Origin: Erysipelothrix sp.
GTDB lineage: Bacteria > Bacillota_I > Bacilli_A > Erysipelotrichales > Erysipelotrichaceae
NCBI GenBank assembly: GCA_012512595.1
Contig: JAAZDW010000022.1
Coordinates: 1 to 56,232 of the forward strand
Reading direction: 5' to 3'
DNA: 56,232 nt
A program made the translations under genes and the position numbers. The first letter of the stretch is position 1; each line of letters begins with the position of its first letter. The notes beneath the pieces are model-generated. The model made no database searches, was not told the origin of the DNA, and saw only the letters and a program-made list of their open reading frames with translations. Of this stretch, positions 1-56,232 are shown in pieces.

Positions 1-229
1 TATTTTACTTTCATACAATAGTCAAAAATACTTAATTTTAGCCTAATATAAAGCTAAATTAAATTTTAAATAAGATTATTTTGACCTATAATAATGGGAT
101 TGTCTTATCTTTTTAATATACTCGAATAATAAAAACTAATGCATTTTATGAATGTACTAAGAATCTAAATTATTGAGATAAATTATTAAATTTCATTGCA
201 GACATTTATTGTTTAACGATAAATAAACA

Positions 230-258
230 TTGACTTAAGATATGAATGGGTGTATAAT
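230..258 (+). promoter_or_regulatory. sigma-A type promoter, TTGACT - 17 bp - TATAAT
   Basis: TTGACT at 230-235, 17-bp spacer, TATAAT at 253-258, about 30 bp upstream of the ORF at 291. Confidence 0.6.
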
Positions 259-290
259 TATGATATATATTTGCTAGAGGAGGATTCTAA

Positions 291-956
291 ATGTTTCATA
301 CAAAAAGTAATAGATTAGACAAGTTATTATTAATGGTATTAATTATTGGCTTTATTAGCGTTGTTTCAATCGAAAAGTTAAATAAGCCGATTCCATTAAA
401 TTCTGTCGAAGCAATAAAAGAAGTAAAAGAAATATTCAATGGCGTTGAAATAACATTTAATGAAATTGTAGATGGTTATGAAATAAATGATAACAATAAA
501 ATTATAACGGCTTGGAAAACAAGGATAAATAACTTCAATACTAATTTTGGTGAAAAGTCTATAAAAGTAGATTTTAATGAAAATGAGACTAAACAAATCG
601 GTTACTACGAAATTGAAAATGATGGTAAAATCATTATAATTTATGGTAAGCCACTAATGGGCGGCTCGAATATCCTACCTCGACTTGCAATGAGTTATTA
701 CTCTACTTTAGCAATAATTTTATCAATTATTTCTCTTATTTTAGCAATTGTTTTCAAAAATGCTAAATATGTAAAAAAATTATTTGTCTTAAGTTTTGCC
801 TTTGGTATAGCATATTTATTCTCTAGCTTAGTTATTATGGGTTGGGCACATTCGACATATTTTATGATTAGGGATTTGTCATATGTTATTATTAGCACCT
901 TGATACTTTTTGCAGGCTTCTACATTTTATTGTCTAAACATAATATAATTCAATAG
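291..956 (+). CDS. hypothetical membrane protein (N-terminal anchor, several C-terminal TM segments)
   Basis: ORF with aggagg RBS; hydrophobic stretches; no family recognised. Confidence 0.7.
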   Translation: MFHTKSNRLDKLLLMVLIIGFISVVSIEKLNKPIPLNSVEAIKEVKEIFNGVEITFNEIVDGYEINDNNKIITAWKTRINNFNTNFGEKSIKVDFNENETKQIGYYEIENDGKIIIIYGKPLMGGSNILPRLAMSYYSTLAIILSIISLILAIVFKNAKYVKKLFVLSFAFGIAYLFSSLVIMGWAHSTYFMIRDLSYVIISTLILFAGFYILLSKHNIIQ

Positions 957-1116
957 ACTAATCATAAGACATGTAGATGCAATTTTATATCCCTCTTGGA
1001 AGTTTATTAACTGCAAATTTTAAAAATGAATGAACATAATAGATATAAATTATTTGACTATGTCGTATAATGTACCAACAGAAGATTAGATTTAAATATA
1101 AGAAAAGGATGATCCC

Positions 1117-1365
1117 ATGTTTAATCACAGGTTTAACAAATTTAAAATAAAACTTAAAGCTTCACTTACACTTAAAATTGCACTTATCTCAGCGATAATC
1201 GCAAACCTTTGCCTATTTGCTTACTCAATAATTGGAAGTAGTGTTGATGTGAATGGTTTTTTACAAGAACCTTTCTTTTTAGTTCCAATCGCCTACTTTT
1301 TTGTTTTAATCGCAATAATCAGCGGATTACTATTCATGGCAAAAGAGTCAAGAAGTGGTGACTAA
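1117..1365 (+). CDS. small two-TM membrane protein
   Basis: 82-aa ORF with two hydrophobic segments; RBS-like aaaagga upstream. Confidence 0.5.
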   Translation: MFNHRFNKFKIKLKASLTLKIALISAIIANLCLFAYSIIGSSVDVNGFLQEPFFLVPIAYFFVLIAIISGLLFMAKESRSGD

Positions 1366-1445
1366 AACGAAAATTATTAGTTTCAAAATTGATTAATATA
1401 ATTTCATAATGACTCAAAAGTAAGATAACTCATCAAAATATGTCG

Positions 1446-1489
1446 TTAATATACAAAAGTTTGTATATTAAAGCGCTTTCATGTACAAT
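1446..1489 (+). promoter_or_regulatory. promoter with 12-bp-arm perfect palindrome and cre-like site
   Basis: TTAATATACAAA-AG-TTTGTATATTAA at 1446-1471; -35 TTGTAT 1461-1466, 17-bp spacer, -10 TACAAT 1484-1489; cre-like TTAAAGCGCTTTCA 1468-1481 lies in the spacer. Confidence 0.65.
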
Positions 1490-1537
1490 GTATATATATA
1501 TGTGATATCATATACACATAGATTAAGGGAGGATAAT

Positions 1538-2809
1538 ATGGATAAATTTGTTAAATTTGTTGACGAGAGATTGTCAGGGCCAATGAACAAGTTAGCGAAC
1601 CAACGGCACTTATTAGCAATTCGTAATGGTATTATTGCGACATTGCCATTAATTATTGTTGGGTCTGTTTTCTTAACAGTGGCTTTTTTACCGTTTGGTA
1701 AAGATTGGCCAATATTTGGCTTAATTCAAGCAAACGCAGGCGCAGTATTACTGCCGTACCGTGTAACAATGGCTATTATGACATTGTATGCGGTCTTTGG
1801 TATCGGGCTTAATTTAGCTGAATCATATAAGTTAGATGGTTTGTCAGGTGGGATTTTAGCCACTGCAGCATTCTTGCTTACAATTAATCCGGCAGTTACG
1901 GAAGAAATTGGTTGGGCTATTCCAATGGGGCCACTTTCAGGTGGAGGTATGTTTGTTGGTATTGTAGCATCAATTATTGCGGTAGAGATTTATCGCTTTA
2001 CTGATCGTTCTAATTTTAAAATTAGTATGCCAGAACAAGTTCCGCCATCAGTCGCACGTTCTTTTGAAGCACTAGTACCTACAGCTATTATAGTTCTAGG
2101 ATTTGGAGCAGTTACTTATTGGATCGGATTTGACTGGCATGGATTTATTGCAACACTAATCGTGCCACTTGTATCTGCAGCAGATACCTTACCAAGCGTT
2201 TTGGTTTTAGTGTTTTTAGTAACATTCTTTTGGTCATTTGGTATTCATGGTGTTTCAATAGTAGGCTCGATTGCTCGACCACTATGGTTAACACTGCTTG
2301 CAGGAAATGAAACAGCACTAGCGGCTGGGGAAGCAATTCCTCATATCGCAGCTGAGCCATTCTTCCAATGGTTTATTTGGATTGGTGGATCTGGTGCAAC
2401 AATTGGACTTGCAATTGCAATGGCATTTTTCGCTAAGTCTACTTATGCAAAAACATTAGGGAGAACCGCAATTGGCCCAGCAATATTCAATATTAATGAG
2501 CCAATAATTTTTGGTGCACCAATAGTTTTAAACCCAATCTTAATGGTACCGTTTATGATAGTACCTTTAGTTAATGCAACAATTGCATGGTTTGCAACTA
2601 AACTATTCTTAGTAAATCGTGTTACTTCAATAGCACCTTGGACATTACCAGGACCTATTGGAGCCTTACTTGCGACAAACTTTGACTGGAGAGCATTAGT
2701 ACTTAACGTGGTCTTGATTATTACTTCATTTTTAATGTATTACCCATTTTTCAAGTTATATGACAATAAGTTATTAGCTGAAGAAAATGAAGAATTAGAA
2801 GTAGAATAG
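1538..2809 (+). CDS. PTS lactose/cellobiose-family transporter EIIC subunit
   Basis: MDKFVKFVDERLSGPMNKLANQRHLLAIRNG... is typical of CelB-type EIIC; ATG 1538 has RBS ggagg. The ORF-track start at 1481 falls in the promoter region. Confidence 0.9.
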   Translation: MDKFVKFVDERLSGPMNKLANQRHLLAIRNGIIATLPLIIVGSVFLTVAFLPFGKDWPIFGLIQANAGAVLLPYRVTMAIMTLYAVFGIGLNLAESYKLDGLSGGILATAAFLLTINPAVTEEIGWAIPMGPLSGGGMFVGIVASIIAVEIYRFTDRSNFKISMPEQVPPSVARSFEALVPTAIIVLGFGAVTYWIGFDWHGFIATLIVPLVSAADTLPSVLVLVFLVTFFWSFGIHGVSIVGSIARPLWLTLLAGNETALAAGEAIPHIAAEPFFQWFIWIGGSGATIGLAIAMAFFAKSTYAKTLGRTAIGPAIFNINEPIIFGAPIVLNPILMVPFMIVPLVNATIAWFATKLFLVNRVTSIAPWTLPGPIGALLATNFDWRALVLNVVLIITSFLMYYPFFKLYDNKLLAEENEELEVE

Positions 2810-2820
2810 ATTAATCAATT

Positions 2821-2862
2821 TGCACCTTTAAAGTTATCCAACCTTAAGGGTGCATTTTTCTT
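2821..2862 (+). terminator. rho-independent terminator
   Basis: tgcacctt ... aagggtgca followed by tttttcttt. Confidence 0.65.
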
Positions 2863-2890
2863 TAAACAAAGAGTTTTGTAAGGAGGAGTT

Positions 2891-3058
2891 ATGCAAGAAC
2901 TGTCAGATAGTTTTGGATGGCCAATTGCTATTGGTCTATTAATTGGCTTCATTATAGGCTTATTGATTAAAAACTTTTATATAGGACTAGGCATAGGAAT
3001 TGTTGGAGCAATTGTTTATGTAGCTTATAAGCATAAGCAAAGAACAAATAAAGTTTAA
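2891..3058 (+). CDS. small 55-aa membrane protein
   Basis: ORF below the track cutoff: MQELSDSFGWPIAIGLLIGFIIGLLIKNFYIGLGIGIVGAIVYVAYKHKQRTNKV; strong RBS aaggagg. Confidence 0.55.
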   Translation: MQELSDSFGWPIAIGLLIGFIIGLLIKNFYIGLGIGIVGAIVYVAYKHKQRTNKV

Positions 3059-3231
3059 ATGTAGAAACCGGATTTTAAATATAATCTTTTAAAAGTCGGA
3101 TATTCAAGTTTACAGTTACTATAAATAGATTAAAATTTATTTTTCTAATAATTAGTACTTTAAATTAAGGGTCACAAACTTTACAAATCTATATTTCTTT
3201 ATATATAATTTAAACGAGGAGGCAATGAATA

Positions 3232-4320
3232 ATGATAAATTTAGGTATTTCAATTTACCCAGACAAATCAAAGCTCGAAGATGATTTGAAGTACATTGAA
3301 TTAGCAGGAAAATATAATGTTAAAAGAGTTTTTACCAATCTGTTGGGGTTAGGCGGCAAATCTAAAGAAGAGATTAAAGAAGAATTTACATCAAGAATCG
3401 ATCTTGCCCATAAGTATAATATGGAAGTTATCGTCGACGTTTCACCAAAAGTATTTGATGACCTTGGCATATCATACGATGACTTGTCATTTTTTAATGA
3501 AATAGGGGCAGATGGAATTCGACTTGACCAAAGTTTCGGTGGACAAAAAGAAGCAATTATTTCGTATAATCCATATGGACTAAAGTTGGAGCTAAATGCA
3601 AGTGGCAGCACACAACAGTTAGATAGTATTCTCTCTTTTAAACCAAATAGAGAGAAAATTATTGCGTCACATAACTTTTATCCACAACGACATGCTGGTC
3701 TAGCCTTAGATTTTTTTGTTAGAAATAGTCTAGAAGTAAAAAAACATAATCTTTATTTATCAGCGTTTATTTCAAGTAATACTAAGGATGCCTATGGCCC
3801 ATGGCCAGTCACTGAAGGATTATGTACATTGGAAATGCACAGAGATTTACCGATAGATTTGCAAGCTCGACATTTAATGGCTTTAGGATTTATTGATAAT
3901 GTAACTATCGCCAATGTATATGCTAGTGAAGATGAGTTTAAGTCATTAAGAGATATCGTTCAAGGCAAAATAAATATAAAAGTGATCAAAGAATATGAGT
4001 TATCAGATATAGAAGAAAAGATTCTTTATTATGATCAACATTTTGTAAGAGGCGATCTAAATGATAATGTACGTAGAAGTACAATGACAAGAGTGATATA
4101 TCGTGATTATGAAATAGAGCCTAAAAACACAAGAGATTTAAAGCGTGGAGATGTCGTTATTGTCAATGAGGAATATGGCCAATACAAAGGTGAGTTACAT
4201 ATTGTTTTAAAAGATATGGAAAACCAGGGCAATAAAAATGTTGTAGCTAGAATAAAAGAAGAAGAACTAATATTACTAGATAGTTTAGATTCATGGAATC
4301 ATTTTGTAATAATGAAATAA
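3232..4320 (+). CDS. MupG/DUF871-family TIM-barrel protein (6-phospho-N-acetylmuramidase-like)
   Basis: N-terminal MINLGISIYPDKSKLEDDLKYIELAGKYNVKRVFTNLL and overall length match DUF871/MupG; flanked by cellobiose-type PTS genes as usual for the family. Confidence 0.8.
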   Translation: MINLGISIYPDKSKLEDDLKYIELAGKYNVKRVFTNLLGLGGKSKEEIKEEFTSRIDLAHKYNMEVIVDVSPKVFDDLGISYDDLSFFNEIGADGIRLDQSFGGQKEAIISYNPYGLKLELNASGSTQQLDSILSFKPNREKIIASHNFYPQRHAGLALDFFVRNSLEVKKHNLYLSAFISSNTKDAYGPWPVTEGLCTLEMHRDLPIDLQARHLMALGFIDNVTIANVYASEDEFKSLRDIVQGKINIKVIKEYELSDIEEKILYYDQHFVRGDLNDNVRRSTMTRVIYRDYEIEPKNTRDLKRGDVVIVNEEYGQYKGELHIVLKDMENQGNKNVVARIKEEELILLDSLDSWNHFVIMK

Positions 4321-4345
4321 AATCAATAAAAAAAGGAGGTTTAAA

Positions 4346-4663
4346 ATGGTAAATGTATTATTAGTATGTTCGGGTGGAATGTCCACCAGTATTTTGGTGA
4401 AAAGAATGGAAAAAGCTGCAGAAGATAGAGGAGTCGAGGCTAAGATATGGTCTGAAGGTACAGGAGTATCAGATGATATCGTTAAGACGGCAGATGTAGT
4501 CTTACTTGCTCCACAGATTCGGTTCTTATTGTCTGAAATGAAGAAAAAACTCGAAGGCAAAATTCCAGTAGAATTGATTGATATGCGAGTTTATGGAACA
4601 ATGAATGGTGAAAAAGCTTTAGACTTTGCGTTAGAAGTAATGGAAAAATTTGACTCAAAATAA
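4346..4663 (+). CDS. PTS lactose/cellobiose-family EIIB subunit
   Basis: VNVLLVCSGGMSTSILVKRMEKAAEDRG, with phospho-Cys loop CSGGMSTS. Confidence 0.9.
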   Translation: MVNVLLVCSGGMSTSILVKRMEKAAEDRGVEAKIWSEGTGVSDDIVKTADVVLLAPQIRFLLSEMKKKLEGKIPVELIDMRVYGTMNGEKALDFALEVMEKFDSK

Positions 4664-4734
4664 AAGCAACATTTAAATTAATTTCTTTGTTATAAAGGCT
4701 TAATTCATTAAAACCTATAAATAAATGCTTTTTG

Positions 4735-4776
4735 AAGGCTTATCTTCTTGATAATAAAGGAGACAAGCCTTTTTTA
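4735..4776 (+). terminator. rho-independent terminator
   Basis: aaggctt...aagcctt followed by a T run. Confidence 0.6.
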
Positions 4777-5048
4777 AATTAACTCAATTATTTCATTAAT
4801 AGCACATACTCTTTAAGTATAATTAAAATATCAGATAATTATTCATAAAAGTGTTGACATAGCCGCTATATAATTGTTAAATGTTTATAAGAGAAAAAGA
4901 TATAGGTAAGAGCACTTTTTAAAATTTATAGCACTATATGCGTTCTATTGCTTAGTGTAGCAATATTGTTAACGTTGTTTTAGAGTATTACTATTATACT
5001 AATGCTATGAGAATATTAAGAAAAGAGATCTAAGAAAGAGGGGATTTT

Positions 5049-6299
5049 ATGAATAAAAAAGACTTGTTATTAGGGGTTAGAGATAAACCTGGATTATTTT
5101 TATGGTTTGTCCTTAGTTTTCAACATGTTATTGCTATGTTTTCAGCCACAATATTAATTCCAATTATTGTTGGGATACCACCATCAATTGCTTTATTCAC
5201 ATCAGGGCTTGGAACATTAATATATTCATTTATTACTAAAGCAAAAGTACCCGTCTATCTAGGGTCTTCTGCTGCTTTTGTAGGGGCTATGTTAGCAGCA
5301 CAAGAAGCGACAGGAAGTATGGCCGCATCACAAACAGGCTTAATACTGGTTGGATTTGTATATGTATTAATAGCTTTTATTATAAGAAAGTTCGGAAGCG
5401 ATTGGTTAAGTAAACTTTTACCACCAGTTGTTATAGGTCCCATGATCTTAGTAATTGGTCTAGGTTTAGCTCCTTGGGCAGTAGAACAAGCAGGCTTTGT
5501 TCAAGGTGGTGACCTTAAAAATATGGTTGTAGCGACTTTCACTTTATCGATTACACTTTTCTTTTTAGTTAAAGGTAAGGGTTTAATGAAGTTTATTCCT
5601 TTTCTAGTAGGCATCCTTGCTGGATACATATTTGCGGGCTTATTGAACATGGTAGACTTTGCACCTGTTTTAGAAGCACCCCTTTTTCAATTGCCAGAAT
5701 TTTCAATATGGGGCTTAAATTATAGGCCGGATTTTAGCTTTGCAGCGATAGCCTTAATACCAGTTGTCATTGTATCTATTAGTGAACATATTGGTGATCA
5801 CACAGTTCTAGGGAAAATTTGTGGAGAAGATTTTTTAAAAGATCCGGGAATGGATAAGACATTAATGGGTGATGGTATAGCAACGGCTGTCTCGGCATTT
5901 TTTGGTGGTCCAGCTAATACAACATATGGAGAGAATACTGGAGTAATTGGAATGACAAAGGTCGCATCTGTTTATGTTACAATCGGTGCAGCTTTTATAG
6001 CAATTCTACTAAGCTTTAGTGGAGTAGTATCAGCTTTAATCGCTTCAATACCACCACCGGTTTTAGGCGGCGTCAGCTTATTATTATATGGCGTAATAGC
6101 AAGTAACGGATTAAAAGTATTAATTGATGAGAAGGTTGATTTTAAAAAACAAAGAAATCTTATTATAGCTTCAATTATGTTAGTCTTAGGACTTGGCGGA
6201 GCTACGTTGCCACTTGTAGGCTCAGCTGTTTTATCTGGCTCAGCCTTATCCGGAATCGCCGGAACATTTTTAAATTTTATCTTGCCAAAGCACGAATAA
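5049..6299 (+). CDS. NCS2-family uracil/xanthine permease
   Basis: QHVIAMFSATILIPIIVGIPPSIALFTSGLGTLIY; PANTTYGENTGVIGMTKVASVYV signature. Confidence 0.9.
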   Translation: MNKKDLLLGVRDKPGLFLWFVLSFQHVIAMFSATILIPIIVGIPPSIALFTSGLGTLIYSFITKAKVPVYLGSSAAFVGAMLAAQEATGSMAASQTGLILVGFVYVLIAFIIRKFGSDWLSKLLPPVVIGPMILVIGLGLAPWAVEQAGFVQGGDLKNMVVATFTLSITLFFLVKGKGLMKFIPFLVGILAGYIFAGLLNMVDFAPVLEAPLFQLPEFSIWGLNYRPDFSFAAIALIPVVIVSISEHIGDHTVLGKICGEDFLKDPGMDKTLMGDGIATAVSAFFGGPANTTYGENTGVIGMTKVASVYVTIGAAFIAILLSFSGVVSALIASIPPPVLGGVSLLLYGVIASNGLKVLIDEKVDFKKQRNLIIASIMLVLGLGGATLPLVGSAVLSGSALSGIAGTFLNFILPKHE

Positions 6300-6389
6300 G
6301 TAATTACTTGCCACTTTTATTGCATAGAACATCGCTTTAATAAATAAAGTTTTAAAGATAATAACTCAATAAAAAAGGAGAAATATTAA

Positions 6390-7664
6390 ATGAAAAAGAA
6401 ATTCATAAATGCTGTTATATATAAACACGAAAATGCATCAGAATTTATAATCGAGGATGGTAAATTTAAAGAGATTGGAACAAATTTAGAGGAGGTTAGT
6501 GAAGTTATAGATTTAAAAGGTTGTCTAGTTTTACCACCTTATGTTGATTCACACTTGCATTTAGATTATTACTTTACTGGACAAACAGATAAAGCTACCA
6601 ACCAAACAGGGACTTTATTTGAAGCCATTGATATTTGGAATGATTTTAAAAAAGGTACTTCAAAACAAGAAATGAAGGATCGGATGCGACAAGCAATCAT
6701 GGATGTTGCATCATATGGCACACAATTTATAAGAGCTCAAACTGATTGTACAGACCCTAACTTAACTGGTATTAAAGCTGCGATTGAACTTAGAGATGAG
6801 TTAAAGGATAAGATCACAATTCAAGTTGTTGCCTTTCCACAAAATGGGATGTATTCTTACAATGAAGAGGGCAAATCAGGCCGAGACCTGGTTGAAGAAG
6901 CTCTTAAATTAGGAGCTGATTGTGTAGGTGGTATCCCACACAATGAATGGTCACGTGAAATTGGTGAAAAATCAGTCCATGAGATAGTTAGGTTAGCTGT
7001 TAAATATGATAAATTAATTGATGTTCATTGTGATGAAACAGATGACACACATGCCCGCTTTTTAGAAGTATTAAATGCTGAGGCAATGAAACAAGGATAT
7101 GGCAAATTTACAACAGCTAGTCATACCTGTTCCTTTGGTTCAGTTGATAACTCATATGCATTTAGAATGATGGGATTATTTAAAAAATCAGGAATTCATT
7201 TTGTTTCTTGTCCAACCGAAAATGTCTTTTTACAAGGACGTCAAGACAATTATCCTGTGCGTCGAGGAATTACTCGGGTACGTGATTTCGTAAGAAATGA
7301 TATCAATGTTGCCTTTGGCCAGGATTCAATTGTTGATTTATGGTATCCTGCTGGAAATGGTAATATGATGAACATTTTAGATCATGGAATCCACTTAGCT
7401 CAATTAATGACTAAAGATGATTTTAACAATAATTTTGATTTAATTACTTACAATGGCGCCAAGCTAATGAAGTTAGAATCTGAATATGGTCTAGAAGCTG
7501 GCAAACCAGCAAACTTTATTGTCTTAGATGCCCCAAATGTTTTTGAAGCACTCCGAAATAGGTCTGAATGTATTGCCTCAATCAGAAATGGTGATTATCT
7601 ATTTAAAAAACAACCTAGCGTTTATAAGATTGACTTAGATATAAGCAATACTAATAAAATATAG
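6390..7664 (+). CDS. CodA-like amidohydrolase (cytosine deaminase family)
   Basis: Close to E. coli CodA along its length (PYVDSHLHLD, QVVAFPQNG, GGIPHNEW, DVHCDE, TASHT, FGQDSIVDLWYP). Confidence 0.85.
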   Translation: MKKKFINAVIYKHENASEFIIEDGKFKEIGTNLEEVSEVIDLKGCLVLPPYVDSHLHLDYYFTGQTDKATNQTGTLFEAIDIWNDFKKGTSKQEMKDRMRQAIMDVASYGTQFIRAQTDCTDPNLTGIKAAIELRDELKDKITIQVVAFPQNGMYSYNEEGKSGRDLVEEALKLGADCVGGIPHNEWSREIGEKSVHEIVRLAVKYDKLIDVHCDETDDTHARFLEVLNAEAMKQGYGKFTTASHTCSFGSVDNSYAFRMMGLFKKSGIHFVSCPTENVFLQGRQDNYPVRRGITRVRDFVRNDINVAFGQDSIVDLWYPAGNGNMMNILDHGIHLAQLMTKDDFNNNFDLITYNGAKLMKLESEYGLEAGKPANFIVLDAPNVFEALRNRSECIASIRNGDYLFKKQPSVYKIDLDISNTNKI

Positions 7665-7683
7665 AAGTTGGGAGATGTAAATA

Positions 7684-8228
7684 ATGTCAAAGTTAAATGA
7701 ATTCATACAATTGTTACAAGGCAGATTTGATAATAAAGAACAATTTGAAAGTCTAAATGACGAAGATTTTCCATATGCGAAACATGTAAATACCATTTGT
7801 AATAATAAGATAGTAAACTTACCAAATGATTTTAAAGGTGTGTTCATGGTCCAGGAAAGTTATTACATCACAAAAGGCAGAAAAAATGCACAACCACACT
7901 TTTTCTTATTTACAGAAGAAGATAATCAAATAAAACTTACTTCTTGTGACACACCTGATGGATATGATAAAAACACTTTCACTTATGCGAATTTAAAAGA
8001 TTAGATTATAACAATCTCAAATATTCAGAGAAATTTACACCCGCGATTTATGTTGAAAACGATGGCGTGTGGGAGGGTGGAAGTGTAAGTATGTTTTCTC
8101 CGGTACTAAAATTTAATTTGCATCAACGCTTATCGACAGAATGTTTAGAAGTAACTGAAAGTATGGAAGTTAATGGTAAACAAACCTTTGGTTTTGACCA
8201 ACCAATTTTATATAAGCGGATTGCTTAA
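7684..8228 (+). CDS. possible CpeT/CpcT-like protein encoded across a -1 frameshift (0 frame 7684-8004; -1 frame to 8228)
   Basis: 0 frame ends at TAG 8002-8004; the -1 frame continues RLDYNNLKYSEKFTPAIYVENDGVWEGGSVSMFSPVLKFNLHQRLSTECLEVTESMEVNGKQTFGFDQPILYKRIA; TTTAAAA heptamer at 7992-7998 in correct phase. Confidence 0.5.
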
Positions 8229-8293
8229 GACGATTTCTTTAACCTAATATACAATAATTTTTAAAGCATAATTAGATTATTTCAAGTAAATTT

Positions 8294-8343
8294 AAAAACA
8301 CCCCTAATTTCCATCAAATGATGTCAAGAGGGGGGTGTTTTTA
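8294..8343. terminator. bidirectional rho-independent terminator
   Basis: aaaaacacccc ... ggggtgttttt. Confidence 0.75.
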
Positions 8344-8373
8344 TACCAAAATTTTTAAAAAAACATTTAATCA

Positions 8374-8925
8374 TTAATTGTCTTTTGTTTTATTTGGCAC
8401 TAATATTTTTTTAGAACTCTTCATTGTGTTAACTAAGAAGCCACCTTTAAATCTTCTCGGTTCATAAGAAACTATAAATGCCCTAGGCTCGTATTCATCA
8501 ATTAAATTTAGCAGTTCTTCTTCACGATTTCTTTTTGTTAAAATATCTAATCTGAATCTTTTACTATTTCTTCCTTCACCTTCATAAACAGTAACACCAA
8601 ATCCCTCATTTCTTAAATGAGTGATTAAATCGTTATTTTTATCTAAAAGATTTACAACAAAGTTATTATAACCAATCGCAAGTTTGTTTTCAACAGCGCC
8701 ACCAATAAGGATTCCTATTCCAAATCCAAGTGCATATACTAACATTGCAAGAGGACCTTGGTCACCACTAAAAACAAGAGACAAACCAAACACATATATA
8801 AGTGCTTCTGCAAAGCCAAGAACAGCGGCAATCGCAGTCATGTTTTTAACTAAAAATATCGTTCTAAGTGTTAATATTGGAACATATATTAATTGCAAAA
8901 CTAGAATTAGAATTATATCTATCAT
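8374..8925 (-). CDS. UPF0316/DUF2179 family membrane protein (YebE-like)
   Basis: N-terminal TM segments plus C-terminal DUF2179-like domain (GFGVTVYEGEGRNSKRFRLDILTKRNREEELLNLIDEYEPRAFIVSYEPRRFKGGF). Confidence 0.85.
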   Translation of the reverse strand: MIDIILILVLQLIYVPILTLRTIFLVKNMTAIAAVLGFAEALIYVFGLSLVFSGDQGPLAMLVYALGFGIGILIGGAVENKLAIGYNNFVVNLLDKNNDLITHLRNEGFGVTVYEGEGRNSKRFRLDILTKRNREEELLNLIDEYEPRAFIVSYEPRRFKGGFLVNTMKSSKKILVPNKTKDN

Positions 8926-9052
8926 AAAATCACCTTCCCGAAATTATCCAGTATTAACAGTATAAACTAATACTACAACTTTTCCAAATCTATCACAATA
9001 TTATCAAACGTTCTCACATTGTATTAAAGAAAGAATGATATAATAAATATAG

Positions 9053-10024
9053 GTGATAAAGATGAAAAAACTAAATTATGGAATTATTTCTGCAGCTACC
9101 ATTGCCCCGCGTTTTGTGGCAGCACTTAACACAACTAAGCATTCAAGAGCTTTAGCGATAGGAGCATCTAGCCTTAATAGAGCAAAGCAGTTTGCAAAGG
9201 ATTATGATATCGCTAAAGCTTATGGAAGTTATAAGGAAGTATATGAAGACCCTGAGATTGATGTAGTATACATAGCTAGTATAAATGACCAACACTTTAC
9301 TCAAATAATGGAGGCCTTGTCGCACAAAAAACATGTTATATGCGAAAAACCAATGGTTCTAAACCTAAAAGATGCTCAAGAGGCTTTTGCTTTTGCTCGT
9401 CAACAAGGTGTATTTTTAATGGAAGCCCAAAAAACGGTATTTTTGCCTACAAGTCAATTTGTAAAAGATAAAATTTTAGATAAGGATTTTGGAGAACTAA
9501 AGCATATTAACCTAAGTGCCTCTTGGCTGATAGATTTCCCCAAAAAACATTGGGTCTATGATCATCACCAGGCGGGAGTCCTATTTAGCTCTGCCTCCTA
9601 CCTTATCGAATATTTATTATACCTACTTGATAATCCACAGTTTGAATATGTAACTCAAATGCATCTAGGGACTAAGACAGAAATAGATGACATTTTAATT
9701 TCCTTTAAGTTTAACAATAAACTATTAGCCTCAACTCATCTTACAATGACGGCCAAAACAAATAACGAAGCGATTTTTTATTTTGAAAAGGCGATAATCA
9801 CAATTAAAAAGTTTTGGAGTGCTAACCAATTAGTTGTCTACACCCACAGTAGTGATGAGTATCAAACTATATCATACGAAAAAGTTCCAGAAATGGTTTA
9901 TGAGATTGAACATGTTTATGACTGTATTACAAAAGGCCTTCTCCAATCACCAATAATGACTGAAGAAATCACTACAACCTGTGTCAGTTTAGTTGAAGAA
10001 ATTTATAAATCTACACAAAAATAA
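9053..10024 (+). CDS. Gfo/Idh/MocA family oxidoreductase
   Basis: LNYGIISAATIAPRFV Rossmann start; HVICEKPMVLN motif. Confidence 0.85.
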   Translation: MIKMKKLNYGIISAATIAPRFVAALNTTKHSRALAIGASSLNRAKQFAKDYDIAKAYGSYKEVYEDPEIDVVYIASINDQHFTQIMEALSHKKHVICEKPMVLNLKDAQEAFAFARQQGVFLMEAQKTVFLPTSQFVKDKILDKDFGELKHINLSASWLIDFPKKHWVYDHHQAGVLFSSASYLIEYLLYLLDNPQFEYVTQMHLGTKTEIDDILISFKFNNKLLASTHLTMTAKTNNEAIFYFEKAIITIKKFWSANQLVVYTHSSDEYQTISYEKVPEMVYEIEHVYDCITKGLLQSPIMTEEITTTCVSLVEEIYKSTQK

Positions 10025-10047
10025 AAAATCGAATTAATATTTACTCT

Positions 10048-10088
10048 AGCTTACTCCCATATTTGACATGGAGGTAAGCTTTTTATAT
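10048..10088 (+). terminator. rho-independent terminator
   Basis: agcttac...gtaagct followed by tttttat. Confidence 0.55.
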
Positions 10089-10228
10089 TGCTTTAGCATT
10101 AAAACCTAAATATATATTAATCAATAGATTTTCCGAAAGTAAATATCAAGGGTATTATAAACTATTTAATGTAGTCTTTACTCTATAAGTCTAAAAATTA
10201 ACTAGATTATAATTCTATCCTTTCATAA

Positions 10229-10281
10229 TTGACATAGGGTGTGACATAACATATAGTAAAATTGTGACATAGGGTATGACA
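10229..10281 (+). promoter_or_regulatory. tetR promoter with two 17-bp direct repeats TGACATAGGGTRTGACA
   Basis: TTGACA 10229-10234, 17-bp spacer, TATAGT 10252-10257; repeats at 10230-10246 and 10265-10281. Confidence 0.6.
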
Positions 10282-10292
10282 GGAGCGCAATT

Positions 10293-10922
10293 ATGGATAG
10301 AAAAGAACGAATCAAGGCATTAATTATAGAAAAATCAAGAGATGTATTTCTTGAAAAAGGGATTGTAAACACAGTAATGAATGATATTGCTTTAAGTGTT
10401 GATTTAAGCGTTAGAACGATTTATAGATACTTTCCAACCAAAGAAGATATTGCTTATGAAATTATAATAGAACTTATCAATGAATGGAATAATTATCAAA
10501 AATTAGTTTTTGATGAGTTAAAAGGCAGTGGTCTGAGAAGGTTAGAGTTGTTTTTGAATAGTTTGATTTTAAATATGAGTAAAAAGCCTGAGGTAATGCG
10601 GTATATAAGTGAATTTGATTTTTATTTTAATGACAGAGTTGTTGTGACGATAAGTTTGGATCATCAAAAACGCTTTAACGATATTATTTTAAAATCAGAC
10701 TATTTGATTGAGAGTATTATTGAGTTAGGTAAAAAGGATGGTTCAATTAAACAAGGTACTGATACTCAGTTAATGGTTGCAACGATATCTAATGTACTCT
10801 GGAGTTTTGGCCAAAGAATTGCGATAAGGGGGGAAATAATAAAAAAGGAGTCAGGATTTGATGGAATAGAGTTAATTAAACACCAAGTTGAAATATACAT
10901 TAAACACATTAAGGAGGTTTAA
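10293..10922 (+). CDS. TetR/AcrR family transcriptional regulator
   Basis: N-terminal HTH: SRDVFLEKGIVNTVMNDIALSVDLSVRTIYRYFPTKEDI. Confidence 0.9.
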   Translation: MDRKERIKALIIEKSRDVFLEKGIVNTVMNDIALSVDLSVRTIYRYFPTKEDIAYEIIIELINEWNNYQKLVFDELKGSGLRRLELFLNSLILNMSKKPEVMRYISEFDFYFNDRVVVTISLDHQKRFNDIILKSDYLIESIIELGKKDGSIKQGTDTQLMVATISNVLWSFGQRIAIRGEIIKKESGFDGIELIKHQVEIYIKHIKEV

Positions 10923-12230
10923 ATGAAGCCAATTAAATTACCAAGTAGTTTTCTTTTAGGAAGTGCCACAGCTGCGACACAAATTGAAGGTGGCGATAAG
11001 AATAGCAATTGGTACCACTGGTCTTTGAAAGGTATGATCGCTAATAATGAAAGTTCTATTGTTGCCGCTGATCATTACAATCGAGTCATTGAAGACATTA
11101 ATCTTATGAAAGAGATGAATCATGAAATCTATAGGATGAGTATTGAGTGGAGCCGGATTGAACCAGAAGAAGGTGTTTGGTCGCAAAAAGGGATTAAGCA
11201 TTACCAAGATGAGATTCAGGCATTAGTAGAAGCTGGCATCAAGCCACTTGTTACCCTTCATCATTTTTCTCATCCCCAGTGGTTTGAAGAAAAAGGACAA
11301 TGGACTAATAGAGATAGTGTAAAATATTTTAGCCGTTTTGTTAAAAAAGTAGTTTCTTTTTTAGGTGACAGTGTTAATGAGTATTGCACAATTAATGAAC
11401 CAAATGTTTTTGCAATGGACACTTTTATGGATGGAAAATATCCCCCAGGCAAAAAAGATGATATTTTATCATATTTTAAGGCATCAAAAAATCTTATTTT
11501 AGCCCACCTAAAAGCATATAAAATAATTCATAGTGAACGAAAAAAAATGGGCTATAACGATACCATGGTTGGAATTGCGATTCATTTAGCCTATTTTGAG
11601 GTTAGTGGCAACAACATCTTAACTAAATTAAGTGAAAAATTAATGAACTATTCCTTCCATCAAATGTTTTTAAATGGGATGATAGAGGGACATTTAACCT
11701 TTCCAGTTGGTTTGGGATATCCTCATGGCAAAGGCATTTATTGTGACTTTATTGGAGTAAATTATTACTCAAGACATCTAATCCATTCTTCTAACAATCC
11801 CGCAATGTTGTTTGGAGAGGTAAAAGTAGAAGCAGGTTTACCAGATGAAAAACTAAATGATTTAGGTTGGGAGATCTATCCTGAAGGTTTATATAAAGTT
11901 GTTAAAGAAGTCTTTGAAAAGTATAAACTGCCTATATATATTACAGAGAATGGTATACCTGACGCAAATGACAGTAAACGAGCTAAATTTATTTATAACC
12001 ACTTAAAAGAAATCGAGAAATTGATTGCGGATGACGTAGATATTCGGAGATATTATCACTGGTCATTATTAGATAATTTAGAATGGAATGATGGTTATGC
12101 GCCAAGGTTTGGTTTAATTGAAGTTGACTACTATACACAAAAAAGAACAATAAGAGAAAGTGGCCGATTTTATGGCACTATCTGCAAAGAAAAGGAAATT
12201 ACAAAGAAAATGATAGATAAGTATCTATAA
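10923..12230 (+). CDS. GH1 family beta-glucosidase/6-phospho-beta-glucosidase-like
   Basis: FLLGSATAATQIEG; TINEPNVF acid/base; PIYITENGIPD nucleophile. Confidence 0.9.
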   Translation: MKPIKLPSSFLLGSATAATQIEGGDKNSNWYHWSLKGMIANNESSIVAADHYNRVIEDINLMKEMNHEIYRMSIEWSRIEPEEGVWSQKGIKHYQDEIQALVEAGIKPLVTLHHFSHPQWFEEKGQWTNRDSVKYFSRFVKKVVSFLGDSVNEYCTINEPNVFAMDTFMDGKYPPGKKDDILSYFKASKNLILAHLKAYKIIHSERKKMGYNDTMVGIAIHLAYFEVSGNNILTKLSEKLMNYSFHQMFLNGMIEGHLTFPVGLGYPHGKGIYCDFIGVNYYSRHLIHSSNNPAMLFGEVKVEAGLPDEKLNDLGWEIYPEGLYKVVKEVFEKYKLPIYITENGIPDANDSKRAKFIYNHLKEIEKLIADDVDIRRYYHWSLLDNLEWNDGYAPRFGLIEVDYYTQKRTIRESGRFYGTICKEKEITKKMIDKYL

Positions 12231-12244
12231 TTAAGGAGAAAATT

Positions 12245-13678
12245 ATGAACACAATAACCAAAAGAAATAAATGGACATATAGCGTTGGTTGTATTGGTCG
12301 AGATATGATATTTATCCTTGTCTCAATGTTTATGTTGCCTTACATTCAATACACAATGAATTTAACTGTTGCCCAATTTAGTGCTATCTCAACGATAATG
12401 ATATTTTCTCGAGTTTGGGATGCCTTTAATGACCCAATCATGGGAATGATTATTGAGAATTCAAGATTAAAAGGCGGCAAATTTAGACCTTGGGTGATGC
12501 TTGGTGGTGTAAGTAATTTTGCCATCACTATTTTATTATTTTTAGTTAGGCCGACTGGCTGGGCATTTGTGTTATTTTTTGGGATTGCATATATTGCCTG
12601 GGGAATGACTTTTACAATCAATGACATTGCCTATTGGTCACTTTTACCAAATTTGTCATCAAATAATGATGAAAGAAATGAACTAACTAATTTAGTTCTA
12701 ATTTTTGCAAGTATTGGCCAATTCATAGCAGGTGGTCTAATACCGATTTTAGTTACAGGTAACGCCGTATGGATGTATAAAGTTTTAGGTATAAGCATTT
12801 CGTTTATATTTTTAGCTTTTACCCTACTTACATATTTTGGAGTTTCTGAAAGAATAGTTGTCGAAGAAAAACAGGGAAAAGTAAATTTAAAGAAAATGTA
12901 CAGTATATTATTTAAAAATGATCAGTTAATAATCGTTGCTATTGCCTTGTTACTTTACACAATTGCAATTGAATTATTCATGGCTTTCGGAATTAACTTC
13001 TTTTACTTTGAATTTGGTTATGGTGGTGTTCAATTGACAATCTTCACCGTATTTTTTGCACTTGGGTCTCTGACAGCTCTGCTCGTTTTTCCTTTTTTGA
13101 CCAAACACTATAAACGGATGAAGATAATGGGCATTGGAACATTAATTTCTGTCATTGGATATCTCTCATTTTTATCACTGGGATATCTTATTCCAATGAA
13201 TGAAATTATTCTATATACCAGTGCTTTTTTCATCTTTTTTGGGCTTAATTTATTCTTTGTTGTATTGGTTGTTATGACAGCCAATGTCATTGAATATAAT
13301 GAAATAAAGACAGGTGAACGTAATGAAAGCATCATATTTTCAATTAGACCATTTATGACAAAACTTGGAGCCGCCTTGCAACAGGCAATCGTGACCTTGG
13401 TTTTGATAATATCAGGAGTCTATGTTTACTCTCAACAAATAGCTGACTTAGAGATCCAAAAATCTCAAGGATTACTTCAAGAAATAAGTAGTCAAGCTAA
13501 TGTCATTTTGTCTAGTGCGACACCAAAAATGTTGTTAATGTTGAGAATTGGGATGGGGCTAATCCCGATGATTAGTATTGTTATTGCCTATTTACTAATT
13601 AAAAGTAAGTATACGATCACTGAAGAAAAATATGACCAAATACTTATTGACTTGGCAAAGATTAAGTTAGACAAATAA
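12245..13678 (+). CDS. GPH-family sugar:cation symporter (MFS)
   Basis: YSVGCIGRDMIFILVSMFMLPYIQYTM, RVWDAFNDPIMGMIIENS, GGKFRPWVMLGG typical of the family. Confidence 0.9.
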   Translation: MNTITKRNKWTYSVGCIGRDMIFILVSMFMLPYIQYTMNLTVAQFSAISTIMIFSRVWDAFNDPIMGMIIENSRLKGGKFRPWVMLGGVSNFAITILLFLVRPTGWAFVLFFGIAYIAWGMTFTINDIAYWSLLPNLSSNNDERNELTNLVLIFASIGQFIAGGLIPILVTGNAVWMYKVLGISISFIFLAFTLLTYFGVSERIVVEEKQGKVNLKKMYSILFKNDQLIIVAIALLLYTIAIELFMAFGINFFYFEFGYGGVQLTIFTVFFALGSLTALLVFPFLTKHYKRMKIMGIGTLISVIGYLSFLSLGYLIPMNEIILYTSAFFIFFGLNLFFVVLVVMTANVIEYNEIKTGERNESIIFSIRPFMTKLGAALQQAIVTLVLIISGVYVYSQQIADLEIQKSQGLLQEISSQANVILSSATPKMLLMLRIGMGLIPMISIVIAYLLIKSKYTITEEKYDQILIDLAKIKLDK

Positions 13679-13699
13679 TTACATATAGGGAGGCAAACC

Positions 13700-16108
13700 A
13701 TGATTAAGAAAACTGATATTAATTTCAATTGGAAGTACACACCAAATTTTAAAAATGAATATATATTAAAAGATTTTGATGATAGTTCTTTTCAAAATGT
13801 GCAAATTCCTCACACAAATATTGAAGTGCCATATAACAACTTTGATGAAAGCATTTATCAATTTGAAAGTTGTTATCGAAAAAACTTATGGATAGATGCT
13901 ATTACCGATCAGCAGCGTGTTTACATCAAATTTAATGGGGTAATGGCGTATGCAAAGGTCTATCTTAATGGTAATTATATTGGAGAGCACAAAGGTGGCT
14001 ATACCCCATTTAGATTAGATTTAACTGAGTTTGCCATCATCAATGAATATAATACACTAGCTGTTTATGTAGATTCTAATGAACGAGAAGAGATACCACC
14101 TTTTGGTTTTGTAATTGATTATTTGACTTATGGTGGGATTTACCGCGAAGTATCACTTGAATATGTAAATCAGACTCATATAGAGAATGTTGCTATTACG
14201 ACCAAAGATGTTCTTACAGAGTCACCAGCACTTAATATTGATCTTTATTTTACCAATCACAAGCAAACCGCTCAAAGTTTGATATGTGAGTTTTCACTTT
14301 TAAAAGAAAAGAAAATTGTCCAAGAGTTTAAAGAAGAAGTAGAATTGACCTCTAACTTTAAGCAAAAACATACTATTAATGAAGTTGTCAGCAGTGTTGC
14401 CTTATGGAGTTTAGATGACCCAAATTTATATACATTGAAAGTTAACCTTATATTAAATAATAAAATAATTGATAGCCATAATCTTCGTTTTGGCTTTAGA
14501 GATATTAATTTTACAAGTAAAGGTTTTTATTTAAATGGTGAAAAACTAAAGTTACGTGGTCTCAATCGCCATCAATCATTTCCATATGTAGGCTATGCAA
14601 TGCCAAAAAGTGCTCAATATAAAGATGCTGATATTCTTAAGTATGACTTAGGATTAAATATAGTGAGACTATCTCATTATCCGCAAAGTGATCATTTTTT
14701 AGACAGATGTGATGAAATAGGTTTATTAGTTTTTGATGAAATTCCAGGCTGGCAGCACATCGGAAATCAAAAGTGGCAAGATACGTCAATAGAAAATGTT
14801 TCTGAAATGATTTTAAAGGATATAAATCATCCTAGTGTTATCATCTGGGGAGTTAGAATCAATGAATCTCAGGATAACCAGAAATTCTATACTCAAACTA
14901 ATGCAATTGCAAGAAAATTAGATGATTCAAGACCAACTGGTGGTGTAAGAGACATGGCTGCAAAAGAGATAATTGAAGATGTCTATACATACAATGATTT
15001 TGTGCATACTGGAGATAATCAAGGACTCGATAAAAAGAAAAAGATTACTAAAAGCAAAAAACCTTATCTTATAACTGAATATAATGGGCACATGTTTCCG
15101 ACTAAAAAATTTGATAATGAATCACGGCGTATAAGCCATGCCCTAAGGCATTTAAATGTCTTGGCGGCAATGGAAAACGATGATGACATATCTGGGGCAA
15201 TTGGCTGGTGTATGTTTGACTACAATACTCATAAAGACTTTGGAAGTGGTGATAGAATTTGTTATCACGGAGTTATGGATATGTTTCGTATTCCTAAGTA
15301 TGCAGCTTATGCATACCAGTCTCAGCAAATGGAAACACCTGTGATGCATGTTGCAAGTTCTTTAAATATCGGTGAATATGATGCCTCTTTAATGGAAGAT
15401 ATTCATGTCTTTACTAATTGCGACTACATTAAATTATATAAAAATAATCAATACATCAACACCTTTTATCCAGATCAAAGAAAGTATAAGAGTCTTTTGC
15501 ATCCGCCAATTATAATTGATGATTTAATTGGTGATGAAATCGAAAACAATGAAATATTCACTCCTAAGGATGCAGAAACGATTAAACAACTTTTGATCAA
15601 AGTAAACAAGAGTGGGCTGAATTTAAACTTAATTGACACTATAAAAATGGGAAAGATATTTCTTAAGTATAAACTAAATATGAACGATGCAGAGGCATTG
15701 TATACCAAGTATTTTGGTGGATGGGGAGAAAAGGCAACTAGCTACTTCTTTGAAGGTTATATAAATGATGAAAGTGTTGCCAAGGTTGTAAAAAGTCAGG
15801 TGTCAAAGCCAAATTTAAAAATGACTATCGACAAAGATTTTTTGATTGAAGATAAAACCTATGACGTCACACGAATAGTTGTGGAGTTATTAGATGAATT
15901 TAATAATAATATCGTCTATGCAAATGACGTATTAAAAGTTGAATGTGATGGACCACTTGAAATTATCGGTCCAAAAGCGATATCTTTAATAGGCGGCTCA
16001 ATTGGTTTTTGGGTTAAAACAATTGGTGAATCAGGCGTAGCTAGTGTAAAAATCACTTCTGATCGATTTGGCATTATAAAAAAGGATATTCAAGTACAAA
16101 AGTTTTAA
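13700..16108 (+). CDS. GH2 family beta-galactosidase/beta-glucuronidase-like
   Basis: GH2 jelly roll and Ig domains; RGLNRHQSFPYVG; SVIIWGVRINES acid/base; PYLITEYNG nucleophile. Confidence 0.9.
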   Translation: MIKKTDINFNWKYTPNFKNEYILKDFDDSSFQNVQIPHTNIEVPYNNFDESIYQFESCYRKNLWIDAITDQQRVYIKFNGVMAYAKVYLNGNYIGEHKGGYTPFRLDLTEFAIINEYNTLAVYVDSNEREEIPPFGFVIDYLTYGGIYREVSLEYVNQTHIENVAITTKDVLTESPALNIDLYFTNHKQTAQSLICEFSLLKEKKIVQEFKEEVELTSNFKQKHTINEVVSSVALWSLDDPNLYTLKVNLILNNKIIDSHNLRFGFRDINFTSKGFYLNGEKLKLRGLNRHQSFPYVGYAMPKSAQYKDADILKYDLGLNIVRLSHYPQSDHFLDRCDEIGLLVFDEIPGWQHIGNQKWQDTSIENVSEMILKDINHPSVIIWGVRINESQDNQKFYTQTNAIARKLDDSRPTGGVRDMAAKEIIEDVYTYNDFVHTGDNQGLDKKKKITKSKKPYLITEYNGHMFPTKKFDNESRRISHALRHLNVLAAMENDDDISGAIGWCMFDYNTHKDFGSGDRICYHGVMDMFRIPKYAAYAYQSQQMETPVMHVASSLNIGEYDASLMEDIHVFTNCDYIKLYKNNQYINTFYPDQRKYKSLLHPPIIIDDLIGDEIENNEIFTPKDAETIKQLLIKVNKSGLNLNLIDTIKMGKIFLKYKLNMNDAEALYTKYFGGWGEKATSYFFEGYINDESVAKVVKSQVSKPNLKMTIDKDFLIEDKTYDVTRIVVELLDEFNNNIVYANDVLKVECDGPLEIIGPKAISLIGGSIGFWVKTIGESGVASVKITSDRFGIIKKDIQVQKF

Positions 16109-16128
16109 ATTAAATGAGATTTAACAAT

Positions 16129-16185
16129 AAAAAACAATCGGATTTATATATCAACTTAACTGATTATAACCCGGTTGTTTTTAAT
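16129..16185. terminator. terminator between convergent genes
   Basis: aaaacaatcgg ... cccggttgtttttaatt. Confidence 0.55.
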
Positions 16186-16240
16186 TGTTTTAACTAAACG
16201 ATACTTCAACACTTTAATTAAATATTATAATATGTGGAAA

Positions 16241-17494
16241 TTATCCTATTTTCTGTCGAAATTTACTAGGGGTAATACCTTTTACTTTTTTAAATACCTT
16301 AGTAAAATAATTGCCATCATTAAAGCCCACCATATAAGCAATATCTGTAATCAACATCTTTTGATTTTGTAAAAGGTAGGTGGCTTCATTAATTCTTTGG
16401 ATATTTATATAGTCCACCAGCGAGATATTTGTTTCCTTTTTGAATTGTCTAGAAAGTTCAGATACACTTAAATTTAAAGAGGTGGCAATATTAATTAAAC
16501 TTAAATCCTGGTCAAGGTTACTGCGAATGTATTCAATTATTTTTCGAGTTGTATAAGTGTAATCTTTTAGTGAATATTTGCGGGTAGCGCTACAATAAGT
16601 TTGAACCATAGTGTTTATGATTTTTAAAAGAGTAGCGATGTTTGTTGCTTTTTCTATTTCAATTGCAAATCTTTCTGAAATACTGTGCAGTGTTATAGAA
16701 TCCAATCCACCTTTTTCAGCAGCTTTGCGCAATAAGGTGTTTAAAACAATTGATAAATTCTTACGCGAGCGTATAACGTCTTGAGGCAATCGGTCAGGAA
16801 TATTTTTTGCGATTGAAAGAAATTCTTTTGTTAATCGCTCTACTTCTTTTTTGTCACTTTTTTCAATTGCTTCAATTAATCTATTTTCTAATCTATAAAT
16901 TGTATTGATGTCTTTAACCGACATACTTATACTTGCTACAGGATTATAAGGTATAAAACAATCTTGATTGTCGGTCTTGTATTCAATTGTTTCAATACTT
17001 ATATCTTTTGTTGATCTTAAATTTAAGTTATTAATGTTGAAAACTAAAAACTCAGCAAGTTTTTTTGCCTTATATGGTGAAATTAGTGGTAGTGAAGCAT
17101 AGTATTGATTAAGTGTTGTTTTTAGTAAAATAGAGAGTTTATTTTCAAATAGTACATCTTCAATCATTAATAAAGATGGCTCATCTATAAGGTAGGGCCC
17201 TAAAATAATATTTCCAATATATTTTTCATTAACGTGAACTTTTGCCGAAATAAAGTTTGTTTTATTTGTGGTCGTAATTATAGATACCATTTGCTTTGAG
17301 TCGATATGTTCATTTTTAACAAAATCTACTGGTTTAGCAAAATGAGGTTGCAGGGAAATTGGTAGTAAGTTATAGCTATAATTAATTACTGTGTTAAAGT
17401 TATCATCAATAAAATATGTATCCATATCTGAAAAACTAAAAATCAAAGTACAAATGTTATCAACATGTTTGATTATTTCCTTCATTATCATCAT
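16241..17494 (-). CDS. AraC family transcriptional regulator
   Basis: C-terminal double HTH: IIEYIRSNLDQDLSLINIATSLNLSVSELSRQFKKETNISLVDYINIQRINEATYLLQNQKMLITDIAYMVGFNDGNYFTKVFKKVKGITPSKFR. Confidence 0.9.
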   Translation of the reverse strand: MMIMKEIIKHVDNICTLIFSFSDMDTYFIDDNFNTVINYSYNLLPISLQPHFAKPVDFVKNEHIDSKQMVSIITTTNKTNFISAKVHVNEKYIGNIILGPYLIDEPSLLMIEDVLFENKLSILLKTTLNQYYASLPLISPYKAKKLAEFLVFNINNLNLRSTKDISIETIEYKTDNQDCFIPYNPVASISMSVKDINTIYRLENRLIEAIEKSDKKEVERLTKEFLSIAKNIPDRLPQDVIRSRKNLSIVLNTLLRKAAEKGGLDSITLHSISERFAIEIEKATNIATLLKIINTMVQTYCSATRKYSLKDYTYTTRKIIEYIRSNLDQDLSLINIATSLNLSVSELSRQFKKETNISLVDYINIQRINEATYLLQNQKMLITDIAYMVGFNDGNYFTKVFKKVKGITPSKFRQKIG

Positions 17495-17623
17495 TCCTTT
17501 GTTTAACTGTTATTATGGGTGTTCTACAGCAGTATAATATATTTACCTAGTCATTAATACAAGAAGTTGTTTTGTAATGTAATTGACTAACGTTATGAAT
17601 TAGTTTAATGAGATATTTTTAAT

Positions 17624-17682
17624 AAAAAGTCCTCTCTTTAGATTATTATGTAAAATTTACAAAAAATCAAAAATAGAGGACT
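17624..17682 (-). terminator. terminator for the minus-strand GH2 gene
   Basis: Minus strand reads AGTCCTCT ... AGAGGACTTTTTATT. Confidence 0.5.
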
Positions 17683-17719
17683 AAATTTTATGTTATTTTA
17701 TAACGATGTAATTAATAAG

Positions 17720-20017
17720 CTATTTTTTAATTTTTATTAACTCGCTATTAATAGCATACATCATTTTATCATTAAACTGTTTTGAGTCAAAATTAGCTAA
17801 GAAACTTAATTTAAATCCTTTTGCCATTTCAAGCATTGGGTTATTTTCAAAATCACCTAAATATTTTCTCAAGACAACCATTGCTTCTTCACTTTCAAGA
17901 ATTTCTGCGAAAGTTGATTCAATTGAGTAAACATTATCAGCGATTATTAATTCTTTTATTTCAATATCGTCAACATCTGGTGAATCAAACCAGTTACCGA
18001 CAAATGTTTTATCACTTTTTTTGATAAGATAACTTTCATTTGGTGCTGTGACCTTATTAAACATTGCAACATCTTTTATGTCTTTATCTCCATCTTTAGC
18101 TTTTGCAGTTATATAATTAACACCATCTTTTAAAACAATATCATCAAAAGTCACTGTATGATTAATAGCTGTCTTTGTAGAAACTTCGACATCATTTAAG
18201 TACAAAGTAACTTCTTCACAGTTTGTGTAAACTTTTACTGCAATAGTTTTGGTTGCTCTATCGATAAAACGTTTGCTAGTTATATGCACAAGCTTTTCAT
18301 CTGACCAATTAGCCTTGTACATATAGAAGGCGTCTTTCTTTATTTTTCGGTCATAAGTAATTAGGCCCTTGTTATTTCGCCCTTTAACTCCGCCTTCATC
18401 TCTAATATTGGCGCCAAAGTCAAACATATTCCAAACATAAGTTGCCCACAAAAACTCAAATTTATTGAAAATATTTAATACTATTTCATGGTATAAAGTA
18501 TGGTACTCTTCAGTATAATCGCCAACCGCTGGATTGGCAGTATGATATTCTATAATTCCCTCTGCACCATATTCAGATATACATAAAGGGACTTTTGGAT
18601 TAGTACTGTGGTAGTCTTTTATCCACTCTTCAAAATCTTCGGCTTTACCTTCATACCAGCCAAAATAACGATTAAAGCCAACAATATCTGTTAAGAAGTT
18701 ATATTCATCATCTTTACCAAATAGCATAATATTAGCCATTGTTGTTAATCTTGTTGGGTCTTCTTTTTTAGTTAACTGATTTAATTCATTAACAACTTTC
18801 CTAACTTCTGGTCGATCTCCTCCAATTTGAATTTCATTTTGAATTCCCCAAAACATTATTGAGGGGTGGTTATAGTTTTGTCTAATTAATTCTGTCATTT
18901 GTAACTTAGCATTTTTTCCTTCTAAATCTGTTTCTGACATTTTTGATATGAATGGTATTTCTGCCCAAACTACCATACCTTCTTGGTCACATAAATCATA
19001 GAAGTATTGATCTTGTTGATAATGAGCTAGCCTTATCGAGTTTGCCCCGACCTCTTTAATTAACTCCATGTCTTCTTTATGCTCTTTTGGTGTAATTGCC
19101 CATCCCATATTTTTTCGGTCTTGGTGTCTTGAAACACCCTTTAATTTTGTTTGTTTTCCATTTAAGAAAAAGCCCTTTTCAGGATCGACATTAAATGTTC
19201 TAACCCCAAAAGGAATAATAAGCTCATCTAAAACATCATTAAAACTTGTTAAATAAACTTTTGCTGAATACATATAAGGGTTATTGCGTGCCTGCCATAA
19301 AGTAGGTTTGTCAATAACTATTGGCATTTCAATTTCTTTATTTTCCTTTGCCGATAAAACAACTTCTTTAGCTGCATAAGTTACAATATTATTGTCGGCA
19401 TCTAATATATCAATCCACAACCTAACATTTTTATCTTCATTGTTTGAGTTAACCAGCTTGGACTTAATAGTTAAACAAGCTTCTTGCTCACTTACACTAT
19501 CTTGGCTAATGTATACACCTTGGGAACCATAGTCCATTAAGTCAAGGTGGACATTATTTGTGATAATAAGATTTACATCTCGGTAAATACCGCCAAAAAA
19601 GGTAAAGTCAGCCATTAGTGGATAAACATCGTCAACATATGTATTATCAACCTTAACCGCTAATACATTATTTCCACCGGGATTCATTGCTTGTGTGATA
19701 TCAAATCTAAATCTTGCATAGCCACCCTTATGTTGGCCTAAGTGCTGTCCATTTAAGTAGGCGTCGGTAATACTGTTAGAACCATTAAATTCAATAAATA
19801 CTCTGTTTCCCTTTGCCATTGAATCGATGTTTAGATCTTTTCGATACCAAGATGCACCTCGGTGATAATCACTACCAGTCGTACCATCGATGGCGTTCCA
19901 AGTATGCGGAACATTTACTGTTTCCCATTGACTATCGTCAAAGTCAATATTTTTAGATAATTCTACATCTTCTTTTAAAAACTTCCAATTCTTGTTGATA
20001 TTAATAAATTCTTTCAT
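17720..20017 (-). CDS. GH2 family beta-galactosidase/beta-glucuronidase with C-terminal helical tail
   Basis: GVSRHQDRKNMGWAI; SIMFWGIQNEIQIGG acid/base; VPLCISEYGAEG nucleophile. Confidence 0.9.
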   Translation of the reverse strand: MKEFININKNWKFLKEDVELSKNIDFDDSQWETVNVPHTWNAIDGTTGSDYHRGASWYRKDLNIDSMAKGNRVFIEFNGSNSITDAYLNGQHLGQHKGGYARFRFDITQAMNPGGNNVLAVKVDNTYVDDVYPLMADFTFFGGIYRDVNLIITNNVHLDLMDYGSQGVYISQDSVSEQEACLTIKSKLVNSNNEDKNVRLWIDILDADNNIVTYAAKEVVLSAKENKEIEMPIVIDKPTLWQARNNPYMYSAKVYLTSFNDVLDELIIPFGVRTFNVDPEKGFFLNGKQTKLKGVSRHQDRKNMGWAITPKEHKEDMELIKEVGANSIRLAHYQQDQYFYDLCDQEGMVVWAEIPFISKMSETDLEGKNAKLQMTELIRQNYNHPSIMFWGIQNEIQIGGDRPEVRKVVNELNQLTKKEDPTRLTTMANIMLFGKDDEYNFLTDIVGFNRYFGWYEGKAEDFEEWIKDYHSTNPKVPLCISEYGAEGIIEYHTANPAVGDYTEEYHTLYHEIVLNIFNKFEFLWATYVWNMFDFGANIRDEGGVKGRNNKGLITYDRKIKKDAFYMYKANWSDEKLVHITSKRFIDRATKTIAVKVYTNCEEVTLYLNDVEVSTKTAINHTVTFDDIVLKDGVNYITAKAKDGDKDIKDVAMFNKVTAPNESYLIKKSDKTFVGNWFDSPDVDDIEIKELIIADNVYSIESTFAEILESEEAMVVLRKYLGDFENNPMLEMAKGFKLSFLANFDSKQFNDKMMYAINSELIKIKK

Positions 20018-20247
20018 TATTTACCTCCTAAAGTATTTTTTCAATGATATAGATTCATTATAATAAATCAACTACTTTAAAGATAGTAATATTTTGTGTC
20101 GATTAGAAATAAATCGTATTATTTTAGAAATATTTGATTATTTAAAGATTACAAAAATAAGAAAATTGAGAATTGTATTTAAAAATATTCAAAAAAGACC
20201 AAGTATATGAACGATTAAAAGACTTTAAGAAGTTTTTCACATTAGGC

Positions 20248-20276
20248 TTGACACTTGTATACAAGTTGGTTATAAT
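20248..20276 (+). promoter_or_regulatory. promoter with palindromic operator in the spacer
   Basis: TTGACA 20248-20253, 17-bp spacer, TATAAT 20271-20276; ACTTGTATACAAGT perfect palindrome 20253-20266. Confidence 0.8.
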
Positions 20277-20283
20277 GTTTTTG

Positions 20284-20297
20284 TGATACCGCTATCA
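20284..20297. promoter_or_regulatory. cre (CcpA catabolite-responsive element) candidate
   Basis: TGATACCGCTATCA fits TGWNANCGNTNWCA at every constrained position. Confidence 0.65.
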
Positions 20298-20347
20298 AGG
20301 CGGAGAATCATTTGTAAAACAACTAAGTTTGTTTTGAGGAGGAAAAG

Positions 20348-22057
20348 ATGGATTATAAAAAAGTTTCACGTAGAATTCTTAAAGCTGTAGGTGGTAGAAA
20401 TAATATTCTACTACTAGAACAGTGTGCAACAAGATTGCTTTTTTCGATTAAAGACGAGTCTTTAGTAGATATAGCTGCTCTTGAAAAGATTGATGGTGTA
20501 TTAGGGGTTAATCAATCAAGAAATTTAGAAGTTGCTATAGGTACAGAAGTGGGCCAAGTTTTTGCGGCTCTTGCGCAAGCAGAAGTTACTATTAAAGGTA
20601 AAGTTGGCCAAAGCGTTTATAATGAAGTTGCTCTTTGGAGATTAGGGCTCTTTGCATTTAATAACACAGCTACTAATCTTTACATGATTGGTATGGCTTA
20701 TGTTTCTTATTATGCAAGTGGTATTGCCGGTTTAGCGGTAGTTACAGTTGGTACAATTTTAACTTTAATGAGAATTTTTGATGGATTTACAGATCCTATT
20801 GTTGGATATTTTATTGATAAAACAGACGGTAAGTTTGGTAAGTTTAGACCATTTATGGTTGCGGGTAACGTTATCTTAGGGATAATGACACTTACTATTT
20901 ATCATACAACTCACTTAGTTGATCCTAAATATAGACTAGTTTACTTCATAGCAATGTATGCAATTTATATTATTGGTTATACATTTCAAACAGCATGTAC
21001 AAAAGCTGGACAGGCTGCTATGACTAATAATCCTGAAACAAGACCAAAATTTGGATTGTTTGATATGCTTTACAATAGTATTATAATGACAGGTATTTCA
21101 TTATATGTTTCAACATATTTGGTGCCAAAACATGGTGGTTTCCAAGAACTTGCTTTATTTCATGAATTAGCCTTAACAGTAGTTATCTTCTCAGGAATAC
21201 TGACAGCACTAGCAGTAATTGGTATTTGGACTAAAGATAGAACAGAATTCTTTGGTTTAGGTGAAGGTTCTACTAAAACTACGTTTAAAGATTACTGGCC
21301 AGTTCTTAAAGGTAATAGACCTCTTCAAATGTTAATTGTAGCTGCAGGTACTGATAAAATTGCTTTAAGTGTTGCTGGTAACGCAACAGTAGCAGTAATG
21401 TTATACGGAATTATTATTGGCGACTTCTCATTAAGTGGATTGATAGGGATGATTGTGTTAGTTCCAACTCTACTAATAACTCTATGGGGAACAAAGTATG
21501 CTGGTAAATTTGGGCAGAAAAAAGCCTTAGTATTTGGTACTCAAGCATCAATTGTAATGTATGGTATCTTATTTCTATTCTTTTTATTAGCTGACCCAAC
21601 TCAAATTAGTCTTAAAAACTTTGGGTTGACAACTGCACTATTTTTAATACTACTTATAATATCAAACGGAGCAAAGACAATTTCTGGAGCCTTTGTTATT
21701 CCGATGATTTCTGACTGTGCTGACTATGAAACTTATAAGAGTGGACGCTTTGTACCAGGTATGATGGGAACACTATTCTCATTTGTTGATAAGCTTATAT
21801 CTTCTTTTGCTTCAATGATAATTGCATTTTCAGTAGCGGCTATTGGGTTTACTGATAGAATGCCAGATATTACAGATGGCGCGACTCCACAAATATTCTG
21901 GCTTACAATGGCTCTGTTTATTGGCTTACCAGTTTTAGGTTGGATTGCTTCACTAATAGCTATGAAATTCTATGACTTAGACAAAGAGAAAATGATTGAA
22001 GTTCAAAAACATATTCAATCTGAAAAAGAAAAATACATACTATCACAAGTTGAATAA
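20348..22057 (+). CDS. GPH-family sugar symporter with N-terminal glucose-type PTS EIIB domain
   Basis: Residues 1 to about 80: ILKAVGGRNNILLLEQCATRLLFSIKDESLVDIAALEKIDGVLGVNQSRNLEVAIGTEVGQVFAAL (EIIB with phospho-Cys CATRL); then a GPH MFS domain (RIFDGFTDPIVGYFIDKTDGKFGKFRPFMV). Confidence 0.85.
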   Translation: MDYKKVSRRILKAVGGRNNILLLEQCATRLLFSIKDESLVDIAALEKIDGVLGVNQSRNLEVAIGTEVGQVFAALAQAEVTIKGKVGQSVYNEVALWRLGLFAFNNTATNLYMIGMAYVSYYASGIAGLAVVTVGTILTLMRIFDGFTDPIVGYFIDKTDGKFGKFRPFMVAGNVILGIMTLTIYHTTHLVDPKYRLVYFIAMYAIYIIGYTFQTACTKAGQAAMTNNPETRPKFGLFDMLYNSIIMTGISLYVSTYLVPKHGGFQELALFHELALTVVIFSGILTALAVIGIWTKDRTEFFGLGEGSTKTTFKDYWPVLKGNRPLQMLIVAAGTDKIALSVAGNATVAVMLYGIIIGDFSLSGLIGMIVLVPTLLITLWGTKYAGKFGQKKALVFGTQASIVMYGILFLFFLLADPTQISLKNFGLTTALFLILLIISNGAKTISGAFVIPMISDCADYETYKSGRFVPGMMGTLFSFVDKLISSFASMIIAFSVAAIGFTDRMPDITDGATPQIFWLTMALFIGLPVLGWIASLIAMKFYDLDKEKMIEVQKHIQSEKEKYILSQVE

Positions 22058-22070
22058 TTGATTAAATAAT

Positions 22071-22100
22071 AGTGAGCAATGACCTTGGTCCTTGCTCACT
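22071..22100 (+). other. strong intercistronic hairpin without U tract
   Basis: AGTGAGCAA-t-GACC-tt-GGTC-c-TTGCTCACT. Confidence 0.7.
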
Positions 22101-22130
22101 TATGTGATTAAAAAGGAAGGGACTGATTAA

Positions 22131-23015
22131 ATGATAGAAAATATTCACGTTTCTGGATTTTCGGATGAAATATCTTCTGATTTTATAGAACAGTTAGAAC
22201 ACGTTACAAAGTTAGGTATGTCTTATATATCTATAAGAGGTGTTGATAAAAGAAACATTAATGATTATACAATTGAAGAAATTAATGACTATGTCAAACC
22301 GACTTTAGAAAAATACAAAGTTTCAATTTCTAGTATTGGATCTCCTATTGGTAAAGTGTTTATTGATGATGAAGAAGGATTTATTAAACAAAAAGAAGAT
22401 TTACACCGCCTTTGTGAAATAGCTAATATTCTGGGTACCAAGTATATAAGGATATTTAGTTTCTACATTCCAAAGGATGAAGGAGCAGATGCTTATCGTG
22501 ATAATGTAATTAGTAAATTGAAGGAATATGTTGCTATTGCAGCTAAATATGATGTCATTTTACTCCATGAAAATGAAAAAGATATCTTTGGTGACACTGA
22601 TGTTCGTTGTTTAGAAATTTTAAAGGGCGTAAATTCTTCGTATTTCAAAGCGATTTTTGACTTTGCTAACTTTGTCCAAGTTAATGTTGAGACACTACCA
22701 GCTTATAAATTGCTAGAATCAGAAATTGTTTATATTCACATCAAAGATGCCGTATTTGATTTAAATGAAAATGTTCTTTGTGGAACAGGTGACGGAAATA
22801 TTAAAGAAATTCTAAAAGATTTAATTTCAAAAGGTTACCAAGGGTTTTTAACTCTTGAGCCGCATCTAGTTATGTTTGATTCCTTGCAAGATTTAGAACT
22901 CGAAGCAGCAGAAGATGTAATTAAGGCTGACAAGGCAAAAGATGGTGCAGAAGGTTATCAAATGCAATATGATGCCTTATTAGAAATATTAAAAGAAATA
23001 GAAGGAGAGATATAA
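22131..23015 (+). CDS. sugar phosphate isomerase/epimerase family TIM-barrel protein
   Basis: AP_endonuc_2-like: LLHENEKDIFGDT, AIFDFANFVQ, YIHIKDA, LTLEPHL. Confidence 0.85.
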   Translation: MIENIHVSGFSDEISSDFIEQLEHVTKLGMSYISIRGVDKRNINDYTIEEINDYVKPTLEKYKVSISSIGSPIGKVFIDDEEGFIKQKEDLHRLCEIANILGTKYIRIFSFYIPKDEGADAYRDNVISKLKEYVAIAAKYDVILLHENEKDIFGDTDVRCLEILKGVNSSYFKAIFDFANFVQVNVETLPAYKLLESEIVYIHIKDAVFDLNENVLCGTGDGNIKEILKDLISKGYQGFLTLEPHLVMFDSLQDLELEAAEDVIKADKAKDGAEGYQMQYDALLEILKEIEGEI

Positions 23016-24182
23016 ATGAAAAAAGTAAGACTTGGAATTATTGGTTTCGGTGCAGAAGGTGGACTATATGGTCAACTTCTTAATAATGGCTTAGTTTCAA
23101 ATATGGAAATTGGTGCGATTTGTGATATTGACCCAGCTAAAGAAGCTTTAGCAGAGGAAAAACATCCAGGAGTACCATTTTATGACCATTACATTAAAAT
23201 GTTAGAAAGTGGAGATGTAGATGCAATTGTTACTACTGTTCCTCACTTTTTCCATACAGAAATGGCAATTGAAGCTTTAGACCGTGGATTTCACGTTCTA
23301 GGTGAAAAACCAGCAGGTGTTTATACTAAAGAAGTTGAGAGAATGAATGCTAAGGCAGCACAGCATCCAGAATTAACATTTGGAGTATTCTTCAACCAAA
23401 GAATGAACCCTCTATATCAAAAATTAAAAGAAATTGTAGAAAATGGCGAGATTGGTCAAATAAGACGTTCTAGCTGGATAATCACTAACTGGTGGAGACC
23501 ACAAGGGTACTTTGATCAAAGTGATTGGAGAGCAACTTGGGGTGGCGAAGGTGGAGGAGTTTTAGTTAACCAAGCACCACACCAATTAGACTTATGGCAA
23601 TGGATTTGTGGAGTACCAAAAAAGGTTTTTGCAAAGAATGCTTACGGATTTAGAAGAGACATTGCAACTGAAGACGAAGTTAACTGTATTGTTGACTATG
23701 GAGATGGTGTAACGGGTTCATTTACAACATGTACTCATGATATTGTTGGTACTGATAGATTTGAAATCTTGGGTGACCAAGGGAAAATTGTAGTTGAAAA
23801 TAGTAAGACGGCAACAATTACTCGTTTAAAGAAACCTGAAGTTGAATTAAGTAATAATATGGACATGAGTGATGTTATGAAACTGTTCATGGGTGGAATG
23901 GATTTATCAGAAATTTGGGAAGTTGAAACTCTTGAATTTGCACCAGAAGGACACGGATTACAACATGCAAGAGTTTTAGAAAACTTTGCGGCTAATATCC
24001 TAGACGGCACACCACTAGTTGCACCAGGATCTGATGGAATTGTTGGCGTTAGATTAGCAAATGCAATGCACTTATCAAGCTGGCTTGATAAAGAAGTAAG
24101 TATGGACTTTGATGAAGATGAATATTTAAAACTATTAAATGAAAGAATCGAAGCTGAAGGAAAATACGAAACAAGAGACTAG
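23016..24182 (+). CDS. Gfo/Idh/MocA family oxidoreductase
   Basis: LGIIGFGAEGGLYGQLL; HVLGEKPAGVYTKE. Confidence 0.9.
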   Translation: MKKVRLGIIGFGAEGGLYGQLLNNGLVSNMEIGAICDIDPAKEALAEEKHPGVPFYDHYIKMLESGDVDAIVTTVPHFFHTEMAIEALDRGFHVLGEKPAGVYTKEVERMNAKAAQHPELTFGVFFNQRMNPLYQKLKEIVENGEIGQIRRSSWIITNWWRPQGYFDQSDWRATWGGEGGGVLVNQAPHQLDLWQWICGVPKKVFAKNAYGFRRDIATEDEVNCIVDYGDGVTGSFTTCTHDIVGTDRFEILGDQGKIVVENSKTATITRLKKPEVELSNNMDMSDVMKLFMGGMDLSEIWEVETLEFAPEGHGLQHARVLENFAANILDGTPLVAPGSDGIVGVRLANAMHLSSWLDKEVSMDFDEDEYLKLLNERIEAEGKYETRD

Positions 24183-24201
24183 TTGTTATAGAGGAGATAA
24201 T

Positions 24202-25206
24202 ATGCTTAGAGTTGGAATAATAGGACTTGGAGATATAGCACATATTCATGTGCCATTAATAAACAAAAGCGAAAAAGTTAAACTTGTTGCTATTTGTGAT
24301 ATTGATGAATCCAAAAGAGACTTTGTAAAGGATGTAAATTTCTATACTAATTATGAAGAAATGGTAGAAAAAGAAAACCTGGATATTGTTCACGTATGCC
24401 TGCCACATTATCTACATTATCCTGTAACAAAATTCTTGGTTGAAAACAATGTTCACGTACTACAAGAAAAACCATTAACCCTTGATTATAAAGAAGCTTT
24501 AAAAGCAATTGAATTAAGTAAAAATACTGATGCTAAAATTGCCGTCTGTTTCCAAAACAGACGCAATGCCTCAGTTATAAAATTGTTAGAAATGGTCGCT
24601 AGTGAAGATTATGGAAAAGTCAAAGGCGTAAAAGGCTTAGTAGCTTGGGCACGTCCTAAGGCTTACTATGAAGATAAATGTTGGCGTGGAACATGGAAAT
24701 ATGCTGGTGGTGGAGCAATGATTAATCAATCAATTCACACCTTAGATATTATGCAATTGGTAGGGAAAAACATTATCAGTGTCACTGGATCAACAAGTCA
24801 ACTGCTAGATTATGAAATTGAAGTTGAAGATACAGTAGTGGCAAACATTGAATTTGAAAACGATGTTAAAGGATTTTACATGGCTACAAATGCAAATGTT
24901 GTTAATGATAGTGTTGAGATTAAAGTATATTTGGAAAAAGCAGAGTTAACGATTAGAAATAGTAAGTTATATATAACAGATGATAAACATGACGAGTTAG
25001 AATTAATTGAAGATGCCACTCTTGGTGGCCCTAAATCATATTATGGAGCAAGTCATGAGATTATTTTTGAAGAGTTTTATGACGCAGTCATAAATGATAC
25101 TGATGATTATGTGACGGTCGAAGATGCCGCTGTTTCAATCAAAATGATTGATGCAATCCATATTTCATCAAAAGAGAAACGTAAAGTAAAGATGGAGGAA
25201 GTATAA
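24202..25206 (+). CDS. Gfo/Idh/MocA family oxidoreductase
   Basis: MLRVGIIGLGDIAHIHVPLI; HVLQEKPLTLDY; ATG 24202 preceded by gaggagata, downstream of the track start 24139. Confidence 0.9.
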   Translation: MLRVGIIGLGDIAHIHVPLINKSEKVKLVAICDIDESKRDFVKDVNFYTNYEEMVEKENLDIVHVCLPHYLHYPVTKFLVENNVHVLQEKPLTLDYKEALKAIELSKNTDAKIAVCFQNRRNASVIKLLEMVASEDYGKVKGVKGLVAWARPKAYYEDKCWRGTWKYAGGGAMINQSIHTLDIMQLVGKNIISVTGSTSQLLDYEIEVEDTVVANIEFENDVKGFYMATNANVVNDSVEIKVYLEKAELTIRNSKLYITDDKHDELELIEDATLGGPKSYYGASHEIIFEEFYDAVINDTDDYVTVEDAAVSIKMIDAIHISSKEKRKVKMEEV

Positions 25207-25207
25207 T

Positions 25208-26074
25208 ATGAGTAAAGCAAAAATTGGCGTACAAGCAATGATGTTAAAAGGAAAATTTGATGAGCTTGGAGCATATGAAACATTAAAAAAAGTTAGTGAA
25301 ATCGGTTATAACACTATTGAAATTTCACAAATTAAAATGACTGAAGAAAATGTTTCTGAAATGAAAAGAGCATGTGATGACTTTGGAATTAGAGTAGTCG
25401 CAATGTCACCAGCCCTTGAAGGAAATCCAATGATGCCACAAGAAAACTTACAAGATGACTATGACAAAATTGTTGCAGATGCAAAAACACTTAACTGCGA
25501 GTTTTTTAGAATTGGAATGTTACCTATCCCAAGTATGTTTTCATTAGAAAAAGTACTGGAATTCTGTGAGAAGTTAGAAGCAATGGCAGTCAAACTTCAA
25601 GATGATGGAATTAAGTTATACTACCACAACCACCATGTTGAATTTGAAAAGTTTGAAGGTAAATATTTATTAGATATTATCAGAGAAAAAGCTCCTTCAG
25701 TTGGCTTTGAGTTAGATGTTCACTGGGTACAACGCGCCGGTGAAGATCCAGTAAAAATTATTGAAAAATATGCTGGTCTTGTAGATTTAATTCACTTAAA
25801 AGACTACCGTGTTGGATCACTTGATCCATCGGCTTTAGACCATTTAGCAAAAGGCGATTTCAAATCATTCATGGATGAGTTTGCAAATGTAATTCAATTT
25901 GCAGAAGTTGGAGAAGGAAATCTTGACTTTCACGCAATTATTGCTGCAGGACTTAAATCTGGAGCTAAGTATTTCTTAGTTGAACAAGATGACACTTATG
26001 GAAAAGACGCCTTTGAAAGTTTAAAGATTTCATATGATAACCTTGTTGAAATGGGTTATGGGGACATGTTTTAG
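25208..26074 (+). CDS. sugar phosphate isomerase/epimerase family TIM-barrel protein
   Basis: YYHNHHVEFEKFEGKYLLDIIREKAP; FELDVHWVQRAGEDPVKIIEKYAG; LIHLKDY. Confidence 0.9.
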   Translation: MSKAKIGVQAMMLKGKFDELGAYETLKKVSEIGYNTIEISQIKMTEENVSEMKRACDDFGIRVVAMSPALEGNPMMPQENLQDDYDKIVADAKTLNCEFFRIGMLPIPSMFSLEKVLEFCEKLEAMAVKLQDDGIKLYYHNHHVEFEKFEGKYLLDIIREKAPSVGFELDVHWVQRAGEDPVKIIEKYAGLVDLIHLKDYRVGSLDPSALDHLAKGDFKSFMDEFANVIQFAEVGEGNLDFHAIIAAGLKSGAKYFLVEQDDTYGKDAFESLKISYDNLVEMGYGDMF

Positions 26075-26163
26075 AGATTAGTTTTTATTAAATAATAAAA
26101 TGACACAAACAATTATTAGTATAAAACTGCTAATATTAATTAGATATTTATGACAAATGAATT

Positions 26164-26214
26164 TTATTAGTATGGGCTTTTCTCAACATGTAATTGGAGA
26201 AGAGTCCATAAAAA
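26164..26214 (+). terminator. probable terminator/attenuator
   Basis: atgggcttttctc ... gagaagagtccat (with G-U pairs) then aaaaatataat. Confidence 0.45.
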
Positions 26215-26426
26215 TATAATGTAGAGATTGTAAAGACAAGAAAAGTTTCTAAAGTTATATCAAATAAATTCTAAGATTTAATTAACGTACTAATGAGTCC
26301 AACATATTATAGTGCTTATGCTTATAAAAGTGTTATATAATAAGTTTATAAGGAATGTGAAGAAACTTTTTAAAAATTAGATAGTTAATAATAAATTCAT
26401 AATTGTTATAAGAAAGGGAGAATAAT

Positions 26427-27473
26427 ATGAAAATGACATTTAGATGGTACGGAAAAGATGACCCGGTCACATTAAATTATATTCGCCAAATTCCAAATAT
26501 GACAGGTGTTGTAACAGCTGTATACGATGTTCCAGTAGGAGAAGTTTGGCCAAATGAGAAAATAAAAGAATTAAAAGATGAAGTGCATAGTTATGGTTTA
26601 GATATGGAAGTTATTGAGAGTGTTCCAGTCCATGAAGATATCAAGCTTAAAAGAGGAGATTATCAATTATATATTGACAACTTCAAAGAAAATATTAGAA
26701 GACTTGCTGCTCATGGAGTAAAGACAATCTGTTATAACTTTATGCCAGTTTTTGACTGGACTCGATCAGAGTTAAATAAAGAGTTAGAAGATGGAAGTAA
26801 CGCCCTTGTTTTTTATACAGATCAAATCGATAAACTAGACCCAACAAAACTTTCATTACCAGGATGGGACTCCTCTTATTCACCAGAAGAAGTTGCAGAT
26901 TTAATTAAATCATATCAAGATATTGGCAATGAAGGACTATGGGATAACTTAACTTACTTCATCTCCGAAATATTGCCAGTAGCAATTGAAAATGATATCA
27001 ATATGGCAATTCATCCAGATGATCCACCTTGGCCAATTTTTGGAATTCCAAGAATTATCACCAATGAAGAAAACCTTGATAGATTTTTAGCTTTAAATGA
27101 TGACAAACGTCATGGTTTAACTTTATGTTCAGGAAGTTTAGGTTGTTCAACAACTAACGACTTTGTGGCAATGGTAAAAAAATATGCAGGCGCAGAAAGA
27201 ATTCATTTTGCCCACCTTCGTAATGTTAAAATAATTGGTGATGATGGCTCTTTTGAAGAGACAGCTCACTATTCAAGCTGTGGATCATTAGATATGGTTG
27301 AAATCTTAAAAGCCTATCATGATGCTGGCTTTAAGGGTTATGTAAGACCAGATCATGGTCGAATGATTTGGGGCGAAACTGGAAAACCAGGATACGGATT
27401 ATATGATCGTGCCTTAGGTGCAATGTACTTAGGTGGAATCTGGGAAACCTTAGAGAAATTAGGAGGCAAATAA
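26427..27473 (+). CDS. uxuA: mannonate dehydratase
   Basis: [68 protein letters not shown]. Confidence 0.95.
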
Positions 27474-28331
27474 ATGAAGTTACCTTTACAAGTAGATTTA
27501 AATAATAAAGTTGTTGTAGTTACAGGTGGAACCGGAGTGTTAGGCAATATTTGGGTTGATGCCTTAGTCGCTTCAGGTGCAAAAGTTGCTCTGCTTGGTC
27601 GTGATCAAGAAAAACTTGACGCCAAAGTTGAAGAGATATTAGCCAATGATGGGATGGCAATTGCGGTCAAAGCTGATATTTTAAGTAAAGAAGATTTAGT
27701 TAAAGCACACAAAATTGTATTAGATAAACTAGGCCCTTGTGACATATTATTAAATGGAGCAGGTGGCAACCATCCAAAGGGAAATACAAGCAAAGAATAT
27801 TTATACGAAGAAGATTTAAATAATAAGGATGAAAACGTTACAACGTTTTTTGACCTAGATGAAGATGGCATTAGATTTGTCTTTGATTTAAACTTTTTGG
27901 GAACATTTTTACCATCACAAGAATTTGCTAAGGACATGGTTGGAAGAAGTGGCTGTACAATTATAAACATATCTTCTATGAATGCTTATACTCCTTTAAC
28001 AAAGATTCCTGCATATTCTGGAGCAAAATCAGCAGTGTCTAATTTTACTGAGTGGTTAGCAGTTCATTTATCAAAAGTTGGAATTAGAGTAAATGGTTTA
28101 GCACCAGGATTTTTCTTAACAGCTCAAAATGAAGCCTTACTTTTAAATGAAGATGGAACTTATACTGAAAGATCAAATAAAATACTAAATAGTACACCAA
28201 TGGAAAGATTTGGAAAACCAGAAGAATTAGTCGGAGCCTTATTATTTTTAGCAAGTGAAGAAGCATCATCATTTGTTAATGGTGTAGTACTTCCTATTGA
28301 TGGTGGCTTTTCAGCTTATAGTGGAGTCTAG
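27474..28331 (+). CDS. SDR oxidoreductase, D-mannonate/fructuronate reductase type
   Basis: VTGGTGVLGNIW; NGAGGNHP; SGAKSAVSNFTEWLAVHLS; context next to uxuA. Confidence 0.85.
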   Translation: MKLPLQVDLNNKVVVVTGGTGVLGNIWVDALVASGAKVALLGRDQEKLDAKVEEILANDGMAIAVKADILSKEDLVKAHKIVLDKLGPCDILLNGAGGNHPKGNTSKEYLYEEDLNNKDENVTTFFDLDEDGIRFVFDLNFLGTFLPSQEFAKDMVGRSGCTIINISSMNAYTPLTKIPAYSGAKSAVSNFTEWLAVHLSKVGIRVNGLAPGFFLTAQNEALLLNEDGTYTERSNKILNSTPMERFGKPEELVGALLFLASEEASSFVNGVVLPIDGGFSAYSGV

Positions 28332-28332
28332 T

Positions 28333-29289
28333 ATGAGTGAAAAACTTTTTAAGGAAATATCAAACTATGGTATTGTTCCAGTAATTCAAATTAATAGAGT
28401 TGAAGATGCAATTCCCTTGGCTAAAGCTTTAATTGATGGTGGGCTACCAGTTGCTGAAGTAACCTTTAGAACTGATTGTGCTGAAGAAGCAATTAGACAA
28501 ATGGCTAATGAGTTTCCAGAAATGTTAGTTGGAGCAGGTACAGTTTTGACAGTTGAACAAGTAGACTTAGCAGTCGCGGCTGGTTCAAAATTTATTGTTT
28601 CACCAGGACTTAATCCTAAAATTGTTAAATACTGCCAATCAATTAACATACCCATCATCCCAGGTACTGCATCACCAAGTGACTTAGAACTAGCTATAGA
28701 GTTAGGGCTTGATACAGTCAAATTTTTTCCGGCCGAAGTTAATGGTGGTATTAATGCAATCAATGCAATGTCAGCACCATATGGTCAACTAAAATTCATG
28801 CCTACAGGAGGAGTCAACGAAAATAATCTTATGGATTATTTAAGTTCAGACAAGATTCTTGCCTGTGGCGGTACATGGATGGTTAAAAGTGATTTAATTG
28901 ATAATAAACAATTTGATACAATAAGAGATTTAACGCGCTTAGCAGTTAAAAAAATGTTAGATATAAAGCTTGACCATGTTGGTATAAAAAATGCTGACAT
29001 CAAAAATGATCAAGACATACAATTGTTAAAAAAGTTATTGATGACAGAAGAAAATGTAACTAGTGAAGAAACAACTGTTGGCGAAGTAAAATTTATTAGC
29101 GATATTTATAATGATCAAAAAGGTGACTTAGCTTTTTCTTGCAGCAATGTCGATAGAGCGGTATTTCATTTAGAGAAAACCGGAGTCAACTTTGATCATG
29201 ATACAGCAGTATATAATAATGGTAATTTAAAGTTAATTTACATTAAAGACAGTGTCGCAGGTTATGCGATACACTTATTAAGAAAGTAG
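28333..29289 (+). CDS. KDPG/KHG aldolase with about 100-aa C-terminal VOC-like extension
   Basis: GIVPVIQINRVEDAIPLAKAL; VKFFPAEVNGG Schiff-base Lys; C-terminal LDHVGIKN...GYAIHLLRK; ATG 28333 overlaps the preceding stop region. Confidence 0.85.
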   Translation: MSEKLFKEISNYGIVPVIQINRVEDAIPLAKALIDGGLPVAEVTFRTDCAEEAIRQMANEFPEMLVGAGTVLTVEQVDLAVAAGSKFIVSPGLNPKIVKYCQSINIPIIPGTASPSDLELAIELGLDTVKFFPAEVNGGINAINAMSAPYGQLKFMPTGGVNENNLMDYLSSDKILACGGTWMVKSDLIDNKQFDTIRDLTRLAVKKMLDIKLDHVGIKNADIKNDQDIQLLKKLLMTEENVTSEETTVGEVKFISDIYNDQKGDLAFSCSNVDRAVFHLEKTGVNFDHDTAVYNNGNLKLIYIKDSVAGYAIHLLRK

Positions 29290-29296
29290 GGGTTTT

Positions 29297-30316
29297 ATGA
29301 AAGTAGTAACATTTGGAGAAATTATGCTTCGTTTATCGCCGCACGGTTATCATCGCTTCACTCAAGCAGATTCTTTTGAAGCAACTTATGGTGGCGGGGA
29401 AGCAAACGTTGCCGTCTCTTTATCAAATTATGGTATGGACGCAGCTTTTGTAACAAAAGTACCAGAACATGCAATCGGACAGGCTGCAGTTAACGACTTA
29501 AGAAGATATGGAGTTGACACAAGCAAAATAGTTCGTGGTGGCGAAAGACTTGGTATTTATTACTTAGAAAAAGGGGCTAGTCAAAGAGCAAGCCAGGTTA
29601 TATATGACCGTGCTCATTCATCAATTGCCACTGCAAAACAAGAAGATTTTAATTGGGACGAAATATTCGATGGTGTAGATTGGTTCCACTTTACTGGAAT
29701 TACGCCAGCGCTCAATGATGATGTTGCCGCAATATGTTTAACGGCTGTTAAAAAAGCAAGAGAACTTGGAGTAAAAGTATCTTGTGATTTAAACTACCGC
29801 AACAAGTTGTGGAGTAAAGAAAAAGCAAACGAAGTAATGAGCGGTTTAATGCCTTATGTTGACTTAGTTGTCGCTAATGAAGAAGATGCTTATGATACAT
29901 TTGGAATCAAAGCCGGTAATACGGATGTAACATCAGGAGAACTTGAACATGATAGTTACATTGATGTAGCCCGTCAACTTAATGAGAAGTTTGGTTGTGA
30001 ATATATTTCTATAACTTTACGCGAAAGTGTTTCAGCATCAATAAACAATTGGGCTGGAATGCTATATACGGGTGGCAAGGCATATTTCTCACCAACGTAT
30101 AAAATCCATATTGTTGACCGTGTTGGTGGCGGTGACTCTTTTGGTGGCGGATTAATTTATTCAGTTTTAAATGGCAAAAAACCACAAGATGCGATTAATT
30201 TTGCTGTTGCTGCAAGTTGTTTAAAGCACACAGTTCAAGGTGACTATAACCGCGTAAGTATTCAGGAAGTTGAAACTTTAGCCGGTGGAGATGGTTCAGG
30301 AAGAGTCCAGAGGTAA
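29297..30316 (+). CDS. kdgK: PfkB-family sugar kinase, 2-keto-3-deoxygluconate kinase type
   Basis: MKVVTFGEIMLRLSPHGYHRFTQADSFEATYGGGEANVAVSLSNYG; DRVGGGDSFGGGL. Confidence 0.85.
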   Translation: MKVVTFGEIMLRLSPHGYHRFTQADSFEATYGGGEANVAVSLSNYGMDAAFVTKVPEHAIGQAAVNDLRRYGVDTSKIVRGGERLGIYYLEKGASQRASQVIYDRAHSSIATAKQEDFNWDEIFDGVDWFHFTGITPALNDDVAAICLTAVKKARELGVKVSCDLNYRNKLWSKEKANEVMSGLMPYVDLVVANEEDAYDTFGIKAGNTDVTSGELEHDSYIDVARQLNEKFGCEYISITLRESVSASINNWAGMLYTGGKAYFSPTYKIHIVDRVGGGDSFGGGLIYSVLNGKKPQDAINFAVAASCLKHTVQGDYNRVSIQEVETLAGGDGSGRVQR

Positions 30317-30320
30317 TAAA

Positions 30321-31721
30321 ATGAAAAACTTTTTAGATAATGATTTTTTACTGTCAACTAAGACAGCCCAAGATTTATACCATAACCATGCTGCAAAGAT
30401 GCCGATATATGATTTTCATAATCATTTATCAGCCCAAGAAATATACGAGGATAAAAAATTCAAAGATATAACAGAGGCTTGGCTCCAGTTTGACCACTAC
30501 AAATGGCGTGCCTTACGCAGTAATGGAGTTAGTGAACATTTTATAACTGGGAAAGCCTCAAGTTATGAAAAATTTGAAAAATGGGCAGAAACAATGCCAT
30601 ATCTGTTTGGAAATCCACTGTATCATTGGACACATTTAGAGTTACAAAGATACTTTGATATTGACACACCTTTAAATAAAGAAACATCTAAAATGATATT
30701 TGATGAGTGTAATCTTAAACTTCAAAATGATGACTTTAGTGTTAGAAATATATTATTAAAGTCTAATGCAAATACCTTGTGTACTACAGATGATCCTTGT
30801 GATGACTTAAGATTTCATAAAGCTCTTAAAGATGAAGGTTTTGAAGTAAAAGTTCTGCCAACCTTTAGAACGGATAAGATTGTTAATATTCAAAAAGATT
30901 CATTTATCCCTTACCTTAAACAAGTATCAGAAACAGTTGGTTATCCAATTGAAACCTATTCAGACTTTGAAAGAGCAATCTTTGAAAGATTGGAATACTT
31001 TGTAGAAGTGGGAGCGTTATTTGCAGACCATGGCTTGGATCAAATACTTTATGAAGACGCAAATTTAGACGAAGTGTCCGTAATCTTTTTAAAAGGAAAA
31101 AACGGAGAAAAACTAACTCAATCTGAAATTGCTAAATATCAAGGTTATGTTCAAAATCAAATGGGTAAAAAATACGCAGAAAATGATATGGTTATGCAAT
31201 TACACATAGGTCCACTTAGAAATAACAACACTAGAATGTTCAATGAAATAGGCCCGGATACAGGATTTGATTCGATGCAAGATAAAGAAGTTGCACAACA
31301 TCTATCTAATTTTTTAGATAGTTTAGATAAAACAAATGAATTGCCAAAGACTATTTTATATAATTTAAATCCAAAAGATAATCAAGTTTTATCTTCAATG
31401 CTTGGAAACTTCCAAGATGGAGTAACACCTGGAAAGATTCAATTTGGTCCTGGCTGGTGGTTTAACGATCATAAAACTGGGATGTTTGAACACCTAGAGG
31501 TTTTAGCTTCCACAGGTTTAGTGTCACGCTTTGTTGGGATGTTAACTGATTCAAGAAGTTTCTTATCCTTTCCAAGACATGAGTACTTTAGAAGAATTTT
31601 ATGCGAGTTTATTGGAAATATAGTAGAAAACGGTGAATTTCCTAATGACCAAAAGTTTTTAGGCGAAATGGTTGAAGACATTTGCTATAATAATATCGTT
31701 GAGTATACAAAAAAGAAATAA
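30321..31721 (+). CDS. uxaC: glucuronate isomerase
   Basis: LYHNHAAKMPIYDFHNHLSAQEIYEDKKF; MQLHIGPLRNNN; WWFNDHKTGM. Confidence 0.95.
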   Translation: MKNFLDNDFLLSTKTAQDLYHNHAAKMPIYDFHNHLSAQEIYEDKKFKDITEAWLQFDHYKWRALRSNGVSEHFITGKASSYEKFEKWAETMPYLFGNPLYHWTHLELQRYFDIDTPLNKETSKMIFDECNLKLQNDDFSVRNILLKSNANTLCTTDDPCDDLRFHKALKDEGFEVKVLPTFRTDKIVNIQKDSFIPYLKQVSETVGYPIETYSDFERAIFERLEYFVEVGALFADHGLDQILYEDANLDEVSVIFLKGKNGEKLTQSEIAKYQGYVQNQMGKKYAENDMVMQLHIGPLRNNNTRMFNEIGPDTGFDSMQDKEVAQHLSNFLDSLDKTNELPKTILYNLNPKDNQVLSSMLGNFQDGVTPGKIQFGPGWWFNDHKTGMFEHLEVLASTGLVSRFVGMLTDSRSFLSFPRHEYFRRILCEFIGNIVENGEFPNDQKFLGEMVEDICYNNIVEYTKKK

Positions 31722-31726
31722 AATAC

Positions 31727-31765
31727 AATCCTAAAGGTAAAGAACATTTTACCTTTAGGATTATT
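31727..31765 (+). terminator. stem-loop, likely terminator
   Basis: AATCCTAAAGGTAAA / TTTACCTTTAGGATT, 15-bp perfect stem. Confidence 0.6.
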
Positions 31766-31860
31766 AATTTAAATGTCAATTTCTCTATAAATTCACAAAA
31801 AATAAATTTGATTTGTTTTATGGCTAGCTATTTTGCTACAATAAGTAAAGGTGATATACA

Positions 31861-32547
31861 ATGATTATAAAAAATGGAAATAGCCTAGTATATAATACAG
31901 TAAAAGAGGATATACTGTATATGGACTTGCTCCCAGGTGAACTAATAAGTGAGATAGAAACATCAAAACGTTTTTCTATATCTCGGACTCCTGTTAGAGA
32001 AGCTTTTAAGAAACTTGAATATGAAGGACTTTTAGAAATTGTGTCACACTCAGGCACCTATGTCACATTAATCGACTTAGAAAAGATAAGTGACATAAGA
32101 TTTATGCGTGAGCAAATCGAACTTAAGGTTATTCAACTTCTAATTGAGAAATTTGATGATAAAATAGACGAGAAGTTTAGAAAAATTTTAATGAAACAAG
32201 AAAGTTTATTTGAAGCGAATTTGGATTCGAGTGTCTTAGCTAAAAGATTTATAAAAAGCGACAATGAATTTCACGAAGCAATGTTCGAAAGTGTTGGTAG
32301 ACTTGGTGTATGGGATTATTTGAAAAGTTTAGAACACCACTATGAAAGATTAAGGATGTTTTTAAATATTTATGATGAAGGACACTTGTACTCCTTGCAT
32401 AAAGATCACCTAAATATATATGATAATATTATAAAAAAGGACTATCCAAAAATAGAGAAAATATATATTGAACACTTACAAAGAGGAATTGACCGCGGGT
32501 CAGATTTTATTGCGAAAAACCCTCAATACTTTAAAAATGTTGAGTGA
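31861..32547 (+). CDS. GntR family (FadR/FCD subfamily) transcriptional regulator
   Basis: FSISRTPVREAFKKLEYEGLLEIVSHSGTYV; C-terminal FCD-like His/Asp pattern. Confidence 0.9.
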   Translation: MIIKNGNSLVYNTVKEDILYMDLLPGELISEIETSKRFSISRTPVREAFKKLEYEGLLEIVSHSGTYVTLIDLEKISDIRFMREQIELKVIQLLIEKFDDKIDEKFRKILMKQESLFEANLDSSVLAKRFIKSDNEFHEAMFESVGRLGVWDYLKSLEHHYERLRMFLNIYDEGHLYSLHKDHLNIYDNIIKKDYPKIEKIYIEHLQRGIDRGSDFIAKNPQYFKNVE

Positions 32548-32575
32548 ATTATTATTTTATAATTTAGATTTATAG

Positions 32576-32606
32576 CCCAAACTTTGCATATTAGGTTTGG
32601 GTTTTA
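32576..32606 (+). terminator. rho-independent terminator
   Basis: CCCAAAC ... GTTTGGG TTTT. Confidence 0.65.
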
Positions 32607-32792
32607 GATTATTTCTAACTATATAGCAATAATTGTCTGTTGTTTAAATAATATACCAGGCTTATATTTTAGGTAACTTTGAGAAATTTAATTACATATA
32701 CTTTTGAAATATCTCAGAGACATTGGGACTGTATCATATTAGTATGTGGGCATTCTTTAATGTATAATGTAGAGGCAGAAAAGGTGATTATA

Positions 32793-35700
32793 ATGTTAAA
32801 ACTTAATAAAATAACAAAGTCATATCGGACAAAAGATTATGTCCAAAATGCTTTAGATGAAGTATCTATCGCATTTAGAGAAAATGAATTTGCCTCTATA
32901 CTAGGGGCATCTGGATCAGGAAAAACTACTATGTTGAATATTATTGGGGGTTTGGACAAGTATGATTCAGGCGATTTATTAATTGATGGTGTTTCAACAA
33001 AAAAATATAAGTCATCAAATTGGGATACTTATCGAAATAATCGCGTCGGTTTTGTTTTTCAAAGTTTTAATCTTATTCCTCACCAAACAGTTTTATCTAA
33101 TGTAGAATTAGCACTTACTTTAAGTGGAGTTTCGTCAAAAGAACGGAAAGCACGAGCTGTTGAAGCTTTAGATGAAGTGGGTCTAATTGACCACATCCAT
33201 AAATTACCTACCCAATTATCTGGTGGCCAAATGCAGCGGGTTGCAATTGCAAGAGCACTTATTAATGACCCAGAAATAGTTTTAGCTGATGAGCCAACCG
33301 GCTCACTTGATAGTAGCACTTCTGAGCAAGTTATGGATTTACTTGAAGGAATTGCAAAAGATCGACTTGTGATTATGGTTACCCATAACCCTGAGCTTGC
33401 CCATAAATATACAAACCGAATCATTGAACTAAAAGATGGTCAAGTAATTGGGGATACTAACCCTTATATAATTGATTCAGACAAAAAAATTATATCCAAA
33501 GCGGCATCAAAGAAGACCAAGATGTCATTTTTAACTGCGATATCACTTTCCGTTAGTAATTTAATGACTAAAAAAGGCCGAACCTTTATTACAGCAGTTG
33601 CAGGCTCGATAGGGATTATTGGTATTGCGGCAATTCTTGCCTTAGCGAGCGGTATCAATCTTTACATTGATGGTATTGAGCAAGAAACAATGAGTGCTTA
33701 TCCACTAAGTGTCGATTCTTCGGGTATTGATATCACAAGTTTTATTGGTGGTGAAGGAAGCGACTTCGCGCCTTTGAATAGAGACGAAGTAAAGGAAAAT
33801 GAAATACCGGTTATTAATACAATCACTTCGGTTTTTTCGCTTCAAAATAAAAATGACTTAAAAAGTTTTAAAGCATATATTGAAAGTAACCACAATAAAA
33901 TTGATCCATATGTTAAAAACGTCCAATACAAATATGGAATAACTCCAGAGATATATTTAGAAAATGAAAAGCCAGGGCTTAGACAAGTAAATCCTGACAA
34001 TATCTTTTCTAAATTTGGTTTTGGTAGTCCAGCCGGTTTAGACATGATTTCAGGCGCTGGTGATTTTGGCATGAAAAATTTTAGCGAGCTGCCGGGTGAT
34101 GCCAATCTTTTTGAAGACCAATATGATGTTGTTGTCGGCAAATGGCCAGAAAGCATTAACGAGGTCGTAGTGGTTTTAATGGATAGCGGATCATTAACAG
34201 ATACAACCATGTACACCCTAGGTTTAAAAGATCGTAAAGCCTTAGAAAATATGTTTGAAAAATTTGTAAACGAGGAAGATTTTGAAATAGAAGAAAACAA
34301 AGATGAAAAAATCATATTCGAGGAAATATTGGCGGTAAAATTTAAACTTGTCAATCCTGCTGAAAAGTACGCCTATGATAGTTTATACGACTTATGGATA
34401 GATAAGTCAGATGATGTTAAACATATGGATACAATAATCGCGGCAGGAATGGATTTGAATGTTGTTGGTATTGTTAAAGCTAATCCGGATACAAAAACTC
34501 CAATGTTATCATCAGGGATATACTATCCTTATGAACTTACTACACATTTAATCGAGCAAGCAGCTACTTATGAAATTGTTAAAAAACAAATTGATAGTCC
34601 AGAGGTAAATATTTTTACTGGTCAGCGATTTGATGATGAAACAGAACTAGCTCCAAATGAACTTTTTAAGTTGGATGATTTTATTTCGATCGATGAAACG
34701 ATGATTCAGAATTCATTTAATATCGATATGTCTGCTTTAAACATAGATTTTTCAGATTTTGAAATAAATATTGACCAACTTATCTTGCCAAGTTTAGATT
34801 TAGAAACACTAGCTTTAAGTATTGCGACACAAATTAATGTACCTATTGAAGAAATTCAAATAATTTTGACTAATGTACTTCAAGACTTTGTAGATACTCA
34901 AGAACAACAAGGAATAAATCCATCAGAAGAATGGATAGTTAATTTTGACGAATACATCAGAAGCGAAGCAGTTCAAAATAGTTTGATTCAACAATTTGAA
35001 AATCTTAACACAGAAACACAAATCGCCCAAAAGTTAACAGAAATCGTGCAAAATTATTTCAGCTCATACATAAAGCTTGCTTTTGACCAAATTATGGAAA
35101 CTGTTCAACAAGATTTCACAAGACAAATTGAAGCAAAAATAGGCGACTTGGCGACAAACCTACAAAATGCGTTTACAATTGATACTAATGCATTGGCGCA
35201 GGCATTCAAATTCAATCTTGACGAAGAAGAATTTTTTAACCTGATTCGCAGTCTTGGCGAACGAGGGCAAATTAGTCAAAGTTCTAATTTGACTACCCTT
35301 GGATATAGAGATATAAATGATCCAACTCAAATTAATCTATTTCCTAAAGATTTTACTACAAAAGAAAACGTGATTGATTTCATTGATAACTATAATACTG
35401 AAATGCAAAATACGGATCAAGAAGTTAAGGTAGTGAAATATACTGATTTTGTTGGAGCAATAATGTCATCTGTGACAACGATTATTAATACTATTTCTTA
35501 TGCCTTGATCGCTTTTGTTGCTATATCTTTAGTCGTTTCTTCAATTATGATCGGGGTTATTACTTATGTATCAGTTTTAGAAAGAATTAAAGAAATTGGT
35601 ATTCTAAGGGCTATAGGTGCAAGTAAAAAAGATATCCGTAGAGTCTTTAATGCTGAGACTTTATTAGTTGGTTTTATAGCGGGTACATTTGGAATTTTAG

Positions 35701-35894
35701 TAACCTATGTAATTAGCTTTATTGCTAATATAATTGTTTATAATACATTTGCGATTCCAAACATTGCCCATTTAGAGAGTAAGGCTGCGCTAGTATTAAT
35801 TTTGATAAGTATGTTTCTGGCGTTTATTTCTGGCTTAATTCCAGCCTCAACAGCTGCAAATAAAAACCCTGTAGAAGCATTAAGAAGTGAGTAA
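32793..35894 (+). CDS. MacB-like ABC transporter, ATPase and FtsX-type permease fused, with a large extracytoplasmic domain
   Basis: GASGSGKTT Walker A, LSGGQMQRVAIARAL signature, then TM, roughly 600-aa ECD, and C-terminal FtsX TMs (YVSVLERIKEIGILRAIGASKKDIRRVF). Start refined from 32679 to ATG 32793. Confidence 0.9.
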   Translation: MLKLNKITKSYRTKDYVQNALDEVSIAFRENEFASILGASGSGKTTMLNIIGGLDKYDSGDLLIDGVSTKKYKSSNWDTYRNNRVGFVFQSFNLIPHQTVLSNVELALTLSGVSSKERKARAVEALDEVGLIDHIHKLPTQLSGGQMQRVAIARALINDPEIVLADEPTGSLDSSTSEQVMDLLEGIAKDRLVIMVTHNPELAHKYTNRIIELKDGQVIGDTNPYIIDSDKKIISKAASKKTKMSFLTAISLSVSNLMTKKGRTFITAVAGSIGIIGIAAILALASGINLYIDGIEQETMSAYPLSVDSSGIDITSFIGGEGSDFAPLNRDEVKENEIPVINTITSVFSLQNKNDLKSFKAYIESNHNKIDPYVKNVQYKYGITPEIYLENEKPGLRQVNPDNIFSKFGFGSPAGLDMISGAGDFGMKNFSELPGDANLFEDQYDVVVGKWPESINEVVVVLMDSGSLTDTTMYTLGLKDRKALENMFEKFVNEEDFEIEENKDEKIIFEEILAVKFKLVNPAEKYAYDSLYDLWIDKSDDVKHMDTIIAAGMDLNVVGIVKANPDTKTPMLSSGIYYPYELTTHLIEQAATYEIVKKQIDSPEVNIFTGQRFDDETELAPNELFKLDDFISIDETMIQNSFNIDMSALNIDFSDFEINIDQLILPSLDLETLALSIATQINVPIEEIQIILTNVLQDFVDTQEQQGINPSEEWIVNFDEYIRSEAVQNSLIQQFENLNTETQIAQKLTEIVQNYFSSYIKLAFDQIMETVQQDFTRQIEAKIGDLATNLQNAFTIDTNALAQAFKFNLDEEEFFNLIRSLGERGQISQSSNLTTLGYRDINDPTQINLFPKDFTTKENVIDFIDNYNTEMQNTDQEVKVVKYTDFVGAIMSSVTTIINTISYALIAFVAISLVVSSIMIGVITYVSVLERIKEIGILRAIGASKKDIRRVFNAETLLVGFIAGTFGILVTYVISFIANIIVYNTFAIPNIAHLESKAALVLILISMFLAFISGLIPASTAANKNPVEALRSE

Positions 35895-35934
35895 GAAGGT
35901 ATTTATAAAATATTAAAGTCTAAATAAGCAAGAG

Positions 35935-35959
35935 CAGTTCATTTTCGAACTGTTTTTTC
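35935..35959 (+). terminator. rho-independent terminator
   Basis: CAGTTC attttc GAACTG TTTTTT. Confidence 0.7.
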
Positions 35960-36139
35960 TTTGTAAAAATATTTTAGAAAAATAATTATTGTCAACAACC
36001 TAATAGTTAATGATTCTTTTAGCATTCTGTTGACTTTATTGCTCTAATACCGCATATTGCATTGTTAATAAGCATTATATGTATTATAATTAATTATTAG
36101 CAAAATACAGTACAACTTGAGAAAGTGAGAATTACGATT

Positions 36140-37480
36140 ATGGAAAAGAAAGAGTCTTATGGATTATTCACTACTATTGCGATGATAGTAGGCATTGTTA
36201 TTGGGTCTGGAATATATTTTAGAGCTGATGATATTTTTATGTATACAAATGGCAACCTAGCGTTAGGGTTATTTGTTTTGGCGCTGGGAGCCTCATGTAT
36301 TGTTTTTGGATCATTAACTATTTCAGAATTATCTAAAAGACATTTATCAAGTGGCGGACTTGTTGCTTACTTTGAACATTTCATATCTGAAAAAATGGCC
36401 AGTGGTTTTGGTTGGTTTCAGTTGTTTGTTTATTTGCCTGCTATTGCGATAGTCGTTGGCTGGGCGGCTGCAATATACACGTTTATGTTATTTGATATTG
36501 AGGCAACACTTTTTATGCAAGTCAGCCTAGGTCTAGCGTATAATTTATTCTTTGTACTAATTAATACGTTAAGTCGTAGTTTTGGAGGTCTAGTGCAAAG
36601 ATTTACAACAGTAATAAAGCTTGCACCACTAGTTATAATAGCTGTCTATGGGATATTTTTCGCAAAACCAATCGATGCGAGCGTACTCTCCAATTCTAGT
36701 TTTCTAACGGAGTTTTCAAATTATCACTGGATTACGGCTCTTGTACCTTTGGCATTTTCATATGATGGCTGGGTTGTCGCTTTATCAATTGCTCCGGAAG
36801 TTATAAATCAAAAGAAAAATATGTCGAGAGCATTAATACTAAGTCCCTTAATTATCTTAGCTGTATACTTAGCTTATATTTATGGGATTGCTAATATATT
36901 AGGTACCCAACAAATACTAAGTATAGGTGATGGAGCTGTTTTTGAGGCCGGTAAAATGATCTTGGGCGATAGAAATGGAAATATACTTTTGGCAGTCGTC
37001 GTAGTATCAATGTTAGGTGTTTTAAATGGGGTTAACCTAGGGACGATTAGAATGCCACAAGCATTGGCTGAAAAGAAAATGATTCCAGATTATGGACTAT
37101 CAGAAATAGATCCTAAAAAACAGTTATCGATTAAATCAGCAATAATGGTAGCTGTGCTTGAAATTATTTGGGCATCTATTCATTTCATGGTCATGAAATT
37201 GAACTTATTTAATGGTAGAGATGTAAGTGAAATATCGATTGTATTTTCTTATGTTAGCTATATTATTCTTTATGTTTTAGTATTCAATATATTAAGAAAA
37301 GAAGGAAAAAAATTAAAGTTAATTATACCAATTTTAGCAACACTGGGGTCGTTAACAATATTGATGGGTTCACTTATTACTAGCCCATTTTACATATCTA
37401 TATTCATTCTTATTTGTTCATCTGTTATGGGAGCTGGCTACATATATAAAAGTAGCGTCATTGCCAAACATAACGTATAA
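36140..37480 (+). CDS. APC-family amino acid permease
   Basis: GLFTTIAMIVGIVIGSGIYFRADDI; 12-TM-like pattern; ATG at 36140. Confidence 0.85.
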   Translation: MEKKESYGLFTTIAMIVGIVIGSGIYFRADDIFMYTNGNLALGLFVLALGASCIVFGSLTISELSKRHLSSGGLVAYFEHFISEKMASGFGWFQLFVYLPAIAIVVGWAAAIYTFMLFDIEATLFMQVSLGLAYNLFFVLINTLSRSFGGLVQRFTTVIKLAPLVIIAVYGIFFAKPIDASVLSNSSFLTEFSNYHWITALVPLAFSYDGWVVALSIAPEVINQKKNMSRALILSPLIILAVYLAYIYGIANILGTQQILSIGDGAVFEAGKMILGDRNGNILLAVVVVSMLGVLNGVNLGTIRMPQALAEKKMIPDYGLSEIDPKKQLSIKSAIMVAVLEIIWASIHFMVMKLNLFNGRDVSEISIVFSYVSYIILYVLVFNILRKEGKKLKLIIPILATLGSLTILMGSLITSPFYISIFILICSSVMGAGYIYKSSVIAKHNV

Positions 37481-38089
37481 AGAACTTCTTTAGGATTTTA
37501 TAATATAAATATAATGCATCAACCAAAATGATGATCAAGATAAACATAAAAATGTTGGAATTAGCCTATATTGCTCTTTCAACATTTTTTAATTGTCTAT
37601 TTAATTATAATAATATTACTTAACTACTAGTAAGTAGCTACCATAAATGCTTTTTACAACTTTAAAAACATTATATAAAACCGAATAAAGTCGTCCGCTA
37701 ACATTGCTTTGTACTACCTATATTGTGTGTTTACCCTGTCTGTAAATTTATCTATCTTTGGAAAGTACCGTGGGATCTTAAGATATTGTTGAAAGATATC
37801 TTTAGTAAAATTTTAATGAAATATTAATCTCAAAACACAATAGAAAAGTGTAAATAAAACATTGAATTATGATAAGATATAAGCATCAATACGTAAAATA
37901 AATATTGTCAGAAGGATATTTTGAAAGTATTTATAACTATTTACTTTGGGTATCAACATCATTATTAGGACTAATTTATCGAATAGGTTTAGTCATAATT
38001 ATTAATAAACAAAATGTAGTTGTTGTATTTTTGAAGAGTCAAAATTGAGTTATTTTATGTTTAAAAATAGAAAACAAGGGAGGAGGACT

Positions 38090-38137
38090 ATGAGGTCTTC
38101 TTATCTACTAAGCAAGATACTCATACAAAATTTATGA
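38090..38137 (+). CDS. 15-aa leader peptide upstream of and overlapping hppA
   Basis: ATG 38090 behind gggaggaggac; MRSSYLLSKILIQNL; stop TGA overlaps the hppA ATG (ATGA). Confidence 0.5.
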   Translation: MRSSYLLSKILIQNL

Positions 38138-40236
38138 AAATAACCATGTCTAGTGTTTATGTTTTCACTTTGTTAGTTGCTGCGGGGGCTTTTATTGTTG
38201 CTTTTTACTTTTATAAATGGATTAAGCAAATAGAGGTGAAAAATCAGCAAGTGTCTGCGATAAGTAATTTAATCGCAAAGGGTTCAGATACCTTCTTAAG
38301 GAAAGAGTATTCAATTTTAGCGAAGTTTTCCGTTGTAATGATAATTCTAATTTTCATCTTTTTGCCACATCCTTTATGGCGCAGTAATATTACGGACAAT
38401 CTAGTAATGAGTACTGCCTATTTAGCCGGAACTATATTTTCTGGACTTGCGGGATTAATTGGAATGAAGGTAGCAACGATGGCTAATGCAAGAACTGCAG
38501 AGGCAGCTACCAAGGATATATCTCAGGCCTTTATGTCGAGTTTTAGAGGAGGGTCTGTAATGGGGATGGCTGTTGTTGGTTTTTCGACCCTAGGAGTAGC
38601 CCTTTTGTTTTGGTTAACAGAAGACACAACCGCCTTGTTAGGTTTTAGTTTTGGTGCATCATCCTTAGCGCTTTTCGCAAAAGCGGGTGGAGGAATATTT
38701 ACTAAAGCTGCAGATATTGCTGCTGATCTAACTGGTAAAGTTGAATTAGGAATTCCGGAGGATGATCCACGAAATCCAGCCGTTATTGCCGATAATGTTG
38801 GTGATAATGTTGGTGACTGTGCTGGTATGGGAGCAGATTTATTTGATAGTCATGTTGCATCTTTAAGTGCTGCCCTTGTCATGGCAGTTACCTTAGATAA
38901 AATAGCCACAAATGGACAAAATACTATAATGGTATTTCTTTTTGCAGCACTTGGACTCCTTGCTTCAATGATAGGGGTTTTATTTGCTCGAATGGAAAAA
39001 AATCAAGACCCAACCCATGCCCTTAATGTGTCAACATACACTACGTCTTTAGTGTTCTTCGCTTTGAGTGCTTTTACAACTTATTTGTTTGGTTTTTTTT
39101 GGAGACTTTGGATTGCGACGATTATTGGTTTAATTGTAGGAGTACTAATCGGAGTTGTTTCAGACTATTTTACAAATGATGAAAATCTACCTGTTAGAAA
39201 TGTGGCCGAAATGTCTCAAACTGGTCCTGCTTTTACGATTTTAGGTGGTATGTCTTATGGGTTTATTAGTGTTTTACCAGCATTGATTGGCATCGGGCTA
39301 GCAAGTATCTTATCATTTAAAGTTGCTGAACCCCTTGGTGAGGGTTATGCTTTGTTTGGGATTGCCATGGCTGCGGTTGGAATGCTTTCGATTGTGGGGA
39401 TGATTATTTCAAATGATGCCTATGGTCCGATAGTAGATAATGCGCGTGGGATTGTTGAAATGGCAAGTTTAGGAGATAAGGCGTTAGAAGTTACAGATAG
39501 TTTAGACAGTGCAGGTAATACTGTCAAAGCGGTTACCAAGGGCTTTTCAATTGCCGCCGCTGGTCTTACTGTTATATCACTACTTGCAGCCTTTATGACA
39601 ACCGTCAACGAAAGTGCAATAGAATTAGGACTTGTCAGTGTCGGTGAAGTTTACTTAAACGGCTTTGATGTTATGAACCCAACTGTATTATTTGGTTTAT
39701 TAGTAGGTACAGCCGTACCTGCCGTATTTTCAGCCTTACTTATTCAAGGTGTTACAAAAAACGCGGGCTTGCTTGTAAAAGAAATTCATCGTCAATTCAA
39801 TGAAATTGAAGGGTTAAAAGAAGGTTTGCCAAATGTAGTGCCTGATTATGATCGTGTAATTGAATTAGCAACTGAAGGGGCTTTAAGAGAATTAATCCCA
39901 GCAGGAGCATTTGCAATTATAATGACTTTAGCCGTGGGACTAATTGCCGGTGTATCTGCGATTGGTGGCTTTTTAGTTGGTAATATTCTTGGTGGTCTCT
40001 TACTTGCATTGTTTATGAGTAATTCAGGCGGGCTTTGGGACAATGCTAAAAAATATATTGAGTCAGGAAACTTTGGTGGAAAAGGATCAGATGCGCACAA
40101 AGCAAGTGTGATCGGTGATACTGTAGGTGACCCATTTAAGGATACTGCCGGACCATCAATTAATACTCAAATTACAGTAGTATCATTAGTAGCAAGCCTA
40201 ATGGCTTCAATATTTCTAATGTACTCAATTTTATAA
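38134..40236 (+). CDS. hppA: membrane-bound H+-translocating pyrophosphatase
   Basis: GGGIFTKAADIAADLTGKVELGIPEDDPRNPAVIADNVGDNVGDCAGMGADLFDS; GNTVKAVTKG resembles K+-independent type. Confidence 0.95.
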   Translation: MKITMSSVYVFTLLVAAGAFIVAFYFYKWIKQIEVKNQQVSAISNLIAKGSDTFLRKEYSILAKFSVVMIILIFIFLPHPLWRSNITDNLVMSTAYLAGTIFSGLAGLIGMKVATMANARTAEAATKDISQAFMSSFRGGSVMGMAVVGFSTLGVALLFWLTEDTTALLGFSFGASSLALFAKAGGGIFTKAADIAADLTGKVELGIPEDDPRNPAVIADNVGDNVGDCAGMGADLFDSHVASLSAALVMAVTLDKIATNGQNTIMVFLFAALGLLASMIGVLFARMEKNQDPTHALNVSTYTTSLVFFALSAFTTYLFGFFWRLWIATIIGLIVGVLIGVVSDYFTNDENLPVRNVAEMSQTGPAFTILGGMSYGFISVLPALIGIGLASILSFKVAEPLGEGYALFGIAMAAVGMLSIVGMIISNDAYGPIVDNARGIVEMASLGDKALEVTDSLDSAGNTVKAVTKGFSIAAAGLTVISLLAAFMTTVNESAIELGLVSVGEVYLNGFDVMNPTVLFGLLVGTAVPAVFSALLIQGVTKNAGLLVKEIHRQFNEIEGLKEGLPNVVPDYDRVIELATEGALRELIPAGAFAIIMTLAVGLIAGVSAIGGFLVGNILGGLLLALFMSNSGGLWDNAKKYIESGNFGGKGSDAHKASVIGDTVGDPFKDTAGPSINTQITVVSLVASLMASIFLMYSIL

Positions 40237-40298
40237 CTGAATACCTGATATATGAGATTTAATTAATAAAGTTAAAAGAAAAACAAGGAGAGAATATT

Positions 40299-40610
40299 AT
40301 GGATCAAATAGAACGTATAAAACATATGGAAAAAAATTTAAACGATGGACTAAAAGCTGTTGGAAATCTTCAAAAAGCAATTGTAGAGTATATAAAAGTG
40401 AAGAAACAAATTGAAGAACTTTCTGCTTATTATGGAAGTAAAATTTGGTTTCAAGACTTTGAGGATGAGAGAAACGATATGATACCAAAAGATTTAAATC
40501 GAGGTGTATTATCTGAGGATGGAATTCACACTTTGTTAATCGATGATTTTGATTTACAAAAGATGATAAAAGCCATCAAAGTTGAAGAAATAATTGATGA
40601 AGAGGATTAA
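40299..40610 (+). CDS. DUF4298-like protein
   Basis: ERIKHMEKNLNDGLKAVGNL...YYGSKIWFQDFEDERND...RGVLSEDGIHTLL. Confidence 0.65.
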   Translation: MDQIERIKHMEKNLNDGLKAVGNLQKAIVEYIKVKKQIEELSAYYGSKIWFQDFEDERNDMIPKDLNRGVLSEDGIHTLLIDDFDLQKMIKAIKVEEIIDEED

Positions 40611-40648
40611 ATTCTTTATTTTGACGATAAAATATTGGAGAACAAACT

Positions 40649-41212
40649 ATGAAAAAAGGTCGGTATAATTTTATAAGCCAAGCGAATTTACCAAAGGGAC
40701 CCTATCTAGGCCAAGAGTTGTCACTGCCAAGTGATATAAAATGGGCCCAAACCAGTGATTTTAATGATATCGCTAAAAATCACTGTGGGGCTGTGTTTAT
40801 AACTAATCTGGCTTTGTATTATAAAAACATTGGTTATGACAAAGTGCTGACAAACAATCTGTCCGATACTTTTAGTGCAGTACACACGATTGTGGGAAAT
40901 GGCCCCAAAATGTTAATTGCAAAAAATTCAAAAACCTATTTTTTACAAAAAGGTTATAAATTAAAATATAAAACATTTAGGTCTTTTAAAAAAGTAAAGA
41001 CATCATTAGCTAAGGGGCAACCACTAGCGGTTTTACTTACTACCGGAATACTGGATTGGCATTGGGTTATGGCTGTTGGATGGCGCGAGTATAGTTGTGG
41101 GGAAAGATATCTTAGAGTTATAACGGGCTGGGACTTTACTTCTAATAAATTTTATAGGATTAACAAAAGTGCTTATTTGTGGTCTATAACTAAATATTGG
41201 ATAGATTTATAA
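40649..41212 (+). CDS. C39-like cysteine peptidase family protein
   Basis: NHCGAVFITNLALYYKNIGYDK (Cys), LDWHWVMAVGWREY (His) and ITGWD pattern. Confidence 0.6.
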   Translation: MKKGRYNFISQANLPKGPYLGQELSLPSDIKWAQTSDFNDIAKNHCGAVFITNLALYYKNIGYDKVLTNNLSDTFSAVHTIVGNGPKMLIAKNSKTYFLQKGYKLKYKTFRSFKKVKTSLAKGQPLAVLLTTGILDWHWVMAVGWREYSCGERYLRVITGWDFTSNKFYRINKSAYLWSITKYWIDL

Positions 41213-41240
41213 TAGTTCACTGGTTTTGGTAAAACAAAAT

Positions 41241-41289
41241 AAAAACTGAAACCTTTCTTTTTTTAAAAGATAAGGTTTCAGTTTTTTTG
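41241..41289. terminator. bidirectional terminator
   Basis: AAAAACTGAAACCTT ... AAGGTTTCAGTTTTTTT. Confidence 0.75.
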
Positions 41290-41338
41290 TTAATTAGTAT
41301 TAATTATAATTGATAAATTGAAAGTTAATCATTTATTT

Positions 41339-42274
41339 TTATTTTAGATTTACGGAAACAAAGTGGTCAGTATCTATTTCTATCCAGTCTTTATCAGCTT
41401 GTCGTAGTTCTTTAAAGTTTTTAAAGTCGAATTTTTCATTTTCCTTTTCATAGTTATCTAGAACTTGAAGATTATCGATATCAGTATCAATATCCGTTCT
41501 TAAAAAGGCTGAGATTAAAGTTCTTGTGTAAGGATGGATTGGATTTTCAAACAACTTCCTTATTGGAGCCTGTTCGACAACTTTACCATTAATCATTACG
41601 ATGACATCATCTGCCATTTGACTAACAACTCCTAAGTCATGTGAGATAAAGATAATTGATGTGTTAAAGTCTTTCTTTAAATCATTCATTAACTGTAGGA
41701 TGTCAGCTTGGATGATGACGTCTAAGGCGGTTGTAGGCTCATCTGCGATTAGAATTGAAGGTTCGCATGCAAGAGCCATCGCAATCATTACTCGCTGTCT
41801 CATCCCACCTGACAGTTGATGTGGATACTTTTCAATTAAAGCTTTTGGGTCTTCTAACTTAACGGCTTCTAACATTTTTAATGATATTTTAGTTGCTTCA
41901 TCCTTGCTTACATTTTGATGTAAGATAATAGCTTCATTTAACTGTTTTTTTATCTTAAAAACTGGATTTAACGAAGTCATAGGTTCTTGGAAAATTACAG
42001 AAATATCATTTCCGCGCATTGAACGCATTCTTGCCTCACTTACTTTTACCAAATCTTCACCTTGGTACAAAACTTCGCCAGACATTATTTTTCCAGGATA
42101 GTCTAACAAGCGAATTACCGACATTGCGGTAACACTCTTGCCAGAACCACTTTCGCCAACAATTCCAAGTGTTCTTCCGGCTTTGACTGAAAAGCTTACT
42201 CCATCAACAGCTTTTATAACGCCAGCATCGGTATCAAAATATGTATGCAGATTATTTACTTCTAATAGATTCAT
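41339..42274 (-). CDS. oligopeptide/dipeptide ABC transporter ATP-binding protein (OppD/DppD-type)
   Basis: [48 protein letters not shown]. Confidence 0.9.
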   Translation of the reverse strand: MNLLEVNNLHTYFDTDAGVIKAVDGVSFSVKAGRTLGIVGESGSGKSVTAMSVIRLLDYPGKIMSGEVLYQGEDLVKVSEARMRSMRGNDISVIFQEPMTSLNPVFKIKKQLNEAIILHQNVSKDEATKISLKMLEAVKLEDPKALIEKYPHQLSGGMRQRVMIAMALACEPSILIADEPTTALDVIIQADILQLMNDLKKDFNTSIIFISHDLGVVSQMADDVIVMINGKVVEQAPIRKLFENPIHPYTRTLISAFLRTDIDTDIDNLQVLDNYEKENEKFDFKNFKELRQADKDWIEIDTDHFVSVNLK

Positions 42275-43753
42275 CTAATTTACCGCCTTTTCTAAATTTC
42301 GACAAGCTACAAAATGATTTGGCCTTACTTCAACCCAATCCTTATCCATGATTTTATTTTTTTCAAAGGATGCAAAGTCAATTTTTACATCACTTATATT
42401 GTCAAATTCTAATTCTTTATCACTAAAGCGTGGGATAGCTTTCAAGAGGGCTTTAGTATATGGGTGTTGAGGATTTTTGAAAATATCAGCTGTTTTAGCT
42501 AACTCTACCAAGTGTCCTCCATACATAACGGCGATTCGATCGGAGATATATCTTACGACACCTAAGTCATGTGAAATGAATAAGTAGGTCAAATCTCTCT
42601 CTTCGCGTAATTCTTTTAATAAATCAATTATTTGTGACTGAATCGAAACATCAAGGGCACTAACGGCCTCATCGGCAACTATAAATTTAGGGTTGACTGC
42701 CAATGCTCTAGCGATTCCAACCCGTTGTCTTTGTCCACCTGAAAATTGATGTGGGTAACGGTGCATCATATGTGGCTCTAAGCCACTTTCTTCCATCACT
42801 TTTGCAATATAATCAGTTAGCCTTTGAGTGTTTTTCTTGTACATTCCATGGGCGACTAAAGCCTCCCCAATTATTTGAGCAACGGTCATTCTTGGGTCAA
42901 GTGAAGAGTATGGGTCTTGAAAGATTATTTGTAAGTCAGTTCTTAATGGACGTACTTCTTCATCAGTTAACCTTGTTAAATCAATGCCAGAATCTTTTCG
43001 ATCTTGGTAGCGTTGGTATTTATCACTTTCCATTGCAGTAAGTCTAATTTGTTCGATCTTACTATCAACTTGAGCTAGTTCTGCCTCTTTGCTTTTTAAT
43101 TCATTTACTAATTGTTGTATTTTAGATTTTAACTTATTACCACGTTTTGTATCTTGTTCATTTCTCTCTGTTAAAGCATCTAAGCCTAATTCTTCAAGGG
43201 ATAGCTCTTTACTAAGAGTAATTATGTTTCCGCGGATTGTGTACCACTTTTCGACTGTTTTAGATGTTTCTGATAAGTCTTGGCTAAAGACTAAGCCTCC
43301 AAATATTTTAACTGTAGTATCAAAAAACTCATCAATTTTTTTATCAACTTTCACAAAGGCTGATTGTAATTTGTTTTTATTTTTTTCATCAACAGCATTA
43401 TCTAATTGAGATTTAAGTTTTCGCCTATCGATTCTATTTGATTCAAGGGCTTTGACATCTTTCTCTAAGTTTCTAATTGTCTTAAAAACATAGTTAGGTG
43501 CTACCTCTTCTAAAGTCTTTCCGTAGTAGTAAGTGGAACCCTCAGTTTGTTGATAGAGTTGCAGGAGGGCTCTACCAAGGGTAGATTTACCAGAACCACT
43601 CTCACCAACTAAACCTAATGTTTCACCTTTTTTAATATCCAAGGTAATTCCATCATTAGCCTTTACATATGTCGCCTCATCAAAAAAAGTTTTTGAAGAA
43701 GTTAAAAAATATTTTTTCAAGTCTTTTATTCGCACAATTGTATTATTACTCAT
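42275..43753 (-). CDS. oligopeptide ABC transporter ATP-binding protein (OppF-type) with large coiled-coil insertion
   Basis: [23 protein letters not shown]; long charged insertion; [29 protein letters not shown]. Confidence 0.9.
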
Positions 43754-44082
43754 AGAAAAAATCTCCTTTCATACAATAAAAATGATTTTTATTGTAATAA
43801 TTTTAAAGAAGATTATTATTAATACATTAAAAGGTTTTGTTTTGTTCAAAACAACATTATTATATGGCTAAAATATTTTAAAATATATATATATAATTGG
43901 AAACAAAATGCCAATTTAAATGTAAAATAAAATCACTTTCTCTAAAATGTAAATTAAGTATAACAAGACTATTGTAAAATTACAATCATTTGCATCTTTT
44001 TGAAACTTATTTCATTTAATCTTGACGGTTTTCAGAAAAACAGCTAAATGTTTTAAAAATAAACTAAGATAATCATAATAGT

Positions 44083-44514
44083 TTATCTTTTTAAAATGTT
44101 TTTATAAAAGATTCTAAACATTGAGTCAACCGATAAAATGGCCAGTGCAATCATTCCGGATATAAATATAGTTTCTAAAAAATATTGATTTCCTAATCCA
44201 GGCTTGTTAGTAATATAAAAGTATACAGATTGATATATCTTAGCTCCTGGCACTAATGGAAAAAAGCTTGGAATAAAGAAGACTGTTACTGGAACTTTAA
44301 ATTTCCTGGCGCCCAAGTGTGATACAAAAGCAATGACGACACTACTTAAGTAAGTTGCCAATATATAATCATAAGTACTTATTAGAATTAGGTATGTGAG
44401 CCAACCAAGTCCACCAAGCAGGCCAATGTAAACATTTAATTTCTTTGGAGCATCAAGGACTATTGCGGTACAGTAAACGGTAACTACAGCTGCGAAAACT
44501 TGAAAGATTAGCAT
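44083..44514 (-). CDS. threonine/serine exporter family protein, small subunit (ThrE C-terminal/DUF3815-like)
   Basis: FFIPSFFPLVPGAKIYQSVYFY; paired with the ThrE N-terminal-type gene. Confidence 0.8.
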   Translation of the reverse strand: MLIFQVFAAVVTVYCTAIVLDAPKKLNVYIGLLGGLGWLTYLILISTYDYILATYLSSVVIAFVSHLGARKFKVPVTVFFIPSFFPLVPGAKIYQSVYFYITNKPGLGNQYFLETIFISGMIALAILSVDSMFRIFYKNILKR

Positions 44515-45279
44515 TTAAATTATACCTCCAGACAATAATAACCCTAAGGCGACCCCAATTGAGACTGATAAGGCTATTACAAATGCTTCTAGCATTCTTG
44601 CGGCTCCTGAATTGTAATCACCTTGAAAAGTATCGCGAATGGCGTTTGTAATTGCCGTGCCTGGAACTAAAGGCATAATAACGCCGATGATTGAGAGACC
44701 TTCATTTAAATCTAATAAGAAATATTTTTTTGAAAGCATAATTAAAAAGACCATTGGTATTAGTGATAAAACATTTTTGAAAAACGAGCCTAAATCAATT
44801 TTACTATCCAATATATTTACAATCGGCAAAATACCAGATATTACAAAAGAAACAAGAATTTCTGCTGGTCCGCCACCAAACAAAGCGGCAAAGGATCCAC
44901 ACATGACCATGAGCGCAATATTCTTTATTAATGTATCACTATCCTTGGCTTGTAAGGACTCTAATTTATCGTAAGCAGTATAAACGTCAATTTCGCCACT
45001 AATGATTTGTCTTGATACAGCATTCACTTCGGAGATTTTGCTTAAATTGATCCGTCTTGTTTTAACACGCTTTATAATTGTTATATTTTTTATTGTAGGA
45101 TCATCTAAAGTTACAAATACTCCTGTGGCCATAGCGTATGCTTCACAGGTTTTAAATGAGGAAGATTTCAAAATAAAATTCATAGTATCTTCTACCCGAT
45201 AAGACTCAGCATTACACTCCAACATAATTTGTCCAGCTAACACGGCTGTGTCGACTAACTTCTTTGAATAAACTTCCAA
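44515..45279 (-). CDS. threonine/serine exporter family protein (ThrE N-terminal/DUF1212-like)
   Basis: GQIMLECNAESYRVEDTMNFIL; IMPLVPGTAITNAIRDTFQGDYNSGAARMLEA. Confidence 0.85.
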   Translation of the reverse strand: MEVYSKKLVDTAVLAGQIMLECNAESYRVEDTMNFILKSSSFKTCEAYAMATGVFVTLDDPTIKNITIIKRVKTRRINLSKISEVNAVSRQIISGEIDVYTAYDKLESLQAKDSDTLIKNIALMVMCGSFAALFGGGPAEILVSFVISGILPIVNILDSKIDLGSFFKNVLSLIPMVFLIMLSKKYFLLDLNEGLSIIGVIMPLVPGTAITNAIRDTFQGDYNSGAARMLEAFVIALSVSIGVALGLLLSGGII

Positions 45280-45497
45280 GATACCACCCCTTTAAATTAA
45301 TAAGATACGTATAGTTTAGCATATTTCAATAACACAGATAAAAACTTCACCATTAAAAACTGTTTTATAATAGAAGTGATTAATCTAAAGTAGTTATTTG
45401 TTAAGATAATAAATATTCTTTAAAGTACTTGCCTTTCATAATGTTCATTGCTTTGATAAAATGAAAGAGTAAGCAACAAAAGAGAAAGAGAGATAAT

Positions 45498-46463
45498 ATG
45501 ATAAAAATAGGAATTGTAGGTTATGGAAATTTAGGCAAAGGTGTCGAGTTGGCAATTGCTAAGCAGCCAGACATGGAAGTATTTGGTGTTTTTACAAAAA
45601 GAAATAAAGAAAATGTTCAAACCCAAGGTAGTATTGTTTATCATTATGATGAATTGCTAGACTACAAGGAACAGATTGATGTCTTAGTTTTATGTGGTAG
45701 TTCAGAGCGAGACTTACGATTACAATCACCAGAGTTGGCTAAAAACTTTAACTTAGTTGATAGTTTTGATATGCATGCGATAATTTTAGATCACGTAAAT
45801 ACAGTTGACAAAGTAGCTTTGACAAATAATACGACTGCTATTGTATCAGCTGGTTGGGATCCTGGAATTTTTAGTTTGCAAAAAACAATTATGGACGCCA
45901 TTCTAACTGATGGTGAAACCTTAAGTTTTTGGGGACCAGGTATTAGTCAAGGTCACAGTGATGTAGCTGGTCGAGTTGAAGGTGTGAAAATGGCTAGAAA
46001 CTATTCAATACCTAATGAAGATAACCTTAAAAAGTTTAAAAAAGGAAAATCGATTGACGCTAAAAACAACCATCACAAAATTTGTTATGTAGTTGTTGAA
46101 GATGATAATGAACGCAATCGCATAGAAAAAGAAATTAAAAACATTCCACATTACTTTAAAGGTAGCAGTACAACAGTTAAGTTTATTTCAAAGGAAGAAA
46201 TGGAAAAAGATCACTCTAATTGGCCTCAAGGTGGTAGAATTATTAGAACTGCGAAAACTTCAGATGACAATAATCATATAATCGAATTTACGGTAAATTT
46301 AGATTCTAATCCAGAATTTACTTCAAGTGTAATGGTTGCCTATGCTCGTGCGACTTATAAGATGCACCAGCGAAAAGAATATGGTGCCTTTACCGCATTA
46401 GATGTAAGAGGTCAAGACTTGTCTAATAAGTCTCGAGAGCAGTTAATCAAAGAAATGTTATAA
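45498..46463 (+). CDS. ddh: meso-diaminopimelate D-dehydrogenase
   Basis: IKIGIVGYGNLGKGVELAIAKQPDMEVFGVFTKR; VSAGWDPGIFSL; WGPGISQGHSDVAGRVEGV. Confidence 0.9.
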   Translation: MIKIGIVGYGNLGKGVELAIAKQPDMEVFGVFTKRNKENVQTQGSIVYHYDELLDYKEQIDVLVLCGSSERDLRLQSPELAKNFNLVDSFDMHAIILDHVNTVDKVALTNNTTAIVSAGWDPGIFSLQKTIMDAILTDGETLSFWGPGISQGHSDVAGRVEGVKMARNYSIPNEDNLKKFKKGKSIDAKNNHHKICYVVVEDDNERNRIEKEIKNIPHYFKGSSTTVKFISKEEMEKDHSNWPQGGRIIRTAKTSDDNNHIIEFTVNLDSNPEFTSSVMVAYARATYKMHQRKEYGAFTALDVRGQDLSNKSREQLIKEML

Positions 46464-46472
46464 AACAAGACT

Positions 46473-46503
46473 AAAAAAAGCCTTTTTAAAAAAGGCTTTT
46501 TTG
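46473..46503. terminator. bidirectional terminator
   Basis: aaaaaaagcctttttaaaaaaggctttttt. Confidence 0.75.
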
Positions 46504-46521
46504 ATAATATAATAAATCTAT

Positions 46522-48057
46522 TTACTTGTCGAAATTTTTCATTAAGTAGTCAGCAACACTTAAAGCTGCGGTTGCTCCAGAACCCATTGCAATAACAATT
46601 TGTTTATAAGAGCTATTAGTACAGTCACCAGCAGCGTAAATTCCTTTAATACTTGTTTCACCTTTTTGGTCTACTATAATTTCGCCCATAGGGCTTTTGG
46701 CTAAATAATCACCAAGCCACTCTGTATTTGGGGCTAATCCAATTTGCACAAAAACACCTGCTAATTTTATGTCATGAATTTGGTTAGTCTCTCGGTCTTT
46801 ATAGCTAAGCCCACTAACGCGACTGTCGCCTGAAATTTCTGTTGTTTGAGCATTGAGAATAACATTAATATTTTTACGTTGTTCCATCTTTTTCTGTAAG
46901 ACTGCATCAGCTTTCAATTCTGGCATAAATTCTAAAACAGTGACCTTACTAGATGTATTAGATAAGTCGATCGCAGCCTCGATTCCAGAATTACCACCAC
47001 CAATAACGGCAATATCTTTGTTTTCAAAAAGTGGTCCATCACAGTGAGGGCAGTAAGCAACACCCTTATTTTTAAATTCTTTTTCACCAGGAACATTTGC
47101 ATTTCGCCAACGAGCGCCAGTGGCAATAATTACTGATTTAGCTGTAATTTCATCACCATTATTGAGGGTTGCATTGATTAGTTCGTCTTTTTCTAATTTG
47201 GATACTGTTTGGTTTTTAACTATTTCAATATTGTATTCTTGCATATGTGTGTTTAAAGCTTGGGCAAGTTTGGGACCTTCAGTATAGACTGTGCCAATTA
47301 AATTTTCAATTGACAAGGTGTCTAATACTTGGCCGCCAACTTTATCGGCTACCATAATAACACTTAAACCTTTTCTAGCAGCATAAATTGCTGAACTGCT
47401 ACCAGCTGGCCCGCCTCCAATAACCATTACATCAAATGGTTTAGAATATGATATTGTTGTCTGTTTTTCTCCGACTATTTTGTCAAGAATTTCTTCAATC
47501 GAAGTTCTTCCTGCCATAAACTCTCTACCATTAAGCATAACAGTTGGGACAGCCATAATATTAAGGTCGTCAATTTCATCCTTAAAAAGGGCCCCATCAA
47601 TGGTTGTGTGAGTTATATTATCATTTAGTACAGCCATAATATTTAAAGCTTGCACCACATCGGGACAGATATGGCAAGATAAACTTATATAAGTTTCAAA
47701 ATGATAAGCTTGATCAATTTCTTGTATTCTTTTTTTGCTTTCTTCACTTATTTTTGGAACAACTCCACTGCTTTGTAAAAGTGCTAAAACAAATGAAGCA
47801 AATTCATGACCAAGTGGAACAGCTGCAAAGACTATATTTCCAACTTTAGCCTTTGTATCAATTCTAAAACTTGGTGTTCTACTTAGACTGGCTTCTTTTA
47901 TTACAATTTTCTCTGAAATACTTGAGATGTCATCCAAAAAGTCTTTGACTTTCTTTGAGTTTTCACTATCATCTAGTGAAGCTGTAAGAATGATATCATC
48001 TTTTAGCAAGTCCATGTAACCTGTAAATTGTTTTTGTAATTCACTATTTAATTTCAT
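46522..48057 (-). CDS. ahpF: alkyl hydroperoxide reductase subunit F / thioredoxin-reductase-like
   Basis: N-terminal thioredoxin folds ([14 protein letters not shown]), FAD motif [23 protein letters not shown] redox site. Confidence 0.95.
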
Positions 48058-48064
48058 TGGATAC

Positions 48065-48628
48065 CTATATCTTTCCGACTAAGTCTAAGCCAGGAGTTAG
48101 AGTTTGTTCTCCTTCTTTCCATTTAGCAGGGCAAACTTCACTTGGATTTTTTCTTACATACTGAGCCGCTTTAATTTTGTCAATTAAGTGACTTGCATCT
48201 CTTCCAATTCCATCCGCATTTATTTCTATGGCTTGAATAACACCATCTGGATCAATAATGAAAGTGCCTCGTTGTGATAAGCCTTGTGACTCGTCTAAAA
48301 CATCAAACATTTTCGATAATACATGTGATGAATCAGAAATCATTGGATACTCAATTGTATTTATGACTTCAGAGTGATCATGCCAGGCTTTATGTGTAAA
48401 ATGCGTATCCGTTGAAACCGAGTATGCATTTACCCCTAATTTTTTAAAACTCTCGCTTTGATCTTGTAAATCACCTAACTCAGTTGGGCAAACAAATGAA
48501 AAATCAGCTGGGTAAAACAAGATAACACTCCAATCACCAATAAAATTTTCATGAGTTACATCAATGAACTCCTCGTTATGATATGCTTTCGCAGTAAATT
48601 CTTCTATTTTCTTTCCTATTAAAGACAT
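48065..48628 (-). CDS. ahpC: alkyl hydroperoxide reductase subunit C (peroxiredoxin)
   Basis: [42 protein letters not shown]. Confidence 0.95.
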
Positions 48629-48864
48629 AATTTATTCCTCCTATTTAACATGAATCTATTCTCTAACATATATATGTTGCTGTCAATTATAACGATATCT
48701 GAATTGTCTAAACAGTTTTATAGAGTCAGCAAAAAGATGGTATCATATACATAGCAAAAATGTTAAAAAAATATTTGAAAAAAATAAAGCAAAAGTAAAT
48801 ATATGATAGAAACTTAGTCCAATTTATGTTGGACATTAGCATGTATTAGTGAAAGGAGCAAAAA

Positions 48865-49509
48865 ATGATAAAATCTAAAATCGAAAAACCAAAAGTGTCA
48901 CAAGTAATAAACAAGGGGTCATTTCTTGATTTATCTGAGAAAGAGGATTTTAATCTAAGCAACTGCTTGATATCGGATACAATTATTAATACCGAAATCT
49001 TTCATCGTATAACATTGACAAAAATAATATTTAAGAATGTTATATTTAAGGCAATTAATTTTGAGAATATTGAACTTAATGATGTTGTATTTGAAAATTG
49101 TGACTTGTCTAATATCAATTTTGCAGAAGCTAGTTTATTTAGAGTTGAGTTTAGAAATTCAAAGTTATTAGGTATTGACCTTTCTAGTTCAAGTCTTATA
49201 AATGTAACGTTTGACAACTGTGTTTTAAACCTTAGCTCATTTGGTTATAGTAAGTTAAAAAAAGTTGCTTTTGATAACTGTGCCCTTTTAAAGGCGGATT
49301 ATTATGAGTGTATCTTTAATAATGTAAGATTTTTTAAATGCGATTTAGATGAGGTGAATTTTTCTGGGACACCTCTTAAAGAAATTGACCTTACTACTTC
49401 TAGGTTTGAAAAACTCTGGGTATCATTGGCCGATCTGCAGGGATGTATAGTATCAAATAACCAAGCTATCGGTTTTGCAAAATTATTAGGTTTAACAGTT
49501 AAAAACTAA
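48865..49509 (+). CDS. pentapeptide repeat protein (Qnr-like in size)
   Basis: Repeating A(D/N)LxX-like units, e.g. NFENIELNDVVFENCDLSNINFAEASLFRVEFRNSKLLGIDLSSSSLINVTFDNC. Confidence 0.85.
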   Translation: MIKSKIEKPKVSQVINKGSFLDLSEKEDFNLSNCLISDTIINTEIFHRITLTKIIFKNVIFKAINFENIELNDVVFENCDLSNINFAEASLFRVEFRNSKLLGIDLSSSSLINVTFDNCVLNLSSFGYSKLKKVAFDNCALLKADYYECIFNNVRFFKCDLDEVNFSGTPLKEIDLTTSRFEKLWVSLADLQGCIVSNNQAIGFAKLLGLTVKN

Positions 49510-49764
49510 TGGCTTTCAACTAATTATAAATGGAAAGACAGCTTAATTTCATACTTATATAAAGCTTATTGTACAAACATAAAAAATTGTTTAATTTAAA
49601 AATAGTTGATTAATTATAAAAAGATAAAAGCTAGTAAAACATATAAGTCTGCTTAATTCATTGATGTTCTATAATTTTAATATACAATAGGGGTGTTTAG
49701 GCGTATAGCTATTGCTTTAAAGATGGTTTAGGGGTAAAATTAGACTATTGATAAGGGGTATAAA

Positions 49765-51132
49765 ATGATGTCAATAAGGTTTTACTTAGCAATGTTTATT
49801 TCTAGAGCCTCATTCTACATATTAAAAATATTTGGAAAAAATGCCAGCCATTTCCCAGGAGTTGTGGCACAAAAGATTTGCCCAGATGTCTTAAAATATT
49901 TAGAAGCACCGGAAATAATAGTTGCGGTCACGGGTACAAATGGCAAAACAACTACAACTAATATGATAGTTGATTTTTTAGCTTATAAAAAAGTAGATTT
50001 CGTCAGTAATACTTCCGGAAGTAATATTGAAGGTGGTATTATTAGTTCCCTTTTAAGGTCAACTAGCTTTTTTGGTAAAAACAAAAAAGATTTAGCTGTT
50101 TTCGAAGTCGATGAAAGGGCCTCTGTCCATATCTTTCCTTACAAAAAGCCAGATATTCTACTTGTGACAAATCTTGGAAGTGACTCCTATAAAAGAAATG
50201 CTCATGTGGAGTATATTTTTAGTATATTAGAATCAAGTATTCCTAAAACATCGCATTTATTATTAAATGCAGATGATGTTATATCAAGTAATTTATGTAA
50301 AAATAATCGGCGTAGTTACTTTTCTATTGCGCCACAAATTTTTGAAGAACAAATTACTGATAGTATTATCCAAGATGCACCTTACTGTCCAATATGTAAC
50401 GGTGTTTTGACTTACAAGTTTAAACGATACCATCATATTGGAAATGCAAATTGTGAAACATGTGGATATAAACTTCCAAAAATTGATTATGAAATTACAG
50501 AAATAAATGATACAGAATTTAAAATCGTGGAAAACAACACAATTTATTCTTACAAAAATAAAACCGGAAATATTACCGATAATTATAATAAACTAGCTGC
50601 CATTTCCACCTTAAGACAACTTGGCTATCAACACAGTGAAATTAAAGCAAGCTTTGATGAAGATGTTTTTAAAGTGACAGAAACTCGCTATGATATATCC
50701 CTTATAAATGGTAAAAACATTATTAGTATTTTAGCCAAAGGTCAAAATCCGGTCGCAAACTCAAGAGTTTTTGATTTCATTAGAAAACAGCCAGATTGGG
50801 GCAGTATCACCCTAGTTTTTATGAACGAAGAATCAAATCACAGCTATCATATTAATGAAGTTGAAAATACTAGTTGGCAGTATGAAACTGATTTTGAATA
50901 CCTAGACCATCCAAACATTAAAAAAATATACTGCATGGGTAATAGAAATTTAGAGGTCAAGACCAGATTAGTATTAGCAGGTATAGATGAATCCATTATT
51001 AGTCTGCTTGATCCATCTCCAATACTTGATATAGAATTTACTACGGATAGTGTAATTTTGCTTCATGATACGACAAACTTGGACCAAGTAAAAGTTTTTA
51101 GAAAAACTCTAGAAGCGGAGGCTGCTAAATGA
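49765..51132 (+). CDS. MurT-like Mur ligase family protein with zinc ribbon
   Basis: VAVTGTNGKTTTTNMIVDFL; CPICNGVLTYKFKRYHHIGNANCETCGYKLP; C-terminal domain of MurT type; overlaps a GatD-like gene. Confidence 0.85.
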   Translation: MMSIRFYLAMFISRASFYILKIFGKNASHFPGVVAQKICPDVLKYLEAPEIIVAVTGTNGKTTTTNMIVDFLAYKKVDFVSNTSGSNIEGGIISSLLRSTSFFGKNKKDLAVFEVDERASVHIFPYKKPDILLVTNLGSDSYKRNAHVEYIFSILESSIPKTSHLLLNADDVISSNLCKNNRRSYFSIAPQIFEEQITDSIIQDAPYCPICNGVLTYKFKRYHHIGNANCETCGYKLPKIDYEITEINDTEFKIVENNTIYSYKNKTGNITDNYNKLAAISTLRQLGYQHSEIKASFDEDVFKVTETRYDISLINGKNIISILAKGQNPVANSRVFDFIRKQPDWGSITLVFMNEESNHSYHINEVENTSWQYETDFEYLDHPNIKKIYCMGNRNLEVKTRLVLAGIDESIISLLDPSPILDIEFTTDSVILLHDTTNLDQVKVFRKTLEAEAAK

Positions 51133-51821
51133 AAATAGAAATACTTTTTCCAGAGCTGTGTTCCTTATTTGGTGACAAAGGTAATATTTTAATTCTGGAG
51201 AAAACCTTTGGAAAAGCCAATGTAATTAAGACATCAATTTTACAACAACCAGTATTTTTAAATGGTGAAATCGACCTTGTTTATCTAGGATCAATGAGTG
51301 AAAACTCTCAACTGTTAGTTCTAAAGAAACTACTTCCTCATCGTAAACAGTTCAAAAAGCTTATTGATGCTGGAATGAAAGCATTGTTTACGGGTAATGC
51401 TATGGATATTTTAGGAAAGACAATAATTGAAGAAAATGGGAAAGCTATAAAAGGCATGGATTTTTTTAACTTTGAAACGATAATAAAAAGAAACCCTCGT
51501 TTGAATTGCGTTGTCTATGGTTTTTATGGAGAGATTCCAATGGTTGGTAATAAAACTCAGTTTACCCAAAGTTATCCTATAAATCATGACAATTATTTTT
51601 TCAAGGTTAAAAGAGGTATGGGTATAAATAAAAAATCAATGTTAGAAGGCTTTAAATATAAAGGCCTTGTCGCGACCAATATGACTGGCCCTTTATTAGT
51701 ATTTAATCCAGGCTTTGCAAATGATTTTTTAGGGGTCAAATTGCCTTACCAAGAACTTTTGGAAAAAATGCAGCTACAGAGAATCAATGATATTAAAAGG
51801 GTTAAATCAGTATTCTACTAA
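51129..51821 (+). CDS. GatD-like class I glutamine amidotransferase fold protein, apparently lacking the catalytic Cys and His
   Basis: IEILFPELCSLFGDKGNILILEKTFG as in GatD; nucleophile elbow reads ALFTGNAMDILG; C-terminal region reads VATNMTGPLLVFNPGFANDFL. Confidence 0.75.
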   Translation: MKIEILFPELCSLFGDKGNILILEKTFGKANVIKTSILQQPVFLNGEIDLVYLGSMSENSQLLVLKKLLPHRKQFKKLIDAGMKALFTGNAMDILGKTIIEENGKAIKGMDFFNFETIIKRNPRLNCVVYGFYGEIPMVGNKTQFTQSYPINHDNYFFKVKRGMGINKKSMLEGFKYKGLVATNMTGPLLVFNPGFANDFLGVKLPYQELLEKMQLQRINDIKRVKSVFY

Positions 51822-51825
51822 TAAT

Positions 51826-51852
51826 AAAAGGACGGAGCCGTCCTTTTTTTTT
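51826..51852 (+). terminator. rho-independent terminator
   Basis: AAAAGGACGG AG CCGTCCTTTTTTTTT. Confidence 0.9.
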
Positions 51853-52093
51853 ATTTTGTTTTACTACAAGCATAATTTTTATAATAAGTAATAGGTTTTA
51901 AAAAAGACTATAAATGAGCTAAGGTTAACATTATGGGAATAATTGGTAATTAAATATTACTTGCAAAAAAGGCTTGAAACCGGACTATTTTTGATTGTGA
52001 AAACATGTGATGTATGCACAGTGCCTTCATATTTGATAAACAATCTAAATTTAGGTATGATTTTAGTGTCGTTAGAACCACTAAGGAGGCACT

Positions 52094-53209
52094 ATGACAA
52101 AGTTAAAAAGCAATCAAATATTTCTGATATACATAATAATTTTTGCTTTGGCAGCCTTAATATTTAAGACTGTCATCATTAATGCTGAAGAAGTAGTATC
52201 AGTAAGCAAAGAAAAACCAATGAAAGTTGTAAAAGTTGAAATAAATAATAATCCTAATTTTAAAGATGTAATAAAATCTGTTTTAAGTAAGGACTTGAAA
52301 TATATTATACATCCCAAGGCACTAGAAAAAGATGTTTCATTAAGTGAAATTGTTGCGAGTGACATTGATTACTCAAGTTATGAAGTTCAAGAAGTTGTGG
52401 TCGAAGTTCAAAGATATACTGATTCGAAAACAGGTAAAATAAAGATCGATTCAGTCCAAAAGCTTGTAAAATTGCAATTTATTGACTTAACACCACCTGA
52501 GATTACGCTTAAAAAAGCAAGTGTCACGATTACTGAAGGTGAAGACTTAGATGTAAATGAATATCTAGAAAGCGTAACTGACAACAGCTTTGAAGCAGTC
52601 TTAGTTGATGTTGAAGATGATGTCGATACAAACTCACCAGGAACATATACAGCTGTGTTTAGTGCAACTGATAGTTCGAAAAATACTGCTAGTAAGACAC
52701 TAACTGTTATAGTTAAAGAAAAACCAAAACCAGTCATTATCCCTGTACAGGTTCTTTCTCAAACAAAAACTGTAGTTGATACATCGAGTTTCTCAAGTGG
52801 GGTTCAATATAGTCCAAGTCGAGTTACTAGATATGGATTTGATTGTCGAGGTTGTAATATCAACTCAGAGGGCTATTCAAGTACTGCAGGCGGCATAAAG
52901 GTCGCTGGTGACAGTGTTAGACAGCCTAATGGAGAATGGCACTCAGGCTATACATATGACGGGTATTATATTGTGGCGACATCTAGAGATATTCCATTGT
53001 TTAGCATCTTAAAGATTAGTAACCATCCATTTGCAGGTGGCGGTATTAGTGCCGGAGAACCATTTTATGCAATTGTTGGTGACCGTGGCGTTAGTGGAAC
53101 TGCTTTAGACTTATTTATTGGAACAGAAAGAAATTTAAATGTTATTAGCCAAAGAGGAAATCCAAATTCATCTAATACAGTAGTTGAAATTGTTAGATCA
53201 GGAAGATAG
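52094..53209 (+). CDS. secreted protein with Ig-like (DUF5011-type) domain and C-terminal 3D/double-psi-barrel-like domain
   Basis: N-terminal signal/TM; DLTPPEITLKKASVTITEGEDLDVNEYLESVTDNS...ATDSSKNTASKTLTV; C-terminal DIPLFSILKIS...YAIVGDRGVSGTALDLFIGTERN. Confidence 0.7.
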   Translation: MTKLKSNQIFLIYIIIFALAALIFKTVIINAEEVVSVSKEKPMKVVKVEINNNPNFKDVIKSVLSKDLKYIIHPKALEKDVSLSEIVASDIDYSSYEVQEVVVEVQRYTDSKTGKIKIDSVQKLVKLQFIDLTPPEITLKKASVTITEGEDLDVNEYLESVTDNSFEAVLVDVEDDVDTNSPGTYTAVFSATDSSKNTASKTLTVIVKEKPKPVIIPVQVLSQTKTVVDTSSFSSGVQYSPSRVTRYGFDCRGCNINSEGYSSTAGGIKVAGDSVRQPNGEWHSGYTYDGYYIVATSRDIPLFSILKISNHPFAGGGISAGEPFYAIVGDRGVSGTALDLFIGTERNLNVISQRGNPNSSNTVVEIVRSGR

Positions 53210-53237
53210 GTCTTATAAAATAATAAAAACTGCTAAA

Positions 53238-53290
53238 GTTGAGGTTTTATTTCAAAATTAATTGAGATAAAATTTCAACTTTTTTATTAG
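53238..53290 (+). terminator. rho-independent terminator
   Basis: aagttgaggttttat ... ataaaatttcaacttttttatt. Confidence 0.6.
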
Positions 53291-53456
53291 GTTATTTTTT
53301 CTAAGGAGGAAGTAATTTAAAATATGCTAATTGGCTCTATTAAAGTGATATTATATAAGAAGATAATAAAATCAATAGTTTAAGCAATTAAAGATATTAA
53401 TGTTTTTTACCTAAATTTAAGACTTGTTAAAGAAATTATAGAAAAGGATGATTTAA

Positions 53457-53732
53457 TTGTTTTATGTTTATATATTAGAGTGCCAAGATAAAACACTATA
53501 TACGGGTTATACAGTAGATTTAGATAATAGATTACTAGCTCACAATCAAGGTCAAGGTGCAAAATATACTAGGGGCCGACTTCCAGTCAAACTAGTTTAT
53601 CAGGAAAGTTTAGACAGTAAAAGTGAGGCAATGAAAAGAGAAATTAGTATAAAAAAATTAAGTCGGAAAGAAAAAATTGATTTGATTTTTAACATGCAAA
53701 AAAATAGGAGGACTTTATGCCATTTAAAATAG
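53457..53732 (+). CDS. GIY-YIG nuclease family protein (YhbQ/UPF0213-like), TTG start
   Basis: FYVYILECQDKTLYTGYTVDLDNRLLAHNQGQGAKYTRGRLPVKLVYQE; TTG 53457 behind aaaggatga. Confidence 0.9.
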   Translation: MFYVYILECQDKTLYTGYTVDLDNRLLAHNQGQGAKYTRGRLPVKLVYQESLDSKSEAMKREISIKKLSRKEKIDLIFNMQKNRRTLCHLK

Positions 53733-54709
53733 TAAGAAACGATATTATCAAGATGAATACAGAAGCGATCGTAAATACTGCAAACTCAAGCCTTAAAATG
53801 GATGGTGGTCTTAGTGAGCAAATTTTTAGGGCTGCCGGAAAAAAAGAGTTACAAGCAGAATGTGACAAAATTGGCTTTTGTCAGACTGGACAGGCTGTAA
53901 TAACTAAAGGTTATAAACTAACTGCTAAAAACATTATTCATACAGTTGGCCCTGTTTGGAATGAGGGCAAAAGCAATGAAAAACAGCTTTTATACAATGC
54001 GTATAAGAATTCTTTAGATTTAGCTTTAAAACATAATATTAAGTCAATTGCATTTCCACTTATTTCATCAGGTGTATATGGCTATCCTAAAGACCAAGCT
54101 ATACGAACTGCGATAACGGCAATTACAGATTTTTTACTTGACTATGATATGGATATTTACTTGGTTGTTTACGGCAAAGAATCAGTTTTAATTAGTGAAA
54201 AACTATTTGACACTATTGATAAGTATATTGATGACAAGTATGTTGAAGATGCAAACTTACAATTTAACACATATAATCTTGAGAGAAGATCATATTTAAA
54301 TTCTCAAATTCAAATTAATGAACAAAGAGAATATGAGAAAAGAAGTTTAAAGGATGTTATTTCAGAAAAAGAAGAAACCTTTTCAGAAATGTTGTTAAGG
54401 CTAATAGACCAAAAAGCAATTACTGATGTACAAGCATATAAAGGGGCGAACATAGACAGAAGACTTTTCTCTAAAATTAGAAGTGATGTCAACTATAATC
54501 CAAGTAAGGTAACGGTAATCGCCTTTGCCATATCACTTAGTTTAAATTTAGATGAAACCTATGACATACTTCAAAGGGCCGGCTATGCACTATCTCCAAG
54601 TAATAAGTTTGATTTGATTATTGAATATTTTATTGAAAGTGGCAATTACAATATATATGAGATAAATGAAGCACTTTTTAGTTTTGGTCAAATGTTGCTT
54701 GGGGCTTAA
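53717..54709 (+). CDS. macro-domain protein with C-terminal HTH-like module
   Basis: NTEAIVNTANSSLKMDGGLSEQIFRAAG; ISSGVYGYPKDQAI; C-terminal ANIDRRLFSKIRSDVNYNPSKVTVIAFAISLSLNLDETYDILQRAGYALSPSNKFD. Confidence 0.9.
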   Translation: MPFKIVRNDIIKMNTEAIVNTANSSLKMDGGLSEQIFRAAGKKELQAECDKIGFCQTGQAVITKGYKLTAKNIIHTVGPVWNEGKSNEKQLLYNAYKNSLDLALKHNIKSIAFPLISSGVYGYPKDQAIRTAITAITDFLLDYDMDIYLVVYGKESVLISEKLFDTIDKYIDDKYVEDANLQFNTYNLERRSYLNSQIQINEQREYEKRSLKDVISEKEETFSEMLLRLIDQKAITDVQAYKGANIDRRLFSKIRSDVNYNPSKVTVIAFAISLSLNLDETYDILQRAGYALSPSNKFDLIIEYFIESGNYNIYEINEALFSFGQMLLGA

Positions 54710-54779
54710 TTGTCGCATTGCAAGCGACCAAGATGCTTTTCTTTTTTGATAAGATTGAACTAGAAAAGGAGAGATAAAG

Positions 54780-55421
54780 ATGAAAAAGACAGAATTAGTA
54801 TTTATATTGGATAGAAGTGGCTCGATGTCAGGACTTGAAGAAGACACAATTGGCGGTTATAATTCAATGCTTTCTAAACAAAAAAAAGAAGTTGGTGAAG
54901 CAATTGTTACAACAGTATTATTCGATGATGAATATGAAGTAATTCATGACCAAGTGGATATTAAGCAAATAAAACCCTTGACGGAAAAACAATACTTTGT
55001 AAGAGGAAGCACGGCACTTTTAGATGCAGTTGGTATTAGCATTAGCAAAACTATTAGTACAACTAAAAACACAAACAAGAAAGATCAGGCTAGTAAAGTA
55101 ATGTTTGTAATAATTACAGATGGCATGGAAAACGCTAGCAGCGAATACAATTACAAAAAGGTAAAAAGTTTGATTGATAGACAAAGTGAAAGATATAACT
55201 GGGAGTTTGTATTTCTAGGAGCCAATATAGATGCGGTAGAAACGGCTTCAAAATTTGGCATTAGCTCAGATAGAGCTGTTACTTATCATTCAGACAGTGT
55301 TGGTACAAAACTGAACTATGAAGTAGTAAGTGAATTAATTGCCGATATCAGAATGGAAAAGAAAGTCGACATTAATTGGAAACAAAAAATTGAAGAGGAT
55401 TTTAAAAGCCGCAGCAAATAG
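54780..55421 (+). CDS. vWA domain protein
   Basis: ELVFILDRSGSMSGLEEDTIGGYNSML (DxSxS MIDAS), VRGSTALLDAVG, ITDGMENAS. Confidence 0.9.
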   Translation: MKKTELVFILDRSGSMSGLEEDTIGGYNSMLSKQKKEVGEAIVTTVLFDDEYEVIHDQVDIKQIKPLTEKQYFVRGSTALLDAVGISISKTISTTKNTNKKDQASKVMFVIITDGMENASSEYNYKKVKSLIDRQSERYNWEFVFLGANIDAVETASKFGISSDRAVTYHSDSVGTKLNYEVVSELIADIRMEKKVDINWKQKIEEDFKSRSK

Positions 55422-55432
55422 TCAAAAATAAA

Positions 55433-55466
55433 GAAGAATAGACTTTTAGTCCTATTCTTTTTTTTC
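55433..55466 (+). terminator. rho-independent terminator
   Basis: aagaatagact ttt agtcctattcttttttttc. Confidence 0.7.
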
Positions 55467-55601
55467 TGGCCCAAAACTTTAGGTTAAAGCTACATATAAA
55501 CCATCAATTTGAATTAATTGATCCAAAAAGTGATATTATGAATTTAAGCTAAATAAAACTATTTTAAAGAAACACTTAATCATAATAGAACAGGAGTAAA
55601 T

Positions 55602-56232
55602 ATGTACAAAAAAATAGAAGAAGTCCAATTAAATAGCATGGAAGATTTTGAAGAGGCAATATTAAACAATAACTATGACTACTTTAGAGGTCAATCAAAT
55701 TCCAAATGGTTTTTAAATTCAACGATTTTAAGAGGGCAAAAAGAAGATATTGATCAGATGCGCTTAAAAGAATTAGTTTCGGGTTATAAAGAAAGATATG
55801 ATAAGGTAATTTCTAATTCTAAAAAGCATACTTTTTCTCGCTTTTTATTTTACATTCAACATTCAATTTCTTTTTCACCATTTATAGATTTGACTAAAAA
55901 CCCGTGGATAGCTATATCTTTTATTTTACAAAACTTTCAAGAACAAAATGATAAAAACATTGAAACACCGGCCGCGCTTTATGCCATAAAGTTACATGAT
56001 AATAAAGAAGACAATCCTATAATACTTTCAACACATACAAAAATCGAAGAAGTATTAGATAGATTAAATATGTCAGTATCAAAATTAAATAATATTGAGT
56101 CCTTTATTATTGAGCCTTCTGATTTATCAATTCTAAATGATAGGATGCAATATCAACAAGGAGCCTTTCTTTTGTTAGAAAATGATTCACTTAACCAACA
56201 ATCTAAATATAATCAAACAAGTATGACAATAA
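55602..56232 (+). CDS. FRG-domain protein, truncated by the window end
   Basis: Open frame with no stop before the window end, so absent from the ORF track: MYKKIEEVQLNSMEDFEEAILNNNYDYFRGQSNSKWFLNSTILRG...FLFYIQHSISFSPFIDLTKNPWIAISFIL; RBS caggag. Confidence 0.75.
   Translation, partial: MYKKIEEVQLNSMEDFEEAILNNNYDYFRGQSNSKWFLNSTILRGQKEDIDQMRLKELVSGYKERYDKVISNSKKHTFSRFLFYIQHSISFSPFIDLTKNPWIAISFILQNFQEQNDKNIETPAALYAIKLHDNKEDNPIILSTHTKIEEVLDRLNMSVSKLNNIESFIIEPSDLSILNDRMQYQQGAFLLLENDSLNQQSKYNQTSMTI

Follow-up and report, generated by a model that had tools for sequence, protein, structure and literature searches.

The glucose-family EIIB domains of BglF, TreP, ScrA and PtsG belong to PTS permeases, and reuse of EIIB outside such permeases is seen in PRD regulators, whose EIIB-like domains are not on a membrane carrier. 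Another case of reuse, also with no membrane carrier, is a triosephosphate isomerase/EIIB protein (NCBIfam NF011497). In LacS of streptococci and lactobacilli, a GPH/MFS_2 carrier is fused on one polypeptide to a C-terminal EIIA domain of the glucose family, which is phosphorylated by HPr on a His residue (PMC10710835); according to a 2023 review, LacS is the sole bacterial transporter regulated by direct phosphorylation (PMC10710835). MelB, from the same transporter family, is bound and inhibited by EIIAGlc in inducer exclusion (PMC10942615). Here we analyze a gene of a gut bacterium whose product joins an ion-driven sugar importer of this family to an N-terminal EIIB domain. The protein resembles LacS in carrying a glucose-family PTS phosphodomain, thought to be regulatory, on the carrier polypeptide; however, the domain is an N-terminal EIIB with a Cys and EIIA as expected donor, instead of a C-terminal EIIA with a His and HPr as donor. 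It shares with MelB the transporter family and, as proposed below, PTS control at the cytoplasmic face, whereas the PTS partner of MelB is a separate protein that only binds and the EIIB is part of the carrier. With the EIIBs of BglF, TreP, ScrA and PtsG it shares sequence, predicted fold and the Cys-x-Thr-Arg motif, but it sits on a secondary carrier and has lost the second Arg of the loop in the protein studied here and the whole loop in three relatives. The literature searched, which mostly excluded subscription journals, contained no published description of an EIIB-GPH architecture; automatic pipelines have likely annotated such fusions before.

The window, i.e., the whole stretch of 56,232 nucleotides of Erysipelothrix sp. 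DNA analyzed, contains the fusion gene on the forward strand (20348..22057), with a reading frame open throughout and a product of 569 amino acid residues. According to Pfam, this single polypeptide contains a PTS_EIIB domain (PF00367) at residues 9-41 with 39.6 bits and an MFS_2 domain (PF13347) at residues 110-546 with 137 bits, both above the cutoff of 27, as the initial annotation had anticipated. The EIIB domain (20348..20581, forward strand, residues 1-78) has the predicted fold H-E-E-H-E-E-H and is followed by a flexible linker (20588..20614, forward strand, residues 81-89, pLDDT <50) and by the GPH/MFS_2 symporter domain (20615..22054, forward strand, residues 90-569). The AlphaFold model of the whole protein has a mean pLDDT of 83.2 and shows this same order: the H-E-E-H-E-E-H domain, the low-confidence break at 81-89 and the helical carrier. 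MelB is the best solved match of the carrier domain and accounts for its top five PDB matches. The score of the carrier against TIGR00792 (gph) is 158.3 bits, below the curated cutoff of 231.35, and the carrier is therefore a divergent GPH branch, filed under PF13347/MFS_2 and not under TIGR00792. Pfam found on the fusion protein neither an EIIA domain (PF00358) at the C-terminus, so that the contrast with LacS architecture holds, nor the EIIC domain (PF02378) of a PTS permease. The other GPH protein of the window (12245-13678) has no EIIB domain in Pfam, as noted previously. A frameshift or an assembly join between two genes is ruled out by orthologous fusions with intact frame in five other assemblies, as well as by the Shine-Dalgarno sequence and promoter of the gene. 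An internal start giving an EIIB-less carrier was also rejected, as codons 78 to 95 include no in-frame ATG, GTG or TTG; this absence, together with the upstream signals, gives good support to the start codon at 20348.

A profile based exclusively on 32 EIIB domains of PTS proteins matched the whole EIIB domain of the fusion with 66.9 bits, and in a six-frame search of the window with this profile nothing besides this domain passed the inclusion threshold. Using phmmer against solved structures, matches were EIIBs: 3ipj (5.9e-8), and 3bp3 and 1o2f (about 1e-5). The nearest NCBIfam families for the N-terminus are beta-glucoside IIABC, cellobiose/arbutin/salicin IIBC and sucrose IIBC, each of which matches through its own N-terminal EIIB. 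Alignment with PTS EIIBs predicts Cys26 (codon TGT, 20423..20425, forward strand) as the phospho-acceptor, and Thr28 and Arg29 of the Cys26-Ala-Thr-Arg29 motif are kept. However, the second Arg of CxTRxR is absent: the window protein (LEQCATRLLF) has Leu31 (codon CTT, 20438..20440, forward strand) at a position which in the 32 PTS EIIBs is Arg (30) or His (2); the set of 32 was filtered for the motif, yet every retrieved PTS EIIB spanning the loop fits it. Thus, the earlier description of a complete EIIB with the Cys in its usual context is right as to the domain and Cys26, Thr28 and Arg29, and wrong as to the second Arg. In E. coli IICBGlc, mutants of the two loop arginines are impaired more in passing phosphate on to glucose than in accepting it from EIIA. 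If this mutant behavior holds here, Leu31 would mark an EIIB that only receives phosphate.

The fusion was found in six genomes from three genera of Erysipelotrichaceae: the window's genome (G000), and G030, G023, G245, G246 and G247, which belong to two other genera. The search covered 276 genomes from the same family, 320 from its order, 395 from its class, 388 from its phylum and a further set of 388 from the class to which a Lachnospiraceae genome belongs; these sets overlap and comprise about 1,180 distinct genomes by handle. The fusion was absent from the remaining Bacilli and Clostridia sampled; per genome, the best few candidates were scored under strict E-value limits, which could miss fusions of other GPH branches. 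Among the matches listed in a GTDB contig scan, the same fusion group appears under Erysipelotrichaceae and Holdemania names, and elsewhere only EIIB-less relatives appear (Trichococcus, Clostridium, Lachnospiraceae and Shouchella). The ten best-scoring places in plasmid records all fail to reach the phosphorylation loop. Three EIIB-less GPH relatives (L068, L078 and L080, of G107, G091 and G117, respectively) show an insertion of ~30-40 residues about halfway along the carrier. The six fusion proteins do not form one supported clade in a tree of the carrier domain, but the AU test does not reject such a clade (p 0.486); the fusion may have arisen once and been lost in some lineages, or have arisen at least twice. 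Frame and length of the fusion are kept across the three genera. EIIB identity among the window, G030 and G023 proteins is 35-45%, and EIIB diverges faster than the carrier (45 vs. 65% identity between window and G030). G030 also has a second EIIB-GPH copy (L125 3247-4800, G030:C48), broken by many stops; immediately after it come two intact genes, for a stand-alone EIIA and a MelB-like GPH protein, and a gene for a probable alpha-galactosidase. An operon of that copy with the EIIA gene was discarded because the copy is broken.

Comparison of the loops shows three forms: CATRLRF in G030 and G023, CATRLLF in the window, and YS(D/E)NHLYV in G245, G246 and G247. Cys-Ala-Thr-Arg is thus present in three of the six proteins, while in the G245-G247 lineage Cys, Thr and both Arg are gone and EIIB position and predicted fold are kept. 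The Cys-less domain is below Pfam recognition (E 0.1-0.15). Nevertheless, a profile of PTS EIIBs that left out all fusions gave 18.6-19.8 bits on G245-G247 against 7.1 for the best of 500 shuffles, and the first seven Foldseek matches of the AlphaFold model of the Cys-less domain (pLDDT 72, from an alignment that included EIIBs) were all EIIBGlc-family structures, one at E <0.001; both results exclude that these N-termini are unrelated sequence. Between G247 and G245/G246, dN/dS was 0.08-0.09 for the Cys-less domain (72 codons of EIIB, dS about 0.9-1.0) and 0.10 for the carrier. Purifying selection on the Cys-less domain points to a role independent of phosphorylation, at least in G245-G247. 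Judging from these residues, the phosphorylation loop appears to be in the process of loss, with the window protein as an intermediate form. An EIIB domain that is real, rare and kept by selection despite losing its phosphate-carrying residue is probably a regulatory part of the symporter.

We therefore give about an even chance to the following reading: a cation-coupled GPH symporter with a cytoplasmic regulatory EIIB, which a stand-alone EIIA phosphorylates in trans where the Cys is present and which is a phosphorylation-independent module in one lineage. The symporter would most likely import beta-glucuronides or related glycosides, and the EIIB, hanging on its short flexible linker at the N-terminus on the cytoplasmic side, would regulate it. 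In the Cys-bearing forms (window, G030 and G023), phosphorylated stand-alone glucose-family EIIA would phosphorylate EIIB, and the phosphorylation state, set by PTS sugar supply, would alter the seating of EIIB, alone or EIIA-bound, on the inner face of the carrier. This would change the transport rate, in either direction, as in LacS with its own EIIA or MelB with EIIAGlc. The EIIB would act as a receiver, not a donor, with no phosphate passed on to sugar, and in G245, G246 and G247 phosphorylation would be lost and the domain would stay as a phosphorylation-independent module.

Support for a phosphate-receiving EIIB comes from the two domains in one ORF conserved in three genera, from the Cys-Ala-Thr-Arg of half of the proteins, and from loss of the second Arg in the window and of Cys, Thr and both Arg in G245-G247 at low dN/dS. 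Furthermore, in B. subtilis EIIBs lacking their own EIIA receive phosphate in trans from EIIAs of the glucose family (PMC6148471), and control of MelB by EIIAGlc places the same transporter family under the PTS. The window's genome, in an assembly 66% complete, contains EI and one stand-alone glucose-family EIIA (G000:C13), and the EIIB of the fusion is the sole PF00367 domain of that assembly. EI, HPr and a glucose-family EIIA are present in each of the other five genomes with the fusion, and in G023 the EIIA gene is about 3.6 kb from the fusion. This stand-alone EIIA (L127 6311-7412, G023:C57) lies beside a YheO-like PAS/HTH regulator, between a TetR-like gene and hexuronate genes. Against phosphorylation by EIIA, the window's genome has its EIIA gene away from the fusion, its 66% complete assembly yielded no HPr, and EIIB, which diverges faster, is under looser constraint than the carrier; the existence of a Cys-less lineage also indicates that phosphorylation is dispensable for whatever maintains the domain there.

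In a different explanation, EIIB would serve all six proteins for docking or structure, independently of phosphorylation, and the Cys that remains in some of them would be disappearing. For example, EIIB could achieve inducer exclusion by tethering unphosphorylated EIIA to the carrier, or it could stabilize one carrier conformation. Plain binding is enough for EIIAGlc to inhibit MelB (PMC10942615), the Cys-less domain retains the EIIB fold under purifying selection, and the second loop Arg is already missing in the window protein. However, the window, G030 and G023 proteins still share Cys, Thr and the first Arg at an EIIB identity of only 35-45%. Loss of both loop Arg, as in G245-G247, should also damage the usual EIIA interface. 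We regard this explanation as rather unlikely, with an appreciable chance of being right.

The genes around the fusion bear on what EIIB might otherwise do. On the reverse strand, the divergent neighbor (17720..20017) encodes a GH2 enzyme whose nearest NCBIfam family is beta-glucuronidase LacZ4 (690.7 bits, under the cutoff of 950), and an AraC regulator with a PocR sensory domain is encoded at 16241..17494. Downstream on the forward strand are a xylose-isomerase-like TIM barrel, two Gfo/Idh/MocA proteins and a second TIM barrel (22131..26074), a pairing that we take to resemble glycoside 3-oxidation/cleavage systems, followed by a hexuronate pathway of UxuA, a short-chain dehydrogenase, KDPG aldolase, a PfkB kinase, probably KDG kinase, and UxaC (26427..31721), and by a GntR/FCD regulator (31861..32547). 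The G023 locus has the isomerase/dehydrogenase set 3' of its fusion, and an aldolase, a kinase and the GntR/FCD regulator before it. In G245-G247 another gene, AraC-like by sequence, ends just before the fusion and GH2 genes come after. A PTS EIIC, a MupG 6-phospho-N-acetylmuramidase and a lactose-type EIIB-like ORF (4316-4660) are also found together in the window at 1481-4660, a possible amino-sugar PTS with separate subunits. The idea that this EIIC (1481-2809), taken as EIIB-less, borrows the EIIB of the fusion was rejected, because MupG and the lactose-type EIIB-like ORF come after it.

Upstream of the fusion, a sigma-70 promoter TTGACA-17-TATAAT (20248..20276, 12/12 match) contains in its spacer the perfect palindrome CTTGTATACAAG (20254..20265), followed by a cre-like element, TGATACCGCTATCA (20284..20297), and a Shine-Dalgarno sequence, GAGGAGG (20336..20342), all on the forward strand and the last two read directly from the sequence. 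The palindrome is also found 5' of the fusion in G030 (L031 3992), and G023 has two copies there (L127 10348 and 10371), which places it at the fusion promoter of all three Cys-bearing loci; no palindrome is directly upstream of the fusion in G245-G247. With one mismatch allowed, its core shows no excess over chance expectation in the window; its interest lies in its position in three orthologous promoters, not in frequency. It may serve as operator for the cluster's GntR/FCD regulator, and TGATACCGCTATCA, which resembles TGGTAGCGCTTTCA in G030, is a candidate CcpA/LacI-family site. In a Roseburia genome, CTTGTATACAAG occurs twice (L049 6836-6847 and 6957-6968) 5' of an EIIB-less GPH gene; this operator-like palindrome is thus not confined to one family.

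With its own regulators, the hexuronate cluster could be read as the target of a sensor, in which EIIB sequesters or phosphorylates a transcription regulator and the PTS state sets expression of the cluster. Mlc is sequestered by EIICBGlc in its dephosphorylated state (PMC3901232), the structural matches include 3bp8, a structure of Mlc with EIIB, and SacX, phosphorylated by glucose-family EIIAs, acts on the regulator SacY (PMC6148471). However, the neighboring regulators are GntR/FCD, AraC/PocR and TetR, with no ROK or PRD protein seen beside the fusion, and we consider this output improbable. A neutral relic, an EIIB acquired by recombination that does nothing, would fit the narrow distribution, the faster divergence of EIIB and the broken second copy in G030, but it is hard to reconcile with a dN/dS of 0.08-0.09 even in the domain without Cys and with a frame and length kept in three genera, which make it quite improbable. 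Group translocation, with the fusion phosphorylating incoming sugar and the GPH domain replacing EIIC, finds an echo in the N-terminal EIIB of beta-glucoside PTS permeases, located on the same side of the membrane domain, but is scarcely credible for a protein with no EIIC, with the second Arg missing in the window and the whole loop in three relatives, and with no clear phospho-glycosidase adjoining the gene. The clustered pathway, as predicted from its genes, would use free hexuronates and phosphorylate only at the KDG kinase step, and a pathway for non-phosphorylated sugars argues against a sugar-phosphorylating transporter. Transport coupled to substrate phosphorylation, proposed in the initial annotation, is consequently disfavored, while its other proposal, a different mode of PTS control, stays the best reading.

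A regulatory EIIB phosphorylated in trans would, if true, be the second case after LacS, using another PTS domain and another residue. Tentatively, and with somewhat less than an even chance, we suggest that bacteria may have a second way of controlling a transporter through its direct phosphorylation by the PTS, at the Cys of an N-terminal EIIB on a secondary symporter, with the window protein as intermediate and one lineage having a phosphorylation-free pseudo-EIIB regulator. The six proteins, with CATRLRF, CATRLLF or no Cys in the loop, offer a natural series for separating what an EIIB needs for regulation from what it needs for sugar phosphorylation.
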